The notes beneath the pieces were generated by a model. It was not told the origin of the DNA. It did no database searches and was given only the letters and a program-made list of their open reading frames with translations. Below are positions 1 to 64,000 of a stretch of DNA of 64,000 nucleotides, in pieces; the stretch's first letter is position 1; each line of letters starts with the position of its first letter. The stretch is from Verrucomicrobiales bacterium. GTDB taxonomy: Bacteria; Verrucomicrobiota; Verrucomicrobiia; Limisphaerales; UBA11358. The stretch is from assembly GCA_028712475.1 (NCBI GenBank), contig JAQTQB010000001.1:248001-312000 (forward strand), given 5' to 3'. The translations under genes and the position numbers were made by a program.

Positions 1-26
1 CAATCTGCTTCCATGCAAGAGTAGCA

Positions 27-1748
27 ATGACTCGCTGGGCAAAACAGAATGTTAACGCATGGTTCGTAGTCGCGAGCCTGCTGGTCGTTGCAAATCAACT
101 CCACGCCCAAGGCACTGCATTCACTTATCAAGGGCGGCTGCAAAGCGGGACGAATGTCGCGAACGGCAGTTACGACCTCACGTTTAGCGTTTGGAACAAC
201 TCCGTTGGTCCTTCACAAGTCGGAAATACTTTCACCAACGTAGCCACGAGCGTTGCGAACGGGCTTTTCACCGTCACGCTGGATTGTGGCACCGGCATTT
301 TCGACGGCAATCCACGCTGGCTGGAAATCGGAGTGCGAACGAATGGCAGTGGTGCGTTCACAACGCTTTCACCGCGCCAGCCGTTGACGGCGTCGCCGTA
401 TGCGATTTATGCGGGCGGAGTGAGTGCGACGGGCATCAGCGGAACAATTCCGGCAGGCAACATCGCCGCTGGAACAATCACGTCGAACATGCTCGCTGCG
501 GGCGCAGCGGCTGCGAACTTGGCGGTTAGCGGGCAAGCCGCTGTGCCGTCCGGCGGAGTAGTTCTTTCCAGCAGCGACAGTGATACCAATCTCATCGCCA
601 CGGGTTACACGAAGATCGGGGGCTACGTCAGCGCACCAAATCTTTGGCAACAACGGGCGACAAGTCCTGCTTTGGCTGGGCGTGGAGGTCATGCCGCCGT
701 CTGGACTGGCAGCAAGATGATCGTTTGGGGCGGATACTGCGGGAACGAGAGCCCAAGTTCTCAGTTCAGTGATGGCGGTTGTTACGATCCGATCTCTGAC
801 TCTTGGATCGCAGTGTCAACGAATGGAGCGCCCCTCGGTCGCGTGTCTTTCACCACAGTTTGGACTGGAAGTGAAATGATTATTTGGAGCGGTTACACGT
901 TTTACACTGTTTACAACTTCTTCAACGACGGGTCGCGGTATAATCCAGTCTCAGTCAATTGGGCTGCGGTGACAACCAACAACGCCCCATCGCCACGTTC
1001 CAAACATACCGCTGTGTGGACTGGCACTGAAATGATCGTCTGGGGAGGTTTCTTTGCGACCGGCGCTGGATTCCAATACTCGGTTCTTGCTGATGGCGCT
1101 CGCTATAATCCGGTTTTGAATACTTGGACTCAAATGACCACCAACGGCGCTCCGACCGCACGGTTTGATCACACGGCGGTGTGGACGGGCAGTGAGATGA
1201 TAGTTTGGGGCGGCCAAAACGGCAATGGATCAGGGCTAAATGATGGCAAGCGCTATAATCCTGTAACTGACACGTGGTCGCCAATGAGTTCCACAAATGT
1301 TTTACCAGGCCGGTCACGTCACACGGCGGTTTGGACAGGCAGCGAAATGATCGTTTGGGGCGGGTTCAGCGGTGGTGGGCCTTATGAGCAATCGGGGGGC
1401 CGCTATAATCCGGCCACAGACAGTTGGTCAGTCACCGATAACACATTTGCTCCTACTGGCCGGGTCAAACATTCTGCACTCTGGACTGGTCGTGAGATGA
1501 TTGTTTGGGGCGGCGAGTGCGCCAATCCAGTCCCTCAATGTAACGACGGTGGAAGCTATGATCCAGTATCCAACACTTGGACGCCGGTCACGACCGCACC
1601 TCGCGCACCGACTTGGCGCGTGGATCACTCTGCGGTCTGGACAGGCAACGATATGATAATCTTTGGCGGATTCGGCGGAGCAGGGTGCTCTAGCGATACT
1701 TGGTCCTGCACTGCGCCGAAGCTGCTGTATCTATATTTGAAACCCTGA
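27..1748 (+). CDS. Secreted Kelch-repeat protein
   Basis: A 573-residue protein with a signal peptide (hydrophobic segment about residues 12-26, then AQG). After it comes the 'TAFTYQGRL' segment often seen at the N-terminus of secreted proteins in Verrucomicrobiota and Planctomycetota. From about residue 210 to the end there are about seven Kelch-type repeats with the recurring core 'HTAVWTGSEMIVWGG', which should fold as a beta-propeller. The function is unknown; binding or surface display is an inference. No PEP-CTERM or other sorting tail is visible, since the protein ends in KLLYLYLKP. The ATG at 27 is the first in frame and is followed by a good signal peptide. The frame upstream is open to the window edge, so a longer N-terminus cannot be excluded. 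Confidence 0.85.
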   Translation: MTRWAKQNVNAWFVVASLLVVANQLHAQGTAFTYQGRLQSGTNVANGSYDLTFSVWNNSVGPSQVGNTFTNVATSVANGLFTVTLDCGTGIFDGNPRWLEIGVRTNGSGAFTTLSPRQPLTASPYAIYAGGVSATGISGTIPAGNIAAGTITSNMLAAGAAAANLAVSGQAAVPSGGVVLSSSDSDTNLIATGYTKIGGYVSAPNLWQQRATSPALAGRGGHAAVWTGSKMIVWGGYCGNESPSSQFSDGGCYDPISDSWIAVSTNGAPLGRVSFTTVWTGSEMIIWSGYTFYTVYNFFNDGSRYNPVSVNWAAVTTNNAPSPRSKHTAVWTGTEMIVWGGFFATGAGFQYSVLADGARYNPVLNTWTQMTTNGAPTARFDHTAVWTGSEMIVWGGQNGNGSGLNDGKRYNPVTDTWSPMSSTNVLPGRSRHTAVWTGSEMIVWGGFSGGGPYEQSGGRYNPATDSWSVTDNTFAPTGRVKHSALWTGREMIVWGGECANPVPQCNDGGSYDPVSNTWTPVTTAPRAPTWRVDHSAVWTGNDMIIFGGFGGAGCSSDTWSCTAPKLLYLYLKP

Positions 1749-2451
1749 GTCGTAAAGCGACTGTTAAGGCGCGGCGTTCACGCAGAACGTCCGCAATGAT
1801 TTCCAGCGTCATTCCTCTGCGGTGCAAAATTTGTGGTTTGAACCTCCCGCATCCCGGCCTTCCCCCAAGGAGAAGGAGAATTGTTCGCCGTCTTTTTTGA
1901 AAAATCGAGCGACGGAATTTGCCGGACGGTCAGCCGTAAAACCGGAAATCGTGATTACGCAAATCCTCTCCTGAAAGGGAGAAGATACAGGTGAGGGCGG
2001 GCGTTCCCACAAACTTCATCGCCCCCCCCGGAGCGCGGATTGTCCCAATCCACAGCGTGTGACAATTCCAATCCGTTTGGAAAAATTTCAGGCGTTCAGG
2101 TCTGGCGCAGCCGCTGCGAGTTGGGACAACTCGCGCTCCGCTCCCAATCCCCAGCGCCGTTTGGACATTGCTGTGGCCGGGGACGGCCACACTCCGCCGT
2201 CAATCTTGTAGGAGACGAGGTGACGAGACTCATTTCAAATCCGGGGTTTTAGTCAGAGCCTCCTCACCCGCCTTCACTGTGCCATGGCGCGGCAAGCGTC
2301 GTCTCCTGCAATTACAGCAACGACCGCCTTGATTCGTCCCAACGGGGCAGCCCGACAATGGCCCGGCGTTTCAACGCCGGAGTGCTGGCGCACGGCCACC
2401 AGTCCCACCAGGACGGCTGAACGGACGGCGCGGCTTCGTCGCATTGTCCGG
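1749..2451. repeat. Gene-poor spacer with degenerate palindromic repeats
   Basis: No convincing gene is seen. The stretch holds degenerate copies of two intergenic repeat types found elsewhere in the window: CCC-AAGGAGAAGG-type sequence near 1850-1880 and 1965-2000, and a pair of the 24-bp REP-like element at 2209-2232 and, inverted and decayed, 2257-2273. Short GC-rich inverted repeats continue to about 2400. Confidence 0.6.
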
Positions 2452-2820
2452 TCAAGGAAAGCTCAACCGGAGCAGCGCAAAGTCGGGTTCGTGGACTGCC
2501 GGGTCGTTGATCGGGCGGAGCGGCATGACTGGCAGCAGGGATGGCGGCACCAACTCTTGTGGATTCCGCGCCGACGGCACGGACGGGTCGAGCATGTCCC
2601 ATGTCTCTTGCGGCATGACGCAATCCACAAACAGGCCGGTAAGCTGCAGGTTTGACCCAAGCTCCAACTGGGGTTCCGCATTCATTTCCAAGGTGATGCG
2701 CGCGGTGGAATTTGTGAGCATCTCCTGATAGAACGACGCAGATTCATCCTGCACCGGAGCCGCCCCGGCAATCACAACACCGGCAGCGAACAACACTAAA
2801 CTATTGCGAACTCCTCTCAT
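2452..2820 (-). CDS. Small secreted protein, unknown function
   Basis: A 122-residue protein with a clear N-terminal signal sequence (MRGVRNSLVLFAAGVVIAGA) followed by a mostly acidic, proline-containing mature part. I recognise no domain. The ATG at 2820 is preferred; a TTG two codons earlier is possible. It lies just upstream of nothing on its own strand and is separated from glmM by about 40 bp, with glmM ending upstream of it, so it could be the last gene of the glmM transcript. Export is supported by the sequence; any role is unknown. Confidence 0.55.
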   Translation of the reverse strand: MRGVRNSLVLFAAGVVIAGAAPVQDESASFYQEMLTNSTARITLEMNAEPQLELGSNLQLTGLFVDCVMPQETWDMLDPSVPSARNPQELVPPSLLPVMPLRPINDPAVHEPDFALLRLSFP

Positions 2821-2861
2821 GAACAAAACCTAGGCCTGTCCGCTGGATTGTCAAACGCCGG

Positions 2862-4244
2862 TCAAACCCCAATCTGCTTCTGAATCGCCCCGCAGATTTT
2901 TTCGGACCACGTTTTTAATTTCGCGGCGTCGCGGCCTTCCACGAGCAGGCGCACTTTCGGTTCCGTGCCGGAATACCGCAGCAGCAAACGTCCGCCTTGC
3001 GCGGACAATTCCTTTTCCGCGTCGGCCACGAGCTGGTTCACGCCGTCCAATTGCTCGAACGGCTTTTTCTCGCGCACTTTCACGTTGGTCACGAGCTGCG
3101 GAAAACGCGTCCAGCATTTCGCGAGCTGCGAGAGCGGCGTGTCTTTCGCCTTCATGATTCGCAGAATTTGCAGCGCGGCCACGAGGCCGTCGCCAGTGCT
3201 GGCGTAGTCGCGGAAAATCAGATGCCCGCTCTGCTCGCCGCCGAAGTTGAGTCCGTCACGCAGCATGGCATCAATCACATTTTTGTCGCCCACGGGCGTG
3301 CGGAGCATTTTGCCGCCGGCATTTTTGATGGCGGCTTCCAGGCCGGCGTTGCTCATCACGGTCGCGACGAGGGTGTCTTTGGCGAGCGATTTTTCCGTGA
3401 GCATCTCCAGCGCGGCGATGGCCATGATGTCATCGCCGTCAATCAGGTTGCCCTTTTCGTCGCAGAGCAGCACGCGGTCGGCGTCGCCATCGTGCGCGAT
3501 GCCGATGTGCGCGCCGCACTCGACGACTTTCTTGCACATGGCTTCCGGGTGCATGGAGCCGCAGTTTTCGTTGATGTTTTTGCCGTCGGGCTGGTTGTTG
3601 AAAACGGTGACCTCCGCGCCGAGTTCCCGGAGAACGCAGGGCGAGGATTTGTAGGCCGCGCCGTGGCCGCAGTCCAAAACAATCTTCATGCCTTCGAGCG
3701 TGAGGCCGCGCGGAAAGCTGGCCTTGGCGTATTCGATATAGCGGCCCAGCGCGTCATCAATGCGGACGGCCTTGCCGATCTCATCAGCGGAGGGACGGAC
3801 ATTTTCAATCTCACCGGTGAACACCAGGTTTTCAATTTCGCCCTCGATCTTGTCATCAAGCTTGTAGCCGTCCGCGCGGAAAAATTTGATGCCGTTGTCC
3901 GTGTAAGGATTGTGCGAGGCGGTGATGACGATGCCGGCATCGGCGCGCAGACTGCGGGTCGCGTAAGCCACGCCCGGAGTAGGGAGCGGCCCGATGAACA
4001 GAACATCCACGCCCATCGAGAGGATGCCGGAGCTGATGGCGTTCTCCAGCATGTAGCCGGAAAGCCGCGTGTCTTTGCCGATGACGATCTTGTGCTTGCC
4101 GCGCCCGCGCGACTGGCGCTCGAGGTTTTTGAAGACGTGGGCGGCGGCGCGTCCGAGCTTCAGAGCGGTCTCGGCGGTAACGGGCTCGATGTTCGCCGTG
4201 CCGCGCACGCCGTCCGTGCCGAAAATTTTCTTTGGATTGCTCAT
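2862..4244 (-). CDS. glmM: Phosphoglucosamine mutase
   Basis: Converts glucosamine-6-phosphate to glucosamine-1-phosphate, on the way to UDP-GlcNAc for peptidoglycan and surface glycans. The 460-residue length fits the family. The N-terminus has FGTDGVRG, the phosphoserine loop TASHNPYTDNG has its catalytic serine at residue 110, the metal loop DGDADR lies at 252-257, and the C-terminal phosphate-binding loop RYSGTEPKVR is present. The start codon overlaps the stop of the upstream ybbR-like gene by 4 bp, which indicates translational coupling. The order cdaA-ybbR-glmM is the classical c-di-AMP operon known from Firmicutes, where GlmM can bind and inhibit CdaA. No clear Shine-Dalgarno sequence precedes the start. 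Confidence 0.96.
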   Translation of the reverse strand: MSNPKKIFGTDGVRGTANIEPVTAETALKLGRAAAHVFKNLERQSRGRGKHKIVIGKDTRLSGYMLENAISSGILSMGVDVLFIGPLPTPGVAYATRSLRADAGIVITASHNPYTDNGIKFFRADGYKLDDKIEGEIENLVFTGEIENVRPSADEIGKAVRIDDALGRYIEYAKASFPRGLTLEGMKIVLDCGHGAAYKSSPCVLRELGAEVTVFNNQPDGKNINENCGSMHPEAMCKKVVECGAHIGIAHDGDADRVLLCDEKGNLIDGDDIMAIAALEMLTEKSLAKDTLVATVMSNAGLEAAIKNAGGKMLRTPVGDKNVIDAMLRDGLNFGGEQSGHLIFRDYASTGDGLVAALQILRIMKAKDTPLSQLAKCWTRFPQLVTNVKVREKKPFEQLDGVNQLVADAEKELSAQGGRLLLRYSGTEPKVRLLVEGRDAAKLKTWSEKICGAIQKQIGV

Positions 4245-4648
4245 GGTTTATTATCGCTTTGAGGCGGAAACAGCACGCCGACTTCCGGCGGATCCACGCT
4301 CACGAGCGTCACGCCGGGCGGGGTGGAAACCTCCACGCGCCGCTTCAAATTGCGCGCGGCGGTGATGTCCGTAAGGTTCACGACCGCGTGGATCTGGTTT
4401 GCCTGCAACACCGCCATGACTTCCGCCGCGCCGCTGACCTTGACCGCCACCGTGCCGGGCAGGACGCGGAAATCGCGCACGTCTGACGCGGAGGAAACGA
4501 CCAGCACCGGCACGCTGCCATACGTCAGCGGGACGCCGGCAACAACCGACGTCGGAACCGCCGTCTTATGGACGGTCAGCCAGATGGCCACCGCCAAAAA
4601 CACGGAAAATAATTTCCACCAAAAATCTTTTGTGATCCAGTCGCGCAT
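4241..4648 (-). CDS. YbbR-domain protein, CdaR-like
   Basis: A 135-residue protein with one N-terminal membrane anchor (about residues 9-25) and a single YbbR-type beta domain after it. Canonical CdaR proteins have several YbbR repeats, so this is a short form. By position between cdaA and glmM it is the likely extracytoplasmic regulator of the diadenylate cyclase. It overlaps glmM by 4 bp and follows cdaA by 12 bp. The call rests on weak sequence similarity and very strong context. Confidence 0.8.
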   Translation of the reverse strand: MRDWITKDFWWKLFSVFLAVAIWLTVHKTAVPTSVVAGVPLTYGSVPVLVVSSASDVRDFRVLPGTVAVKVSGAAEVMAVLQANQIHAVVNLTDITAARNLKRRVEVSTPPGVTLVSVDPPEVGVLFPPQSDNKP

Positions 4649-4660
4649 CGTCGTGAAAGT

Positions 4661-5542
4661 TTAGCTCTTTTTTACGGGATTTTTTACCGCCGGGCGCGGT
4701 TCGTGTTTGATGATGACCGGCGCGCCGGGCCGGTGGCGTTCGCCGAACCGTTTGCGGAACCATTCAACGACGCCGCGCGATTTATCGGGCTGCACCAGCA
4801 CCGAGGTCAAAAACGCGCGGAGCTCCTCCAGCGTCACGTTGCGCACGAGCTGGCCCTTGTAGGCGTGCGAAATCATGCCGGTCTCCTCGGACACGACGAC
4901 GATGACGGCGTCGGTCTCCTCGCTCAAACCGATCGCCGCGCGATGCCGCGTGCCGAGCGACTTGTTCAAGTCCGACCGCTGCGTCAGCGGGAAAATGCAC
5001 GCCGCCAGGGCGATGCGGTCGCCCTTCAAAATCACGCCGCCGTCGTGGACCGCGTTGTTCGGGAAAAAGATCGTCTCGAGCATTTCCGGCGTCGCGTCGC
5101 AATCCACCGGCACGCCGGACTCGACGACCTCCTGGAGCTGGATGGATTGCTCGACCGCGATGAGCGCGCCGATCTTCACCTCGGAAAGACGTTCGCAGGT
5201 CTGGATGATGACTTCGATGCTTTCGCGCTGCTCGCTGGCGCTGGCGAAAAGCGGCAGGTTTCCCAGCTCGGCCAGCATCCGGCGCAGTTCCGGCTGGAAA
5301 ATGATGATGACCGCCACCGCGAAGAATGCCGAGAACGTGCCGAGCAGCCAGCGCAGCACCTGCAGATCCAAAATCGTCGTCGTGAAGGCCAGAGCAATCA
5401 GAACGATGGCGAAGCCGATGACAACCGGCCAGCCGCGCGTGCCGCGCAAGAAGCGCGACGCGAAATAGATGACGACCGCGAGGATTAAAATTTCCAACGC
5501 GGGACGCCATAAATCCTGGATGTGAAACAAATCGGGCATCAA
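4661..5542 (-). CDS. cdaA: Diadenylate cyclase, membrane-bound
   Basis: Makes cyclic di-AMP from two ATP. The 293-residue protein starts with three hydrophobic membrane segments (about residues 16-33, 38-56, 66-82) followed by a DisA_N cyclase domain. The two active-site motifs are visible: HDGG at 166-169, where the family usually has DGA, and RHR at 199-201 within GTRHRAAIG. The start overlaps the end of folP by 4 bp, so folP, cdaA, ybbR and glmM are probably one transcript. c-di-AMP usually controls potassium and osmolyte balance and cell-wall homeostasis; that role here is inferred. Confidence 0.93.
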   Translation of the reverse strand: MMPDLFHIQDLWRPALEILILAVVIYFASRFLRGTRGWPVVIGFAIVLIALAFTTTILDLQVLRWLLGTFSAFFAVAVIIIFQPELRRMLAELGNLPLFASASEQRESIEVIIQTCERLSEVKIGALIAVEQSIQLQEVVESGVPVDCDATPEMLETIFFPNNAVHDGGVILKGDRIALAACIFPLTQRSDLNKSLGTRHRAAIGLSEETDAVIVVVSEETGMISHAYKGQLVRNVTLEELRAFLTSVLVQPDKSRGVVEWFRKRFGERHRPGAPVIIKHEPRPAVKNPVKKS

Positions 5543-6387
5543 ATTTTCTTTCGGGCCAGCACCGCTTCCGCCATTCGCACGGCCTGGACGGTTTCCGCGA
5601 CATCATGCGTGCGGATGAACTGCACGCCGGCCTCGACCGCCAGAATCGCACAGGCCAGCGACGCGGGCAACCGTTCATCCACTGCCGCGCCCAGCAAATT
5701 TCCGATGAACGATTTGCGCGAGACGCCAATCAGCAATGGCCGCTGCAACTTTGTAAAACTCCGCAGGTTCGCGAGCAACTGCAAATTATGCTCCGGCGTC
5801 TTGCCGAAGCCGATGCCCGCGTCCAGCACGACCTGTCCGGGCATGATGCCGGCGCTGTTCAACAAGGTTCCCATCCGCTCCTGGAAAAATTCACCGACCT
5901 CGCGGACAACGTCGGTATAAACCGGGTTTTGCTGCATCGTCTGCGGCTCACCTTGCGCGTGCATGCAGATGTAACCGGCTTCAAATTCCGCCACGGTTTT
6001 CCACAGCTCGTTCTTGTCATGATGGGCGGCCACATCGTTGACGATGCTTGCGCCGGCCTGCAACGCCGCCGCCGCCACGGCAGGCTTCGTCGTATCAATC
6101 GAAATCGGGATTTTAATCTGCGCCAGCTTTTGGATGACCGGAATCACGCGGCGCAGTTCCTCGGCCTCGCTGACCGGCTGCGCGCCGGGCCGCGTGGATT
6201 CGCCGCCGATGTCGAGAATTTCGGCACCCTGCTCCACAAGTTTCAGCGCATGAGCCACGGCGGCGGCGGGATCCAGAAATTTTCCACCGTCGGAAAAAGA
6301 ATCCGGCGTGACGTTCACGACGCCCATGACAAGCGCCGGGCGCGGGAAAACGAATTCAAATTGGCGGGCGCGGAAAAGCACATCCAA
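5539..6387 (-). CDS. folP: Dihydropteroate synthase
   Basis: Condenses dihydropterin pyrophosphate with p-aminobenzoate in folate synthesis. The TIM-barrel motifs are intact: MGVVNVTPDSFSDGG near the N-terminus, DIGGESTRPGA, SIDTTKPAVA, VNDVAA, and the C-terminal ILAVEAGVQFIRTHDV. Length is 282 residues, as expected. The best start is a TTG at 6387; no ATG lies upstream in frame before a stop, and the next ATG is inside the first conserved strand. The TTG is formed by the last base-pair step of a run of 7-bp repeats that occupies the whole leader, and no Shine-Dalgarno sequence is visible. It heads the folP-cdaA-ybbR-glmM operon. Confidence 0.93.
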   Translation of the reverse strand: MDVLFRARQFEFVFPRPALVMGVVNVTPDSFSDGGKFLDPAAAVAHALKLVEQGAEILDIGGESTRPGAQPVSEAEELRRVIPVIQKLAQIKIPISIDTTKPAVAAAALQAGASIVNDVAAHHDKNELWKTVAEFEAGYICMHAQGEPQTMQQNPVYTDVVREVGEFFQERMGTLLNSAGIMPGQVVLDAGIGFGKTPEHNLQLLANLRSFTKLQRPLLIGVSRKSFIGNLLGAAVDERLPASLACAILAVEAGVQFIRTHDVAETVQAVRMAEAVLARKKI

Positions 6388-6472
6388 GGATGAAGGATGA
6401 AGGATGAAGGATGAAGCATTTATTTGACCGTCATCCGCACTGCCAGCGTTTCATCCTTCATCTTTCATCCTT
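6386..6472. repeat. Heptamer-armed inverted repeat (unit AAGGATG)
   Basis: The left arm has four perfect copies of AAGGATG (6386-6413). The right arm has CATCCTT, CATCTTT, CATCCTT (6452-6472) and a decayed fourth unit. The arms are reverse complements and could pair into a stem around a loop of about 38 bases. The left arm runs straight into the folP start codon. It belongs to the heptamer family described in the findings. Confidence 0.85.
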
Positions 6473-6485
6473 CAAAATTTAGCTT

Positions 6486-7430
<945 letters not shown>

Positions 7431-7434
7431 GATG

Positions 7435-7511
7435 CTAAATCGTTAAATTGTTAAACTGTCAGAGCTTTGAAGGTTATTGAAACGATCCGACGATTCAACG
7501 ATTAAACGACG
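7435..7511. repeat. Octamer-armed inverted repeat
   Basis: The left arm is CGTTAAAT, TGTTAAAC and a partial unit (7435-7460). The right arm is ACGATCCG, ACGATTCA, ACGATTAA and ACGACG (7482-7511). The reverse complement of the right arm reads CGTTTAAT-like, matching the left arm. Layout and position, starting five bases above a TTG start codon, are like the heptamer elements but the period is 8. Confidence 0.65.
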
Positions 7512-7519
7512 TGATGAAC

Positions 7520-8923
7520 TCATTTCGCGCCAGTGCCGCGCAGGACGGCGGGGATGGTCAGGATCAAAATTTTCACGTCAAGCCAGAGCGTCCAGTTGTC
7601 AATGTATTCGAGGTCGAGGCGCACCCATTCCTTGAAGTCGGAAATCCGGCTGCGCCCGCTGACCTGCCAGAGACAGGTGAGGCCGGGCTTGACGCTCAAC
7701 CGGCGGCGATGGGCGAGGTTCTCGAAGCGCTTGACCTCGTCCACTGGCAGGGGACGCGGGCCGACCAGGCTCATCTCGCCGCGCAGGACATTCCAGAGCT
7801 GCGGCAGTTCATCAAGGCTGTATTTGCGGAGGAATCTTCCGATGGGCGTCACGCGCGGGTCGTTGGTGACCTTGAAGACCGGGCCGGTCATTTCGTTCAT
7901 GGCTTCGAGCTCGTGTTTGAACTGCTCGGCGTTCGTGACCATGGTGCGGAATTTGTAAAGCGTGAAGGGCGCGCCGCTCATCCCGGAACGTTGCTGCCGG
8001 AAAAAAACGGGGCCGGGCGTGGTGAACTTGATCACGGCGGCAATGATCAAGAACAGCGGCGCGGAAAGCACCAGCAAAACAAACGCGCCAAAAAAATCCA
8101 TGAGCAGTTTGACAAGGCTTTGCCACCCGGCTTCGGGCGCGGTGCGGAAAATGAGCAAGGGGCGCCCGAGCAGTTCGTCCAGGCTGGTGCGGGAAATGTC
8201 GGTGCTGAAAAAATCGGCGATCAGCCAGACTTCGATGCCTTCCAACTCGCAGGCGCGGATGACATATTCGACCTGCTCGAAGTTGGTGTGCTTGGCGCTC
8301 AAGACGACGCCGAAGATGGAATGGTCATGGAGCATTTTGACAATCTGCTGCACGGGCGTTTCGACCAGGTTAAGTTCGGCGGCTATCTCGACGCCTTCGC
8401 TGGTGTGGTGCAGCAAATCCTTCCGCATCCGGATGATTTCCCGTTCCGTGCCGACGAGGATGAAGCGGCGGCTGGATTGCGACTGGGCCATCCGGCTGTG
8501 CAACGCCCACCGCACCAGTTCCTCCTTCGCATAAACGAGACTGAAGCTGATGAGGCCGAAAAACACCATCATCGCGCGCGGGGTGACGATGTGGAGCGCA
8601 AACATCGCCAGCACCAGGCCGAAGGTTGTGATGAGGCAGCCTTTGAGCAGCGGCCAGATTACGCCGAGGCGCGAACCCAGCGGCGGACGGCTGTAAAAAC
8701 CCTGTGATTCAAGGATGAGCGGCGCGGCGGGAATCAGCGCGGCATAAAGCCAGACGAGCTTGTCCGGATCAAGCGTCACGCTGTCAATCGGCGGCAGGTT
8801 GAACCATGCGATGATTTGCGGATCGCCGCGCAATGCATACGCAATCCAGAAACTGCTCGCAAACAGGCCGGCATCCACGATCTGGTGGATTTGGGTTCGG
8901 ATCTGCCGGGCGCGTCGTAACAT
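7520..8923 (-). CDS. Polyprenyl-phosphate sugar-1-phosphate transferase (WcaJ/PssY type)
   Basis: Starts polysaccharide assembly by moving a sugar-1-phosphate from a nucleotide sugar to undecaprenyl phosphate. The 467-residue protein has four or five N-terminal membrane segments, a central Rossmann-like CoA-binding part (RRFILVGTEREIIRMRK), a further membrane segment near residue 280 (DFFGAFVLLVLSAPLFLIIA), and the C-terminal Bac_transf domain. The latter has PGPVFFRQQRSG, LYKFRTM, FLRKYSLDELPQLWNVL, MSLVGPRP and KPGLTCLWQVSGR. It is probably the priming enzyme of the exosortase-associated polysaccharide. The sugar specificity cannot be read from sequence alone. Confidence 0.94.
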   Translation of the reverse strand: MLRRARQIRTQIHQIVDAGLFASSFWIAYALRGDPQIIAWFNLPPIDSVTLDPDKLVWLYAALIPAAPLILESQGFYSRPPLGSRLGVIWPLLKGCLITTFGLVLAMFALHIVTPRAMMVFFGLISFSLVYAKEELVRWALHSRMAQSQSSRRFILVGTEREIIRMRKDLLHHTSEGVEIAAELNLVETPVQQIVKMLHDHSIFGVVLSAKHTNFEQVEYVIRACELEGIEVWLIADFFSTDISRTSLDELLGRPLLIFRTAPEAGWQSLVKLLMDFFGAFVLLVLSAPLFLIIAAVIKFTTPGPVFFRQQRSGMSGAPFTLYKFRTMVTNAEQFKHELEAMNEMTGPVFKVTNDPRVTPIGRFLRKYSLDELPQLWNVLRGEMSLVGPRPLPVDEVKRFENLAHRRRLSVKPGLTCLWQVSGRSRISDFKEWVRLDLEYIDNWTLWLDVKILILTIPAVLRGTGAK

Positions 8924-8984
8924 GGTTTTTTTAGTTTTTCAGCGGAGACACGATAAACAAAGCAGGCGGAAATTCAATGACGGT

Positions 8985-9698
8985 TCACCGGCCGGCCGGG
9001 GCCATTTGAAATTCCGGCACGGAATGGGCGATCAGGTCTTTCATCTGCTCAAACGTCGCGTCTTCCTGGCCGGGCGCGCACATCGCAAAATACGCCACGT
9101 AAGCCCAGCGTTGCAGGATGCCGGTGCGCAGCAGGTCGCGCCCCAGCCACCACATCCGCTCGTAATTGTCCGTCGTCTGCTGGCCGTCCGCAACGAACCA
9201 GAAGACATAAAGCCCGCTGACTTCGTGTTTCCGCCCGTCGGGCGTCTGATAAGAGTTGCCGATGATCCATCTGGCCACGGGCAGTTGATAACTTTGCGGG
9301 CCGGCCACCGAAATGTTCACCACCGATTTTTCCTTGATGGCCCAGCCCTGGCCGGGCAGGCAGTATTCCGGCTTGTGGATGCTCGTGCGGTCCGCGCCCA
9401 TGAGAATGACCGTGTTGTTGATTTGCAGGCCGTTGGTGGCGGTGTAGAGCCGCCCCGCATAACTCGTGTCCTTGGGCAGATAATTCACAACGATCTCCGG
9501 CTCCGGCATGTTTGTGGAGGTGAAATCCAGCACGCGTTCCGGCAGTTGGATGTCCATCATCACATTGCCGGGAATCGCCACGGCCTTGATGCCCGGCTTG
9601 CCGAGTTTCTGGTTCGCCCGCAGCCACGTCAACGACCCCGCCGTCCCCGCCATCAAAACGAGCGCGACCACCAGCATCAGCCACTTTTGATTTTTCAT
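8985..9698 (-). CDS. Exosortase-associated EpsI-family protein (DUF3485)
   Basis: A 237-residue protein with one N-terminal membrane anchor (about residues 7-26) and an extracytoplasmic domain of the EpsI type. The motifs HKPEYCLPGQGW and a nearby RWIIGN match the family, which accompanies or is fused to exosortases in polysaccharide loci. Its exact role is unknown; it is thought to support export or assembly of the polymer or processing of sorted proteins. Its ATG overlaps the exosortase stop by 4 bp, so the two are translationally coupled. Confidence 0.88.
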   Translation of the reverse strand: MKNQKWLMLVVALVLMAGTAGSLTWLRANQKLGKPGIKAVAIPGNVMMDIQLPERVLDFTSTNMPEPEIVVNYLPKDTSYAGRLYTATNGLQINNTVILMGADRTSIHKPEYCLPGQGWAIKEKSVVNISVAGPQSYQLPVARWIIGNSYQTPDGRKHEVSGLYVFWFVADGQQTTDNYERMWWLGRDLLRTGILQRWAYVAYFAMCAPGQEDATFEQMKDLIAHSVPEFQMAPAGR

Positions 9699-10675
9699 GC
9701 GCGATCCTCTCCGGGGGGCTGATTTTTTGCCACGCGGCTTTCCATCCGGCGTCCGACCCAGATCATACCGATGATTCCCGGGATGTAGGGCAGCAGGCTG
9801 AAAACCCCGCCGGGACCGCCTTCATGGACGTAATTGCCCCATTCCTGCCCGCCCATTTCCGCCGCCAGAATGATGCAAAACAGCCGGACGAAATTTCCCA
9901 GCACCGCGAACGGCAGCGCCAGGGCCATCAGAAAAATCCTTTTTCCCGGCGTGCGAAACGCGCCGAACGCATAAATCGTCGCCAGCAGAAACAGGGCGAT
10001 CAAGCTCCGCATCCCGCCGCACGCCGCCGCGACTTCGTATTGATAATGGCCCGATGGATCCAGCAGCTGCGTGCCGTGCCGGATGATGCCGATGCCCACC
10101 AGGTGCGCGAACATCTCCACCAGCCACGTCACCAACATTCGCAGCGGAAAAAGGATGAAATTCAGGTGCGCCGTCAGTGGAACGGAAAAAACAAACAGAA
10201 AAAATGGATACGCGCTGTGTCGCAGCCAGGCACGCCCCCAGGCCAGACCCGTCAATGCATAAATTCCCGCGAACAGCGCAATCACGGAAACAAAGGTCTG
10301 CTGGACGACGTAGCCAACGAAGTGCAACAACAGCGCCGCCGCCAGCAGCAGCAGTCCCGGCCACCATGCTTGCAGCGGCAGCGCAAGCAGTTCCTTCCGT
10401 TTCCACCAGAAAATGCCGATGACCAGGAAAGGCATGAGGTTGCCGATGCTGGCATCTTCCCCCGCCTCGCCCTTGAGGTTGTAGGAGTCGTAAAGCCATG
10501 CAAACATGGACGATGTGTGGACGTAGCCCAGGATGGAATTGCCCCAGAACTGGAACAGCAGCAGCCACGCCGCCAGCAGCGTGAAGAAAAAAGCCTTGTT
10601 CGGCAGGCGCTGCCAGCATGCGATGGTGTCCGCCCGCCAGTCCACCGGCGCTGTTTTGGTTTGATTACCGTTCAT
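9695..10675 (-). CDS. Exosortase/archaeosortase family protein
   Basis: A multi-pass membrane cysteine transpeptidase of 326 residues with eight or so hydrophobic segments. The catalytic triad of the family is visible: Cys219 in AACGGMRS, Arg264 in GNFVRL and His284 in VHEGGPGG. Exosortases cleave PEP-CTERM-like C-terminal signals and are nearly always linked to extracellular polysaccharide genes, as here. No protein encoded in this window has a recognisable PEP-CTERM or VPDSG tail, so the substrates must lie elsewhere. It is followed directly by the EpsI-type gene (4-bp overlap). Which exosortase subclass it is cannot be told. Confidence 0.93.
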   Translation of the reverse strand: MNGNQTKTAPVDWRADTIACWQRLPNKAFFFTLLAAWLLLFQFWGNSILGYVHTSSMFAWLYDSYNLKGEAGEDASIGNLMPFLVIGIFWWKRKELLALPLQAWWPGLLLLAAALLLHFVGYVVQQTFVSVIALFAGIYALTGLAWGRAWLRHSAYPFFLFVFSVPLTAHLNFILFPLRMLVTWLVEMFAHLVGIGIIRHGTQLLDPSGHYQYEVAAACGGMRSLIALFLLATIYAFGAFRTPGKRIFLMALALPFAVLGNFVRLFCIILAAEMGGQEWGNYVHEGGPGGVFSLLPYIPGIIGMIWVGRRMESRVAKNQPPGEDRA

Positions 10676-10749
10676 TTGTGCGTTGTTCCAGCTTTCAGAT
10701 AACCAAACCGCGCGATTTGCTCAAACAAATTCGCAGGGATAGGATGATT

Positions 10750-11520
10750 TCAGCCTTGTTCCAGCGGATATTTTTTCAGGCCGGAAAGCTGCCCGGCGAC
10801 TTTCAGCGCGAACTGCGGATTGTTTTTCAGGTAGCGTTTCGCCAGCCGGCGCGGTTCCTGGCAGAGCCGGTAAAACCATTCCAGCCCGCTCCGCTGCATC
10901 CAGCGCGGCGCCTGCTTCACCCGCCCGGCATGAAAATCGAACGCCGCACCCACGCCGATCATCAGCGTCACGTCCAGCTTCGTCAAAGATTCCGCCATGA
11001 ACTTTTCCTGCTTCGGCGTGCTCAAGCCGACCCACAAGATGTCCGGCCGCGCGGCGCGCACCATTTCCTGCAACTGGATTTCCTCCGCCGCGTTCAGCGC
11101 CCGGAACGGCGGGGTGTAGCAGCCGGTGACCGCGAGTTTCGGAAATTTTACCTTCAATTTCTGCGCCAGCAATTCCGCCACGCCCGGCGCGCCGCCGTAG
11201 AAAAAATGGCGGCAGCCGCTTGTCTCGCTCCACGCGCAGACATCCATCATCAAATCCGGCCCATAGACACGGCGCATTTCCGCCTGGCCGCGAAACTTCC
11301 CCATCCACACCATCGGCATCCCGTCGGGCGTGCAGAGAAACGCGCCGTTCAAGATCCGCCGGAAATTTTCATCGGCCTGCGCCTCCATCACGCCATGGAC
11401 GCCGGTCACGCAGATGTAACCCTTGCGCCGCGTGCGCACCGCCCCGGCGATGGCGTCCAGCGCCGTCCGCAGGTTGAGGACGCTGACACCGACACCAAGG
11501 ACATTGACACGCTTCGTCAT
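10750..11520 (-). CDS. WecG/TagA/CpsF-family glycosyltransferase
   Basis: A 256-residue GT26 enzyme that adds the second sugar to a lipid-linked primer. Typical blocks are CVTGVHGVMEAQ, LCTPDGMPMVW, VYGPDLM, FFYGGAPGVAE, ILWVGLSTPKQEKFM and IGVGAAFDFHAGRVKQAP followed by WFYRLCQEPRRLAKRY. It would act just after the priming transferase at 7520-8923. The ATG at 11520 is created by the outermost unit of a heptamer repeat arm, and the divergent gene on the other side starts in the same manner. Confidence 0.93.
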   Translation of the reverse strand: MTKRVNVLGVGVSVLNLRTALDAIAGAVRTRRKGYICVTGVHGVMEAQADENFRRILNGAFLCTPDGMPMVWMGKFRGQAEMRRVYGPDLMMDVCAWSETSGCRHFFYGGAPGVAELLAQKLKVKFPKLAVTGCYTPPFRALNAAEEIQLQEMVRAARPDILWVGLSTPKQEKFMAESLTKLDVTLMIGVGAAFDFHAGRVKQAPRWMQRSGLEWFYRLCQEPRRLAKRYLKNNPQFALKVAGQLSGLKKYPLEQG

Positions 11521-11665
11521 TTACGATTTACGATTTACGAATTACGATTGGATGCCATCTGGCGGCAATCTGCCTGAAATGAAATTCTGCGGCGCAGCGC
11601 GAAATCAAGTCCAGTCTGCGCCGCATCGGAAGCCCGGATCGTAAATCGTAAATCGTAAATCGTAA
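11519..11665. repeat. Heptamer-armed inverted repeat between divergent genes (unit TTACGAT)
   Basis: The left arm is TTACGAT, TTACGAT, TTACGAA, TTACGAT (11521-11548). The right arm is four perfect ATCGTAA units (11638-11665). They are reverse complements around about 89 bp that hold a GC-rich inner segment with no gene. Read outward, each arm is CGTAAAT repeated and then G, so the ATG start codons of both flanking divergent genes are formed by the outermost heptamer. Confidence 0.92.
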
Positions 11666-12898
11666 ATGAAATTGCTTGTTTTTGCCCACACCCCGCCGCC
11701 GCACCATGGCCAGAGCTACATGGTCAAGCTCATGCTGGACGGCTTCGGCGGCGACTGGCGCGGACAAAAACCGGAATCGCCGGGCGCGTTCGGCATCGAG
11801 TGCTACCATGTCAACGCGCGCTTTTCCAAATCCCTCGAGGACGTCGGCGAATTTCAGGGCGCGAAAATTTTCCTGATCCTGTTTTTCTGCCTGCAAGCCG
11901 TCTGGTGCCGCTTTCGTTACGGCGTGACCACGCTTTATTACGTCCCCGCGCCCGGCAAGGCCGTCGCCGTCTATCGCGACTGGCTGGTCATGCTGATCTG
12001 CCGTCCATTTTTCAAAAAAATCATCCTTCACTGGCACGCCGCCGGCCTCGCCAAATGGCTGGAGACCGCAGTGCAGATCCGTTCGCGCGCCATCACCTAT
12101 CGCTTGTTCAAGCCGGTGGATTTAAGCATCGTCCTCTCCAGATATAATTTTGCCGACGCGGAAAAGTTTCTGTCGCAATACATCACCATCGTCAGCAACG
12201 GCATCCCGGATCCTTGTCCTGATTTTGCGACCTCCATTTTGCCGCGCCGCCGGGCGCGTTTTGCCGCGCGTAAAAAAATCCTGGAAGAAGAAAATTCCAG
12301 CGCGGGCAAATTAAGAGCTGCCGGGGAGGATCTGCACCTGATCAAGGTTTTATTTATAGCGCACTGCACGCGCGAAAAAGGCCTGTTCGCGGCGATGGAA
12401 GGCGTTGTGGCCGCCAACCGGGTGCTGGCCGGACAGAATTCACCTTTGCGGATGAAACTTGCCGCCGCCGGGAATTTTGTCAATGCCGCCGAAAGGGCGG
12501 AATTTGACCGGCTGCTGGAAATCCCCGAATTCGCCGGCGCCGTGAAGCATCTTGGTTTCGTTGCCGGCACCGGCAAGGAACAGGCTTTGCGCGATGCGGA
12601 TGTGTTTTGCTTCCCGACTCATTATCTGGCCGAAAACCAGCCGGTGAACCTGATTGAGGCGATGGCGTTCGGCCTGCCCATCGTGACGACGCGATGGCGC
12701 TCGTTGCCGGAAATGCTGCCGCCCGGCCACACCGGCCTGGTCTCTACGCAAGCGCCGGATGAAATTGCCGCCGCCCTGCTCCGGTCTGCGCTGGATGAAA
12801 CCAATGAAAATTGCCGCGACCACTTTCTGGCGCACTTCAGCCTGCAAAGCCATCTGTCGAAACTGGCGTCAGCCATCCGCAGCGTGGAAAACATTTAA
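11666..12898 (+). CDS. Glycosyltransferase, GT4 family
   Basis: A 410-residue GT-B fold glycosyltransferase, probably transferring a sugar from a nucleotide sugar to a growing glycan at the cytoplasmic membrane. The N-terminal HTPPPHHGQSYMVKLML segment is like the donor/acceptor loop of GT4 enzymes. The C-terminal half has VLFIAHCTREKGLF and the E-x7-E-like motif QPVNLIEAMAFGLPIVTTRW. A hydrophobic stretch around residues 71-83 may be membrane-associated. The ATG is joined directly to four CGTAAAT units and has no Shine-Dalgarno sequence. Confidence 0.88.
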   Translation: MKLLVFAHTPPPHHGQSYMVKLMLDGFGGDWRGQKPESPGAFGIECYHVNARFSKSLEDVGEFQGAKIFLILFFCLQAVWCRFRYGVTTLYYVPAPGKAVAVYRDWLVMLICRPFFKKIILHWHAAGLAKWLETAVQIRSRAITYRLFKPVDLSIVLSRYNFADAEKFLSQYITIVSNGIPDPCPDFATSILPRRRARFAARKKILEEENSSAGKLRAAGEDLHLIKVLFIAHCTREKGLFAAMEGVVAANRVLAGQNSPLRMKLAAAGNFVNAAERAEFDRLLEIPEFAGAVKHLGFVAGTGKEQALRDADVFCFPTHYLAENQPVNLIEAMAFGLPIVTTRWRSLPEMLPPGHTGLVSTQAPDEIAAALLRSALDETNENCRDHFLAHFSLQSHLSKLASAIRSVENI

Positions 12899-12979
12899 TT
12901 TACGGCTGGCGATTTACGATTTACGATTTTGCTTCCAGTTCGCGCGCACCGCGCAAATCGCATATCGTAAATCGAAAAT
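12898..12979. repeat. Heptamer-armed inverted repeat (unit ATTTACG)
   Basis: The left arm is ATTTACG, GCTGGCG, ATTTACG, ATTTACG (12898-12925). The right arm is CGCAAAT, CGCATAT, CGTAAAT, CGAAAAT (12952-12979). The loop is about 26 bases. The left arm begins at the last base of the stop codon of the upstream glycosyltransferase, and the right arm ends inside the nadE ATG. The unit is the same as in the 11519-11665 element but both arms are more decayed. Confidence 0.85.
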
Positions 12980-14654
12980 GATCATCGGCCTGCTCCAGCT
13001 TAATTCGACCATCGGCGATTTCGCCGCCAACCGGAAAAAACTTCTGGCCGGTTATGAACAGGCTGTCGCGCTCGGCGCGGAATTCGTCCTCGCGCCGGAA
13101 CTGTTCCTCTGCGGCTACCCGCCGCGCGACCTGCTCCAGCGCGCTGATTTCGTTGACGCCAATCTGGCGGCGCTGGAAGAAACGGCCAAAAGTGTCGGCG
13201 CGATTCCGCTGTGCGTGGGCTTTGTGGACCGCAATCTGGAAAAGCCCGGACGCGTGTTGAAAAATTCTGCCGCAGTTTTGCAAAGCGGGAAAGTCATCTG
13301 GCGCACGACCAAAAGTTTGCTGCCGACCTATGATGTTTTTGACGAAGACCGTTATTTTGAACCGGCCAAAAGCGTCGCGCCTTTCGCGTTCAACGGCCGC
13401 AAGCTCGGCATCACGATCTGCGAGGACATCTGGAACGACCAGGATTTCTGGCCGGACCGTTTGTATCGCCGCGACCCGGTCAAGGAACTCATCGCGCAGG
13501 GCGCGGAAATCATCCTGAACATTTCCGCGTCGCCGTGGCACGACGGCAAGGAACGCACACGGCTGGAAATGCTGCGGCGCGTGGCGCGCGACGAAAAAAT
13601 CCCGCTGGCTCAGGTCAACCTCACCGGCGCGAATGACGAATTGATTTTTGACGGCCACAGCGTCGCGCTGAATGCCGCGGGCGAACCGCTCGCTTTTGGC
13701 AAAGGTTTTGCCGAGGACGTTTTAGTGGCGGATTTGGAGCTTGGTGGGGCGAGCGTCCCCGCGAGCCGGCTCGTCAGGAGCCTCGCCCCGCCTGAAGAAT
13801 TTCCATCGCGCGAAGCGCAGATTTTTTCCGCGCTGTCACTGGGCATCCGCGATTACGTCCACAAATGCGGCTTCAAATCGGTCATTCTCGGCTTGTCCGG
13901 CGGGATTGATTCGGCGCTTGTCGCGGTGCTGGCGTCGGACGCGCTCGGGGCGGAAAATGTTTTCGGCGTGGCGATGCCGGCGCGTTATTCGAGCAGCGGC
14001 AGCCTGGCAGACGCCGGGACGCTCGCGAAAAATCTGGGCATCCGTTACGAGGTCCTGCCGATCGAGCCGGCGTTTCTGGCGGTGGAAAAGCAGCTGGAAA
14101 ACGTTTTCGCCGGAACCAAGGTGAACGAGGCCGAGGAGAACGTGCAGTCGCGGCTGCGCGGCGTGACGCTGATGGCGCTCTCGAACAAGTTCGGCGCGCT
14201 CGTGCTGACGACCGGCAACAAGTCGGAGATGGCCGTGGGTTATTGCACGCTTTACGGCGACATGAACGGCGCGCTCGCGCCCATCGCGGATGTTTTCAAG
14301 ACGGACATCTACAAGATCGCCCGCTGGGTGAACCGCGAACGGGAAATCATTCCCGCCGATTCCATCACCAAGCCGCCGAGCGCGGAACTGCGCCCGAACC
14401 AGACGGACCAGGATTCCTTGCCGCCTTATGAAACGCTGGACGCGATCCTGGAACTTTATGTCGTGAAAAACCTGGGCAAGGAGGAGATCATCCGCCGCGG
14501 CTTCGATGCGGCGGTGGTGAACGACGTGGTGAACAAGATCAATTTCAGCGAATACAAACGGCGGCAGGCCGCGCCGGGATTGAAGGTGTCGCCGCGCGCG
14601 TTCGGCATGGGGCGGCGCATCCCCATCGCGCAAAAGTTTCGGACGAAAGTTTGA
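12978..14654 (+). CDS. nadE: Glutamine-dependent NAD+ synthetase
   Basis: Makes NAD+ from nicotinate adenine dinucleotide using ammonia released from glutamine. The 558-residue protein has an N-terminal nitrilase-type glutaminase domain with catalytic Glu41 (LAPELFLCGYPP) and Cys148 (ITICEDIW). The C-terminal synthetase domain has the ATP loop LSGGIDSALVA, with SGGIDS at 307-312, and TGNKSEMAVGYCTLYGD. The ATG at 12978 is chosen because MIIGLLQLNSTIGDF is the usual first strand; the frame is open further upstream through the preceding gene. Residues about 256-272 between the two domains are encoded by a palindromic repeat and look like an insertion. Confidence 0.95.
   Translation: MIIGLLQLNSTIGDFAANRKKLLAGYEQAVALGAEFVLAPELFLCGYPPRDLLQRADFVDANLAALEETAKSVGAIPLCVGFVDRNLEKPGRVLKNSAAVLQSGKVIWRTTKSLLPTYDVFDEDRYFEPAKSVAPFAFNGRKLGITICEDIWNDQDFWPDRLYRRDPVKELIAQGAEIILNISASPWHDGKERTRLEMLRRVARDEKIPLAQVNLTGANDELIFDGHSVALNAAGEPLAFGKGFAEDVLVADLELGGASVPASRLVRSLAPPEEFPSREAQIFSALSLGIRDYVHKCGFKSVILGLSGGIDSALVAVLASDALGAENVFGVAMPARYSSSGSLADAGTLAKNLGIRYEVLPIEPAFLAVEKQLENVFAGTKVNEAEENVQSRLRGVTLMALSNKFGALVLTTGNKSEMAVGYCTLYGDMNGALAPIADVFKTDIYKIARWVNREREIIPADSITKPPSAELRPNQTDQDSLPPYETLDAILELYVVKNLGKEEIIRRGFDAAVVNDVVNKINFSEYKRRQAAPGLKVSPRAFGMGRRIPIAQKFRTKV
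13744..13793. repeat. Palindromic REP-like element inside nadE
   Basis: A 50-bp imperfect palindrome whose halves read GGTGGGGCGAGCGTCC... and, on the other strand, GGCGGGGCGAGGCTCC.... It is in frame with nadE and encodes GASVPASRLVRSLAPP in the linker between glutaminase and synthetase domains. A half copy of the same element lies between genes at 55385-55410. Confidence 0.8.
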
Positions 14655-14733
14655 CTCCCCGGGGCATCTATATGAAATTCCCCCGCGCGACCGGCATCTG
14701 TCCGGGATGCATGCGACCGTTAAAAATCTGTTC

Positions 14734-15570
14734 ATGAAATTCTCCATCGTCACGCCGAGTTTCCGCAATTCAAAATGGCTGAAGCTCTGCATCGCGTCCG
14801 TGGCCGACCAGCAGGACGTCGAGCTTGAACACATCGTGCAGGATTCGTGCTCGGACGACGGCACGCAGGACTGGCTGCCGCATGACCCGCGCGTGAAGGC
14901 CTTCATCGAAAAAGACCAGGGCATGTATGACGCGGTGAACCGGGGTTATCGCCGCGCCAACGGCGACATCCTTGCGTATCTGAACTGCGATGAACAATAC
15001 CTGCCCGGCGCGTTGAAGACCGTCCGCGATTTTTTTGAAACGCACCCGCACGTCGAAGTCCTGCTTGCCGGCAGCATCGTGACCGACGGCGAGGGGAAAT
15101 ACATGTGCCATCGCCACGCGCTGACGCCGCATCCGCTGCACATGCGGTTCCGCTTTCCTGTGCTGACCAGTTCCATTTTCATCCGCCGGAAAGTAATCCA
15201 CGACCGCGGCATTTTCTTCGACACCAAATGGCGCGACCTGGGAGATTATCATTGGGTGCTCGCGCTGATGAAAGCCGGCGTGCCGATGGCTGTCTCCAAT
15301 GCCTTCACCTCCGTTTTTGCCGACACCGGCGAGAACATGAACCTGAAACCAAACGCCATCCGTGAAAAAAAGGAGGCTGACGCCATGACGCCGGTCTGGG
15401 TGCAATGGTTGAAGCCCGTGTGGATCGTCCATCACCGCCTGCGCCGGCTGCTGGCCGGGCATTTTTTCATGAAGGCCACGAGCTATTCCATCTACACGTT
15501 CCAAAGTCCTGAAAAGCGCGTGACGATTGACGTGCCCAAGCCGACGGCGGTCTGGTGGAACCGGCTGTGA
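14734..15570 (+). CDS. Glycosyltransferase, GT2 family
   Basis: A 278-residue GT-A enzyme. The N-terminus FSIVTPSFRNSKWLKLCIASV is typical of GT2. The donor-binding region reads QDSCSDDGTQDWL, then EKDQGMYDAVNRGYRRANGDILAYLNCDE, where the last part is the DxD-equivalent. The start is placed at MKFSIV (14734); an ATG nine codons earlier is possible. It lies 80 bp after nadE and 64 bp before the epimerase gene on the same strand. The sugar transferred is unknown. Confidence 0.88.
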   Translation: MKFSIVTPSFRNSKWLKLCIASVADQQDVELEHIVQDSCSDDGTQDWLPHDPRVKAFIEKDQGMYDAVNRGYRRANGDILAYLNCDEQYLPGALKTVRDFFETHPHVEVLLAGSIVTDGEGKYMCHRHALTPHPLHMRFRFPVLTSSIFIRRKVIHDRGIFFDTKWRDLGDYHWVLALMKAGVPMAVSNAFTSVFADTGENMNLKPNAIREKKEADAMTPVWVQWLKPVWIVHHRLRRLLAGHFFMKATSYSIYTFQSPEKRVTIDVPKPTAVWWNRL

Positions 15571-15634
15571 GTCCGCGCGGCGGCAGAAAATTGGATTGCC
15601 ACTTCGCAAGGCATCGGGCAGCTTTTCCGTTCGC

Positions 15635-16612
15635 ATGAAGAACAAAATTTTAGTCGCAGGCGCAGGCGGTTTCATCGGCGGCCACCTGGTCGCGGAACTG
15701 CTCCGCAAAGGCCACACGGACATCCGCGCCGTGGACATCAAGCCGTTCGGCGAATGGTATCAGAAATTTCCGCAGGTCGAAAATGTCCAACTGGACTTGC
15801 AACTCAAGGGTGCCTGCGAAAAGGCGGCTGCGGGCGCGCACACCATCTACAACCTCGCCGCCGACATGGGCGGCATGGGCTTCATCGAAAACAACAAGGC
15901 GCTTTGCATGTTGAGCGTGCTCATCAACACGCACCTGCTCATGGCCGCACGCGCCGCCGGGGTGAAACGGTTTTTCTACGCCTCCTCCGCCTGTGTTTAT
16001 GCGGGCGACAAGCAGACGGATCCGGACGTGACCGGTTTGCGCGAGGCCGACGCCTACCCCGCGATGCCGGAAGACGGTTATGGCTGGGAAAAACTTTTCA
16101 GCGAGCGCATGTGCCGCCACTTCACGGAGGATTTCAAGCTGATGACGCGCGTCGCCCGTTTCCACAATGTCTATGGCCCGCACGGCACCTACGACGGCGG
16201 CCGGGAGAAGGCGCCCGCCGCCGTCTGCCGCAAAGTCATCACCGCCAAGCTGACCGGCAGGCACGAGATCGAGATCTGGGGCGACGGCCATCAAACACGC
16301 AGCTTCATGTATATTGACGACTGCATCGAGGGCATCGAGCGCATTTTCAGCAGCGACAAGGTGACGTTCCCCATCAACCTCGGCAGCTCGGAAAAAGTTT
16401 CCATCAACCAGCTCGTGGACATCGTCGAGGACATCGCGGGCATCAAGCTCAAGCGCACCTACAACCTGTCCGCGCCCAAGGGCGTGAACGGGCGCAACAG
16501 CGACAACGAACTCATCAAGAAGACGCTCGGCTGGGAGCCGAACCTGCCGCTGCGCAAAGGCATGGAAAAAACCTACGCGTGGATCCTTGACGAGATGACG
16601 AAGGCGAAGTGA
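15635..16612 (+). CDS. GDP-mannose 3,5-epimerase-like SDR
   Basis: A 325-residue extended SDR enzyme. It has the Rossmann motif GAGGFIGGHLV near the N-terminus and a set of blocks characteristic of GDP-D-mannose 3',5'-epimerases: AADMGGMGFIENN, ASSACVY, EDGYGWEKLFSERMC with the catalytic Tyr and Lys, RFHNVYGPHGTYDGGREKAP, and GDGHQTRSFMYIDDCIEG. It would supply GDP-L-galactose or a related sugar to the glycan. The start MKNKILVAG at 15635 is clear; upstream frame sequence is not conserved. Product identity is by motif recall and needs an assay. Confidence 0.85.
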   Translation: MKNKILVAGAGGFIGGHLVAELLRKGHTDIRAVDIKPFGEWYQKFPQVENVQLDLQLKGACEKAAAGAHTIYNLAADMGGMGFIENNKALCMLSVLINTHLLMAARAAGVKRFFYASSACVYAGDKQTDPDVTGLREADAYPAMPEDGYGWEKLFSERMCRHFTEDFKLMTRVARFHNVYGPHGTYDGGREKAPAAVCRKVITAKLTGRHEIEIWGDGHQTRSFMYIDDCIEGIERIFSSDKVTFPINLGSSEKVSINQLVDIVEDIAGIKLKRTYNLSAPKGVNGRNSDNELIKKTLGWEPNLPLRKGMEKTYAWILDEMTKAK

Positions 16613-16936
16613 CGGCTTGGCGGTGAGTTTCAAAATCTGAAACGGCAGCCGTGGGAATTGGGCGACCCAAGATTAAAAGCACCGGCAGGGGGCGGCAGAA
16701 AAACAGCCGGCCCTGCATGACTCTCTCGCCCCTTCCGGGGCTGACAAACCACCACGGCACTTTTTCCACGGTTTCACCGCAGGCTGCCATAACAGTCCAT
16801 GCCGCCGTTGGCGCACTTCGGTTTCCGGCGTCCCGTCAGGACGGATTCTGTTTGGGACGATGTTCCCGGCAAGTTGTGCCGGGCCATTTTCCGGCCGTCC
16901 CTGCCGGGACAAGGGCTGCGCCCCGAAAAGCTGCAA
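16613..16936. repeat. Repeat-rich spacer
   Basis: No gene is seen. Around 16680-16760 lies a composite palindromic repeat (CCGGCAGGGGGCGGCAG ... CGCCCCTTCCGGGGCT) that recurs at about 56250-56310. Further inverted repeats of the type CCCGGCAA-GTTGTGCCGGG follow at about 16860-16920. One or more of them may end transcription of the convergent genes on both sides. Confidence 0.6.
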
Positions 16937-17920
16937 TCAGGATGCCGCCGGCCGTTGCGCGGCGAGAAATTTCCCGACGCGCGTGAACACTTCCTCCTCG
17001 CCAAGGTTCCGCAGGCAGAACGGCGTGGCGAACCGGCAGTAATCCGAACATGGCTTGTAGGGGCAGGCCTTGCCCTCAATCCATTCCGAGGCCGGATGCA
17101 GCGGCGCGAACCATTCAGGCAGTTGCGGGCCGAAAATGGTGAAGGTCGGCACGCCGCAGATCGCCGCCAGATGCCCCGGCCCGGAATCGTTGCCGATGAA
17201 CGCGCCGGCGCGATCCACCAGCGCAATCAAATCCGCCACATTGTGCGGCGTCGCCACCTCCGTTTCTCCCGCCTGCAGCCACCATTCGCGCTGGTCGGGG
17301 TCGCAGGCGACCTGCACCGGAAAGTTTCCCCGGCGCAGGCGGGCCGCGAGTTTTTTGTAATGTTCCAGCGGCCAGACCCGGACGGCTTGCGCGGCCCCGG
17401 TGTGGATCAAGATCATCTTGTGATCCCAGGCGGACGGAATGAAAAGTTTTTCACGCGGCGGGAGCTGGAGATCCAGAGCACCGGCAAGGACGCGCCAGGA
17501 TTCGTAACGGTGCGACTGCGGCTCGGGACGGGCGAGCGGACGGGTCAAAAACATTTCGCTGTGCATGCGCGGGAAACCCAGCCGGTCCTGTGCCCGGAAC
17601 AGTTTCAGGAGCAGATGGTCGCGCGGATCCCAGCGCGCCGAGAGGCCGATGTCAAAACATGTCTCCAACAGCCGGCGACGCAGGCGGCCAATTTCAAAAA
17701 CCGGCCAGCGCCAGAAATAATACTTGTGCTTGAAGGCGGTCCATGGCGCGGTGAAGGTTTCCACCCGGACGCCCGGCCAGAGGCGCGCCTGCAGGTCGTG
17801 GGCGAACGGCTTGGCGAGCAGGGTGACTTCAAACTTCTCCGTCGCCGCGCGCAGAAACGGCGTGGCAATGGCGAGGTCGCCCAGCCCCCATAATTCAACG
17901 ATGAGCAGTTTGGGTTTCAT
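16937..17920 (-). CDS. Glycosyltransferase, GT9 family (heptosyltransferase-like)
   Basis: A 327-residue protein of the ADP-heptose:LPS heptosyltransferase family. The N-terminal LLIVELWGLGDLAIATPFLRA and the C-terminal GNDSGPGHLAAICGVPTFTIFGP are the usual signatures; ILIHTGAA is the nucleotide-binding strand. Six cysteines are concentrated in its C-terminal half, including CPYKPCSDYC. It may build a core oligosaccharide. It is transcribed towards the epimerase gene. Confidence 0.88.
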   Translation of the reverse strand: MKPKLLIVELWGLGDLAIATPFLRAATEKFEVTLLAKPFAHDLQARLWPGVRVETFTAPWTAFKHKYYFWRWPVFEIGRLRRRLLETCFDIGLSARWDPRDHLLLKLFRAQDRLGFPRMHSEMFLTRPLARPEPQSHRYESWRVLAGALDLQLPPREKLFIPSAWDHKMILIHTGAAQAVRVWPLEHYKKLAARLRRGNFPVQVACDPDQREWWLQAGETEVATPHNVADLIALVDRAGAFIGNDSGPGHLAAICGVPTFTIFGPQLPEWFAPLHPASEWIEGKACPYKPCSDYCRFATPFCLRNLGEEEVFTRVGKFLAAQRPAAS

Positions 17921-18173
17921 CCTGTAAACTGCAATTCAACCACAGATGAACACAGATGGACACGAATACCAAGCATTTACACCAAACCAATGGTTCTCCG
18001 GCGGATGAATGAGGGCCGCAGCACCAAATCCGGGGTTACCGTGCGCATCCTTGGTTTAACAAATCTTGACGGGTTCAACCGGTTGCGCCGCCCTGCGGCG
18101 CGGACGGCCCAGCGCGCCGTGCCTGCCACGTCATGATCTGGCAGAGGCATCATCCTGGTTTCACGCGAAAATT
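17921..18173. repeat. Spacer with ACCACAGATG-type repeat
   Basis: At 17939-17968 are decamer-like repeats ACCACAGATGAACACAGATG and so on. A related sequence lies at about 30922-30955. No gene is seen. Confidence 0.5.
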
Positions 18174-19733
18174 TCAGCGCGGGAAAGAAGGCTGGAAATG
18201 CGGGCGTGCCAGCGGGGAAGCCGGAGATACCATCACTGCTTTGGCCGGAGCCGGAGCCGCGACCGGGCGTCGGATGCCGCGGTTGATGCTGATGCTCAAG
18301 CCGATGAGGCTGGCAAAATAAAACATGTCCCCATAAAGCCCCCCGAAGACGATGAGAAACAGGAGGACCTTCGCAACGAAGGAGGCCAGCAAAAAGCTGT
18401 TGATGGTTCGCAATTCAAGATCGCCGTAACGGTAGTTGAACAAAAGGGCGCGCAAACTGGCGATCCAGAACCAGAGAACCGCAATCACCCCCCAGATGCC
18501 GAACGGTATGGCAACCGAGAGAGGCCCGCTATGATAATTGCCGGTGATCTCCACAGTTTCAAAATCGGAAGCGTAACGGGTGAAAGCCCGGCTGCTGGCC
18601 ACATCAAGCTCGCCTCGCGTCAGGGCGTAACCCTTGCCCAGCAGCAGGTATTTGGGCACCAGCGGCAGCGCGTCCTTCCATATCTGGAGCCGCCATTCCT
18701 TGGTGGATTCAGCGGCCTGGAAAGCCACCGGATCGAGCTTCAACGGCAGGAACGCCAGCGACCGCTGAAAGGTAAAGGGCAGCTTATGGGCAAAGGGGAT
18801 GATTAAAGTGACCGCAATCACCCCGGCAAAGATAAAGACCGGGAATATTTTAGTCTTATGCAGCCGCTCCAGATAGCATTGGAACACAAAGACGGCACCG
18901 CACAGGATGATGTATGACCGGAACCCGCCGAAAAAAATCAGGACAAAAAACACGCCAAACAAGGGCGGACGCCACAGCCGGCCAGATGTGAAGATGCCCA
19001 GCACACCATAGCGGGCCAGCATGAATAAAACCCCGGACATGCCCATGGTCGCCAAACCGCCAAACCGCGTGGTCTCCGTGATGCCCGTTCCACCGGTTGC
19101 CACGCCAAAGCCGCTCGGCGGAAACAAGGCGAAGATAAAGGAGCTTTGATAGGGCATCAGGGTCGCCAGATCTCCAATGACACTGCTGAAACCGGCCAGA
19201 AAAAACAGGCTAATGTAAAGTTTCGCCCGCTTGGGGGGAATCCGTTGTGCCGTGAGCGCAAAATACCCCAGAATTCCAAGCAGCAGCAGGAAGTAGCTTT
19301 TGCCGCCCGCCGTCTCGTTGCCCAGCGCATGCAGCCCGATGCCGCCCGTCAATTTGGCCGTGAACAGCACCACCGCCATGAAATAGATCAGCGGCAAGGT
19401 GATGGAGGGCGCGGAGAGAAAGCGGGCCTTGTCATTGACAGTCCGGTGCAGCACGGAGATGCCCAGGCTCAAGGCGGTCATCAGCATCCAGACGGGCGGG
19501 CTGCCGGGCAGAAAAAAAATGGTCAGACCCAGGTTCCAGGTGGCCACCAGCAGGAAATGATGCCAGCGGAGCAGCAGGGGCGCGGCCATGATGAGCGCCA
19601 GAATGCCCGCGTAGCTGAAGGTGGAGCGATCCGCCGGCGCGGCCAGCAGATAACCCATCCACACCGCCAGCGGCACGATCACCGCATAGATGATGGCAGT
19701 CCGGATGACGGCGGGCATGTTGCTGTTGTTCAT
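18174..19733 (-). CDS. O-antigen polymerase/ligase-like membrane protein
   Basis: A 519-residue protein with about 11-12 membrane segments and a large extracytoplasmic loop in the last third (about residues 350-410) that contains GNYHSGPLSV, where a histidine is typical of Wzy/WaaL proteins. It probably joins repeat units or transfers the polymer to its acceptor. It sits between glycosyltransferases and together with the flippase at 29256-30797 suggests a Wzx/Wzy-type pathway. Polymerase and ligase cannot be told apart by eye. Confidence 0.8.
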   Translation of the reverse strand: MNNSNMPAVIRTAIIYAVIVPLAVWMGYLLAAPADRSTFSYAGILALIMAAPLLLRWHHFLLVATWNLGLTIFFLPGSPPVWMLMTALSLGISVLHRTVNDKARFLSAPSITLPLIYFMAVVLFTAKLTGGIGLHALGNETAGGKSYFLLLLGILGYFALTAQRIPPKRAKLYISLFFLAGFSSVIGDLATLMPYQSSFIFALFPPSGFGVATGGTGITETTRFGGLATMGMSGVLFMLARYGVLGIFTSGRLWRPPLFGVFFVLIFFGGFRSYIILCGAVFVFQCYLERLHKTKIFPVFIFAGVIAVTLIIPFAHKLPFTFQRSLAFLPLKLDPVAFQAAESTKEWRLQIWKDALPLVPKYLLLGKGYALTRGELDVASSRAFTRYASDFETVEITGNYHSGPLSVAIPFGIWGVIAVLWFWIASLRALLFNYRYGDLELRTINSFLLASFVAKVLLFLIVFGGLYGDMFYFASLIGLSISINRGIRRPVAAPAPAKAVMVSPASPLARPHFQPSFPR

Positions 19734-19805
19734 TTGATGACGACGCCTCCCACTTTAACCCATTCCGCAAATCAGGGGCAACCGGATTGTTTGGCTGAAA
19801 AAATG

Positions 19806-19833
19806 GTTGAGCGTTGAAAGTTGAAGGTTGAGG
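19806..19833 (+). repeat. Single heptamer arm (unit GTTGARN)
   Basis: Four units: GTTGAGC, GTTGAAA, GTTGAAG, GTTGAGG. No inverted partner is evident nearby. The arm at 33960-33987 has nearly the same unit. Confidence 0.6.
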
Positions 19834-19846
19834 GTCGGTTCATCTC

Positions 19847-19968
19847 GTAGGAGACGACGTGAGGAGACTCAATTCGGAAGTCAGAAGTCAGAAGTCGGAA
19901 GTCAGACCTCCGGCCTCCGACATCCGACATCCGGTCTCTGGTCAGAGCCTCGTCACCTCGGCTGCCAC
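19847..19968. repeat. REP-like pair enclosing a heptamer-armed inverted repeat
   Basis: The outer parts are an inverted pair of the 24-bp REP-like element at 19847-19870 (GTAGGAGACGACGTGAGG...) and 19945-19968. Between them is a compact heptamer element. The left arm is CGGAAGT, CAGAAGT, CAGAAGT, CGGAAGT (19875-19902). The right arm is ACCTCCG, GCCTCCG, ACATCCG, ACATCCG (19906-19933), whose reverse complement reads CGGATGT, CGGATGT, CGGAGGC, CGGAGGT. Confidence 0.75.
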
Positions 19969-20023
19969 GGGGTGGGCGGGATTTTTGCCTTGTGCGCCTG
20001 CGCTGTCCCCCTATTTTTGCTGT

Positions 20024-20461
20024 GTGCGCAGCCACCCAAAAAATCCCTGGATCCGAAACGGCTGGTGGGCGGACACGTTGATTTTTTTGACGCAGCACCG
20101 GGTGCCGGTGATCCGGCAATTGTTCGCGCGCTTTTTGGGATGTGAAATCGGTGTGGCACTGCCCAACTCCGTTTTTCTGCCCCATCCGCAAGGCATCGTC
20201 ATTCACAGCCAGACAAGGATTGGCCGGGATGTGGTGATCGGCCATCAGGTCACATTGGGTGGCCGGGACGTTTCGCCCGACGCCCCGAACATTGAAGACG
20301 GCGTCTATATTGGTGCCGGGGCAAAAATTCTCGGCGGCGTAACCGTGGGCCGGGGCGCGACCATCGGTGCCAACGCCGTCGTCACCAAAGATGTGCCGGC
20401 GGGCGCGACGGTCGTGGGCGCCAACCGGATCCTGCCCAGACCCAGCCTCTACGCGCTGTAA
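20024..20461 (+). CDS. Serine O-acetyltransferase-like hexapeptide acyltransferase
   Basis: A left-handed beta-helix acyltransferase of the CysE/WcaB group. Hexapeptide repeats run from [23 protein letters not shown] through [28 protein letters not shown] to a short C-terminus. In polysaccharide loci such enzymes acetylate a sugar. The N-terminus is uncertain: no ATG lies near the conserved part, and the open frame to 19859 runs through repeats. A GTG at 20024 gives 145 residues; starts at 20078 (TTG) or 20102 (GTG) are possible. It may be a truncated gene whose natural 5' end was lost to repeat insertion. It ends 7 bp before the next glycosyltransferase. Confidence 0.7.
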
Positions 20462-20468
20462 ATCACCT

Positions 20469-21482
20469 GTGAAAGTTCTTATCAATTGCCCCGTCCCGTT
20501 CATGCTGGCGCATGGCGGCGCGCAGACCCAAATCGAACAGACGGTGGCGGCGCTGAAACACAACGGCGTGGAGGCGGATTTCGTCCGCTGGTGGGACGGC
20601 GGGCAGCAGGCCGACCTGATCCATTTTTGGGGCCGGATGCCCGCCGACCACATCAAGCTCGCGCAGCAAAAAGGCATCAAGGTGGTCATCGGCGAACTCC
20701 TCACCGCGCAAGGTTCGCGCACGCCCGGCCAGTTGCGCCTGCAAAAATTCATCAGCCGTTCCGTCCAGCGTTTCGCGCCGGGCAGCTTTGCCGCCGCCTT
20801 CAACTGGGATTCCTACCGCCTCGCCGATGCCGTCATCGCCATGACACCGTGGGAAAAACACCTGATGAATTACATGTTCGGCGCGGCGCTGGAAAAAATC
20901 TTCATCGTCCCCAACGGCGTCGAGGAAGTTTTTCTGACCACGCCCAAAACCGGACGCGGCCAATGGCTCGTCTGCACCGCCACCATCACCCCGCGCAAAC
21001 GCGTGCTGGAACTGGCGCAGGCCGCCGTCCACGCGCAAACCCCGCTCTGGATCATCGGCCGGGCCTACGCGGAATCCGATCCCTACGCCCGGCAGTTTTA
21101 CGCGCTGGCCAGGCAGCATCCGCAACTGATCTGCACCGACAGCCCGCCGATGGCCGACCGCGCCGGGCTGGCCAAAATTTATCGCGCGGCGCGCGGCTTC
21201 GTGCTGTTGAGCGCCATGGAGACCCGCAGCCTCGCCGCCGAGGAGGCCGCCGCGTGCGAATGTCCCCTGCTCTTGAGCGACCTGCCGTGGGCGCGTTCGA
21301 CGTTTGAAAGCTCGGCGACCTATTGCACGCTCACAAAGTCCGTTGATGCAACAGCGGCGGCGTTGCGGAAATTTTATGACGCCGCGCCGAACCTGCCGCT
21401 GCCGCCCAAACCGCCGGCGTGGAATGAAATCGGCCGCCAGCTCAAGACGATTTACGAACGCGTGTTGAACGCGGCAGGCTGA
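20469..21482 (+). CDS. Glycosyltransferase, GT4-like
   Basis: A 337-residue GT-B type protein. The best start is GTG at 20469 (VKVLINCPVPFMLAHGGAQTQIEQ), 7 bp after the acyltransferase stop. Other features are the mid-protein IFIVPNGVEEVF and WLVCTATITPRKRV, and a C-terminal AEEAAACECPLLLSDLPWA in place of the usual E-x7-E region. The last 20 or so codons have a decayed second copy at 22645-22721, on the far side of the next gene. Confidence 0.82.
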   Translation: MKVLINCPVPFMLAHGGAQTQIEQTVAALKHNGVEADFVRWWDGGQQADLIHFWGRMPADHIKLAQQKGIKVVIGELLTAQGSRTPGQLRLQKFISRSVQRFAPGSFAAAFNWDSYRLADAVIAMTPWEKHLMNYMFGAALEKIFIVPNGVEEVFLTTPKTGRGQWLVCTATITPRKRVLELAQAAVHAQTPLWIIGRAYAESDPYARQFYALARQHPQLICTDSPPMADRAGLAKIYRAARGFVLLSAMETRSLAAEEAAACECPLLLSDLPWARSTFESSATYCTLTKSVDATAAALRKFYDAAPNLPLPPKPPAWNEIGRQLKTIYERVLNAAG

Positions 21483-21546
21483 CTTTTTTCTTGCGCGCAT
21501 CGTTCAAAGTGCTAACAAGCCGCTGCCGAAAATCAAAAACGTCATC

Positions 21547-22530
21547 ATGTCGAAAATTTCCGTCATCGTTCCGTGTTACAACGAGGAAGACGTGCTGCCA
21601 AAATTGTTCGAGCGGCTCGGCGCCGTCACCGGAACGTGGAACGCCGATTACGAAATCATCTGCGTGGACGACGGCTCGCGCGACCGCACCTGGGAACTGC
21701 TCAAGGCGCAGAACCAAAAAGACCCGCGCTGGCGCTGCCTTTCCTTCGCGCGGAATTTCGGCCACCAGACCGCCGTGAGCGCGGGACTTTTTTACGCGAC
21801 CGGCGACGCGGTGGTGATCATTGACGCGGATCTGCAGGATCCGCCGGAGCAGGTCTTCAAGCTGATTGAGAAGTGGCGCGAAGGGTATCAGGTCGTTTAT
21901 GCCGTCCGCACGAAACGGGATGATGAGATGGTGAAACAAGTTCTGGCGTGGGGATTTTACCGCATCCTGTCCAAAGCGGTGCCGTTCAATGTCCCGGCGG
22001 ATGCGGGGGATTTTTGCCTGCTGGACCGGCGGGTGGTCGAGGTGTTGAACGCGCTGCCGGAACGCAACCGCTATCTGCGCGGGCTGCGCGCCTGGAGCGG
22101 ATTCCGGCAGATTGGAATCGAGTTTGAGCGGCACGCCCGCGCCGCTGGCACGCCGCAATACACCTTCAAAAAATCATTCCGGCTGGCAATGGACGGCGTG
22201 TTTTCGTTTTCCACCGTGCCGTTACGGGTGGCGACTTATCTGGGACTGATCGTTTCGCTGGCGGCGTTTTTGGGTGCGCTGTTCACGCTGTGCCAGAAAA
22301 TTTTTGCGGAACAGTTCGCAAAAATCGGCCTTACGCCCGGCCCGCATGGAATCCCAACGCTCGTGATTTCGACGCTGTTCCTCGGCGGCGTGCAACTGAT
22401 TTGCCTCGGCATCCTGGGCGAATATATCGGACGCATTTATGATGAGGTGAAGGGCCGTCCGCACTGGATCATCCAGGATGCCGCCGGGCTGGACACAAAA
22501 ACGGTGCCCGAACAACACGCCAAATGGTGA
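21547..22530 (+). CDS. Polyprenyl-phosphate glycosyltransferase, GtrB/DPM1 type (GT2)
   Basis: A 327-residue GT2 protein likely to make an undecaprenyl-phosphate-linked sugar for use outside the membrane. The catalytic domain has VIVPCYNEEDVLPKL, CVDDGSRDRT, ARNFGHQTAVSAGL and DADLQDPPE. Two membrane segments follow in the C-terminal third (about residues 229-252 and 268-292), with ILGEYIGRIYDEVKGRP as in the GtrB family. It lies between the 3' end of the previous glycosyltransferase and a decayed copy of that 3' end. Confidence 0.92.
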   Translation: MSKISVIVPCYNEEDVLPKLFERLGAVTGTWNADYEIICVDDGSRDRTWELLKAQNQKDPRWRCLSFARNFGHQTAVSAGLFYATGDAVVIIDADLQDPPEQVFKLIEKWREGYQVVYAVRTKRDDEMVKQVLAWGFYRILSKAVPFNVPADAGDFCLLDRRVVEVLNALPERNRYLRGLRAWSGFRQIGIEFERHARAAGTPQYTFKKSFRLAMDGVFSFSTVPLRVATYLGLIVSLAAFLGALFTLCQKIFAEQFAKIGLTPGPHGIPTLVISTLFLGGVQLICLGILGEYIGRIYDEVKGRPHWIIQDAAGLDTKTVPEQHAKW

Positions 22531-22644
22531 TCGTCCCTTTCCGGCCAAAAAATCCCAACTGGACATTTTTCCGTCAAACTTGAAACGATCAGAAATCGCG
22601 CTCCGGCGGTTTTGCCCGCATTTGTCATCTGGGAAAAGCCGTCG

Positions 22645-22721
22645 CTAAAACCAACTGGCGGGAAATGAAACCGCCCGCCGGCTCAAGACGATTTACGGGC
22701 GCGTGTTGAATGCAAGATAGG
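22645..22721 (+). pseudogene. Remnant copy of a glycosyltransferase 3' end
   Basis: This stretch aligns with the 3' end of the gene at 20469-21482. In the matching frame it encodes NETARRLKTIYGRVLNAR and a stop, against NEIGRQLKTIYERVLNAA and a stop in the intact gene. The core CTCAAGACGATTTACG is identical. Similarity stops upstream of about 22645. It is either the end of a lost tandem paralogue or a terminal duplication left when the intervening gene was inserted. Confidence 0.75.
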
Positions 22722-22760
22722 GTCGTCCGGAGTGCGGACTGTGTCCCGAGGCTCATTTCA

Positions 22761-22822
22761 AAATCAGAAATCGGAAATCGCGAATCGAAAATCAATCAGA
22801 GTCTCGTCACCTCGTCTCCTAC
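22761..22822 (+). repeat. Heptamer run plus REP-like half element
   Basis: Five 7-bp units AAATCAG, AAATCGG, AAATCGC, GAATCGA, AAATCAA (22761-22795) are followed at 22799-22822 by the 24-bp REP-like element in inverse orientation (GAGTCTCGTCACCTCG...). A degenerate mate may precede it at about 22745. The rest of 22531-22860 contains only the remnant noted separately. Confidence 0.65.
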
Positions 22823-22860
22823 GGGAATTTAACCCTCCATCCTCAACAATTCCGAATCCA

Positions 22861-24015
22861 TCAACCCTCTTTCTTCCCCAGCACCTCGCGGTAAATCTCC
22901 AGATGCCGCCGCGCGATGGAAAGGGGATGGTATTTTTCGCGCATTTGGACGGCTGCTTCTGGCAAAGACGGGTGGCCTTGCCGTATCCAACCGGCGATGG
23001 CTCCAGTCAGACCGCTCCAATCCTCCGGGTCAAAAAGTTCCGCGCCAGAAACGTCCCCGGCAATGTCTGTAACGCCGCCGACCCGCGCGCCGAAAAATTT
23101 CAACCCCCTGGCCATGCCCTCGGCAGCGACCAGCCCGAAGGCCTCTTCCGACGGAAAATGAATCAATCCTCCCGCCGCGTCGAACCGGCGGATCAATTCC
23201 GCCGTGGCAAATTCCCCCAGATGCCGAGCGCAGCCGGCGGCCTCCAATGGCTTGATCCGTTCGAGAAAAGCCGCGCCGTAAGGTTCGGACGGGTTCACAT
23301 GACCGATGAATTGAAATTCAAATTTCAACCCCAGCCGGTGAAGGTTTTGCGCCACGTCCAGCAGTTCCAACTGACGCTTGCGTCCGGTGATGACGCCGAC
23401 GTTCAGCAGAACGGCGGGGCGCGCACCGTCCGGCACCGGCGCAAAAAATTCGCGGCGCAGCGGATTGGGCACGCGCCAGGTTTTCCGCGCGCGCGACCGC
23501 ACCTGTGATTCGGTATAGGCTGAATTGCAAAAAACGCCGTCCGTCCGGCCCAGCGCAAAATCTTCCAGCCGCGCCGTGAGCCAGTAATAGCCGCCAAACC
23601 GCGCCCGGAACAACGCCGCCAGCGCGGCCATGTTCCCGTGAATCGTCAGCACGTTGGGGAAACCGGAGAAGACGGCGCACAGGGCGTTGTTGTGTTCCGT
23701 GCCCTGGCCATGGACGATGTCCGGCCGGATCTCGTGGAGCATTTTCCGCGTGGCGCGGATGCAGCCCTGATAGCCCGTGCGGAGCCAGCCGTTCTTTGGC
23801 ACATGGAGGCTGTGATACCAGATGTTGTCCGCAAGTTTTTCCGGCGCACGCACCGGCTCCCGGACGCATGAAAGGACATGAACGTCCACCTCCGGCAGCA
23901 GCGCGAATCCCTGCAGCAAGGCTTCCGGAGCGGTGCCAAACGTGGGTGTGGGATTGGCGTAATCCTTGTCGTGCTCGCGTTTTTCGGCGGTGAGGATGGC
24001 GACGGAGAGGCGCAT
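22861..24015 (-). CDS. Glycosyltransferase, GT4 family
   Basis: A 384-residue GT-B protein. It has an N-terminal acceptor domain (VDVHVLSCVREPVRAPEKL), GQGTEHNNALCAVF in the donor-facing cleft, then ARPAVLLNVGVITGRKRQLELLDV and the region SEEAFGLVAAEGMARGLKFFGARVGGV that corresponds to the E-x7-E motif. It starts directly before the methyltransferase stop (adjacent codons at 24015/24016), so the two are probably co-transcribed on the minus strand. Confidence 0.88.
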   Translation of the reverse strand: MRLSVAILTAEKREHDKDYANPTPTFGTAPEALLQGFALLPEVDVHVLSCVREPVRAPEKLADNIWYHSLHVPKNGWLRTGYQGCIRATRKMLHEIRPDIVHGQGTEHNNALCAVFSGFPNVLTIHGNMAALAALFRARFGGYYWLTARLEDFALGRTDGVFCNSAYTESQVRSRARKTWRVPNPLRREFFAPVPDGARPAVLLNVGVITGRKRQLELLDVAQNLHRLGLKFEFQFIGHVNPSEPYGAAFLERIKPLEAAGCARHLGEFATAELIRRFDAAGGLIHFPSEEAFGLVAAEGMARGLKFFGARVGGVTDIAGDVSGAELFDPEDWSGLTGAIAGWIRQGHPSLPEAAVQMREKYHPLSIARRHLEIYREVLGKKEG

Positions 24016-24978
24016 TTACGAGACGGTGAACTCCACCAGGATGACGTCGGCCCCGACCGGCAGGCGCTGTTTCTGTTTACGGTAATGACGCAGGAACTCC
24101 GGAAAACGACGCACCAAATCTTTCAACAACGCCGCCTTGCCGGCCGGGCCGTGCGGGCCGTATTGCAGCAATCGAAAATTTCGAACCGCCCGCCGGAAGG
24201 GACTGGACGGTGGGGTAAAATATCGCATCTTCGCCCCTGTGATCTCGGCGAGCCGCTGGTAGGCGGCCAGATTCCAGCGCGTCATGTGGTGGGGCGGATG
24301 GTTCAGGATGTCGAACCACTCGGGTTCAAAGGACATCGGCGAATACGGCGTGCTGATGAACAGGCGTCCACCCGGCGCGACGGCGCCCATCAGCGAACGG
24401 ACAAACTCGACCGGCTGATCCACATGCTCCAGGCAATGAAACGAGGTGACGGCCGGAAATTCCCCGGCCTTGAAAAATCCGGCGGCGAGCGCCGTGTCCA
24501 TCGTGCCGCAACAGGCCTGAAATCCCAGCCGCCGGCACTCCACGACCGCCGGTTCGTTCAGGTCGAGCGCGTATTTGTTTTCGCTCGGGATGAAATCCAG
24601 GCCTTGCAGGAAATCTCCCTTTCCGCAGCCAACGTCCAGCAGCTTGAAGTTTTTGCCGGTTCCGGCATCGGCGGCGAGCCGGCGGCGCACCTCGCCATAT
24701 TCCCAGCGGATGCCGGGATAATAGGAGGCAAACCCGCTGACCCATTCGTAAAAGCGGAGGCTGCCCGGCACTGCTGGCCAGGCGAATTGCAGACCGGTTT
24801 CCGCACATTCCCAAAGGGCGTAATCGCATTCAACGGCTTCAGCGGGCGGACGGGCACCGTAATAATCCGCCAGCCGGTCGAGCAGAAAAGTCCGCGGCAG
24901 GTCGCGGATTTTTTTCGGCGGCAACGTGCTCAACGGAGATTTGGAAACAGGCTGGATTTCGCCAATCAGGTTCATCAT
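24016..24978 (-). CDS. SAM-dependent methyltransferase of a glycan locus
   Basis: A 320-residue class I methyltransferase. The SAM-binding motif FKLLDVGCGKGDFLQGL lies near residue 110; FHCLEHVDQP and GGRLFISTPYSP are motifs II and III of the UbiE/Methyltransf_23 type. The N-terminal 100 residues are unlike known domains to my eye. Start at MMNLIGEIQ (24978) is chosen because the longer frame overlaps the upstream glycosyltransferase. It may methylate a sugar or a lipid-linked intermediate. Confidence 0.82.
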   Translation of the reverse strand: MMNLIGEIQPVSKSPLSTLPPKKIRDLPRTFLLDRLADYYGARPPAEAVECDYALWECAETGLQFAWPAVPGSLRFYEWVSGFASYYPGIRWEYGEVRRRLAADAGTGKNFKLLDVGCGKGDFLQGLDFIPSENKYALDLNEPAVVECRRLGFQACCGTMDTALAAGFFKAGEFPAVTSFHCLEHVDQPVEFVRSLMGAVAPGGRLFISTPYSPMSFEPEWFDILNHPPHHMTRWNLAAYQRLAEITGAKMRYFTPPSSPFRRAVRNFRLLQYGPHGPAGKAALLKDLVRRFPEFLRHYRKQKQRLPVGADVILVEFTVS

Positions 24979-25022
24979 TTCAATATCATTTATTTTTTGG
25001 GAAAGCTGCGGGCGATTTCGAT

Positions 25023-26174
25023 TCAGCCGTTCAATCGCCTCGTATATTCCGAGAGCAGCCGGTCGGCATAATCCTGCCAGGTGTTGCGCACCGCGCCTTT
25101 TTTGTGTGCCGCCTCGCCCATGCGCTGGCACAATCCAGGATCGCGCGCCAGGCGCAGCATGGCATCGGCGATATTTTGCGGATCGCGCCCGCGCACGATG
25201 AATCCTTCCACGCCATTTTCGACCACCGTGGTCGCCCCGCCTTCGTGGGTGCCGATGACTGGCAGGCCGGCGGCCAATGCTTCCATTTGGGCGCGGGCAA
25301 TGCCCTCCTCTTGCGAGGGAAACACAAACGCAGTGCAAGTTTGCAAAAGTTTCGCCAGCTCCGGGTGGGAAAGATGTGGAAAATGGGTAAAACTGCCCTC
25401 CCATTTGGGCCGTTCCCGTCTGAAATCAGTTTTGTAGCCACCTGCGCAGATCAGTTCAGCCTCCGGCATTTCCTTTTTTACGATTTCAAATGCCCGGAAT
25501 AGATACTGGTGGCCCTTGCGCAAGCAGATGGTGCCCACCGCGATGAAACGCGGTTTTGGGGGAACAGTTTCACGCGGTTTGAAGATGCTGGTATCCACGC
25601 CCATCGGATTGACCATCACCTTTTCGGCCGGGATGCCATTCCAGATCATTGAATCCCGGCAGAAATTTGATTGGACGATGATCATGTCCGCCCGTTCCAG
25701 TTCCCGGTTCATGCGAGCAAACATCCATTGCGGGATGGGCACTTTCTCACCGGGACACCACAAGTCACATTCCCGCTGCCAGAAACCGAAATAACTCAAT
25801 GGATGGCTGTTCGGGCAGTCCACCACCTTCAGTGCGCCAATCTTTTCCGCAATGTCAAAAGGTTCGCTCGCATAGCCGATGATGGCTTGAACGACATTGG
25901 TTTCCGGCCAGAGTTGTCTTTTAACCCATGCACGCCAGATGGGGAAAAGAGCATAAAAGGCATGCTCCGCCCAAATGCCCGGCGCACAGTGATAAAAAGG
26001 CTTCATGGCCAGATGAAACGGCCAGCAGCGGCGGTATTTTTTCACGCCCGTGCTGTTTTTATTGGCCATCCACAGTGCGGCCAGAGCATTCCGGGCTTCA
26101 AATCCCTTGGCCGTATGCGCCAGCCACCAACCCGGAGAGATCACTAGAACTTTCGATCCATTCATCGTGTTCAT
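25023..26174 (-). CDS. Glycosyltransferase, GT4 family
   Basis: A 383-residue GT4 enzyme with the full signature set: VIVQSNFCRDSMIWNGIPAEKVMVNPMGVD, RFIAVGTICLRKGHQYLFRAF, and FVFPSQEEGIARAQMEALAAGLPVIGTHEGG in the donor site. The ATG overlaps the stop of the upstream gene (26171-27187) by 4 bp. A second ATG three codons in is equally possible. Confidence 0.92.
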   Translation of the reverse strand: MNTMNGSKVLVISPGWWLAHTAKGFEARNALAALWMANKNSTGVKKYRRCWPFHLAMKPFYHCAPGIWAEHAFYALFPIWRAWVKRQLWPETNVVQAIIGYASEPFDIAEKIGALKVVDCPNSHPLSYFGFWQRECDLWCPGEKVPIPQWMFARMNRELERADMIIVQSNFCRDSMIWNGIPAEKVMVNPMGVDTSIFKPRETVPPKPRFIAVGTICLRKGHQYLFRAFEIVKKEMPEAELICAGGYKTDFRRERPKWEGSFTHFPHLSHPELAKLLQTCTAFVFPSQEEGIARAQMEALAAGLPVIGTHEGGATTVVENGVEGFIVRGRDPQNIADAMLRLARDPGLCQRMGEAAHKKGAVRNTWQDYADRLLSEYTRRLNG

Positions 26175-27187
26175 TGTGGCAAACGTGTGTCCTGCAGGTA
26201 AGGCAAAAGGAAGTTGTCTTCAATCACCGGAAAAATGGACTGGCGGATGAGCCGGTCAAACGTCCTTTCCGCCGCCTTCGCGTCCTTTGTCTCTGCGCCC
26301 CGGACCCCATCACGCTGGTCGGACCAGTAATCGGTTTGCAGCCGGGGCTGCATCCGCAACCGCTCGGCCAGAAGATGTTCCTTGCTCATCATGGCCACAT
26401 GATAACAACAGGCGGTGTCGTGCAGAATTGCGCGGCACTCGGCCGGATCGTTCAAAACCCGGTTCAACGCCCCGCAACAGGAAAGACTGTGCGTGGCCCC
26501 GTGATGCCAGGAAGTGAAGGTGGCCATCCGTTTCCGGTCAAAGTAATAGGTTTTGCAGGCGCTGTGAACCAACCCCCGGCCAACCATCTTGGCCAGCGGC
26601 ACCGCCAGCCACCTGCCATACTTAAAGAGGGGCCTTGCCTGGCGTTGATAATACCAGCCTTGCAGCGAAAACTTCAGCTTCTTGGGCGGCCAGACAGATG
26701 AGGGAATGATATCCACAAAATGAAAACCCAAGTTATCCAGGCCGTCCAACATCCGGGGATTTTTGACATACAGAAATTCGTCCGCATCCACCACGAGCGT
26801 CCGGGTGATTTCCGCTGGCAGAAAGGACTCGCCCCACGCATGGACATCCGTGCGCAACCGGTGGAATTCCAAGCCCGGGGTGTATTCCGTCGCCGGATAA
26901 CTGGCCGCCCAGAGGGTGAAATCCCCGTCGGTGAACTCGGAGACCGTCATCTGGCGGCCTGCGGGCGAGGTGCAGATTTTATCGGTGGCGGGCACTGCCA
27001 CGTTTAATTTGGCGGCCAGTATTTGCTTCAGCGACGCGTGGGTATTGCCCGGAGTCATCAACCCGCAAAAAATCAAGGCCCGCTGGAAGCCAAAATACTG
27101 GCGGTAATACGCCATGAACGCGGGCAGCAGCGAAAAATTTTCCTTATGATGCGTGACCACGCACCACTGGCTTCGGTTGGTTAACAT
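26171..27187 (-). CDS. Putative glycosyltransferase, GT2-like (Glyco_tranf_2_4 type)
   Basis: A 338-residue protein. The N-terminal WCVVTHHKENFSLLPAFMAYYRQYFGFQRALIFCG and the later RTLVVDADEFLYVKN, which would be the DxD-type metal site, match the family of GT2-like proteins often annotated only as glycosyltransferases. The C-terminal half is rich in His and Cys (WHHGATHSLSCCGALN). It is coupled to the downstream GT4 gene by a 4-bp overlap. Substrate unknown. Confidence 0.75.
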   Translation of the reverse strand: MLTNRSQWCVVTHHKENFSLLPAFMAYYRQYFGFQRALIFCGLMTPGNTHASLKQILAAKLNVAVPATDKICTSPAGRQMTVSEFTDGDFTLWAASYPATEYTPGLEFHRLRTDVHAWGESFLPAEITRTLVVDADEFLYVKNPRMLDGLDNLGFHFVDIIPSSVWPPKKLKFSLQGWYYQRQARPLFKYGRWLAVPLAKMVGRGLVHSACKTYYFDRKRMATFTSWHHGATHSLSCCGALNRVLNDPAECRAILHDTACCYHVAMMSKEHLLAERLRMQPRLQTDYWSDQRDGVRGAETKDAKAAERTFDRLIRQSIFPVIEDNFLLPYLQDTRLPQ

Positions 27188-27275
27188 TCAAAAAATCTTA
27201 TGTTAAAATCGTCAGCATTGACAATCAGGATTTCCTGAAAGACACGCTTTGAACTGGTAGATTCGTATCGCTGAC

Positions 27276-27295
27276 GCCCGCTTTAAAAAGCGGGC
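27276..27295. terminator. Strong hairpin upstream of the FkbM gene
   Basis: A nearly perfect 9-bp stem GCCCGCTTT/AAAGCGGGC with a 2-base loop. There is no long T-run on either side, so a terminator role is plausible but not shown. Confidence 0.4.
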
Positions 27296-27430
27296 ACGCA
27301 GCCGGACAACCGTTCGTCCAATGATTGCAGTAAGGTTCGAAATCTGACCAAACGCGACTGTTTTCAAAACCGGTGCTAGACAAGCAATAAACTCCAATTT
27401 AAGGTCGCAACCAGTCAAACACCAAAATGT

Positions 27431-28195
27431 ATGAAACGTCTGATTAAGCAAATCACTCCTCGCCAAGTTCGAAGGTTTATAGCACGACTGGAACGATTTT
27501 ATGCGTCCGGAAGTGTCGGTTCGTTTCCTTCCCAGGAAGGTGCTTTTTTCAGTCTTAAAAAACTTGGATGGAGCCCAAAAAATTGCATTGATGTGGGAGC
27601 ATACCATGGAGAATGGGCGAAGATGTTTCTCTCCCTGTTTCCAGATTCCAAAATTCTCATGATTGAGGCTCAAGAGGGCAAGCGAGAAATTCTTCAAAAG
27701 GCCGCTGCCGAATCGGGGGATAAACTTGTTTATGAGATGGCGCTTCTCGGTGCAAGCGATGGACAGGAGGTTTCGTTCATTGAAATGGAAACAGGGAGTT
27801 CGGTTTATGAAGAGTCCAGTTCAGCCAAGAGGGCTAAAACTATAAAAAAACTCACAAGCCTTGACACCCTTGTAAAAGCGCATCCTGATTTCGCATCAGC
27901 CAGCGCATTGAAAATTGATACCCAAGGATATGAGTTGGAAGTATTAAAAGGATGCCCGAACCTGCTAAAGTTGCTTGATGTAGTCCTGCTTGAAGTTTCG
28001 CTCGTCAATACAAACAAGGGCGCCCCGCTATTTGCAGAAGTGGTGTCATTTATGACATCCAATGGATTTAAGCTGTTTGATTTTTGCAGCCAGATTCGCA
28101 GAAAAGACGGGGTGTTGTGGCAGACAGATCTGTTGTTTATTCGTGTTGACGCAAATATCCACATTCCAACTGAGCTAACCGAAAATAATTGGTAA
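27431..28195 (+). CDS. FkbM-family methyltransferase
   Basis: A 254-residue protein with the FkbM blocks CIDVGAYHGEWAKMFLSLFP, ILMIEAQEGKREIL, LTSLDTLVKAH, LKIDTQGYELEVLKG and LLEVSLV. Family members O-methylate sugars or other acceptors. The gene is visibly richer in A and T than its neighbours, with many AAA and ATT codons, which suggests transfer together with the next gene. The start at 27431 is followed by a basic N-terminus; the next gene starts 1 bp after its stop codon. Confidence 0.9.
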   Translation: MKRLIKQITPRQVRRFIARLERFYASGSVGSFPSQEGAFFSLKKLGWSPKNCIDVGAYHGEWAKMFLSLFPDSKILMIEAQEGKREILQKAAAESGDKLVYEMALLGASDGQEVSFIEMETGSSVYEESSSAKRAKTIKKLTSLDTLVKAHPDFASASALKIDTQGYELEVLKGCPNLLKLLDVVLLEVSLVNTNKGAPLFAEVVSFMTSNGFKLFDFCSQIRRKDGVLWQTDLLFIRVDANIHIPTELTENNW

Positions 28196-28196
28196 T

Positions 28197-29231
28197 ATGG
28201 ACATTCAAATTACCGGTGTTTCGGTTGCAGAACGAATTTTGCCGTTTGATGAATTGCATGTTCCGGGGAAGCCGGTGGCGGTCCTTTCCCCAGATCAAAA
28301 GGCAGCAGTTTTTGAATTCAACACAAAGGTTCAAAACGGCGAAATTCATTTCGAATCCGTCGGGTGTCTTTGCGGTAGCTGGAAATTTGTTCTTATAGCT
28401 GGCTATGACCGCTTTGGGATGCGTCAGTCAACGGTCATGTGCGAGAGCTGTGGGCTGGTGCAGTCCAATCCGCGGATGACAGCCGAGGAGACGAAACGCT
28501 TTTATTCTTCGGACACCTACCGTCGGCTTTATAATTCGACCGATTATCTGGAGCAATTTGAAGCGGCATATTTTCCAAAGACTGGAAAGAATATCCTAGA
28601 AGAAGTCGCCAAAATTAAGACGGTGAATGCCAGCGTTTCCGTGTTGGAGATAGGAGCGGGGGGCGGTTGGAATTTGGTTTCATTTCGGGACGCGGGAGCC
28701 TCGGTTCTGGGCGTTGATTATAGCCCAAGCCTGGTCGAACTGGGCAAAGCCCACGGAATCGCGATGCAACAGGGTGACGCGGACGGCATCCAGGGGCAAT
28801 ACGGCGTGATCATTCTCAATCACGTTTTTGAGCACCTGCTGGATCCGTTGGGAACTCTGGAAACGGTCAAAAAGCATTTGAAGCCGGATGGCATTGTTTA
28901 CATCGGGGTTCCTAATTTCCTCAATTTTCCGCTGAATAATCTTCAAAACGCGCACACTTACTATTTTGATCCGCTAACCTTCGCCCATTACTGCCTGATG
29001 GCGGGGCTGTCGTGCGTCGCCCATGGTCCGTCAGAAAAGTATCACATGTTCGGGATCTTCAAGTCTTCTCCAGCGGCCAGCCCTTCCAGCCTTGACGGGC
29101 ATGGCCGTCAGGTTCTGAAATTCCTGAAGCGCGTCAAAAGAAGGCGGCAGCTAAAACTATGGATGGATTCAATCGGGATCGGTTCGGCGGCCATGAAATT
29201 ATATCGCAAGTTCGTGATCAAGATGGATTGA
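28197..29231 (+). CDS. Class I methyltransferase with N-terminal zinc-ribbon-like segment
   Basis: A 344-residue protein. The N-terminal part has two cysteine pairs, CLCG near residue 58 and CESC near residue 83 followed by GLVQSNPRM, as in C-methyltransferases and related sugar methyltransferases that carry a zinc finger. The SAM domain follows: VSVLEIGAGGGWNLVSFRDAG, then ILNHVFEHLLDP and GIVYIGVPN. Its base composition is lower in GC than the window average, like the FkbM gene before it. It is placed convergently with the flippase gene. Confidence 0.85.
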   Translation: MDIQITGVSVAERILPFDELHVPGKPVAVLSPDQKAAVFEFNTKVQNGEIHFESVGCLCGSWKFVLIAGYDRFGMRQSTVMCESCGLVQSNPRMTAEETKRFYSSDTYRRLYNSTDYLEQFEAAYFPKTGKNILEEVAKIKTVNASVSVLEIGAGGGWNLVSFRDAGASVLGVDYSPSLVELGKAHGIAMQQGDADGIQGQYGVIILNHVFEHLLDPLGTLETVKKHLKPDGIVYIGVPNFLNFPLNNLQNAHTYYFDPLTFAHYCLMAGLSCVAHGPSEKYHMFGIFKSSPAASPSSLDGHGRQVLKFLKRVKRRRQLKLWMDSIGIGSAAMKLYRKFVIKMD

Positions 29232-29255
29232 ACCGGTTCAAGGGCAGATGAAGAA

Positions 29256-30797
29256 TCATGCTGCCATCAGCCTTTTCAACACCGCCTTCAACCAGCCCGG
29301 CGCTCTTCCAATGATTTCGGCTTGCAACGGTTCCCCTAGACCGTGGCGCAGCAACATCACGCCGCCCCAGAGGCCGGACAACAGCACATTCACGGTCAGT
29401 TGCCATGGGGCTGGCAGCCCGCGTGCCAGCCACCAGATTCCAAGGGCGACGGGAACAAGCCGCAGGGTCAAATGCCAGGTGGGGCGATACCAGCCGGCCA
29501 GTTCGCGCCAGCCCAAACCGCAATAACCACACGTCCGCCACAAACCATACGGCAGGGTGAAAGCCAGCGTGCAGACAATCGAAAATATCAGCATGGTCGT
29601 CATCCCGGCCACCCGGTGCGCCAGCAAGTTCAACCCCACAAATGCCAGCCCTTCCACGAGAAAGATGAACCGCAAAAAACCAAATCTCTTGGTCTGGGTC
29701 GCCAGGCCGGTGTGTGGCCGGACAAAAGTGGCCACGAAACAAAGGATGGCCAGCAGCAGATCGTTGACCGGCGGCCAGTGGATTTTGCCGCCCGTCCACA
29801 ACCATACAAAAGGGCCGTTGCACACCGCCAGCAAGGTTCCGGCCACTAGGCTGACACTGGCGCAGAAGCCCGTGATCTCCCTGAACCGCCGGAACAGGCG
29901 TTCGCGTTCGTCGCGAACCATCATTTCTGTCAGCGCCGGGAAGGAAAAATCAAAGATGCGCGAGATCAGCATGATCACCACGGTGTAGGTCCGGGTGCAG
30001 ACACTCCAAATGGCCGCCGTTTCCAGCCCCAGAAACCGGGTCAACAGGATGGTCTGGCTGGCGGAAATGAACTGCCAGCCAATCCCCATCAAAAAACTGT
30101 CGCGCCCGAACGCGAACAATTCCTGAAAGCGCGCCCGGGACATGGCACCCCATTCCCCCGCCTTGGGCAGCAACCCCAGCCATATGCAGCCGGCGGCGTT
30201 GATGACCAGGTTGCCAAGCGTCATCAGGGCCTGTCCGATCAAAAAGCTATAAACGCCCCAGCCCATCGCCAGCCCCGCCCACATGCCGGCCAGATTCACG
30301 ATCAACATCACGGCCGCGCCGTAGCACGAGATGGCCGGCTGCTGGTGTGCCAGCAGGATCGAGCTCAAGACGCGCCCAATAAAGGAAAGGGCCAGCAGCA
30401 CGGACTGGCCGATCATCAGCCACACGAACTGCCGCTGAAAATCCGCCGAGATGTGCAACAGCGGACCGGCCACCACCGAAAGAAACACGCCCGCCAGGAT
30501 GATCAGCACCCCTTGCGCCCCACCCACCAGCACGCTGGTCTTGATGACACTGCCGTAAGCCCCGTTCTGCCGGTCATCCTTGTGGTCAATCAGGAAGCGC
30601 GACACTGAATTGCTCATGCCGAAATCAATCAGCGCGATGTAACCGCCTATCTGCGTGACCAGCGCCCACAGGCCGAATTCCAGCTTGCCCAGGTAATGCA
30701 GCGCCAGCGGGACGCCCGCCAGCGTGTAAAAGATGTTCGCCCCCAGCAACACATAGCCGGACGCCAGCGAGCGGGTGAATTTTTTAAGCCGGGACAT
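29256..30797 (-). CDS. Polysaccharide flippase (MOP/Wzx-like)
   Basis: A 513-residue membrane protein with 12-14 hydrophobic segments. The start FTRSLASGYVLLGANIFYTLAGVPLALHYLG, then LEFGLWALVTQIGGYIALIDFGMSNSVSRF, is typical of polysaccharide flippases. It should move the lipid-linked repeat unit across the membrane for the polymerase at 18174-19733. Specificity is unknown. Confidence 0.9.
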   Translation of the reverse strand: MSRLKKFTRSLASGYVLLGANIFYTLAGVPLALHYLGKLEFGLWALVTQIGGYIALIDFGMSNSVSRFLIDHKDDRQNGAYGSVIKTSVLVGGAQGVLIILAGVFLSVVAGPLLHISADFQRQFVWLMIGQSVLLALSFIGRVLSSILLAHQQPAISCYGAAVMLIVNLAGMWAGLAMGWGVYSFLIGQALMTLGNLVINAAGCIWLGLLPKAGEWGAMSRARFQELFAFGRDSFLMGIGWQFISASQTILLTRFLGLETAAIWSVCTRTYTVVIMLISRIFDFSFPALTEMMVRDERERLFRRFREITGFCASVSLVAGTLLAVCNGPFVWLWTGGKIHWPPVNDLLLAILCFVATFVRPHTGLATQTKRFGFLRFIFLVEGLAFVGLNLLAHRVAGMTTMLIFSIVCTLAFTLPYGLWRTCGYCGLGWRELAGWYRPTWHLTLRLVPVALGIWWLARGLPAPWQLTVNVLLSGLWGGVMLLRHGLGEPLQAEIIGRAPGWLKAVLKRLMAA

Positions 30798-31159
30798 TTT
30801 AATTTGATCGGGTCAATCAATCGGAGCCGTGCGGGTATTCTTCAATCGAACGGTTCAACTGGCTGCGAATGGAAACACAGCACCGCCGGAATTCAAGCGC
30901 ATTTGAGCCGGAACCATTGTTTTGAACCACAGATCCACACGGATAAACACTGATGTGGAAAAACTTTGACGCGAATTTCACGAATTAACACGAATTCCAA
31001 TTGCAATCCTTCACGCGATGCTTCGCTTCCCGTCGCAGTCCAGAAGCTCACCACCGGCTTGCAGAATGCGGATGCTTCCAATTTGAGCGGCCATCATCGT
31101 TTGACCATCACAGGCAAAGATTGCTCAAACAGCATCAATTCGTAATAATTTCCGCACCG
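30798..31159. repeat. Spacer with CACAGAT-type repeat
   Basis: No gene is seen. From about 30922 to 30995 there is sequence of the type CCACAGATCCACACGG and CACGAATTAACACGAATTC, related to the repeat at 17939. The frame of the following gene is open back to 31001, but the added residues are not conserved-looking. Confidence 0.5.
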
Positions 31160-32836
31160 ATGGCCCGACCAAACAATTCCCGCAAAATCAAAACCGCCGT
31201 GGTGCTGGCCGCCGGCGCGCCGCCCGCCGCGCTGGGTTCCATCTTCGGGCGCACCTCCTCGGCGATGGTTCCCATCAATGGCCGCCCGACGATCCACTGG
31301 CTGTTGCATTACCTGCACACGCTGGGCGTCACGCGCGTCGTGCTTGGTTTGCGCGCCACCGAGACGCGCCTGCCGCGCTTCGTGCAGCAGGCGTTCGGCA
31401 AGATCCAGGAGATTGTCTGCGTGCCGGTGGCGGAAGACCTCGGCCCCGGCTACACGCTGCTGGAATGTCTCAAGCAGTTGAAAAAAGGCGAATCATGCCT
31501 CGTCGTGCTGGGCGACACGCTTTTTGAATTTTCCCCGGAAACGCTCGCGCAGTTCGGCAACAATTTTGTCCTCACCGGCCCGGTGGAGGATGCAACGCGC
31601 TGGTGCCTGGCGGAAGTGAACCGTTCGCGCACGGTCAAAAATCTGGCGGACAAGCCGGCGAAAAATCCCGACGGCTGGCCGGCGCTGGTGGGCGTTTATC
31701 ATTTCCACGATGCCGGCCCTGCGCGCGACGCGCTGCAAGCCAGGCTTGATTCCGGCGCGCGTTCGCTCCAGTTGCGCCATGCGCTGGAGCCGTATATCGC
31801 GGCGGGAACCTTGTCTGCGTATCCGGCGGGCAAATGGTTCGACTGCGGCAACCTGGATTTCCTGACCAGCTCGCGCCGCCGCCTGTTGCAGGCGCGGAGC
31901 TTCAACACGCTGCACATTGACGAATTGCGCGGCACCATCACCAAGCGCAGCGAGCACGGCGCGAAATTCCTCAACGAGATCAACTATTACCGGCTGCTGC
32001 CGCGCGACCTCGCCACGTTTTTCCCGCGCCTCGTGGATTTCAGCCTCGCCCCCAAAGACCTGTTTGTGACGCTGGAATACTACGGCTACCCGACGCTCTC
32101 GGAGGTCTGGGTGTTCGAGGAGTTTGAAAGCGCGTATTGGGAGGCGGTCTTCAAGACGCTGGGGAAAATTCTCGCGTGCTTTGAAAGCTACTCCGCCGGG
32201 CTGTCGCCGTCAGGCACGTTCGATTTTTATTGGAACAAGACGGTTGACCGGCTCAAAACTTTTGGCGCACAGCACCGCAATTTCGCGCAGTTGATCGCGG
32301 CCGGCACGATTGAGTTGAACGGCAAAAAGCTGGCGGGCTGGCCGAAAATCCAGAAGGCAATCGAGGCGCGCGTCGGAAAAATCGCCGCCAAACCGCGCGG
32401 GCAGATCATCCACGGCGACCTGTGCTTCACGAACATCCTTTACGACCCGGTGTCGCGGCTGTTCAAGTTCATTGATCCGCGCGGCAGCTTCGGTGAATCG
32501 GGCATCTATGGCGACGGCCGTTACGACATCGCCAAGCTTTTACATTCGCTCGACGGCGGCTACGATTTTTTCATCCACGACATGTTCCGGCTGGAACGCG
32601 ACGGCGTAAAATTCCAGCTTCAGCAATTTTTCCCGGCCACGCGCGGCGCGGTGCTGCAAGCCTTCAAGAAAACCTTCGGCGCTCATTACGACTTCAACGA
32701 GGTGCGGACGCTGGAAGGGCTTTTATTTTTGTCCATGTGCCCGTTGCACAAGGATCATCCGGCGCGGCAGTTCGCGATGTTCGCCACCGGCCTGCGGATA
32801 CTGAACGAGATATTGAACGATGAAGATATGCATTGA
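31160..32836 (+). CDS. Nucleotidyltransferase-kinase fusion
   Basis: A 558-residue two-domain protein. The N-terminal half is a sugar-phosphate nucleotidyltransferase fold (TAVVLAAGAPPAALGSIFG, VVLGDTLFEF, KWFDCGNLDF), but the loop that usually reads GxGTRL...PK lacks the canonical Arg and Lys spacing, so activity may be altered. The C-terminal half is an aminoglycoside/choline-kinase fold with the catalytic loop HGDLCFTN (418-425) and metal motif FIDPRG (Asp439). The start at 31160 matches the first beta strand. Its 3' end overlaps the HAD gene by 17 bp. With the next two genes it looks like a pathway that phosphorylates and activates a small molecule for transfer to a glycan. Confidence 0.8.
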   Translation: MARPNNSRKIKTAVVLAAGAPPAALGSIFGRTSSAMVPINGRPTIHWLLHYLHTLGVTRVVLGLRATETRLPRFVQQAFGKIQEIVCVPVAEDLGPGYTLLECLKQLKKGESCLVVLGDTLFEFSPETLAQFGNNFVLTGPVEDATRWCLAEVNRSRTVKNLADKPAKNPDGWPALVGVYHFHDAGPARDALQARLDSGARSLQLRHALEPYIAAGTLSAYPAGKWFDCGNLDFLTSSRRRLLQARSFNTLHIDELRGTITKRSEHGAKFLNEINYYRLLPRDLATFFPRLVDFSLAPKDLFVTLEYYGYPTLSEVWVFEEFESAYWEAVFKTLGKILACFESYSAGLSPSGTFDFYWNKTVDRLKTFGAQHRNFAQLIAAGTIELNGKKLAGWPKIQKAIEARVGKIAAKPRGQIIHGDLCFTNILYDPVSRLFKFIDPRGSFGESGIYGDGRYDIAKLLHSLDGGYDFFIHDMFRLERDGVKFQLQQFFPATRGAVLQAFKKTFGAHYDFNEVRTLEGLLFLSMCPLHKDHPARQFAMFATGLRILNEILNDEDMH

Positions 32837-33218
32837 CGTTGACGGCGTGCTGTGCGAACTGCGCCAGCCCCACCAGGCCTACGCCGAAGTCCGGCCGCTT
32901 CCCGGCGCGGTGGAAAAGATGCAGGCGCTCAAGGTCGCCGGGCATTATCTGATCCTCTGCACGGCGCGGCACATGGCGACGTGCAGCAGCAACACCGGCC
33001 TGGTCGTGGCACGGCAGGGGAAAACCCTGCTGGACTGGCTGGCGGCGCATGAAATCCCCTACGACGAGCTCTGGTTCGGCAAACCGCACGCGGACGTCTA
33101 TCTGGACGACAACGCGCATCGTTTCACCGGCTGGGATGAAATCGCCGGGGATGGCAGCAATCTCCCGGTGAGCCACGAAAAATCGGCGGCGAAAAAAACT
33201 CCGCCATCCGCAAGATGA
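32820..33218 (+). CDS. HAD-superfamily phosphatase of a capsule-type cassette
   Basis: A 132-residue compact HAD protein. Motif I is MKICIDVDGVLCEL (nucleophile Asp6, Asp8), motif II LILCTARH (Thr), and the C-terminal GKPHADVYLDDNA supplies the Lys and acidic residues. There is no cap domain. It overlaps the fusion gene before it by 17 bp and the next gene by 4 bp, so the three are surely one unit. The last 20 residues are low-complexity and basic. Confidence 0.85.
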   Translation: MKICIDVDGVLCELRQPHQAYAEVRPLPGAVEKMQALKVAGHYLILCTARHMATCSSNTGLVVARQGKTLLDWLAAHEIPYDELWFGKPHADVYLDDNAHRFTGWDEIAGDGSNLPVSHEKSAAKKTPPSAR

Positions 33219-33964
33219 ATCCGGGCTGGAAACTGAACATCGTCATGCCGATGGCCGGTCTTGGCAGCCGTTTCCGTCAGGCCGGTTTTGCGGCGCCCAA
33301 GCCGTTGATCGAAGTGCGCGGGCGGCCGATGTATGCGTGGGCCACCGAAAGTTTGCCGCTGGAAAAGTCCACGCGCCTGATCTTCATCCTGCTCGCCACC
33401 CAGCCGGAATTTCCCGGTCTGAAACGCGACATCGAAGTCCGTTACGCGAAACACCAGCCGGTCATCCTGACCGTTCCTGAATTGACCGCCGGCCAGGCCA
33501 TCACCGTTCTGCGCGCAAAAGAATTCATCAATAACGACGAACCGCTCCTGATCCACAACGCGGACACGGCGTTTGACGTTGACCCGGCCTGGGTCGAACG
33601 CGCATGGGCGGAAAAACTGGACGGCGCGCTGCTGGTGTTTCCCTCGCAGGAAAAACGCTGGAGCTTCTCGCGGGAAAATCCGGCGGGCCTGGTCGGGGAA
33701 GTGCGCGAAAAGGAAGTGATTTCACCGTGGGCGACCACCGGCGCTTATTGGTTCCGGCGCGGTGCCGACTTTGTGACCGCCGCCGAAGCCCGCGTCAACA
33801 CGGGCCGCCGCGAGGCCAGTGAATTCTACGTCGGGCCGCTCTACAACGACCTGATCGCGCGCGGTGCGCGGGTGAAAAATTTTCCCATCGAGAAACTGTA
33901 TTGCTTCGGCACGCCGGAGGATCTGGCGGCCACGCTGCGCGACCTGGAGAAGGCCAAAGGTTGA
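33215..33964 (+). CDS. Sugar-phosphate nucleotidyltransferase
   Basis: A 249-residue nucleotidyltransferase with intact motifs: MPMAGLGSRFRQAGFAAPKPLIEVRGRPM with signature Arg and Lys, LLIHNADTAFDVD for the metal, and KLYCFGTPEDL near the end. It probably activates the product of the upstream kinase/phosphatase as a nucleotide derivative. Its stop codon lies within the first unit of a heptamer repeat (33960-33987). Confidence 0.87.
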   Translation: MNPGWKLNIVMPMAGLGSRFRQAGFAAPKPLIEVRGRPMYAWATESLPLEKSTRLIFILLATQPEFPGLKRDIEVRYAKHQPVILTVPELTAGQAITVLRAKEFINNDEPLLIHNADTAFDVDPAWVERAWAEKLDGALLVFPSQEKRWSFSRENPAGLVGEVREKEVISPWATTGAYWFRRGADFVTAAEARVNTGRREASEFYVGPLYNDLIARGARVKNFPIEKLYCFGTPEDLAATLRDLEKAKG

Positions 33965-33987
33965 GAGTTGAGGGTTGATGGTTAGAG
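33960..33987 (+). repeat. Single heptamer arm at a stop codon (unit GTTGAGN)
   Basis: Units GTTGAGA, GTTGAGG, GTTGATG, GTTAGAG. The TGA stop of the preceding gene is inside the first unit. No inverted partner was found in the spacer. Confidence 0.65.
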
Positions 33988-34009
33988 TCAAAAAGCCGGA
34001 ACCCTTTTC

Positions 34010-34238
34010 GCAGCAGCCGACGTGAGAAGGCTCAAATTTATCCCCTGTAAAAAATCGGTGAAAGAGAACAGCGCACCCCTCACCCAACCTTCGGCCACCC
34101 TCTCCCGTTGGAGGGGAGAGGGGTGTTCGACGTTTTAGCCTGCAATCATTCGAATTTGGCATCAACCGATTCCCCGTTTTTCTCCGACCACAAATAAAAC
34201 CAAGACAAAATTAGAGCCTCCTCACGTCGGCTCCTACG
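34010..34238. repeat. REP-like inverted pair enclosing a second palindromic repeat
   Basis: The 24-bp REP-like element occurs at 34010-34033 (GCAGCAGCCGACGTGAG...) and inverted at 34215-34238. Between them, at about 34076-34127, is a copy of the CCCTCACCC...GGAGGGGAGAGGGG palindrome family. Confidence 0.75.
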
Positions 34239-34250
34239 GGTTGAGCCGCA

Positions 34251-35453
34251 TCAGCCCGCATCCAGGCCGGCCTTCGCCAGGAGTTTTTTAACTTCGTTCA
34301 GATCCACCGTCGTCATCATCATGTGGTCGGACGGGAAAAGCTGCCAGTGATAATCGAGCTTGTTCACGTCGCAGATCCACTCGACCCAGCTGTCCACCCA
34401 GTTGCTGGCCATGAACGTGATGACCTTGCAGCCGGGCCGGCTCCAGATGCCATTGGTGAAGCCGCTCCCGAGGACGCCCGCGAACGCCTCGGCATTGGCG
34501 AACAATTCAATCTCCTGCGCGAAGGTGAGCGTCTCGGTGTCAATGATGGCCCAGCCCAATTTTTTGAAAAACTCGTTTACCTCGGCCTCGTTTTTAATGC
34601 CGCGCGCCCTGCCCTTGCGCTGGATGATGAACCGCTTCGGGCCGTGGTGGGATTTGTCGGCCAGCGGCAGGAAGGCGGAGCGCAGCCAGTTCACGCCGTA
34701 AGGGCTGTAACATGAAATCATCGCGGTGGGCGCGCTGAAATAATAATTTTCCACGATGATGTGCGGCTCCGGCGTGCAGCGCACGCGGTCAAGCAGGCCG
34801 AGCAGCGCGAGCGTCTCCTTTTGATAGGCCGCCAGTTTTGCCGGCACCAGGATTTTGGTGTCCGCCGGAAATTCCTTGAGCAACGCCAGGCGCGGCAGCG
34901 CGTCCAAAATCCAGTGCGAGAAGGTCGGCACGCCATCGTTCGGCACCCAGCGCGAAACCAGACTTGTCCAGTTTCCCGCCAACCTGACCGGCTGGGGCAG
35001 CCGCCAATAGCGCCACGCTGGATCGCCTTCCAGACAATAATCCCCATAGACGGATTCACGGCAGATGCGTTTCTGATCATCGAGCAGGGCCAGGGTGGAC
35101 GCGACAAGGCGTGCGTTCCGGTGCTGGCTCCAAAATATCGGCCACGGCTGGAAGGCGTGCTGTTGCAGGCCGGTCTTGACCAGGAGCGATTCATCTGTCG
35201 TTTTTGGCGCGCCCTGGTCGGTCAGCACAACCCGGTTGGGCCGGCGATTTTCGTGCAAGAGTGATTGATAAATCGAGAAGGATCCCTTGGGCGGGCCGAA
35301 CCGCAGGGTTTTCGCCGGCGCAAGAACCCGCAGCAGATTCACGAACAACATCGGGATGCTTTCCGTCAGCAGCCGCCGGATTGCTGTCAACGGACGGTGC
35401 AGCGCCGGCCAGCGCCGCGTGCGCATCGCCAGTTTGTGATAGAAAGCGGGCAT
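34251..35453 (-). CDS. Glycosyltransferase, GT61 family (DUF563)
   Basis: A 400-residue protein with the DUF563 core: VPTFSHWILDALPRLALLKEF, KRFIIQRKGRARGIKNEAEV, LTFAQEIELFANAEAFAGVLGSGFTNGIW. GT61 enzymes transfer xylose, GlcNAc or related sugars; the UDP-xylose synthase-like enzyme in this region makes xylose a natural guess, but only a guess. Start at MPAFYHKLAM (35453) is preferred over a longer frame to 35543. Confidence 0.87.
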   Translation of the reverse strand: MPAFYHKLAMRTRRWPALHRPLTAIRRLLTESIPMLFVNLLRVLAPAKTLRFGPPKGSFSIYQSLLHENRRPNRVVLTDQGAPKTTDESLLVKTGLQQHAFQPWPIFWSQHRNARLVASTLALLDDQKRICRESVYGDYCLEGDPAWRYWRLPQPVRLAGNWTSLVSRWVPNDGVPTFSHWILDALPRLALLKEFPADTKILVPAKLAAYQKETLALLGLLDRVRCTPEPHIIVENYYFSAPTAMISCYSPYGVNWLRSAFLPLADKSHHGPKRFIIQRKGRARGIKNEAEVNEFFKKLGWAIIDTETLTFAQEIELFANAEAFAGVLGSGFTNGIWSRPGCKVITFMASNWVDSWVEWICDVNKLDYHWQLFPSDHMMMTTVDLNEVKKLLAKAGLDAG

Positions 35454-35552
35454 GTCAAAAAAACCGCGCGCAACGAAGCAGGCGCGGGCATGATGGATTT
35501 TCAAGCGCGGGCTGCGGCCCGGCAAGGTTGGCGTTATGCGCAAGGATATCGG

Positions 35553-35780
35553 TCATGTGCGGGAGCGGGATGATTTCGCCTTTTTGGCTGAAGCGACTGC
35601 TGATTTTTTGCGGCTGGCCTGAAAACGCAACGACAACGTCTCGGCCTCCTCAAGCCATTCGAGTTTCTCGCGGAAGGTGCATAGCAATCCGAGCAGCAGG
35701 GTATGCAATTCAGATCCTTCCGAAGTGCCCCAGCGCCAGTCCGGTGTCGTGCAAAGTTTGCGCAGTTCTTTTTTGGTCAT
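35553..35780 (-). CDS. Small basic protein, unknown
   Basis: A 75-residue protein (MTKKELRKLCTTPDWRWGTSEGSEL...) with a C-terminal Lys/Ser/Ala-rich tail. No family recognised. It overlaps the nucleotidyltransferase-like gene upstream by 4 bp, so it is its operon partner. Confidence 0.5.
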   Translation of the reverse strand: MTKKELRKLCTTPDWRWGTSEGSELHTLLLGLLCTFREKLEWLEEAETLSLRFQASRKKSAVASAKKAKSSRSRT

Positions 35781-36277
35781 CGGTAGGGATCGAGTTTTTT
35801 TAATGCCGCAATATCCAGCAAATCCTTGTCGCGTCCAGCCTTTCTTTTCATGGCCAGGAGAGTTTTATAGGCAACAATGGGCGCGCGGGTTTTTCCGGCC
35901 ACCCGCTCCCATTTGGCGCGGGCCAGTTCCCTTTTGAAGTTGAACGGTTCATAAACAAAGACATCAACCGGCGTCCGGGAATGAGCATCGCTCCACAGCT
36001 TGAGCACAATCATGTCTTTTTCCCTGCGCCAGGACTCGCGGAGTTTCGGATTGGCGAACTCTTCCACCGTCACCGGAATGGACATCCGCCAGCCGGCCGA
36101 CTGCAAGGTGCGGAGCGCGCGGGTTATGTTTTCCGGTTGGAGGCCGATGACCAAATCCACACCCACGGTCAGCCGGTCATACCCATGCGCGCCGACCGCC
36201 AGCCCGCCAACGATGAGATATTCCACCTTCGCGGCGTTCAGCGCCTTGACAATGACTTCGATGCTGCGGACTTCCAT
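35777..36277 (-). CDS. Nucleotidyltransferase-fold protein (AbiEii/DUF6036-like)
   Basis: A 166-residue protein beginning MEVRSIEVIVKALNAAKVEYLIVGGLAVGAHGYDRLTVGVDLVI. This is the GG...HG.xR.T.D.D pattern of minimal nucleotidyltransferases, except that the first metal-binding Asp is replaced by Gly (TVGVD). Catalysis is therefore doubtful. Such proteins often form toxin-antitoxin-like pairs with a small partner, here the 75-residue protein whose gene overlaps by 4 bp. Start at 36277 is chosen over an upstream frame with no similarity. Confidence 0.65.
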   Translation of the reverse strand: MEVRSIEVIVKALNAAKVEYLIVGGLAVGAHGYDRLTVGVDLVIGLQPENITRALRTLQSAGWRMSIPVTVEEFANPKLRESWRREKDMIVLKLWSDAHSRTPVDVFVYEPFNFKRELARAKWERVAGKTRAPIVAYKTLLAMKRKAGRDKDLLDIAALKKLDPYR

Positions 36278-36358
36278 GATGCAGCGCGATGTTACCCGGA
36301 TTTTAACAGCCAGCAAGCCGATTGAAAAAACGGGGCGCATCTTGGCACTGCCCCCGTT

Positions 36359-36470
36359 TTCTCCCTCTCCTCCCCCGAGGGAGGAGAGGGTCGGGGTGAG
36401 GAGGCATCAATGTTTTCAGATCAAATCCCCTCGCCCAAGCCCTCGCCCCGTTTGGGCGGGGAGAGGAAGT
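36359..36470. repeat. Two GGAGAGGG-type palindromic repeats
   Basis: 36359-36410 is CTCCCTCTCCTCCCCCGAG... and 36424-36470 is CCCTCGCCCAAGCCC...GGGCGGGGAGAGG. Each is an imperfect palindrome. The same family occurs at about 34076, 39130, 39198, 42500, 42562 and 61566, often as facing pairs. Confidence 0.8.
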
Positions 36471-36557
36471 CGGGGGGCGATGCCAAGATGCGCCCGGCCC
36501 CGCCCGTGGTCAGATGAAGGTTGAGCGTCCGCCGCGGCTGTGTTTCCATTCTCCGCC

Positions 36558-38132
36558 ATGCACTGCGTCATCGGTTCCGGCCCGGCGGGCGTCGCGTGCG
36601 CGAAGGCCCTGCTCGCGCGCGGTGCCAGCGTGCTCATGCTCGACGCCGGACTCGAACTTGACCCCAACCGCGCCCAAATCGTCCGCCAATGCGCCAGCAC
36701 CAAACCCGCTGCATGGAATCCAAATGAAATCGCCACGCTGAAAGGCGGCATGGCTGCTGACGCCACAGGCGTGCCGCTCAAACTTGTTTTCGGCTCCGAC
36801 TTTCCCTACCGCGAAACCGAGGAAAAAATTCCGTGGCGCAATCACGGCACCGGCTTGAAACCTTCGCTCGCGCTCGGCGGCTTGAGCAACACCTGGGGCG
36901 CGGCCATGCTTCCGTATCGCGACCCGGACATCGCCGGCTGGCCGGTGGGCAATGCGGAGCTGGCGCAGCATTATCGCGCCGTGACGGAAATCACCGGCCT
37001 CGCCGCGCAACACGACGACCTGGAGGAAATTTTTCCGCTGCATTGTGAAAATCCGGGAGAGCTCCAATCCAGCCGCCAGGCGAACCTGCTTTTCGGGAAT
37101 CTAAAACAACACCGCGACGAACTGCGCGAACGCGGCTGGCATTTTGGCCGCGCGCGCGTGGCCGTGCGCGCCGCCGATTCGCCCAAGGGCGGCGGCTGCA
37201 TCCACTGCGGCTTTTGCATGTATGGCTGCCCTTACGGCTGCATCTACAATTCCGCCGGCACCGTCCGCGAACTGCGCGCGGAAAAAAACTTCGCCTATCA
37301 GCGCGATGTCATCGTCACGACCGTCCGCGAAACGCCGGAAAAAGTTTTCATCACCGGTCATCACCGTGAGACGCGCGCACCGCTGGCCTTTGAGGCAGAC
37401 CGTGTTTATCTCGCGGCAGGCGTGATCCCGACGGCGCAGATCCTTTTGCGTTCGCAAGCCGCCTACGACCGGCCGCTGACCTTGCGCGACAGCCAGTATT
37501 TTCTGGTTCCGCTCGTGCTCGCACGCCGCACGCGCGACGTGCAGACCGAGGCGCTTTACACGTTGAGCCAGCTTTTCATCGAGTTGAACCAGCCGCACAT
37601 CAGCCGCCACAGCGTGCATCTGCAGCTTTACACTTACAGCGACATCATCGGGCAGGCCGTGCGGAAATCGCTTGGGCCGCTCAAAATGTTTGCGCGCCCG
37701 CTTGAGGAACGCATGATCATCGTCCAGGGCTACCTGCATTCCGACGAATCGCCGGCCATCGCGATGACTTTGAAACGCGACGGCGAAAAAGATTTTTTGC
37801 AACTGGACGCGCAGCCGAATCCCGAAACGCGCCGCACTGTCAAACGCGTTTTGCGCGAACTATTCTCGCAAGCGCGGCGGCTCGGCGGCGCGGTAGTGCC
37901 GCCGATGCTGCAACTGGCCGAACCGGGGCGCGGCTTTCATTGCGGCGGCTCGCTGCCGATGCGCGCGCAGCCGGGGAAGTTTGAGAGCGACACGCTGGGC
38001 CGTCCGCAAGGCTGGTCGCGCGTTCACGCCGTGGACGCGAGCGTGCTGCCAAGTGTCCCCGCTACCACGATCACTTTTTCCGTCATGGCCAATGCGCACC
38101 GCATCGGCTGGGAAACGGCTGAAATCTTGTAG
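36558..38132 (+). CDS. GMC-type FAD oxidoreductase with a cysteine cluster
   Basis: A 524-residue flavoprotein. The N-terminal FAD fold is MHCVIGSGPAGVACAKALLARG, with GGLSNTWGAAM behind it; the C-terminal GMC_oxred_C part ends DASVLPSVPATTITFSVMANAHRIG. Residues 214-228 read CIHCGFCMYGCPYGC, five cysteines spaced like an iron-sulfur ligand set. Its place beside a sugar epimerase and glycosyltransferases suggests oxidation of a sugar or lipid intermediate. Start at 36558 gives the Rossmann strand directly. The TAG stop codon is inside a REP-like repeat. Confidence 0.87.
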   Translation: MHCVIGSGPAGVACAKALLARGASVLMLDAGLELDPNRAQIVRQCASTKPAAWNPNEIATLKGGMAADATGVPLKLVFGSDFPYRETEEKIPWRNHGTGLKPSLALGGLSNTWGAAMLPYRDPDIAGWPVGNAELAQHYRAVTEITGLAAQHDDLEEIFPLHCENPGELQSSRQANLLFGNLKQHRDELRERGWHFGRARVAVRAADSPKGGGCIHCGFCMYGCPYGCIYNSAGTVRELRAEKNFAYQRDVIVTTVRETPEKVFITGHHRETRAPLAFEADRVYLAAGVIPTAQILLRSQAAYDRPLTLRDSQYFLVPLVLARRTRDVQTEALYTLSQLFIELNQPHISRHSVHLQLYTYSDIIGQAVRKSLGPLKMFARPLEERMIIVQGYLHSDESPAIAMTLKRDGEKDFLQLDAQPNPETRRTVKRVLRELFSQARRLGGAVVPPMLQLAEPGRGFHCGGSLPMRAQPGKFESDTLGRPQGWSRVHAVDASVLPSVPATTITFSVMANAHRIGWETAEIL

Positions 38133-38187
38133 CAGCCGATGTGAATCGGCTCATTTTTGAATGGAGCGGACTCACGTCCGCTGCTAC
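38129..38187. repeat. REP-like inverted pair
   Basis: GTAGCAGCCGATGTGAATCG... (38129-38152) and its inverted mate ending ...CGTCCGCTGCTAC (38164-38187), separated by 11 bp. It can fold into a long hairpin. It begins at the stop codon of the GMC gene and ends 13 bp before the next start. Confidence 0.85.
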
Positions 38188-38200
38188 AAAGTTGAAAATT

Positions 38201-39070
38201 ATGGGCGAGAAAAAAATCTGCGCGATCACCGGCAGCAACGGCTACGTTGGCGGCTGCCTTAAAAACTATTTCGCCGCGCGCGGCTGGGAAATCCTGGAGC
38301 TGACGCGCCAGCCGAAACCCGGCACGCAGGGAGTTGCATTTCAACTCGGCGCGGACATTTCCCCGGCGTCGCTCGCGGGCGTGGATGCGCTGGTGCATTG
38401 CGCCTACGATTTCAAGCCGCTGCGCCGGGACGAAATCCGCGCGGTGAACGTGGACGGCGCGCGAAAAATTTTCCAAGCGGCGCGCACGGCGGGTGTCGGG
38501 AAAATCATCGCCATCTCATCCATCAGCGCCTACGACGGCTGCCGTTCGCTTTACGGGCAGGCGAAACTGGAGATTGAAAAGCTGGCGCTGGGCAGCGGCG
38601 CGCTGGTCATCCGGCCCGGACTCGTCTATGGCAGCGGGCCGGGCGGGATGTTCGGCAAACTGACGGCGCAAGTCCGCCAATCATCGGTGATTCCCATGAT
38701 CGGCGACGGCTCGCAAATCCAGTTTCTCGTCCACAGCGAAGACTTGTCGGCGTTCATCGAGCGGTGCGCGGGCGGCGAAGTAAAAATCACTCCGAGAATT
38801 TTGACGGCGGCGAACGAACAGCCGTGGGCGTTCAAGCAACTGCTTTTGGAGATCGCCCGTGCGCTGGGCAAAAAGCCGAAGTTCATCCCGCTGCCGGGGC
38901 GGCTGGTCTGGGCGGGCTTGAAGTCGGCGGAGTTGTGCGGGTTGAAATTAAATTTCCGCAGCGACAGCCTGGTGAGCCTCATGTATCAAAATCCCAAGCC
39001 GGATTTTTCGGCGAATGCAGAAGCCGGCCTGGTTTGCCGGCCGTTCGAGATTGAGAAGTTAAAATTGTAA
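38201..39070 (+). CDS. NAD-dependent epimerase/dehydratase (SDR)
   Basis: A 289-residue extended SDR. It has CAITGSNGYVGGCLKNYF at the N-terminus, a VNVDGARKIFQAARTAG helix, AISSISAYDG, and YGQAKLEIEKL with the Tyr-x3-Lys pair; then VIRPGLVYGSGPGGMFGKL. Short compared with nucleotide-sugar epimerases, it may act on a lipid-linked or free sugar together with the GMC oxidoreductase. Start at ATG 38201, after the REP-like hairpin. Confidence 0.83.
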   Translation: MGEKKICAITGSNGYVGGCLKNYFAARGWEILELTRQPKPGTQGVAFQLGADISPASLAGVDALVHCAYDFKPLRRDEIRAVNVDGARKIFQAARTAGVGKIIAISSISAYDGCRSLYGQAKLEIEKLALGSGALVIRPGLVYGSGPGGMFGKLTAQVRQSSVIPMIGDGSQIQFLVHSEDLSAFIERCAGGEVKITPRILTAANEQPWAFKQLLLEIARALGKKPKFIPLPGRLVWAGLKSAELCGLKLNFRSDSLVSLMYQNPKPDFSANAEAGLVCRPFEIEKLKL

Positions 39071-39129
39071 CCGGGAGCGCGCCCGCCCCGGGCGCAACCA
39101 AATTGGCGAGAGCTGACGTCCGCCCGGTT

Positions 39130-39243
39130 TTCTCCCTCTCCTCCCCAAAAGGAGGAGAGGGCCGGGGTGAGGAGGCCGGCTCTTCTGAAAATAAAATCCC
39201 CTCTCCCCAACCCCCTCCCCGTTCGAGCGGGGAGAGGGAGAAG
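39130..39243. repeat. Facing pair of GGAGAGGG-type palindromes
   Basis: 39130-39175 and 39198-39243 are two copies of the palindrome family described at 36359. The spacer 39071-39336 holds nothing else recognisable. Confidence 0.8.
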
Positions 39244-39336
39244 ATTCCGTTTTGGAATCGCTCGCTATTGCAAGTTCGTGTTCAGTGCGAGGGCGCGCCG
39301 AACTGCTGCAGCCGGGGCGGCTGCGCTCCCTTTTTG

Positions 39337-40524
39337 TCAGACGCCCGGCGGTTTGCGCGTGGTGGTCTTCAGGCCGAGCGCGCTCATGAAGAAGCTGGAG
39401 AAAACCGTCTGGATGCCGAGGACGATGAGCGTCGCCGCCGGGATCAGCCGCCGCAGGTTCTCTTCCGTGGACGGCAGAATTCCGTAATCCGCCTGTTTCC
39501 AGATCCAGACCGAGCGCGCCAGCAGAATGATCCCCCCCAGCAAAACGAGCAGGCCAAAAACAATTCCCTTTTCGAGCGTGAAAATTTTGAACACGCGCGA
39601 CAATTTCGGATCGTCGGGCAAAAGCCCTTCGGCAATCGCAAACACCTTGGTGAAGAATGCAAACGCGACGAGCTGGAAGCCGACGATGACGGTCATGCAC
39701 GCGACGACGAGCGAGCCGACGTTCAAAACAACGCCGCCGATGTGGATGTCATTGAGCGAAAGCACGGCGGCAAAAACAAATCCAAGCGCCGAGAGCAAAA
39801 GTCCCGGAACCAGAAACAGCCAGCGCGGCGAGAAGAGCAGCATGAAGCGCAAGTGCCGCCAGCCGTCGCGCCACGGCTTCAAGTGCGGCGGACGCGAGCG
39901 TCCGTCCTTGTGCAGCGTGACGGGGACTTCCGAGATGCGCAGGGATTTAAGCGTGGACTTGATGACCATCTCGGAGGCGAACTCCATGCCGGTCGTCTGC
40001 AGATCCATTTTTTTGAACGCGGATTTCGTGAAGCCGCGCAGGCCGGCGTGGAAATCGTGCGCGGGGCATTTGAAAAACAGCCGGCCAATGAACGACAGCA
40101 CGGGATTGCCGATCCACCGGTTTTTCCACGGCATCGCGCCGGACAAAATGGTTCCGCCGCCGACGGGCAGCCGGCAGCCCATGATGAGCTCATCGCCGGC
40201 CTGAAATTTTTTAACGAAGCCGGTGATGTCGGAAAAATCGTAGCTGTCGTCGGCGTCGCCCATGATGATCCATTCGCCGGAAGCGGCGCGGACGCCGCCG
40301 ATGAGCGCGCTGCCGTAGCCTTTTTCCCTCACCTGCACGAGGCGCACGCCGGCCTTTTCCGCGATGGCCTGCGAACCGTCGGTGCTGCCGTTGTCGGCGA
40401 TGAGGATTTCGCCGCGCACGCCGGAGCGTTGGAGGCCGAACCTGGCTTTTTCGATGCAGTGCGCGAGCGTTTCCGCCTCGTTCAGGCACGGCATCAGGAT
40501 GGTGAGTTCAACAGGTCCGGGCAT
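39337..40524 (-). CDS. Glycosyltransferase, GT2 family with membrane C-terminus
   Basis: A 395-residue GT2 protein. The catalytic domain has LTILMPCLNEAETLAHCI, ILIADNGSTDGSQAIAEKAG, GYGSALIGGVRAASGEWIIMGDADDSYDF. Four membrane segments follow from about residue 236. It is like dolichyl-phosphate mannosyltransferase-type enzymes that make lipid-linked sugars, the donor for the GT39-like protein encoded just upstream. This pairing suggests extracytoplasmic glycosylation. Confidence 0.9.
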   Translation of the reverse strand: MPGPVELTILMPCLNEAETLAHCIEKARFGLQRSGVRGEILIADNGSTDGSQAIAEKAGVRLVQVREKGYGSALIGGVRAASGEWIIMGDADDSYDFSDITGFVKKFQAGDELIMGCRLPVGGGTILSGAMPWKNRWIGNPVLSFIGRLFFKCPAHDFHAGLRGFTKSAFKKMDLQTTGMEFASEMVIKSTLKSLRISEVPVTLHKDGRSRPPHLKPWRDGWRHLRFMLLFSPRWLFLVPGLLLSALGFVFAAVLSLNDIHIGGVVLNVGSLVVACMTVIVGFQLVAFAFFTKVFAIAEGLLPDDPKLSRVFKIFTLEKGIVFGLLVLLGGIILLARSVWIWKQADYGILPSTEENLRRLIPAATLIVLGIQTVFSSFFMSALGLKTTTRKPPGV

Positions 40525-40576
40525 ATGGTGAATTTAATTGAAGCCGCCGCCGTTTGGCGAGCGCGCGTTTGGAAAA

Positions 40577-42448
40577 TCAGTTCAGTTTAACGAGGTCCCA
40601 GCCGAGCGGGCCACTGGAAGCGCGGAGGTTGAGCGGGATTTTTACGATGACCTGCGCATCCATCCGTTTGAGCCAGTCGTTGAGCGTGCAGTCAAGCGAA
40701 CTCATCACCTGCTCCCGCAGAAGGATGTATTGGATGCCGCGCGCGCGCAAATCCGCCGCCGTATCCGTGGCGCAAACATGCTCGATACGGCGGGAGCCCC
40801 ATGGCCGCCATAAGGACGCTTCGGGGTCGTCATAAGTGATCATCCCCAAAACTTTCAAGCCGGGCGGCAGGATGGCGCGCGCCGGGGCAAAGCCGTCATT
40901 GCGCTCGCGGTAAACGGTATAAACCTCCTCCATCCGGGCCAGCGCCTTCGAATGGGCGGCGTGCCCGGCAACTTTCCCCAAAATGGTCTGCACCGGAAAC
41001 AGCGGGCGGGCCGGTGAAATGACCAGCAGTCCTGCAGCCATCAGGAAGACCATGCCCGCCGCCACCCGCCACCACCCTTTTTTCACAAGCCGCTCCTGTG
41101 CGGCCCCGTTCAGGAACACCGGCAGCAGCAGCGCGTAATAGGGGGTGATAATGCGGCAAAAGACTGAAAGATTATATTGAGTCATCATGGCCAGCAGGCT
41201 GATGACCGGCGCCCAGCGCACGCAACGCTGCCAGGCAGAATTGCGCGTGAAGATTTTTTTCTGCCGGGTGAGTCCAGCGGCCACGACACTGACCAGCAGC
41301 AGGGCCGAGACGCCAAAGCCCAACCCCGCGTTTTCCTCAATTTGCATTTCCGAGACCGAAAATTCGTAAGCTTGATGTTCGAGCATCACCGAGCGCAGTC
41401 GCGATTCCAAGCCGGACGGGATGCGTTTTAAAACCTCTTGATTCCATTTGTCCGCCAGGGGAAATACCGGCGGAACCAAGTTTTGAGAAGCCAGGGAAAC
41501 CGTGTTGGCCCCGACTCTCAAGACGGTCGCATTTTTCCCGGCATCACGCCCAATGCCGGCCCCCGACCAGTCGCCGGAGAATTTCGCGTTCAGCACCATC
41601 GTCGGCAGGGCGGAGGCGAACAGGCCGATGACACACACGGCCACCGTCCGCACCGGCCAGCGAAAAAACAGTTTGAGTGACGGCAGCAGCGCCAGCGCGC
41701 AAGGCAGCAGCAAAGGCAGGCTTCCGGTTTTGGCGCTGGTCATCATGGCGGCTGCCAGAATCGCCGCGAAAAGATCACGCGCCAGACCGGATTTTTTTGC
41801 GCGCAAGGCGAAGTCCACCGCCGCCAGGGCGAACGTGGCGCCGAAAAGATCATTACCGATGCTGCCGGCTTGCAGCACAAAGCAATACCCCGTCGGCGCG
41901 ATCCACATCCAGTGCCACGCCACGCGCCGCCGCACGCCGAGCCGCGTAAACACGCTGAACACCAGTCCCGGCAGCAGCAGGAACGAAACGGTGTTGATGA
42001 GGAACAGCAGCCGGTCGGTTTTCAGGAGCGCGAGGAACGGCGCGGAAACCCATTCTATGCCGCAGGACCGGTTGTTGAGGCGCGGAAAAAACGTGTGTAT
42101 CCAATGCCATTGATCGGCGGCCAGCCAGTGCAAAATGCGCGGCAGACGGTAGGCCAGCGCGTCGTAATTGGTGGGCGCATAGATCACGCCGCCGAGAGAA
42201 GCCATGGCGGCCAGAATCAGAAAAGCGAGCGGAAATGGCCGGCGAAACCGGTGGAGATATTTATGCCAGTGAACTTGCGGCAGCATCTGCGGCGAACTTG
42301 TCTTCCGCCAAACCAACAGGGCGCTGAAACCAACCGCCAGCGCCACCGCATAGCCGCCGGCGTTCAGTTGATGCAGCGCGGACAGCGTCCAGCCCGCGCA
42401 GTTCAGATACGCGCAAACCCAGACCCACAGCAAAACGAGCGTTGGCAT
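40577..42448 (-). CDS. Membrane glycosyltransferase, GT39/ArnT-like
   Basis: A 623-residue protein with about 11-12 membrane segments and a soluble C-terminal domain. The first periplasmic loop has YAPTNYDALAYRLPRILHWLAADQWHWIHT, with the acidic residue and tryptophans seen in polyprenol-dependent GT-C enzymes. It likely uses the lipid-linked sugar made by the GT2 protein downstream. Start is set at MPTLVLLWVW (42448); the longer frame to 42559 is encoded by palindromic repeats and should not be used. Confidence 0.78.
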   Translation of the reverse strand: MPTLVLLWVWVCAYLNCAGWTLSALHQLNAGGYAVALAVGFSALLVWRKTSSPQMLPQVHWHKYLHRFRRPFPLAFLILAAMASLGGVIYAPTNYDALAYRLPRILHWLAADQWHWIHTFFPRLNNRSCGIEWVSAPFLALLKTDRLLFLINTVSFLLLPGLVFSVFTRLGVRRRVAWHWMWIAPTGYCFVLQAGSIGNDLFGATFALAAVDFALRAKKSGLARDLFAAILAAAMMTSAKTGSLPLLLPCALALLPSLKLFFRWPVRTVAVCVIGLFASALPTMVLNAKFSGDWSGAGIGRDAGKNATVLRVGANTVSLASQNLVPPVFPLADKWNQEVLKRIPSGLESRLRSVMLEHQAYEFSVSEMQIEENAGLGFGVSALLLVSVVAAGLTRQKKIFTRNSAWQRCVRWAPVISLLAMMTQYNLSVFCRIITPYYALLLPVFLNGAAQERLVKKGWWRVAAGMVFLMAAGLLVISPARPLFPVQTILGKVAGHAAHSKALARMEEVYTVYRERNDGFAPARAILPPGLKVLGMITYDDPEASLWRPWGSRRIEHVCATDTAADLRARGIQYILLREQVMSSLDCTLNDWLKRMDAQVIVKIPLNLRASSGPLGWDLVKLN

Positions 42449-42499
42449 TGTCCGGAAGTTTCTACTGGTGATGGTTTGGAAATCAATCAAATTGCCACG

Positions 42500-42612
42500 C
42501 TCCCTCGCCCCGCCCAGGCGGGGAGAGGGCTGGGGAGAGGGGATTTTAGTTTCAGACAATCGGCCTCCTCACCCCGGCCCTCTCCTCCTTTTGGGGAGGA
42601 GAGGGAGCAGCG
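42500..42612. repeat. Facing pair of GGAGAGGG-type palindromes
   Basis: Two family members at about 42500-42545 and 42562-42612, between divergent genes. They fill most of the promoter region of both. Confidence 0.8.
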
Positions 42613-42658
42613 CGCGATTCGACTTTTCCTTTCACGCCGGATTTTTTACGCTGCGGCC

Positions 42659-43144
42659 ATGCCTTCATTCGACATTGTTTCGCAGGTCAACACGATGGAA
42701 GTTGAGAACGCCGTCAACCAGGCCAAAAAGGAGCTGGCCAACCGGTTCGACTTCAAGGGCAGCAAATGGGAGATCGTGCTGGAGAAAACCGAGATCAAAC
42801 TTTCCGCCGACAACGCGTTCAAAGTGACCACGCTCAACGAGATCGTCGTCGGCAAGCTGGCCAAGCGCGGCATCAGCATGAAAAACCTGGAGCAGTGCGA
42901 CCCGGACATCTCGCCGCTCGGCCACGCTCGGCAGAGCATCAAGCTCAAGCTGGGCATCGAGACGGCGGTGGCCAAGGAGATCACCGGCTTCATCCGCGAC
43001 GGCAAGTTCAAGGTGACGACGCAGATCCAGGGCGACGAAGTGCGCGTGAACGGCAAGAGCCGCGACGAATTGCAGGCCGTCATCGGCGCGGTGCAGGCCC
43101 ATGAATTTCCCGTGGCCGTGCAGTTTGTGAATTTCAGGGATTAA
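42659..43144 (+). CDS. YajQ-family nucleotide-binding protein
   Basis: A 161-residue protein that matches the YajQ/DUF520 family along its whole length: MPSFDIVSQVNTMEVENAVNQ, NRFDFKG, KLAKRGISMKNLE, AKEITGFIRDGKFKV and the end VQFVNFRD. Members bind cyclic di-GMP in some bacteria and act as regulators. Start at ATG 42659 is unambiguous. It seems to be monocistronic. Confidence 0.95.
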   Translation: MPSFDIVSQVNTMEVENAVNQAKKELANRFDFKGSKWEIVLEKTEIKLSADNAFKVTTLNEIVVGKLAKRGISMKNLEQCDPDISPLGHARQSIKLKLGIETAVAKEITGFIRDGKFKVTTQIQGDEVRVNGKSRDELQAVIGAVQAHEFPVAVQFVNFRD

Positions 43145-43161
43145 CAAAAAAAGTTCCTTCA

Positions 43162-43487
43162 ATGAGTTGCGAACTAATATACAAACTTGTTAGCGGAATA
43201 ATTTTATCGCTTGGGGTTCTTGGCTTGTGGGCAACTTTCCTTAAACCTTCGCGTTTGCGATTTATGAAATGGGGAAATTTGGAGGCGGATTTTCCATGTC
43301 CCGACTTGGTCATTTCGCGTGGAACTTTCTTTTTGCTGTAATTGGATTAAGCGGCTTATTTCATGGAACACCTGCGAATGTCAATTCCAGTTTTTTCGTC
43401 AAGGCTTGTTTGATTTTTGTTGTGAGCCTTGTAATTTTCGCCGCGTTTTACGATTGGTGGTTGGCAATTAAAAGGCGTAAAAAATAA
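43162..43487 (+). pseudogene. Small membrane protein, probably split by a frameshift
   Basis: Two overlapping frames. 43162-43341 encodes 59 residues starting MSCELIYKLVSGIILSLGVLG with one membrane segment. 43269-43487 encodes MGKFGGGFSMSRLGHFAWNF and two more membrane segments ending in KRRKK. Joined at about 43295 they make one protein of about 107 residues with three membrane segments and RFMKWGNLE as a loop. Either a frameshift or two separate genes; the AT-richer codon use is unlike the neighbours. Confidence 0.5.
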
Positions 43488-43543
43488 ATACTGCTTTGAA
43501 ATTCTTCGCTTGTTTCAAAAATTTCCGGCAATAAACTCCGCTC

Positions 43544-43783
43544 ATGCCGGAAGTGATGAGAACACGCGGGTTTCGGTTTTTCTTTTTCAGCCGCGAGGAG
43601 CATGAGCCGCCGCACATCCATGTGGAACGCGCGGAGAAATACGCAAAGTTCTGGCTCGAACCGATGGTGGAACTGGCCGGGTCGCGCGCGTTCCGCAGCC
43701 ATGAGCTGACGGTGTTGCGCGAAATGGTTGAAGAATATCGCGAACAGTTTATACTGGCCTGGAATGAATACCATAATCGCTAA
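43544..43783 (+). CDS. DUF4160 protein
   Basis: A 79-residue protein with the family core FRFFFFSREEHEPPHIHVER and a C-terminal ELTVLREMVEEYREQFILAWNEY. DUF4160 and DUF2442 genes usually occur as overlapping pairs and behave like a toxin-antitoxin or regulatory pair; the function is not established. It overlaps the next gene by 20 bp. Confidence 0.88.
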   Translation: MPEVMRTRGFRFFFFSREEHEPPHIHVERAEKYAKFWLEPMVELAGSRAFRSHELTVLREMVEEYREQFILAWNEYHNR

Positions 43784-44003
43784 ACCGGTGGCGGACGCGG
43801 TGAACGTCACGTTCAGTGAAGATTCGCTCGTCGTGGCGCTGGCCGACGGACGGCAGGTTTCCGCGCCGCTGGAATGGTTTCCACGTTTGCGCGGCGCAAC
43901 TGCCAGGCAGCGCAAAAACTGGCGGCTCATCGGCGGCGGCGTGGGAATTCATTGGGAAGACATTGACGAGGACATTTCCGTCCGCAGTTTGCTTGCGCAG
44001 TAA
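43764..44003 (+). CDS. DUF2442 protein
   Basis: A 79-residue protein with the typical VTFSEDSLVVALADGRQVSAPLEWFPRL and the end GVGIHWEDIDEDISVRSLL. It overlaps the DUF4160 gene, its usual partner. Start at ATG 43764 (MNTIIAKPVADAV). Confidence 0.88.
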   Translation: MNTIIAKPVADAVNVTFSEDSLVVALADGRQVSAPLEWFPRLRGATARQRKNWRLIGGGVGIHWEDIDEDISVRSLLAQ

Positions 44004-44032
44004 ATTTTCCGACCTCTGGCTTCCGCCATTTC

Positions 44033-44278
44033 TCACTGCCGCTCGTATTCGCCCTTGCCGAGGCGTTTATAGACCTGGAAGCCGGACTTCTTCGCGTCCG
44101 AGATGGACAGCGGCTTGAGCTTGTGCGGCGAACTGAAGTTGGAAAAAACTTTGCGCACCGGCTTCTTGCACGCGGGACAATTCGTGAGCGGCCTGGCCGA
44201 AAGCGGACGGTTCAAGGTGAACTTCCCGCCGCAGACCTTGCAGTCGCCTTCGCACAGTTCGTATTCGTAAAGAGGCAC
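44033..44278 (-). CDS. FmdB-family zinc-ribbon protein
   Basis: An 81-residue protein starting (GTG) MPLYEYELCEGDCKVCGGKF, then CPACKKPVRKVFSNF, giving the two knuckles of a zinc ribbon. FmdB-like proteins are putative regulators of unknown target. The leader contains a weak run of heptamer-like units (GATTTTG, GATTTCG, TTTGCCG, AATGTCG). Confidence 0.88.
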   Translation of the reverse strand: MPLYEYELCEGDCKVCGGKFTLNRPLSARPLTNCPACKKPVRKVFSNFSSPHKLKPLSISDAKKSGFQVYKRLGKGEYERQ

Positions 44279-44472
44279 GGCTTGATTTTGGATTTCGTTT
44301 GCCGAATGTCGAATGGAAAAACTTTCCCGTCAAATCAAGACTCCGGCGAACGGCATCCCGAATGATGTCACCTGCCCCAGATTAAAAGTCTGACGCCATA
44401 GGGCAAGGCGTTCGCGCCATCAAAGCAAGATCAGGAATTTGCTGGAATTGAAAAGCGAGGCATTGCAAAGAC

Positions 44473-44549
44473 TGGTGCATCCGGCAGGGGTCGAACCTGC
44501 AACCTTCTGATCCGAAGTCAGAAGCTCTATCCAATTGAGCTACGGATGC
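44473..44549 (-). tRNA. tRNA-Arg (anticodon TCG)
   Basis: A full cloverleaf is visible on the minus strand. The acceptor stem is GCATCCG/CGGATGC, the D arm GAGC-type, the anticodon stem TCTGA/TCAGA with loop CTTCGGA, and the T loop TTCGACC with stem GCAGG/CCTGC. The CCA end is encoded (44473-44475). Anticodon TCG reads CGA. Confidence 0.95.
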
Positions 44550-44656
44550 GTCCACAGGCATGGTGCGGGGTTTTTGCGTCCGAATCCAGATTCTTAATCG
44601 TCCGCCCGCCGCGTTGACTTGGCGCGTCGGTTTGTTAGCGTGCGGTGCGAAATATC

Positions 44657-46369
44657 ATGAAGCTGCTTGCCCGCCTCATAAAAATTTTGTCCGGAGTCCA
44701 GACGGGCGCCGAAGAGGAAATCAGCCGCCTCGAACATGGCGCGCATTTCTGCGTTCTTGTCTGGAAAAGTTTCGTCCGCAACCGCTGTCCCGTGCGGGCG
44801 GCGGCGCTTTCTTTCACCACCTTGCTGGCGCTCATCCCCATGCTCGCCGTGGCCATCGGCGTCACGAGCAGCTTGCTGAAGAAGGAGGGTGAGCAGGAGA
44901 TTTACGAGTTCATTGATAAAGTGGTCTCCAACGTGATGCCGCCCGCGACGTTCAATGCCAACAGCGGCAGTGCGGCACTCAATTTGAGCCCCGGTTTCTC
45001 CGTCCCGCTCACGTTGGCCAATCCGCCCGCCAACACCAATGCCCTCACCGCCTCGACCAACTCGGAAACCAACCAGGTGACGACGCCAAACGCGGTGACC
45101 ACGGGCGACAGCGAACGTGTGGTCACCGCGCAAATGGAGGCGGCGAAATGGATTCATGAATTCATCCAGAAAACGCAAAGCGGCACGCTCGGCGTGGTCG
45201 GGATGCTGTTGCTGGTGGTGGTCGCCATCCAGATGCTGGCGAACATCGAGGAGACGTTCAACGACATCTGGGGCGTCACGCGCGGGCGGAACTGGCTTTC
45301 ACGCATCGTCCTCTATTGGACGACGATCACGCTCGGCCCGCTGTTGCTGGCCGGCGCGCTGGGACTGGCGGGCAGCCCGCATTTCCAGGCCACCAAGGGC
45401 GCAGTCACCGGAACCCTCGTCGGGGGTTTTGCGTTTCAACTGCTGCCGCTCGTCATACTGTGGCTGGCATTCGCGCTGGCCTACCGGCTGGTGCCGAACA
45501 CAAAAATCCATTTCGGCGCGGCGCTGGTCGGCGGCCTCGTCGGCGGGACGTTGTGGCATTTGAACGGCGTCCTGGGATTTCTGTTCGTCTCGCGGGTTGC
45601 GAGCTACGCCAAGGTCTATGGCATCCTCGGCCTGGTGCCGGTGTTCATGGCCGGGCTGTATTTTTCGTGGCTGATCCTGCTGTTCGGCGCGCAGGTCGCC
45701 TACGCGTTCCAAAACCGCCGGTCGTATCTGCAGGACAAGCTGATTGAAAACGTGAACCAGCGCGGACGTGAATTCATCGCGCTGCGGCTGATGACCTGCA
45801 TCGGGCAGCGCTTTCAAGGCGGCCAGCCGCCGGTCTCGCTCCAGAAAATTTCCGTGGAGCTGGGAATTCCCTCCCGGCTGGTGCAGCAGGTGGTGCAGAC
45901 GCTGCTCGCCGCGCGCCTCGTCGTGGAAACCGGCGGCAACGAACCCGGCTATGCGCCCGCGCGCCCGCTCGACACGATCACCGCGCATGACGTTTTGCGC
46001 GCGCTGCGCACGGGCGCGGGCCAGGAACTGCTCATGCGCGACGGCCCGGTGCGCGTGGAGGTTTATGGCGAGTTCGCGCGCATCGAAAAAGCCGAACGCG
46101 ACGCGGCGGAGGCCATCACGCTGCTCGCCCTCGTCAGCCGTGCGGAAACAAAACTGGCATTAGCCGCCACGGAACCGGAAAAACAAATCGCCGCAGCGAT
46201 AGAAAATAAGTTTGCCGAAGAATCGCCCGCCCCGGTTTCGCCGGCACCCGCCACCACCACTCCGGTTGAAATAGAAAGCGAGGTAGTCGGGCCAACGAAG
46301 GCAACCATTTCCCCAGCGCCAAAACGCACCGTGACCCTGCCCGATGAGGACCGGGAATTCCCCTTGTGA
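44657..46369 (+). CDS. YihY/BrkB-family membrane protein with winged-helix-like C-terminus
   Basis: A 570-residue protein. Residues about 30-370 are the YihY/virulence factor BrkB domain with six membrane segments (CPVRAAALSFTTLLALIPMLAVAIG, NIEETFNDIWGVTRGRNWLSR, YAKVYGILGLVPVFMAGLYFSWLILLFGAQVAYAFQN). A long Ser/Thr/Asn-rich insert of about 80 residues lies between segments 1 and 2. A helix-turn-helix-like segment (ISVELGIPSRLVQQVVQTLLAARLV) and an acidic Pro-rich tail follow. Function unknown. ATG 44657 is preferred; GTG 44645 is possible. Confidence 0.85.
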   Translation: MKLLARLIKILSGVQTGAEEEISRLEHGAHFCVLVWKSFVRNRCPVRAAALSFTTLLALIPMLAVAIGVTSSLLKKEGEQEIYEFIDKVVSNVMPPATFNANSGSAALNLSPGFSVPLTLANPPANTNALTASTNSETNQVTTPNAVTTGDSERVVTAQMEAAKWIHEFIQKTQSGTLGVVGMLLLVVVAIQMLANIEETFNDIWGVTRGRNWLSRIVLYWTTITLGPLLLAGALGLAGSPHFQATKGAVTGTLVGGFAFQLLPLVILWLAFALAYRLVPNTKIHFGAALVGGLVGGTLWHLNGVLGFLFVSRVASYAKVYGILGLVPVFMAGLYFSWLILLFGAQVAYAFQNRRSYLQDKLIENVNQRGREFIALRLMTCIGQRFQGGQPPVSLQKISVELGIPSRLVQQVVQTLLAARLVVETGGNEPGYAPARPLDTITAHDVLRALRTGAGQELLMRDGPVRVEVYGEFARIEKAERDAAEAITLLALVSRAETKLALAATEPEKQIAAAIENKFAEESPAPVSPAPATTTPVEIESEVVGPTKATISPAPKRTVTLPDEDREFPL

Positions 46370-46408
46370 ATCGTAGCGTCAGGCGAGGACACCCGCCGCC
46401 ACCACACC

Positions 46409-47038
46409 CTACCAGTCCTTGACCGGTTTCCGGGGATCGCGCGGCTTTCCGTCCGGCTTGAGTTGAAGAACCTGTTCGTCGCCCTTTTGCGCGTCCAGCA
46501 ACCGCTTCGCCTCCTCCGGCGTCATCTGGCCCGGCGCCATCGGCTGACCTTCCGCATTTTTATCTTCGGGCTTCTCGCCATCTTTTTTTTCAGGTGAAGA
46601 CTTTTGCTGATCCTTCTGCTTTTGCTGCTCGTCTTTCTTCTGATCCGCCTTTTTTTGATCTTCCTGTTTCTGTTCGTCCTGCTTCTTTTGCTCCTGCGAT
46701 TTCTGCTGCTGCGATTGATCCTGCTGCTTTTGGTTTTGCTGATCCTTTTGATCCTGCTGTTGTTGCTGCTGGTCTTTTTGATCTTGCTGCTGCTGATTCT
46801 GTTGCTGCTGTTGCTGGCTCTGTTGTTTGAGCAGTTCATCCAGCTTTTTCAATTTTTCATCGTCGGGATAAAGTTTCAGCCCCATGTCCACCGCCGCCCT
46901 GGCCTGGGCGACGTTGTTGGAAATATAGAACTGCGCGCCGCTGTGAAAAAAATCATCGGCGGGCGCGAGCTGGGCGCAAGCTTTCTGCGCCGCACACAGC
47001 AGCAGACTAAGGCTGATGAGGAGTGGCAATCGCATCAA
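46409..47038 (-). CDS. Exported Q/K-rich low-complexity protein of the bat operon
   Basis: A 209-residue protein with a signal peptide (LLISLSLLLCAAQKACAQ). A short TPR-like helix pair follows (FHSGAQFYISNNVAQARAAVDMGLKLYPDD), then about 90 residues made almost only of Gln, Lys, Asp and Glu, and a C-terminal MTPEEAKRLLDAQKGDEQVL helix. Similar proteins close Bat operons in related phyla. Its 5' end overlaps batB/C by 32 bp. The repetitive codons make this gene prone to expansion and contraction. Confidence 0.82.
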   Translation of the reverse strand: MMRLPLLISLSLLLCAAQKACAQLAPADDFFHSGAQFYISNNVAQARAAVDMGLKLYPDDEKLKKLDELLKQQSQQQQQQNQQQQDQKDQQQQQQDQKDQQNQKQQDQSQQQKSQEQKKQDEQKQEDQKKADQKKDEQQKQKDQQKSSPEKKDGEKPEDKNAEGQPMAPGQMTPEEAKRLLDAQKGDEQVLQLKPDGKPRDPRKPVKDW

Positions 47039-48692
47039 TGTCCTTCAGTTTTTTGGTGAACTCTTCAAATTGTCTGGCCGCGATTTTATTTTGCATCAGC
47101 GCGTCCATGATTTCCACGGCGCGATGGTAATTCCGCTGCCGCACCGCCGCATCGGCATCCGCCCGCGCCCGGCGCATCGCTTCACGGAACGCCTTGATCT
47201 GCTCCACGCCGTTTTTGACAAACGCGAGATTAAACGCCGCATCCACATCGTTGGTGTTGAGCGCGGCGGCGCGCTCATAACTTTTGATGGCCGTCTCCCA
47301 CGTTTCTTGCAGGCCGTCCAGATCTTTGGCTGCCGCGCCCATGCGATACTGCGTGTTGCCCAGATTGTAGTAAGCCTGCTGCTGCAATTTCAAATCCGGT
47401 GCCGTCGTCACCAAAGTGAACGCCTTCGCCGCCTCGTCAAAATTGGTGCCACGATACGCCGCCGCGCCGGCGTTGAAAATCAGGCGCAAGTCATTCGTCT
47501 GCACCTGCGCCATCCGCTCGTATTCCGCCAGCGCGTTCGTGTAGTTGCCAGCCTTGTAATCACGCAGCGCGTCGGCGGGCGAAGCCAGCGCGACGCTGGG
47601 AACTAAAAGCAGCAAGAATATCATGGCCGCCGCCGGCTTTGGAACGCCGGTTTCCGACCCGGCGCTTTTCGATTGAGACTTCAATTCACGCCGGGTCGGA
47701 GACCGGCGCTCCGGCAAAAACATCTCCGCCAGCAACACCAGAGCCGCCGCCGCCAGCGGCCAATGAAACTGTTCGTGATAGCGCCGCACCAGTTTTTCCT
47801 TCCCCTCCGACTTTGGCAGCGGCTCCAGCCCGCGTTCGTAAAGTGTGTTGATGGTGTCCGCGCCGCGCAACGGCAGGTAAAACCCGCCCGCCGCCCCGGA
47901 GATCTGCTGGAGCAGCGGTTCATTCAAGTGCGATTTCACCACGTTGCCCTGCCCGTCGCGGACATAATCGGAATTTCCGCTCGCATCTGTCACGCGGATC
48001 AAATCGCCCGCCGCCGTGCCGATGCCGATGGTGAAAATTTTGAGCCCCGCATCCGCCGCTTTCTTCGCCGCCGCCAGTGCGCCCTCGTCGTTGTCCTCGC
48101 CGTCGGTAAACACGACCAAAACTTTGAAATGATCCTTCTCCTTGAACGCCGTCAATGCCGTGTCAATCGCCGCCGCCAGCGCCGTGCCGCCCTGCGGAAT
48201 GGAGTTCACATCCAGCGCCTGCAAGCTCTGCTGGAACGCCGTGTTGTCAATCGTCAGCGGACAGGCCAGAAACGCATCGCCCGCAAACGCCACCAGTCCC
48301 ATGCGATCCGTGCCCGCTTTTTGCATCAGCTCCAGTGCGGCAAGCTTCGCGCGCGCCAGGCGGTCCGGTGCGATGTCCGTTGCGAGCATGGATTTGGATG
48401 TGTCCACCGCCACCACGATGTCCAGCCCACGCTGCTCAACTTCCTGCAAATCAAAGCCATGCTGCGGCCGCGCCAGGGTGATGACCAAAAAGGTCACTGC
48501 TAAAATTAACCATGCCAGCCGCATTTTCCGCCGGAATGGAGAAATCCCGACCGTCAACTGCGACAGCAGCCGCGCCTCGACGAATTGCGTCAGCAATTTC
48601 TGTCGCGCCCGCTCTGCCCACCAGAAAAACAGCCAGAGCGCCGGCGGAATCACCAGCAGAAGCCAAAGAATTTGTGGATGCTCGAACCTCAT
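47007..48692 (-). CDS. VWA-TPR fusion, BatB plus BatC-like
   Basis: A 561-residue membrane protein. Two membrane segments near the N-terminus are followed by a von Willebrand A domain with an intact MIDAS (DTSKS at 97-101, FTDGEDNDE later) and a third segment (WPLAAAALVLLAEMFL). Then comes a second hydrophobic signal-like segment (AAAMIFLLLLVPSVALASPADA) and four TPR-like repeats. In other Bat operons the two halves are separate genes, BatB and BatC. The linker between them (about residues 327-351) is encoded by a palindromic repeat. Bat proteins are linked with stress and oxygen tolerance. Confidence 0.9.
   Translation of the reverse strand: MRFEHPQILWLLLVIPPALWLFFWWAERARQKLLTQFVEARLLSQLTVGISPFRRKMRLAWLILAVTFLVITLARPQHGFDLQEVEQRGLDIVVAVDTSKSMLATDIAPDRLARAKLAALELMQKAGTDRMGLVAFAGDAFLACPLTIDNTAFQQSLQALDVNSIPQGGTALAAAIDTALTAFKEKDHFKVLVVFTDGEDNDEGALAAAKKAADAGLKIFTIGIGTAAGDLIRVTDASGNSDYVRDGQGNVVKSHLNEPLLQQISGAAGGFYLPLRGADTINTLYERGLEPLPKSEGKEKLVRRYHEQFHWPLAAAALVLLAEMFLPERRSPTRRELKSQSKSAGSETGVPKPAAAMIFLLLLVPSVALASPADALRDYKAGNYTNALAEYERMAQVQTNDLRLIFNAGAAAYRGTNFDEAAKAFTLVTTAPDLKLQQQAYYNLGNTQYRMGAAAKDLDGLQETWETAIKSYERAAALNTNDVDAAFNLAFVKNGVEQIKAFREAMRRARADADAAVRQRNYHRAVEIMDALMQNKIAARQFEEFTKKLKDIDAIATPHQP
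47641..47713. repeat. Palindromic repeat inside the batB/C coding sequence
   Basis: The left arm ACGCCGGTTTCCGACCCGGC and the right arm GCCGGGTCGGAGACCGGCGC are near-perfect reverse complements about 22 bases apart. It is read in frame as a basic linker (ERRSPTRRELKSQSKSAGSE...). Confidence 0.85.
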
Positions 48693-48698
48693 TTATGA

Positions 48699-49141
<443 letters not shown>

Positions 49142-49143
49142 AT

Positions 49144-50151
49144 TCATGGCAGCCTCCGAAACACAGTTTGCCCCAGCACCAGCTCGACGAGCAGCAAGGC
49201 CAGCCCGCCCAGGACGAACCACGGGAACAGCTCCTTGAACTCCGTGTATTTGTTGATCGTCACCTCGGTCTTTTCCAGCTTGTCAATTTCCGCGTAGATC
49301 TGCCGGAACCGTTCGGCATTGTCCGCGCGATAGTATTTTCCGCCGGTAGCGTCCGCGATTTTCTGCAACGTCTCTTCATCCACGTCCACCGGCACATTTT
49401 GATAGACCATCTGGCCGGTGTAGGGATTCCGGCCGACCGGCATCGGCGCAGTGCCTTGTTCCCCGATGCCAATCGTATAAACCTTGATGCCCAGTGCGCG
49501 CGCCGCATCGGCGGCCATGAGCGGCTGGATTTTGCCCGCATTATTTTGTCCGTCTGTCATCAGGATCACGATTTTACTTTTGGACTTCAAATCGCGCAAC
49601 CGGTTCACCGCCGTCCCTAGCGCGTCACCAATTGCGGTCTGATTTTGGTTGATGGACCCGATTTCCAGCCGGTCCAGGTTCTCGTGCAAAAATTCATGGT
49701 CCAGCGTCAGCGGCGTGGCGATGTAAGCCTGCGAAGCGAACACCACCAGCCCGATGCGGTCGCCCGGTCGCTCATCAATGAACTTCTTCAACACCGAGCG
49801 CGCCATGTTGAACCGGTTCACGCGCGCGCCTCTGACCACAAAATCCTCCGACAACATGCTGCCCGAAAGATCGAACGCCACCGCGATGTCCACGCCGCTC
49901 GCCTTCACCGTCGTCCCGCCGCCAATCGTCAAACGCGGTTGCGCCAGCGCAACGATGAAAATGGCCAGGACCAGCCAGCGCAACGCCGCCAACAATCCGC
50001 CCGCCCGTGAACGCCGTGCCCGCGTCAAACCTTCCACCAGCTTCACCGACGAATACAGAAACGCCGGCGACCGGCCGCGTCTGCCTTTCAGCCACGCCAT
50101 CAGCGGCAGCAGCAAAAGCAGCAGCAGAAAATATGGATGGGCAAAGGTCAT
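49144..50151 (-). CDS. batA: VWA-domain membrane protein BatA
   Basis: A 335-residue protein with two N-terminal and one C-terminal membrane segments around a von Willebrand A domain. The MIDAS is intact (DLSGS at 94-98, MTDGQNNAG later). It lies directly after the DUF4381 gene with a 4-bp overlap, and the order DUF58-DUF4381-batA is typical of Bat operons. The start codon is part of the last unit of a heptamer run. The stop codon (TGA in an ATGA context) touches the S23-bearing element. Confidence 0.92.
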   Translation of the reverse strand: MTFAHPYFLLLLLLLPLMAWLKGRRGRSPAFLYSSVKLVEGLTRARRSRAGGLLAALRWLVLAIFIVALAQPRLTIGGGTTVKASGVDIAVAFDLSGSMLSEDFVVRGARVNRFNMARSVLKKFIDERPGDRIGLVVFASQAYIATPLTLDHEFLHENLDRLEIGSINQNQTAIGDALGTAVNRLRDLKSKSKIVILMTDGQNNAGKIQPLMAADAARALGIKVYTIGIGEQGTAPMPVGRNPYTGQMVYQNVPVDVDEETLQKIADATGGKYYRADNAERFRQIYAEIDKLEKTEVTINKYTEFKELFPWFVLGGLALLLVELVLGQTVFRRLP

Positions 50152-50714
50152 CTGGGGTCTGGCGTCTGGGGTCTGGCGTCTGGGCTTTCGATGTGCGGCT
50201 CGGTTTCTTCGACCAGTTTCACCGCCGAGCAGTGCAGTTCGCGCAATTCCGTTTCGCGCGGCTCATACTTGGCGAATTTCACGAGGTCGCAGCTCTCCAG
50301 AAAATCGCCGAGGCTTTCTTTTTGTTCCGTCGCCAGCAGATCCGTGCCGCTCAACTCGCGCAGAAATTCCTCCGTCGTCCGCTCCGGCGCGTGAAAATTG
50401 AAACGTTCCTCCAGATAAGTCCGTGCCGTGTCGGAAACTGCGATGACAAATGGTTTCGGCTGCGCGATGAGCGCGAGCGCTTCCTCCAATTTTTGCTTCG
50501 CGCGGACATGCGCCGGCACCGGCGGCACGAAAGCCGCCTGCAAACGTCGTTTCTGCCACCAGCGCCACAGGAAAAAGGCGGCAACCGCCAAAACAATGAT
50601 GGCAAGTGCCGCTGGCACCCAGGCCCAGCCGTTCGGAATTTCAATCGGCGGCTTGATGTCGCGGATGTCGTTGGCGACCGGAACGGCGGCTTGCGCTGTT
50701 GTATTCGTAATCAT
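50148..50714 (-). CDS. DUF4381-like membrane protein of the bat operon
   Basis: A 188-residue protein with one membrane segment (WVPAALAIIVLAVAAFFLWRWW, about residues 31-52) and a cytoplasmic helical domain (RAKQKLEEALALI, SDTARTYLEERFNFHAPERTTEEFL). This matches the DUF4381 proteins between DUF58 and BatA. It overlaps both neighbours by 4 bp. Its last 12 residues are encoded by heptamer repeats and are probably not part of the native fold. Confidence 0.85.
   Translation of the reverse strand: MITNTTAQAAVPVANDIRDIKPPIEIPNGWAWVPAALAIIVLAVAAFFLWRWWQKRRLQAAFVPPVPAHVRAKQKLEEALALIAQPKPFVIAVSDTARTYLEERFNFHAPERTTEEFLRELSGTDLLATEQKESLGDFLESCDLVKFAKYEPRETELRELHCSAVKLVEETEPHIESPDARPQTPDPR
50149..50183 (-). 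repeat. Heptamer run at the DUF4381/batA junction (unit CCAGACS)
   Basis: On the minus strand: CCAGACG, CCAGACC, CCAGACG, CCAGACC, then CCAGATG, where ATG is the batA start. The run is also coding: it gives DUF4381 its C-terminal SPDARPQTPDPR. No inverted partner was found nearby. Confidence 0.8.
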
Positions 50715-51619
50715 CCGCGCAGCCTCCGCTTTTCCCGCGTCTCGAAAAATTTGCCCAGAGTCGCGCCGTAGGCTTCGTTCGTGCGCAGTTGAATCGAATC
50801 AATTCCCGACGAACGGAACTGTTTGGCCAGATCGGCGATCTGTTTCTGTTGGCGCAACGCAAACGCATCGCGGCTGCTCGCGCTGCCGGTATTTACCTCG
50901 AGAATCTCGCCGGTCTCCGCGTCCTCCAACGTCAGGCGGCCCAGCGCGGGCAGTTCCAGTTCGTGCTTGTCGGTGATCTGCACCGCGACCACATCGTGCT
51001 TGCGATTCAACATGCGCAGCCGGGTTTGCGTCAGCTTGGGCAGCACGCCCGCCGAATCGGGTGAAATGAAATCCGACACGACCACCGTGATCGCCCGGTG
51101 CGCCGTGACCCGCGCCATGAATTCCAACGCGTCCACCAGATTTGTTCCCCGCTTCTTTGGTTCAAAAAATAAAACTTCCCGGATGACCCGCAGCACATGC
51201 TTGCGGCCTTTGCGCGGCGGGATGAATTTCTCCACTTCGTCGCTGAAGAGGATGAGGCCGACCTTGTCGTTGTTGCGGATGGCGGAAAAGGCGAGCACCG
51301 AAGCAATTTCCGCCGCGAGTTCGCGTTTGGATTGCCCGCGCGATCCGAACAGGCCCGACCCGCTCACGTCCACGACGAGCATGAGCGTGAGTTCGCGTTC
51401 CTCGACGAACTTCTTGATGAACGGATGATTCATCCGCGCGGTGACGTTCCAGTCAATCGCGCGCACGTCATCGCCGGGCTGGTATTCGCGCACCTCGTCG
51501 AAGTTCATGCCCTGGCCCTTGAAGACGGAATGATACTGGCCCGCGAGCGTTTCGGTCACGATGCGGTTGGTGCGCAGCTCGATCTGCCGGATTTTTTTGA
51601 GAATTTCTCGCGGTATCAT
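50711..51619 (-). CDS. DUF58-domain protein of the bat operon
   Basis: A 302-residue protein with the DUF58 core GMNFDEVREYQPGDDVRAIDWNVTARM and a VWA-like fold (LTLMLVVDVSGSGLFGS). Such proteins act with MoxR ATPases. Start at MIPREILKKIRQIELRT (51619). The first 27 codons have a second copy at 52468-52548, upstream of the toxin-antitoxin cassette. The two copies differ at four third-codon positions within codons 2-5, all silent, and are otherwise identical. The functional gene is thus the downstream copy. Confidence 0.93.
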   Translation of the reverse strand: MIPREILKKIRQIELRTNRIVTETLAGQYHSVFKGQGMNFDEVREYQPGDDVRAIDWNVTARMNHPFIKKFVEERELTLMLVVDVSGSGLFGSRGQSKRELAAEIASVLAFSAIRNNDKVGLILFSDEVEKFIPPRKGRKHVLRVIREVLFFEPKKRGTNLVDALEFMARVTAHRAITVVVSDFISPDSAGVLPKLTQTRLRMLNRKHDVVAVQITDKHELELPALGRLTLEDAETGEILEVNTGSASSRDAFALRQQKQIADLAKQFRSSGIDSIQLRTNEAYGATLGKFFETREKRRLRG

Positions 51620-51658
51620 GCGCTTGCAAAATGTCTTTGGCCAAACCAGTTTAATTCC

Positions 51659-51922
51659 ATGAGTGCGACCAAAATTCTCGAAGAATTGCGCCGGATGCCT
51701 GAAAACGAACGGCGCGAAACCGTCCAGCAAATCTTGGATGAATTTACCGGATTCGACGACGAACTGACGCCAGAACAAATCGCTGAACTCGAACGCCGAG
51801 CCGAAGAGCTGCGGCAGCACCCCGAACGTGGAATTCCAGCAGAACAAGTTTTTGCTGAAATTGAAGAACGGCTCGCCGCGCGGCGGAAAAACCCTGCTTG
51901 CGCGAACAAACCAAAGGAGTAA
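51659..51922 (+). CDS. Addiction-module antitoxin-like protein
   Basis: An 87-residue acidic helical protein of the 'putative addiction module component' type (MSATKILEELRRMPENERRE ... LTPEQIAELERRAEELRQHPERGIPAEQVFAEIEERL). It is a paralogue of the next gene and lies 9 bp before it. It is antisense to the bat operon. Confidence 0.75.
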   Translation: MSATKILEELRRMPENERRETVQQILDEFTGFDDELTPEQIAELERRAEELRQHPERGIPAEQVFAEIEERLAARRKNPACANKPKE

Positions 51923-51931
51923 ATTGCCGCC

Positions 51932-52162
51932 ATGAGTGCGACCGAAGTTTTTGCCGCTGCCAAGGCGCTGCCGCTCGATAAACGCATCAAGCTGGCGCAG
52001 GATTTGTGGGACGACATCGCCGGAAACGGCTTCGATCCTGACCTGACACCGGAGCAGGCCGCCGAACTGGATCGCCGTCTGGCTGAATTCGAGAAAAACC
52101 CGCGCCGCGGAATTCCTTTGGAGCAGGTCAAAGCTGAAATGCGGGAACGTTTCGGCTGGTGA
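51932..52162 (+). CDS. Addiction-module antitoxin
   Basis: A 76-residue protein ([29 protein letters not shown] ... [16 protein letters not shown]) of the same family as the preceding one. It overlaps the RelE/ParE-like toxin gene by 4 bp, the usual type II arrangement. Likely to bind and neutralise that toxin and to repress the operon. Confidence 0.87.
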
Positions 52163-52464
52163 TGAATCTGGACTCCCTCTTCGAGCCGGAAGCCAAGGCC
52201 GAATTTTTCGAGGCCATCGCCTGGTATGAAAATGAATCTCCCGGCTTGGGGAAGGAATTTGCCTCCGAAGTTCTTGGTGCGGTGGACCGGGCGCTGCTTC
52301 AGCCGGAACTCTTTCGCAAAGTGCGTGGCCGCGCTCGCAAAGTCCGATTGAAACGCTTCAAGGCATACAGCATCTACTTCGCAATCAAGGATGACGTTTT
52401 CTCTGTGGTTTCGGTTTTTCACGGCGCGCGGAATCCAGCGGAACTGCGGCGGCGGCTGAAATGA
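52159..52464 (+). CDS. RelE/ParE-family toxin
   Basis: A 101-residue basic protein with the family pattern [24 protein letters not shown] and the C-terminal strands [28 protein letters not shown]. Either an mRNA endonuclease or a gyrase inhibitor; the sequence does not decide. It ends 3 bp before the duplicated DUF58 5' end. Confidence 0.88.
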
Positions 52465-52467
52465 ACA

Positions 52468-52548
52468 GCCCGCGAGCGTTTCGGTCACGATGCGGTTGGT
52501 GCGCAGCTCGATCTGCCGGATTTTTTTGAGAATCTCGCGGGGGATCAT
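52468..52548 (-). pseudogene. Duplicated 5' end of the DUF58 gene
   Basis: 81 bp matching 51539-51619 except for four bases. It encodes the ATG and the first 27 residues (MIPREILKKIRQIELRT...) and then runs into the toxin-antitoxin cassette. Its ATG overlaps the ankyrin gene's TGA in an ATGA, so this copy marks the place where DUF58 originally started. Confidence 0.92.
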
Positions 52549-53573
52549 GGGCGCTTTGTTAAAGTTATTTTGGTAATCTTGAAATGCTCAATCACGCTTG
52601 TTGAAGAATGTCGCTCGGCAAAGTGAATCAAGTCTGTTCCATCCGGTAACGCCTTTGTCACATTAGCCCCGGCGGCAATCAAGCACCCCACAACCTCTGC
52701 TCGATCATGCGCTACGGCAAAATGAATTGCCCTCCAACCAGCCGCTTGTTTGTGCTTTGAAATAATTTCCGCTTCCAAATTTGCTCCTAACTTCAAAAGG
52801 CTTTGTATTACATCAAGCGGTGCTGCTGCCGCAGCAGGCATCAAGGGTGTTATTCCTTCGCGGTCTGATTTGTTGACGTCTGGCTGATGCCGCAAGATTT
52901 CGCGGACTATCTCCAACAAAGGTGTAGCTTGACGGGCCAAATCTTTCATAGCGGGCAATGCTGCGGCGTGTGCCGGCACGCCGACCGCGTTCTTGTATGC
53001 AAAAAGCGCCCGAGCCAGAAGACTCTCGCCGGAACTAGCCGTCCCTTCAACGTCAGCACCATTTTTCAGCAGCAAAGAAAAAGTCTTTGATACGGCTCGA
53101 TCAATACACGCTTCTAGAGCGGACGGCACACCCTTGCGGCTTTCGTTGGGATTCACTCCGAAGCGCAGCAGTAGCTCAAAGCAAGAGAATTTCCTTTCCC
53201 ATACGGCGAACGTTAGCAGCGACCTGCCCATCGGTTTGTAATTTGGACTTGCCCCCGCCGCGAGTAACACTTCCGCGATGTCACAGTGTCCGAGTCGGAT
53301 AGCGTGCACCAAGGGTGGCTCGCCAAGAAAATTATCTTTGTTCCGATTTGCTTTGTTTGCAGCGTTCGGATTTTCGCCACCGGCCAGCAATCCTCGCACT
53401 CGTGTTAAATCGCCCTTCAGGACGGCTTGCACAAGCGGTGGCTCGGTCTTGGTGCTGGCGATCTCAACAATACCCGCTTTGAGCAGATTTGTTTTAATAG
53501 CATTAACAGCAGCAGTCGTGGTGAGCGCTCTTTTTTTCATTGGTGTATGATGCATTTTGTTCGCTTGCATCAT
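52545..53573 (-). CDS. Ankyrin-repeat protein
   Basis: A 342-residue protein with about seven ankyrin repeats (EPPLVHAIRLGHCDIAEVLLAAGASPN, GITPLMPAAAAAPLDVIQSLLKLGANLEAE, GWRAIHFAVAHDRAEVVGCLIAAGANV). No signal peptide. Starts at the ATG pair 53573/53570, 13 bp after the duplicated moxR stop. Its stop overlaps the duplicated DUF58 start. These tight junctions show that it was part of the moxR-DUF58 operon before the two toxin-antitoxin cassettes arrived. Its AT-rich codon use differs from the bat genes. Confidence 0.88.
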   Translation of the reverse strand: MMQANKMHHTPMKKRALTTTAAVNAIKTNLLKAGIVEIASTKTEPPLVQAVLKGDLTRVRGLLAGGENPNAANKANRNKDNFLGEPPLVHAIRLGHCDIAEVLLAAGASPNYKPMGRSLLTFAVWERKFSCFELLLRFGVNPNESRKGVPSALEACIDRAVSKTFSLLLKNGADVEGTASSGESLLARALFAYKNAVGVPAHAAALPAMKDLARQATPLLEIVREILRHQPDVNKSDREGITPLMPAAAAAPLDVIQSLLKLGANLEAEIISKHKQAAGWRAIHFAVAHDRAEVVGCLIAAGANVTKALPDGTDLIHFAERHSSTSVIEHFKITKITLTKRP

Positions 53574-53586
53574 TCGATATTTTCGC

Positions 53587-53658
53587 TCACGGCACAGGCA
53601 GTTCATCAAAGATTTTCTGGATGACCGTTTCGCTGGTTTTTTCCCCGGCCCCGGCTTC
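53587..53658 (-). pseudogene. Duplicated 3' end of moxR
   Basis: 72 bp matching 54320-54391 at about 68 positions. It encodes KTSETVIQKIFDELPVP and the stop codon. Two differences are silent; two non-silent ones are at the upstream edge. It sits on the other side of the DUF433/DUF5615 cassette from the intact gene. Confidence 0.92.
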
Positions 53659-53697
53659 CCGCTTGCGGCGGGAAACGTCCGGTGTCATCTTGTCGTC

Positions 53698-53937
53698 ATG
53701 TCGAACGCACAATTGCTCTCGCGCATAACGATGGACGCGGCCATCTGCCACGGCAAGCCGTGCATCCGCGGCCTGCGCTACCCGGTGGAATGGCTGCTGG
53801 AATTGTTGAGCGGCGACATGACGGAGCCGCAAATCCTGGCGGACTATCCCGATCTCGAAGCGGCTGACCTGCGCGCCGCCATCGCCTACGCCGCGCGTTT
53901 GAGCCGCATCAAAAGCATCGAACCGGTGGCGGCATGA
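53698..53937 (+). CDS. DUF433 antitoxin
   Basis: A 79-residue protein with the family pattern ITMDAAICHGKPCIRGLRYPVEWLLELL, AGxS-like spacing and EILADYPDLEAADLRAAIAYA-like end (here QILADYPDLEAADLRAAIA). It overlaps the DUF5615 gene by 4 bp, the standard VapBC-like pair. Confidence 0.92.
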   Translation: MSNAQLLSRITMDAAICHGKPCIRGLRYPVEWLLELLSGDMTEPQILADYPDLEAADLRAAIAYAARLSRIKSIEPVAA

Positions 53938-54287
53938 AATTTCTCGTGGACGCGCAACTGCCGCGCCGGCTGGCGCGGGAACTGGCCGCATCCGGCCACG
54001 ACACGGTTCACACTTTGGATTTACCCGCCGCAAACCGCACGCCGGATCAGGAAATTGTCGCGCTGGCGATGCGGGAAAATCGTATCGTGGTGACGAAGGA
54101 CAATGATTTTGTAATTTCATTTCTTTTGCATGGCACGCCGCCGAAATTGTTTTTGATTTCGACCGGCAACATTTCAAACGACCAACTTTCCAGACTTCTC
54201 GCATCAAATTTAACAGTTTTGGAAAATGCTTTCAGCAACTATGACTTCGTGGAATTGAGCGCATTGACGATTACAATTCACGCCTAA
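53934..54287 (+). CDS. DUF5615 PIN-like toxin
   Basis: A 117-residue PIN-like nuclease with the acidic residues of the family: FLVDAQLPRRLARELAASGHD, PDQEIVALAMRENRIVVTKDNDF. Partner of the preceding DUF433 antitoxin. It ends 1 bp before a heptamer run and 32 bp before moxR. Confidence 0.92.
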   Translation: MKFLVDAQLPRRLARELAASGHDTVHTLDLPAANRTPDQEIVALAMRENRIVVTKDNDFVISFLLHGTPPKLFLISTGNISNDQLSRLLASNLTVLENAFSNYDFVELSALTITIHA

Positions 54288-54288
54288 G

Positions 54289-54316
54289 TTCATTCTTCAT
54301 TCTTAATTCTGCCTTC
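54289..54316 (+). repeat. Heptamer run at the edge of the DUF433/DUF5615 cassette
   Basis: Units TTCATTC, TTCATTC, TTAATTC, TGCCTTC between the toxin stop and the moxR stop. No inverted partner was recognised at the other cassette edge. Confidence 0.65.
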
Positions 54317-54319
54317 GTT

Positions 54320-55309
54320 TCACGGCACGGGCAGTTCATCAAAAATTTTCTGGATGACCGTTTCGCTGGTTTTTTCCTCGGCCTCGGCTTCGTAGGTGAT
54401 GGCCACGCGGTGGCGCAACACGTCCATGCCGATGCTCTTCACGTCCTGCGGTGTGACGTAGCCCCGGCCTTTCAGGAACGCGTAGGCCTTGGCCGCCAGC
54501 GTGAGCGCGATGGTCGCGCGCGGCGACGCGCCGAGCTGGATGAAATCCTTCACCGCGATCTTGTAATGATCGGGATCGCGCGTGGCGCAGACGAGGTCCA
54601 CGATGTAATCCTTCACCTTGTCGTCCACGTAAATGTCATTGATGATTTCGCGCGCCTTGAGGATTTGTTGCGGCGTGACGACGGCGCTGGCGGTAGGCGT
54701 GCCGGACGTTTTTGCCATCACTTCGAGAATCTGTCGCTCTTCGGCGCGCGACGGATAGCCAATCTTGAGCTTGAGCATGAAGCGGTCAACCTGCGCCTCG
54801 GGCAGCGGATACGTGCCTTCCTGCTCGATGGGATTTTGCGTGGCGAGCACGAGGAACGGTTCGTCGAGCTTGTAGGTCTGGTCGCCGATGGTGACCTGCT
54901 TTTCCTGCATGGCTTCGAGCAACGCGCTTTGCACCTTGGCGGGCGCACGGTTGATTTCGTCAGCGAGAATCAGATTCGCAAAGACCGGGCCTTTGCGCGT
55001 GGTGAAGCCGCCGGACTGCGGATTGTAGATCTGCGTGCCGATGACGTCGGCGGGCAGCATATCCGGCGTGAATTGCAGGCGCGAGAATTTGACGTGCATG
55101 CAGTTCGCCAGTGATTTCACCGCGAGCGTCTTGGCTAGGCCGGGCACGCCTTCGAGCAGGACGTGGCCGTTGGCCAGCAATCCGATGACCAACCGCTCGG
55201 TCAAGTAATGCTGGCCGACGATGACTTTGCCAAGTTCGTTAAACAGCGGGTGCGTAAAGGCGCTCGCTTCCTTGACCGCTTCGTTGATGGCGTTGATTCC
55301 TGTATTCAT
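54320..55309 (-). CDS. MoxR-family AAA+ ATPase
   Basis: A 329-residue ATPase. Walker A is GVPGLAKT (54-61) and Walker B LILADEIN (113-120); sensor region ATQNPIEQEGTYPLPEAQVDRF and the sensor-2 helix are present. MoxR proteins act as chaperones with VWA-domain proteins, here BatA and BatB/C. The last 24 codons have a second copy at 53587-53658. Confidence 0.95.
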   Translation of the reverse strand: MNTGINAINEAVKEASAFTHPLFNELGKVIVGQHYLTERLVIGLLANGHVLLEGVPGLAKTLAVKSLANCMHVKFSRLQFTPDMLPADVIGTQIYNPQSGGFTTRKGPVFANLILADEINRAPAKVQSALLEAMQEKQVTIGDQTYKLDEPFLVLATQNPIEQEGTYPLPEAQVDRFMLKLKIGYPSRAEERQILEVMAKTSGTPTASAVVTPQQILKAREIINDIYVDDKVKDYIVDLVCATRDPDHYKIAVKDFIQLGASPRATIALTLAAKAYAFLKGRGYVTPQDVKSIGMDVLRHRVAITYEAEAEEKTSETVIQKIFDELPVP

Positions 55310-55384
55310 GTTTTCTTAATCATCTTTCCTGTGGACGACATTCTGACAATCAGTTTGCCGTCGTGTTCAACCAAAATTGCAGCC

Positions 55385-55410
55385 GGTGGGGCAAGCGTCC
55401 TCGCGAGCCG
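55385..55410 (+). repeat. Half of a REP-like element (nadE type)
   Basis: GGTGGGGCAAGCGTCCTCGC... matches the first half of the palindrome found inside nadE. It lies in the 133-bp gap between batE-like and moxR. Confidence 0.65.
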
Positions 55411-55442
55411 GTCTTTGCAGACGGCCATCACCAACCAAAAAA

Positions 55443-56213
55443 TTATGCCCCCGGCAAAATCTCAACCTGTTTTACCGGCAGCCAGCCGGTTTTTCCCGTT
55501 GCGTCCGCCACCTGCACCCAGTCATCGCGCCGGCTCAACACGGAAAGCTCCGCGCCGTCGCGCGCGGTGAACGCACTTTGCGCATCGTCAAACGGCCCGC
55601 TGCGCGCGGTCACGTTATCCGCCACCACCACCGCGCTGGCGTTGGAAAAGTGATTCGCCGCCTGCAAGCCCAGCACGGCTCCGGAGAAAATCGCCAGCAC
55701 AGCAAAAATCCGGGTGGCACTCTTCAACTTCGGAATCAGGGCAGGGCGAAGCTGTCGCACAATGAGCAGTCCGAACGTCAGCCAGAACAACACCGCCGTC
55801 AGCACGGCGCCTTCGTTGAGCGTGAGTGCGCCGACCCAGCTTTTCCAGCGGCTTTCGCGCAGCGTCACTCCCTGCACCTGGTTGCGGGCGAACGCGAGAT
55901 TCGCGCGCAGCTCCGCATCGCGTGGCGACAATTGTCCGGCTCGCTGATACGCGGCGATGGCTTTGCCCAGATGGCCGGACTTGAATTCCGCATTGCCGTA
56001 GTTGAACAGCAACGCCGGCGACGTGGCACCGGTTTGCAAAATGGTTTCGTAAGCCCTCGCCGCTTCGGGAAATTTGCCTTGGGCATAAAACCTGTTGGCG
56101 GCTGAAAAATCGGAGGCGATGTCGGATGCGGAAAGGTTTCCGGCGAAAATCAATGCAGCAAACGAAGCTAAAATCCATTTGAAGCTGCGGAGCAGCGAAC
56201 GAAAATAGCCCAC
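55443..56213 (-). CDS. TPR plus SH3 membrane protein, BatE-like
   Basis: A 256-residue protein. After a signal-like segment (WILASFAALIFAGNLSASD) come two TPR-like repeats (FYAQGKFPEAARAYETILQTG, FKSGHLGKAIAAYQRAGQLSP), two membrane segments (VLTAVLFWLTFGLLIV, IFAVLAIFSGAVLGLQAA) and a C-terminal bacterial SH3 domain (NVTARSGPFDDAQSAF ... VQVADATGKTGWLP). This is the BatE layout. The start is most likely GTG at 56213, which lies in the edge of a palindromic repeat; the longer frame is repeat-encoded. Confidence 0.83.
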   Translation of the reverse strand: MGYFRSLLRSFKWILASFAALIFAGNLSASDIASDFSAANRFYAQGKFPEAARAYETILQTGATSPALLFNYGNAEFKSGHLGKAIAAYQRAGQLSPRDAELRANLAFARNQVQGVTLRESRWKSWVGALTLNEGAVLTAVLFWLTFGLLIVRQLRPALIPKLKSATRIFAVLAIFSGAVLGLQAANHFSNASAVVVADNVTARSGPFDDAQSAFTARDGAELSVLSRRDDWVQVADATGKTGWLPVKQVEILPGA

Positions 56214-56390
56214 GGTTGAACCGCGGGTTTCAGGACAAAGACAAGACAAGCCCCGGCAGGGGCGACAGAAAACCGTCGCCGGAATATTTCTTGCGCCCCG
56301 TCCGGGGCTTTCAATTTCTCCCGCCACAACCCACGGCTGGCACCGTGGGCCATTATCTTTCGCGCCTCCGGCGCTGAAAAAGTAAAAACC
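56214..56390. repeat. Composite palindromic repeat upstream of batE
   Basis: From 56211 an inverted repeat CCCACGGTTGAACCGCGGG is followed at about 56250-56310 by the CCGGCAGGGGCGACAG ... CGCCCCGTCCGGGGCT element also seen at 16680-16760, then CACGGCTGGCACCGTGG. No gene. Confidence 0.7.
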
Positions 56391-56395
56391 GCTTT

Positions 56396-58180
56396 TCATG
56401 CCTTCACCCCCTGAAGCTCGCCGATGGTTTTCTCGAATTGTGCGGCGACGGAATTCAGTTCGCCGCTGCCGCGCACGGGCGCATATCGCGCCTGGTTGCA
56501 AAGCTGGAACAATTCGCGCAAACCAGCGAGCGTCGCCGCCTGCGCGCCCCGAAGAGCCGGCTGCTCATCAAGCACGTTCTCCGTGATGGCCGAGGCCGGG
56601 CAGTCCAGCCTTTCGCCAAGCTGTTCCTGCAACAGGCGGAACAGAGTGGCAAAAAATTCATCCGGTTTGTTTTCCGCCGCCAGCCGGCGCAGATCGTTCA
56701 GCCCATCGCGGACGAGTTGCGCCACCGCGCGTTGACGGCGCAGGCGCGGATTATTCGCCAGACTGTCCGCGCGCCTGCGCCAGATAAACGCGGCGAGAAA
56801 CGCGATGACGGGCAGGCCTTGCACCGCGAGAAATTTCGGCGACGCGATCAGCGGCGTGCCGGTTTGAGCGAGCGTGCCAAGATCTTCTTTGATCGGCAAG
56901 ATGTCCTGCGGCGATGCGGGATTTTCCGCGTTGGAATTCTTGTTTCCCGCAATGACCGGCATCGGCGTCGAACCGGCGGAATGGACGAGAAGCGGCGTGG
57001 CGGGCTGCGTCAGCGTGTGATATGCGCCGTCGTCGGGATTGAAAAACGAGAAGCTGAACGGCGGCAGTTCATGCACGTCGGAATTCAGCGGCGAGACGAT
57101 CTGCTCAAAGGTCTTGATGCCTTGAAATCCGAATTGATCGGTGTTGGTGACGTTCGAGGTTGGCGGAAAGGTTTTGAAGTCGCGCCATGCGGTCTGGTCC
57201 GGCAGGGTGACGGCGTTCAGCGCGCCGCGGCCGGAAATCTGCACGCGCACGGTGATGGGATCGCCCACGGTGAGGTTGGTCGGCCCGGCGGTGACATTCA
57301 GCGAGAAGTTGCCGATGGCGCCGTTGAAATCCGCCGGCACGTTTTCCGCGGGCAGAGGCAACGCCTGGACGGCGAGCTGTTCAGTGGCGAGCGAGACTTG
57401 CCGCTGTTCGCCCTGATTAAGCATCTGGAAGAACGGGTTGCCGCCCTGATTTTGCGACGGCAGCACAACGACCGCGCTGGCGGTAAACGGGCCGAGGGTG
57501 AGCGCGCCGGATTTCACGGCTGTAAGCGGCAGCAGCAGTTGTATGACCGTATAAACGCGGTTGCCGACCTGCGTCCGCGTGCGCTGGCCTTCGATCATTT
57601 TGCCGACGCTGAAACCCTCGGCGGGCGTCCCGGTGAACTGGAAGTTGCCGAAATTTTGCACGTCGTCCCGGAGGTAAAGTTCCACCCGCCCGATGACGGT
57701 CTGGCCGGAGTAAAATTTTTCATGCGGAAGCGTAAGTTTCAGAAACGCGATCTCCGAACCGGAATTCACGGCGGCAGCAGATGGCGCATCGGCTTTACGC
57801 GCTGTCAGTTTGAGCGGCTCGGTGGACAGCCGCTGCCCGTTCACGTCCGCCGTCAGCGCGGGGATGGTAAATTCGCCCGCCCGCTGCGGCGTGACAGAAT
57901 AAGTGACGGTGACAGTCGAAGTCATCTGCCCGTTGATGATGCTGACGTTTTGAGAACTTCCCGATTGCACAATCCGCAGGCCCGGCACCTCCGGCGTCGG
58001 CAGGTTGTTGGCCTTGCCACCCTCGAATGCCAGCGACATCGTCGCGGTCTCGCCCAGTGTGATGCTGTCACGATCCAGCGACGCGGTGAAGCTCGCCGCG
58101 TCCGCCGTTGCGGCGCGGAAAATCAACGCCGCCATAAACAAAACGGCGGCGGTCTGGAAAAAGAAACGGTTTGACTTCAT
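56396..58180 (-). CDS. batD: BatD-family protein
   Basis: A 594-residue protein with a signal peptide (FFFQTAAVLFMAALIFRAATADA), repeated immunoglobulin-like beta domains (SFTASLDRDSITLGETATMSLAFEGG; GPTNLTVGDPITVRVQISGRGAL), a membrane segment near residue 460 (PKFLAVQGLPVIAFLAAFIW) and a cytoplasmic helical tail. This is the BatD (oxygen tolerance) layout. Together with moxR, DUF58, batA and batB/C it completes the operon. Confidence 0.93.
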   Translation of the reverse strand: MKSNRFFFQTAAVLFMAALIFRAATADAASFTASLDRDSITLGETATMSLAFEGGKANNLPTPEVPGLRIVQSGSSQNVSIINGQMTSTVTVTYSVTPQRAGEFTIPALTADVNGQRLSTEPLKLTARKADAPSAAAVNSGSEIAFLKLTLPHEKFYSGQTVIGRVELYLRDDVQNFGNFQFTGTPAEGFSVGKMIEGQRTRTQVGNRVYTVIQLLLPLTAVKSGALTLGPFTASAVVVLPSQNQGGNPFFQMLNQGEQRQVSLATEQLAVQALPLPAENVPADFNGAIGNFSLNVTAGPTNLTVGDPITVRVQISGRGALNAVTLPDQTAWRDFKTFPPTSNVTNTDQFGFQGIKTFEQIVSPLNSDVHELPPFSFSFFNPDDGAYHTLTQPATPLLVHSAGSTPMPVIAGNKNSNAENPASPQDILPIKEDLGTLAQTGTPLIASPKFLAVQGLPVIAFLAAFIWRRRADSLANNPRLRRQRAVAQLVRDGLNDLRRLAAENKPDEFFATLFRLLQEQLGERLDCPASAITENVLDEQPALRGAQAATLAGLRELFQLCNQARYAPVRGSGELNSVAAQFEKTIGELQGVKA

Positions 58181-58375
58181 CGCTTAATGCACACTCTTGC
58201 CATGCCCATGGCTTTCGGAAAATATGACAGAAGCACGGGAAAAATGTTCACAATTCGTCGGGGAGATTCGCCGGTTTTAGCCGTCATGTCCACAACTGCC
58301 GGCCGGACTGGCGATATTCTAACCGTGCGCAGGCGAAGCTGAAATCTGCCACAACGTCCATATTGGAAAACAAAT

Positions 58376-58702
58376 TTAATCCTCCCATTCCAGCGCGGCC
58401 ACGGCGCTCCAGATGAGCGAGCCGACGACCGCAAGCGCCAGCGCCCACGGCAGCAGCACCTGCGGGTTGGGCGAAAGCAACGCCGGCAAATTCAGCGCCG
58501 GCAAACTTCCCCACGGCACCCACAAGACCGCCAGCACCGAGCCGATGGCCGTCGCGCCCAGCAACAGCACCGGACGCAGCCACGCACGGCGGCGGCGCGG
58601 CAGCGTTTTGATGACGCGCGCGGTGAAGCCGCCGTCTTCGACGTAAGTGTTTTGTTCGCGCAACAGCGCGTCGAGCGGATCATTTTCTTCAGGCGCATTC
58701 AT
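58376..58702 (-). CDS. Small membrane protein coupled to the sigma factor (possible anti-sigma factor)
   Basis: A 108-residue protein with two membrane segments (WLRPVLLLGATAIGSVLAVLWV and VLLPWALALAVVGSLIWSAVAAL) and a short acidic N-terminal part (MNAPEENDPLDALLREQNTYVEDG). Its ATG overlaps the sigma factor stop by 4 bp. Such coupling is usual for ECF sigma/anti-sigma pairs, but no zinc-finger anti-sigma motif is seen. Frames further upstream lie inside the sigma gene. Confidence 0.75.
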   Translation of the reverse strand: MNAPEENDPLDALLREQNTYVEDGGFTARVIKTLPRRRRAWLRPVLLLGATAIGSVLAVLWVPWGSLPALNLPALLSPNPQVLLPWALALAVVGSLIWSAVAALEWED

Positions 58703-59229
58703 AATGACAGCCGGCGTTTCAATTTTTCTTTGCCGCGCAAAATGTTGGTTTTCACCGTGCCCAGCGGGCAATCCAACACCTGCGCCGCTTCCTCGTGCGA
58801 CAAGCCGTTCTGGCAGCAAAGAACAACCGCCGCACGCTCGTCTGAATTTAACAGCTTCAGCGCTTCCGTCAAATCCAGGCGCAGGTCGCTGCCGGGAGCG
58901 GCGGACGGATCGGCCAGTTCCGGCGGCGTTTCGGCCATGTCTTCCAGCGCCAGTTCTTTTCGCTTGCGCGCCGCGCCGCGAAATTCGTTGAACGCGATTC
59001 CGAACAGCCACGTCGAAAATTTTGCCGTGCCGCGAAACGTCTGGAGTTTCTGCCATGCCTTCAAAAAAGTTTCCTGCGCCAGGTCATCCGCCAGATGCGA
59101 ATCGCCGCGCGTCATGCGCGTCAGGAACGCGCGCACGGGCGATTGATTGCGCCGCACCAGTTCGCCGAAGGCATTGTGGTCTTCGCGCGACAGGACACGG
59201 GCGATGAGGTCGGCGTCGGTGAAGGACAC
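58699..59229 (-). CDS. ECF-type RNA polymerase sigma factor
   Basis: A 176-residue sigma factor. Region 2 is FGELVRRNQSPVRAFLTRMTRGDSHLADDLAQETFLKAWQKL and FSTWLFGIAFNEFRGAARKRK in outline; region 4 is LLNSDERAAVVLCCQNGLSHEEAAQVLDCPLGTVKTNILRGKEKLKRRL. Quoted blocks: DDLAQETFLKAW and GTVKTNILRGKEKL. It lies upstream of the bat operon on the same strand and may control it. Confidence 0.94.
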   Translation of the reverse strand: MSFTDADLIARVLSREDHNAFGELVRRNQSPVRAFLTRMTRGDSHLADDLAQETFLKAWQKLQTFRGTAKFSTWLFGIAFNEFRGAARKRKELALEDMAETPPELADPSAAPGSDLRLDLTEALKLLNSDERAAVVLCCQNGLSHEEAAQVLDCPLGTVKTNILRGKEKLKRRLSL

Positions 59230-59232
59230 GGA

Positions 59233-59892
59233 TTATGACTTGGGCGGTTGATCGTTGTTCTTGGTTTGAAACCAGGCAATCGCCAAAAAAGCCAGGCCCA
59301 GGCAGAAAACGATCCAGCCCGCTTTGCCGATGAATGCAACAACCCCGATGCCGAGGCCGGTCAAAATCAAGCCCGTCCGCAGGTCGTTGCGTGTGCGCTT
59401 GGGACTGTTTTCAGATGAAGTGAACATTTCCGGCGGGACTGGCACGCCCTTGTCCACCATCGCCCGCACAGTCTCGTGCAGCATTTGATTTTTGCGGTGG
59501 CGGAAATAAAGCAGCAGGCCAACGGTTACGATGGGAATGCTGCAACCCATCACGATTCCAACAATCGGAATGAGGACTGCCAAAGTTGCCGCAAGGGGCG
59601 GCTGGGTGTCCGCAGGATTCGGCCCCGACACATGAATGCCAGTTTCATCAGCACGGACGGATGGAGCCTGGGCACCTTGAGAGACATCCGCCGTCGCCTG
59701 GGAGACGGCGTTCGTGACTGCGGCGTTGGTCATTCCGGTTCCGGCTGCCGGGTCGGTTTGCGCCTTGAGCGACAAAGGCATGGCTGCGAACAGCAGAAAG
59801 AGAATCGTTGCCAGCGTGATAATATACGAAACCAGGGTCAAAAACAGGCTTGTTGTATTTTTCATAATTGTTGTTTCAGTTGAATTGTTCAT
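59233..59892 (-). CDS. DUF6249-like membrane protein
   Basis: A 219-residue protein with a hydrophobic N-terminal segment (FLTLVSYIITLATILFLLFAA), a Thr/Ala-rich extracytoplasmic part, then three membrane segments (LAVLIPIVGIVMGCSIPIVTV; LILTGLGIGVVAFIG; IVFCLGLAFLAIAWF) with MLHETVRAMVDKGVPVPPEMF between, a block typical of DUF6249. It ends 3 bp before the sigma factor gene. ATG 59892 or 59865 may be the start. Confidence 0.72.
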   Translation of the reverse strand: MNNSTETTIMKNTTSLFLTLVSYIITLATILFLLFAAMPLSLKAQTDPAAGTGMTNAAVTNAVSQATADVSQGAQAPSVRADETGIHVSGPNPADTQPPLAATLAVLIPIVGIVMGCSIPIVTVGLLLYFRHRKNQMLHETVRAMVDKGVPVPPEMFTSSENSPKRTRNDLRTGLILTGLGIGVVAFIGKAGWIVFCLGLAFLAIAWFQTKNNDQPPKS

Positions 59893-59957
59893 AAGTGAGA
59901 TGCGCTGAAACGCCGTTATGGATTCAAAAATCTTTGCGCCACCCAAGACGGCGTAAA

Positions 59958-61484
59958 CTACGTCCACAACTGCCTGTCCAAAGAGCGGTATTGGATCGCC
60001 TCGGAAATGTGTTCGCTGGAAATGTTTTCCGCGCCCGCCAGGTCCGCAATCGTCCGCGCCACCTTCACAATGCGGTCGTAGGCGCGCGCGCTGAAATTCA
60101 ATTCCGTCATCGCCATCTTCAGCATCTCCTTCGTCGCGTCGTCCAGCGCGCAGAATTCCTTCAGCTCCTTCGGCCCGATGCGCGCGTTGCAGGTGATCTT
60201 CGGCTTGTGCGCAAAACGCGCGTGCTGCCGCTGGCGCGCGGCGATGACTCGATTGCGGATCTCCGCCGAGGCCTCGCCGTTTTTATCTCCGGAGATTTCG
60301 CGAAATTTCACCTGCGGCACTTCAACGTGCAAATCTATGCGGTCAAGCAACGGCCCGGAAATCCGTCCAAGATAACTTTGGATTTCGCGCGGCGAACTTT
60401 TTGATTCGCCGGGCATCTTCCCATCTGGAGTCGGATTCATCGCGGCGACGAGCATGAATTGCGAGGGAAACGTCATCGTTCCCGCCGCGCGTGAAATCGT
60501 CACGATACCTTCTTCGAGCGGCTGGCGCATGGTTTCCAGCACGCTGCGCTTGAACTCCGGCAGTTCGTCCAGAAACAAAACACCATGATGCGCGAGCGAG
60601 ATTTCGCCGGGTGTCGGATTGATGTTGCCGCCCAAAAGTCCCGCGTCGCTCGCGGTGTGATGCGGCGCGCGGAACGGCCGCTGCGTCACGAGCGCCTGGC
60701 CCGCCTTCAGGAGGCCGACAATGCTGTGAATCTTCGTCGTCTCCAGCGCTTCGCTCAACGACAACGGCGGCAAAATCGTGGCGAGCCGTTTGGCGAGCAT
60801 GGATTTGCCCGTGCCAGGCGGGCCGATCAAAAGAACATTGTGGCCGCCGGCGGCGGCGATTTCCAACGCGCGCTTCACGGATTCCTGGCCTTTCACTTCG
60901 GCGAAATCCGAATCATCGTCGAGCGGCTGGTTGAAAAGTTTTGCGATGTCCACCTTCACCGGCGCGATTTTGATTTCGCCTTCGAGAAACTGCGCGGCCT
61001 CGCGGAGATTTTGCACCGGGATGACTTGCAGCCCCGCGACAACCGCCGCTTCCGCCGCGTTTTCCGCCGGCACGAGCAGGCCGGTCTTGCCGTCGGCCTT
61101 GGCGCGCAGGGCAATTGGCAGAACGCCTTTGCACGGACGGACCGCGCCGGTGAGCGCGAGTTCGCCGACGATGACAAAATGATCAAGCTGGTCGGTTTCA
61201 ATCTGTTCACTGGCGGCGAGCATCCCGATGGCGATGGGCAGGTCAAAACTCGGCCCTTCTTTTTTCACATCGGCGGGCGCAAGATTGATGGTCGTCTTGC
61301 CCATCGGAAATTTGTAGCCGGAATTCGTGAGCGCGGTCGAGACGCGGTCGCGCGATTCCTTCACGGCGGCGTCGGGCAGGCCGACGATGACGACGAGCGT
61401 GTCGCCATAGCCGACGTTGACCTCGACTTCGACCGGATACGCCTCAATGCCGTTGACGGCGGCGGAACAAACCCTTGCAAGCAT
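59958..61484 (-). CDS. YifB/ComM-family Mg-chelatase-like ATPase
   Basis: A 508-residue AAA+ protein. The N-terminal domain starts VCSAAVNGIEAYPVEVEVNVGYGDTLVVIVGLPDAAVKESRDRV, abbreviated here as the YifB signature VGLPDAAVKESRDRV. Walker A is IGPPGTGKSMLAKRL and Walker B VLFLDELPEF; the C-terminus carries the Mg_chelatase_C part (LSARAYDRIVKVARTIADL). ComM in other bacteria is a branch-migration helicase that extends recombination during natural transformation. Confidence 0.95.
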   Translation of the reverse strand: MLARVCSAAVNGIEAYPVEVEVNVGYGDTLVVIVGLPDAAVKESRDRVSTALTNSGYKFPMGKTTINLAPADVKKEGPSFDLPIAIGMLAASEQIETDQLDHFVIVGELALTGAVRPCKGVLPIALRAKADGKTGLLVPAENAAEAAVVAGLQVIPVQNLREAAQFLEGEIKIAPVKVDIAKLFNQPLDDDSDFAEVKGQESVKRALEIAAAGGHNVLLIGPPGTGKSMLAKRLATILPPLSLSEALETTKIHSIVGLLKAGQALVTQRPFRAPHHTASDAGLLGGNINPTPGEISLAHHGVLFLDELPEFKRSVLETMRQPLEEGIVTISRAAGTMTFPSQFMLVAAMNPTPDGKMPGESKSSPREIQSYLGRISGPLLDRIDLHVEVPQVKFREISGDKNGEASAEIRNRVIAARQRQHARFAHKPKITCNARIGPKELKEFCALDDATKEMLKMAMTELNFSARAYDRIVKVARTIADLAGAENISSEHISEAIQYRSLDRQLWT

Positions 61485-61966
61485 GAAGTCTTATGGCCGA
61501 GACCGCGCGCAACTGCAATTGCATTTTCTGAAAAAACATTTTACCCACCGTCAGCCGCGCCGCGCTTCTCCCTCTCCGCCTCGACCGGGGTGAGGGGGAA
61601 AGCATCTGCGTCAATCCGCGTCATCAGCGGTTAAGAAGTTTTTGACCCCTTCCCCCCAAGACGCACCTCATCCGGCCTGCGGCCACCTTCTCCCCATCCG
61701 AGTCGCAGAAGGAAACGCTGCGCGGTTCTGTTCAGGCTGTTCAAAAAGTGTCGCGGCCAGCGGACGCCGCGTGCCAAATCAAAGGGGTTTTGCTGGTTCG
61801 CGGCGGCTGGCACGCGCGCTGCACTACGGAGCAAAAAATAAATTCGATTGCTGAACAAGAATCTGGCCGGACAAAAATGTTTTCAGGTTCGTCGCCGTCG
61901 CCTGGCGCTTCGCCCGGCGACGCGGAGCGATCCGGCACGCCATCCCTGCCAAAGGAAAATTGAATC
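61485..61966. repeat. Repeat-rich spacer
   Basis: No gene is seen. A GGAGAGGG/CTCTCC-type palindrome lies at about 61566-61604 and a degenerate relative at about 61640-61700. Inverted repeats around GTGCCAAATC and GGCTGGCACGC follow at 61750-61820. AAGGA just before 61967 could serve as ribosome binding site of the next gene. Confidence 0.55.
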
Positions 61967-63358
61967 ATGAAACGCATCGGAATCCTCACGGCTGGCGGCG
62001 ACACGCCCGCGCTGAACGCCACCATCCACGGCGCGGTCACACGCGCGAACCATCTCAAGGTCGAGGTCGTCGGCCTCATCAAGGGTTTCAACTGCCTGTT
62101 CAATCCGCGCGTGCCGCACGTCCACTTGAACCCGCTGTTTCAGGAGATCCCCGAGCTGGATCCGACCAAAGGCGGCACGCTCATTGGTTCGTCGCGCGAT
62201 TACGTTGACCCGGAAAAGAAGGACGACCTGGATCTCGTCGCGTCGCGCCTCAAAAAACTCGGCATCGAGGGGCTGATCTGCATCGGCGGCGACGGCACGC
62301 TGAACGGGTTGCAGCCGTTCGCGGAGCGGCTGCCGACGGTGCTGGCGCCCAAGACGATTGACAACGACCTCGGCCTGAATTATCCGAGCGAGCCGGACGA
62401 ATATGTGCGCGTGAACGACGCTGCCGCCAGGGCCGGCTACCGTTACAAGCGCACGGAGTCGCACACGCAATTTGACCTGAACAACATCGTGAACTACGCC
62501 ACGCCGGGGTATGCCACCGCCGTTTTTGTCTCCGCGCAGGGTGTTGAACGCATCCGCACCACGGCGGAAAGTCATCGTCGCATCGCCATCATTGAAGTCA
62601 TGGGCCGGCACTCCGGCTACATCGCGCTCGGCACGGCCTACGGACAGCCGGACATTGTTCTGGTCCCGGAAATCGCGCCGGACCTGGAACTGCTCGTCGA
62701 GCGGGTGAAGCATCTTTACGATCTGCAAAAAAACGTCGTCATCGTCTGCGGCGAAGGCATCGTGGATGAACAGGGCCGCGAACTGGGGGCGGAAACGAAG
62801 TCCACCGACCCGGCGGGGAACGTGGTTTTGAGCGGCGCGTCGGAGGCGTTGCGGTCGAAATTGATCCAGATGATCGGCGATAAATATTTCCAGCTTTACC
62901 GGCGCGGCGATTCGGCCAAGGAGGCGATCTTCACCCGCAAAGTCGGCCACACGCAACGCGGCGGGCGGCCAATCTTGTTCGACCGTTTTTACGCGGCGCA
63001 TCAGGGCGCGAAGGCCGTGGAACTGCTGGTGGAAGGCCGCAACAACGCCGTTTCCGTGCTGCAATACGACACGACGAAGGGTTTTTATGTGGAAGGCTAC
63101 GATGCGAACCGCTTCCGCGACCGCTGGGGTTTGATCCACGCGCGGCGGATGCACCCTTCACTTTACGATGCCAGGCTGATGAAGCCCTCGAAGCTGGGGA
63201 TGGATTATCTGACACCGATTTTCACGGACGCGATCGGCGCGGACGACATGGAACACTTGCGGCGGACGCTGTTCGGGGCAGGAAATCTTTCGCAACCGTA
63301 TCACTCGATCAACACGGACGTGCATAAACGCATCCGGTATCTGCCGGAGGCGGGTTAA
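61967..63358 (+). CDS. pfkA: 6-Phosphofructokinase
   Basis: A 463-residue enzyme that phosphorylates fructose-6-phosphate in glycolysis. Key motifs: ILTAGGDTPALNATI, CIGGDGTLNGL, PKTIDNDLGL, EVMGRHSGYIAL, and GHTQRGGRP. The GGDGT loop (Gly after GGD) permits ATP, while the Lys in PKTIDND is the residue of PPi enzymes; this G/K combination occurs in the long ATP-dependent group. ATP is thus the more likely donor, but this should be assayed. About 100 residues longer than E. coli PfkA. Confidence 0.93.
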   Translation: MKRIGILTAGGDTPALNATIHGAVTRANHLKVEVVGLIKGFNCLFNPRVPHVHLNPLFQEIPELDPTKGGTLIGSSRDYVDPEKKDDLDLVASRLKKLGIEGLICIGGDGTLNGLQPFAERLPTVLAPKTIDNDLGLNYPSEPDEYVRVNDAAARAGYRYKRTESHTQFDLNNIVNYATPGYATAVFVSAQGVERIRTTAESHRRIAIIEVMGRHSGYIALGTAYGQPDIVLVPEIAPDLELLVERVKHLYDLQKNVVIVCGEGIVDEQGRELGAETKSTDPAGNVVLSGASEALRSKLIQMIGDKYFQLYRRGDSAKEAIFTRKVGHTQRGGRPILFDRFYAAHQGAKAVELLVEGRNNAVSVLQYDTTKGFYVEGYDANRFRDRWGLIHARRMHPSLYDARLMKPSKLGMDYLTPIFTDAIGADDMEHLRRTLFGAGNLSQPYHSINTDVHKRIRYLPEAG

Positions 63359-63408
63359 ATCTTTGGCGGGATATGGCGGGCCGCGCAATGCCCGGCGCTC
63401 CGTTACGC

Positions 63409-63909
63409 TCAGAATTTGCTGCTGCGTGCGGCGAGTTCGCGCCGGATACGGTCGAGCAGGAAGACGATGACTTGCAGCACGGCGAAGCGCATGAACGTAT
63501 TCCACACGAGCACGATGCCGGAGGAAGAATACCAATCATAATGATCCATCTGCAATGCAGACCAGGCCGCCGACGACGCCAGCGCCATGAAGGAACCCCA
63601 GCCACGCCCGACGATGATGGTCAGCGCCATGGCCGGCAGGGCATAAAAAATCGCGAGGCTGATTTCGGGTCCCGTGAAATGATCCACCACGCCAACACCC
63701 GCGAGGAGACCCATGCTGATGAGGATGGTGAGCCAGTGTTCGGTCAATTGCTGGCGCAAGCTGCGGCGTTCCACTCCGGCTTCGCCGCCGATGAACCACT
63801 CCTTGAACAGCCGGTAGTTCCGCAGCCAGGGCAGCGGGAGAAATTCAAACGCCAGCCGCTTCGCGTTTTCCGCCGCAAAGAAAAAACCGCCGATGAAGCG
63901 GTGATACAT
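63409..63909 (-). CDS. Membrane protein, unknown (start uncertain, near window edge)
   Basis: With ATG 63909 (MYHRFIGGFFFAAENAKRL) the protein has 166 residues and three to four membrane segments in a layout like the sensor part of DUF4118-type proteins (WLTILISMGLLAGVGVVDH, ISLAIFYALPAMALTIIVG, GSFMALASSAAWSALQM, FAVLQVIVFLLDRIRREL). It ends in a short basic tail without a kinase or cyclase domain. The frame stays open to the end of the window, so the gene could start further upstream. Confidence 0.6.
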   Translation of the reverse strand: MYHRFIGGFFFAAENAKRLAFEFLPLPWLRNYRLFKEWFIGGEAGVERRSLRQQLTEHWLTILISMGLLAGVGVVDHFTGPEISLAIFYALPAMALTIIVGRGWGSFMALASSAAWSALQMDHYDWYSSSGIVLVWNTFMRFAVLQVIVFLLDRIRRELAARSSKF

Positions 63910-64000
63910 GCACTCGGCGGCAGAAGCTTCCGTCCCGGCGGTCCGGCAGGCGAGGCCGAGACGCTGGCCGCCCAAGCGCTCCCATCGGCGGCAGAAGCGC

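Follow-up and report, generated by a model that had tools for sequence, protein, structure and literature searches.

An overlapping three-gene cassette with a degenerate nucleotidyltransferase-kinase fusion as a candidate route to a nucleotide-activated furanose

We propose that three overlapping genes in the stretch of 64,000 nucleotides analysed here (the window) form a cassette that supplies a surface polysaccharide with a nucleotide-activated furanose; the likeliest product is NDP-fructofuranose, made from fructose-6-phosphate, and we give this reading a probability of about 0.55. The kinase domain of a fusion protein would phosphorylate the anomeric hydroxyl of the sugar phosphate (C2 of fructose-6-phosphate, or C1 of arabinose-5-phosphate), yielding a bisphosphate from which a HAD phosphatase would take off the terminal phosphate; these two steps possibly occur in the reverse order. 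A separate nucleotidyltransferase would join the anomeric phosphate to an NTP and form the NDP-furanose, and the nucleotidyltransferase domain of the fusion itself would be a dead copy, perhaps a scaffold or a sensor.

The fusion protein (558 aa; 31160..32836, + strand) is composed of a degenerate nucleotidyltransferase domain and an APH-type kinase, and it belongs to the same family as KfoE of E. coli K4 and ORF53_52c of phage RB69. Its gene overlaps by 17 bases that of a capless, EcbF/BcbF-like HAD phosphatase (132 aa; 32820..33218, + strand), the predicted remover of the terminal phosphate, which overlaps by 4 bases (ATGA) the gene of the separate nucleotidyltransferase (NTase3, 249 aa; 33215..33964, + strand), the predicted maker of the NDP-furanose. 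The earlier note had taken these overlapping genes for an activation cassette; the three ORFs were recovered at unchanged coordinates, and both the overlaps and the recurrence of the set elsewhere were confirmed. The HAD and the separate nucleotidyltransferase adjoin a fused or stand-alone kinase in records of Verrucomicrobiota, Bacteroidota and Pseudomonadota and in a cyanophage, and, recurring across phyla as it does, the set cannot be put down to chance overlap. When the same set was sought in other loci the genes were found widely but their order varied: fusion-HAD-NTase in the window, HAD-fusion-NTase in K4, NTase-HAD-fusion in the K52-type locus and NTase-kinase-HAD in cyanophage S-SKS1. 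A Wzx-like polysaccharide flippase (29256..30797, - strand) gives the context of a surface-polysaccharide locus, and the glycosyltransferase-rich window is consistent with a product that decorates the surface glycan. The neighbouring GT61 glycosyltransferase (34251..35543, - strand), which has a GT61 relative in the O-antigen locus of E. coli O20, itself a carrier of the cassette, is a weak candidate for the transferase; no KfoD-like match was obtained at E 1e-3 among the window ORFs of at least 100 aa, and the window yielded neither a KfoD-like nor a WavE-like transferase.

The N-terminal domain of the fusion (residues 1-242; 31160..31885, + strand) was recognised as a nucleotidyltransferase by Pfam (PF12804, 3.7e-7). 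Its model has the RmlA/GalU fold, with 5i1f (Z 26.4, rmsd 2.8, 242 aligned) and 7d72 (Z 24.0, rmsd 2.5, 235 aligned) among the matches. In the alignment, the Arg of the GxGxR...PK signature is replaced by A and the Lys by S, giving the unusual loop AAGAPPAALGSIFG, while LGDTL (117-121) and WFDCGN (226-231) are retained. The oddity of this loop, remarked on earlier, is confirmed, and the four nearest relatives share the replacement: in the window, L003, L140, L013 and L004 the Arg position is occupied by A, A, S, E and Q and the Lys position by S, S, C, V and S. With both catalytic residues replaced, the domain is predicted to be non-catalytic and it probably binds without reacting, as had been suggested. 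By analogy, the copy is perhaps retained as a scaffold or as an NDP-sugar sensor. GMPPA is a sensor of NDP-sugar for GMPPB, and the likeness lies in a pyrophosphorylase-fold partner standing beside a live enzyme, and in the match of the model to 7d72; the difference is that the dead copy of the window is fused to a kinase, where we infer the sensing role.

The C-terminal domain (residues 243-558; 31886..32836, + strand) is the predicted kinase for the anomeric hydroxyl of the furanose phosphate. It gave no Pfam match at 0.001 when the whole fusion was scanned, and the excised domain reached 0.053 (13.7 bits) against Pfam APH, below the gathering score of 23.2; seven of the nine aligned kinase domains, that of the window among them, matched APH at 0.1 or better. 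The model shows an APH/choline-kinase fold, and the catalytic motifs HGDxxxxN and D are present, the retained residues being K262, H418-G419-D420, N425 and D439. The description of this domain as choline-kinase-like stands for the modelled fold and falls for the substrate. The match to LicA (4r77; Z 18.0, rmsd 3.2, 237 aligned) is within 1 Z of those to amino-sugar, methylthioribose and aminoglycoside kinases. The kinship of the kinase to known structures came from the fold search only; a profile search of the PDB sequences returned no clear relative, the best being a protein kinase at 0.0099.

In the HAD phosphatase the motifs DVDG, CTARH, FGKPH and YLDDN are present, and the protein scores 58.7 bits against EcbF-BcbF (TIGR01689), below the NCBIfam cut-off of 162. 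The signature of the separate nucleotidyltransferase, MAGLGSR...APK, is intact. The best PDB relatives of these two proteins were 1xpj and 4evw, which we take to be V. cholerae proteins encoded near the LPS-core cluster; the LPS core of V. cholerae has fructose.

Taking into account the loss of the signature residues, we counted separate nucleotidyltransferases in loci with a HAD within 2.5 kb, the class of each fusion (R and K kept or lost) being read from the alignment. Duplicates, shorter copies and loci retrieved for a different purpose (L104, L108, L109, L157-L160), 25 loci altogether, had been excluded beforehand, and 21 of the 98 kinase ORFs were then removed as redundant. A separate nucleotidyltransferase accompanied the fusions that had lost R and K in 14/14 loci as scripted (13/13 without L092, which lacks the N-terminal domain), the fusions that keep them in 0/9, and the stand-alone kinases in 19/20. 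With the HAD condition dropped, the values were 19/21 for the lost class (18/19 when L092 and L154, both lacking the N-terminal domain, are left out, the exception being L068), 0/22 for the intact fusions (2/22 within 5 kb, L054 and L093) and 24/34 for the stand-alone kinases. Fisher p values of 1.2e-6 with the HAD condition and 2.6e-10 without it are inflated by the relatedness of the loci; the tree needs 3 changes for the lost state, and its starred branches force at least 2. Among the 48 aligned long ORFs, near-copies included, both residues are kept in 27, neither in 21 (L092 and L144, which lack the N-terminal domain, are counted here) and only one in none. On this alignment, the loss of both catalytic residues in the fused domain is coupled to the presence of a separate nucleotidyltransferase gene, and the counts by class point to one live nucleotidyltransferase per cassette. 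The E. coli loci L161-L169 and Thanatos stand outside these counts, having been found later, the E. coli ones through queries that held the separate nucleotidyltransferase. Thanatos TH1_060 keeps the R/K loop and has a HAD next door, which leaves the pattern unbroken; TH1_063, the reported UDP-xylose pyrophosphorylase, was unrelated to the separate nucleotidyltransferase in an HMM search. In Vibrio phage F86 the loop is intact, and the three genes tested gave neither a nucleotidyltransferase nor a HAD match.

The K4 capsule has beta-fructofuranose on C3 of GlcA, and kfoE was deleted in K4 to prevent fructosylation (PMC7429809). The kfoE deletion primers given in that paper match our locus L164 exactly, one site lying at the end of the HAD gene and the other, in reverse orientation, where the separate nucleotidyltransferase begins; L164 also carries the chondroitin synthase of entry 2z86 (1455 bits), and an intact copy of the K4 cassette is found in L166. 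By sequence, kfoE encodes a nucleotidyltransferase-kinase fusion of this type, its kinship to the window family resting on tblastn (1.6e-32) and an in-house profile; against Pfam, KfoE matched no kinase family and no glycosyltransferase. The K4 set, in region 2 of the kfo cluster, holds the same three adjacent proteins, with R and K absent from the fused domain (read by eye from the N-termini) and the separate nucleotidyltransferase intact. It differs from the window in the gene order, in the presence of KfoD and in that fructofuranose is established as the product for K4. The window fusion shares only some 25% identity with those of K4 and the K52-type locus, and in the kinase tree the window clade (4 rows, 99/97) is separate from the K4/K52 clade (15 rows, 99/98), so the window sugar may differ from that of K4.

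Fructose is also borne by the K11 and K52 capsules. PMC10433991 places the K11 locus on plasmid CP103510.1, and that record carries the cassette (L012); the legend of that paper goes no further than listing Fru among the group 3 sugars. The cassette is also present in a record named O15:H18 strain ST69; the K52 assignment of this locus follows from the genotype, K52 being the type given to O15:H18 ST69 isolates in PMC13340294. The K52-type cassette was held by 37 of 5426 genomes and its backbone gene by 37 (46 with partial matches).

The cassette is likewise carried by the O-antigen loci of E. coli O78 and O20. The known sugars of the O78 repeat are GlcNAc and Man, and O20 is known for ribofuranose and not for fructose, which counts against the fructose reading; it may be that fructofuranose, being acid-labile, was lost there in work-up. 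Ribofuranose was considered as the cassette product and rejected, its biosynthetic origin being PRPP. PMC13171606 cites work on "the biosynthetic origin of ribofuranose". The capsule of C. jejuni HS1 has fructofuranose, and no such set appears among its locus genes as described in PMC7901785, where 1 of 11 is given as "unknown".

In Mosigvirus the fusion and the HAD lie side by side with a SIS isomerase adjoining, and the members RB69 and NP are described as carrying arabinose on their DNA (PMC6024577, PMC13390438). Related fusion modules are the proposed source of the arabinose donor in T4-like phages. The RB69/Mosigvirus module (ORF53_52c, HAD, SIS isomerase) resembles the window in that the fusion adjoins the HAD, and differs in that the fused nucleotidyltransferase keeps R and K, the separate one is missing, the isomerase is present and the role is DNA modification. 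Candidate supply genes for the sugar phosphate speak for the furanose reading: the Mosigvirus SIS isomerase, the KpsF/GutQ-type isomerase described below and a TAL_FSA (transaldolase/fructose-6-phosphate aldolase) homologue. Of the 9 intact fusions with a HAD, however, a single one had a SIS gene nearby. The TAL_FSA homologue was found in 17 of the 20 loci with a stand-alone kinase and a HAD, and a fructose-6-phosphate-aldolase-like gene lies near related modules in cyanophage-like contigs. In cyanophage S-SKS1 (NTase, kinase, HAD, FSA-like) the kinase is 35%, the HAD 50% and the nucleotidyltransferase 26% identical to those of the window, the difference being that the kinase has no fused nucleotidyltransferase domain and that a TAL_FSA gene then follows.

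The same three steps could act on another furanose, either D-arabinofuranose from arabinose-5-phosphate or a heptulose or pentulose, which we consider unlikely but worth keeping in view. It is favoured by the related fusion proposed for phage DNA arabinosylation, by the position of the window clade apart from the K4/K52 clade and by a KpsF/GutQ-type arabinose-5-phosphate isomerase in the genome of the window organism (313 bits); it is opposed by a Pfam scan of 30 window ORFs, in which no SIS isomerase appeared, and by the R/K loop, which the fusions of the arabinose phages keep and that of the window does not. A different role for the fusion comes from the literature, in which KfoE is named a fructosyltransferase and its gene is deleted against K4 fructosylation (PMC7925653, PMC7429809), the HAD and the separate nucleotidyltransferase then having another task. 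However, losing an activation step would give the same phenotype, the model of the window fusion shows a pyrophosphorylase fold joined to an APH-type kinase whose kinase residues are kept, a Pfam glycosyltransferase domain is absent from both the window fusion and KfoE, and related KfoD-like proteins are present in the K4, K11 and K52-type loci, all of which makes this role improbable. Liu 2014, by its title, is reportedly among the papers on kfoE as a fructosyltransferase.

There is similarly little chance that the cassette activates an ordinary aldohexose or follows a heptose pathway such as HddA-GmhB-HddC. That pathway shares the kinase, phosphatase and nucleotidyltransferase logic and needs a phosphoheptose isomerase; the fused domain matches HddC weakly (3e-9, 36.8 bits against a cut-off of 300), and relatives of the HAD are located in sugar clusters of cyanophages. 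But the kinase is of another fold, modelling as APH-like and not GHMP, no phosphoheptose isomerase was found among the 30 window ORFs scanned, and ordinary hexose-1-phosphates need no anomeric kinase with a phosphatase. The suggestion of the earlier note that the product is perhaps not an ordinary hexose is supported, in that it is probably no ordinary aldohexose. Activation of a small alcohol (choline, ethanolamine, glycerol or glycerate), as in LicA/LicC, would suit the match of the kinase model to LicA, yet it has no place for the conserved phosphatase, the K4 copy kfoE is needed for fructose and sugar-phosphate genes adjoin the phage cassettes, so we regard it as very improbable. In sum, the interpretation of the earlier note is partly supported: it stands for the cassette, the probably non-reacting fused domain and the probably unusual product, while its choline, ethanolamine and glycerate options have become less likely.

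The comparison ties the furanose questions of capsules and phages to one enzyme set. Tentatively, and with somewhat less than even confidence, one family of anomeric furanose-phosphate kinases, together with a HAD and one live nucleotidyltransferase, may be the missing route to NDP-furanoses, serving fructofuranose in capsules and O-antigens and arabinose in phage DNA. KfoE would then be a kinase and not the K4 fructosyltransferase, the KfoD-like proteins would be the true fructofuranosyltransferases, and the fused nucleotidyltransferase would have lost both catalytic residues together when the separate one joined, becoming an NDP-sugar sensor that controls the kinase. The comparison also predicts that kfoE, the gene deleted for fructose-free chondroitin, is misnamed.

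The three overlapping genes described in the earlier note were all found in the window: an NTase-kinase fusion of 558 residues (31160-32836, + strand), a HAD phosphatase (32820-33218, +), and a separate nucleotidyltransferase, NTase (33215-33964, +). Judging from sequence comparisons, the product of this cassette would be an NDP-fructofuranose, made via kinase, phosphatase, and NTase, a reading to which we give a probability of about 0.55. The fusion was modelled with a mean pLDDT of 91.7; in the model, residues 1-242 adopted the RmlA/GalU-type nucleotidyltransferase fold (Z up to 26.4) and the remainder, modelled separately (pLDDT 92.0), an APH/choline-kinase-type fold. The 50 matches listed for the kinase-domain model (Z 15.9-18.6) included PsiK, glucosamine kinase, LicA, methylthioribose kinase, and APH, and the top Foldseek match was an APH(3′) (E 1.5e-6). 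Residues H418, G419, D420, N425, and D439 of the kinase were invariant in two alignments, and K262 in the larger one, whose 32 rows leave out the Mosigvirus protein. The phosphatase retained the four HAD motifs and the separate NTase the GxGxR...PK signature.

In the alignment of the fused NTases, the signature Arg and Lys were both kept in 27 of 48 ORFs (intact) and both gone in 21 (lost), and just one was kept in 0/48; the 48 include near-copies, and L092 and L144, counted among the 21, have no NTase domain altogether. Within 2.5 kb of each kinase ORF, a separate NTase of the window's kind was sought; the set comprised 97 loci with 98 such ORFs, of which 77 remained once redundancy was removed. 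With a HAD gene also within 2.5 kb, it accompanied 14/14 lost fusions (13/13 minus L092), 0/9 intact ones, and 19/20 stand-alone kinases, those with no fused NTase. With no HAD condition the figures were 19/21 (18/19 minus L092 and L154), 0/22, and 24/34, respectively. Kinship accounts for this coupling in part, not wholly, since the kinase tree needs three changes for the lost state and its starred branches force at least two. The plain reading of these sequences is that one working NTase would be required per cassette, the fused one decaying or being missing where a separate one exists. Shewanella phage Thanatos fits the pattern, with the fused loop intact, a HAD gene adjoining, and the phage's other sugar enzyme, TH1_063, not kin of the separate NTase; in the accessible part of the Thanatos study, TH1_060 and TH1_063 were assayed with xylose-1-phosphate and a product is reported for TH1_063. 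It was also possible to see two fusions (292-1926 and 5001-6512) in one viral contig, L054, one with intact Arg and Lys and one lost beside a separate NTase. L141-L143 and L080 carry a different type of NTase-kinase fusion whose loop is intact; neither HAD nor separate NTase was found in the stretches read there, and this type is perhaps involved in choline-type activation.

Evidence from three sources, E. coli K4, the K11/K52 capsules, and phages, suggests that the substrate is a furanose phosphate. PMC7429809 prints the deletion primers of kfoE, a gene required for the β-fructofuranose on K4 chondroitin. The primers, as given there, matched the K4-type locus L164 with zero mismatches: one fits where the HAD gene ends, the other, in reverse orientation, where the separate NTase starts. 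L164 also encodes the chondroitin synthase of entry 2z86. Because the primers fit these flanks in a locus with that synthase, kfoE is, by sequence match, the fusion gene. KfoE was placed in the family by tblastn with the window fusion (1.6e-32), by the profile, and by the kinase tree; a Pfam scan of KfoE gave neither a glycosyltransferase nor a kinase domain. Its product is named a fructosyltransferase in PMC7925653, and the gene is grouped under fructosylation by the review PMC10609508, in the portions available of both. Loss of sugar activation and loss of a transferase would give the same phenotype. In the strain of L164, IS1 splits kfoE (L164:9270-11615), and therefore this strain probably makes unfructosylated chondroitin; other strains had intact copies.

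The K11 capsule is fructose-bearing, and that of K52 contains acylated fructofuranose. The K11 capsule locus plasmid is CP103510.1 in the accessible part of PMC10433991, where a figure legend includes fructose among group 3 capsule sugars, and this is the record already found to carry the cassette (L012). The K52 genotype (O15:H18 ST69) likewise carries it. Regarding phages, one Mosigvirus has fusion, HAD, and SIS isomerase together, and PMC6024577 and PMC13390438 describe arabinose on the DNA of members of this genus. In cyanophage-like contigs, a TAL_FSA gene was near the cassette in 17/20 stand-alone-kinase loci with HAD (exceptions L017, L041, and L082). An FSA/transaldolase-like gene lies at L011:7291-8100 (269 residues, in S-SKS1), and in more viral loci, near sugar kinase, HAD, and NTase; the viral FSA-like gene suggests a dedicated sugar-phosphate supply, not general carbon metabolism.

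Arabinose-5-phosphate and fructose-6-phosphate have the D-arabino furanose form in common, so the anomeric hydroxyl of either could be phosphorylated by one kinase family. The same kinase-phosphatase-NTase logic might end in another furanose, which we regard as unlikely. Fructose-6-phosphate is present in any cell and the window's own genome encodes a KpsF/GutQ-type isomerase; from its gene content, the organism should have both this phosphate and, via the isomerase, arabinose-5-phosphate. Some evidence does not fit NDP-fructofuranose. The cassette is complete in the O-antigen clusters of E. coli O78 (L162) and O20/O137 (L161), and no fructose is known in the O78 and O20 antigen structures; an acid-labile residue may have been overlooked there. 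The window clade is distinct from the K4/K52 clade in the kinase tree, and a SIS gene was near 1/9 intact fusions with HAD. C. jejuni HS1 has fructofuranose, yet its locus is without such a gene set in the available part of PMC7901785. No kinase-phosphatase-NTase route to an NDP-furanose was found in the open-access literature searched.

Considering the transferase, the 829-residue acyltransferase-like protein of the K52-type locus was related to the 562-residue K11 protein (1.1e-72), and KfoD of K4 joined them via a protein of L016 (2.4e-9, then 9.8e-10). The four-protein KfoD-like profile also matched L167 (K52-type), L169, and L015, with members, some weak, in 15/20 viral stand-alone-kinase loci tested (exceptions L032, L040, L045, L053, and L082). 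It had no match in the O20, O78, L165, L168, L014, and Legionella loci, and the window and the loci of its nearest kin likewise gave none. Where present (L166:3415-4848 in K4, L167:5654-8143 in the K52-type, L012:5372-7060 in K11), these proteins are candidate furanosyltransferases, putatively fructofuranosyltransferases in these three; the K52-type one looks acyltransferase-fused from its annotation and a weak hexapeptide match. WavE-like proteins adjoin several other cassettes, and none was seen in the window. The GT61 protein beside the cassette (34251-35543), kin of the O20-locus GT61 (1.8e-12), is a weak lead for the window's transferase.

Because the genes around the cassette encode a flippase-like protein and a Wzy_C protein as well as glycosyltransferases, methyltransferases, and epimerases, the window likely contains a surface-polysaccharide locus; it comes from a 3.4 Mb genome, where it lies on contig C9. 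Genes of a Bat-type set lie at 47007-58180 (- strand) and encode a MoxR ATPase, a DUF58 protein, two VWA/BatA proteins, TPR and ankyrin proteins, and BatD. A dispersed inverted repeat on CTCACCCCGGCCCTCTCC was seen in three copies (36382-36448, 39153-39219, and 42521-42586), with six half-sites in the window (at most 2 mismatches) versus 0.02 expected and paired half-site starts 47-48 bases apart in every copy; these repeats are REP-like hairpins.

The fusion was absent from 9/9 other genomes listed for the genus, in which the cassette is accessory. At 1e-25 the family profile matched 10 of 384 class genomes sampled, own genome counted; among these ten, G045 and G715 carry a lost-type fusion like the window's, three have intact-loop fusions with no HAD in reach, and the other matches are kinase-only or partial. 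In the phylum sample, 2/288 genomes matched at 1e-15, own genome counted. The closest relatives of the fusion were at L003 (73% identity), L152 (55%), L156 (41%), and L004 (34%), and relatives occur in capsule or O-antigen loci of plasmids and chromosomes, and also among phages (T4-like, enterococcal, and cyanobacterial) and viral contigs. The cassette is real and of a kind already sequenced many times, whose role has probably been misassigned, as in kfoE, or left without assignment so far.
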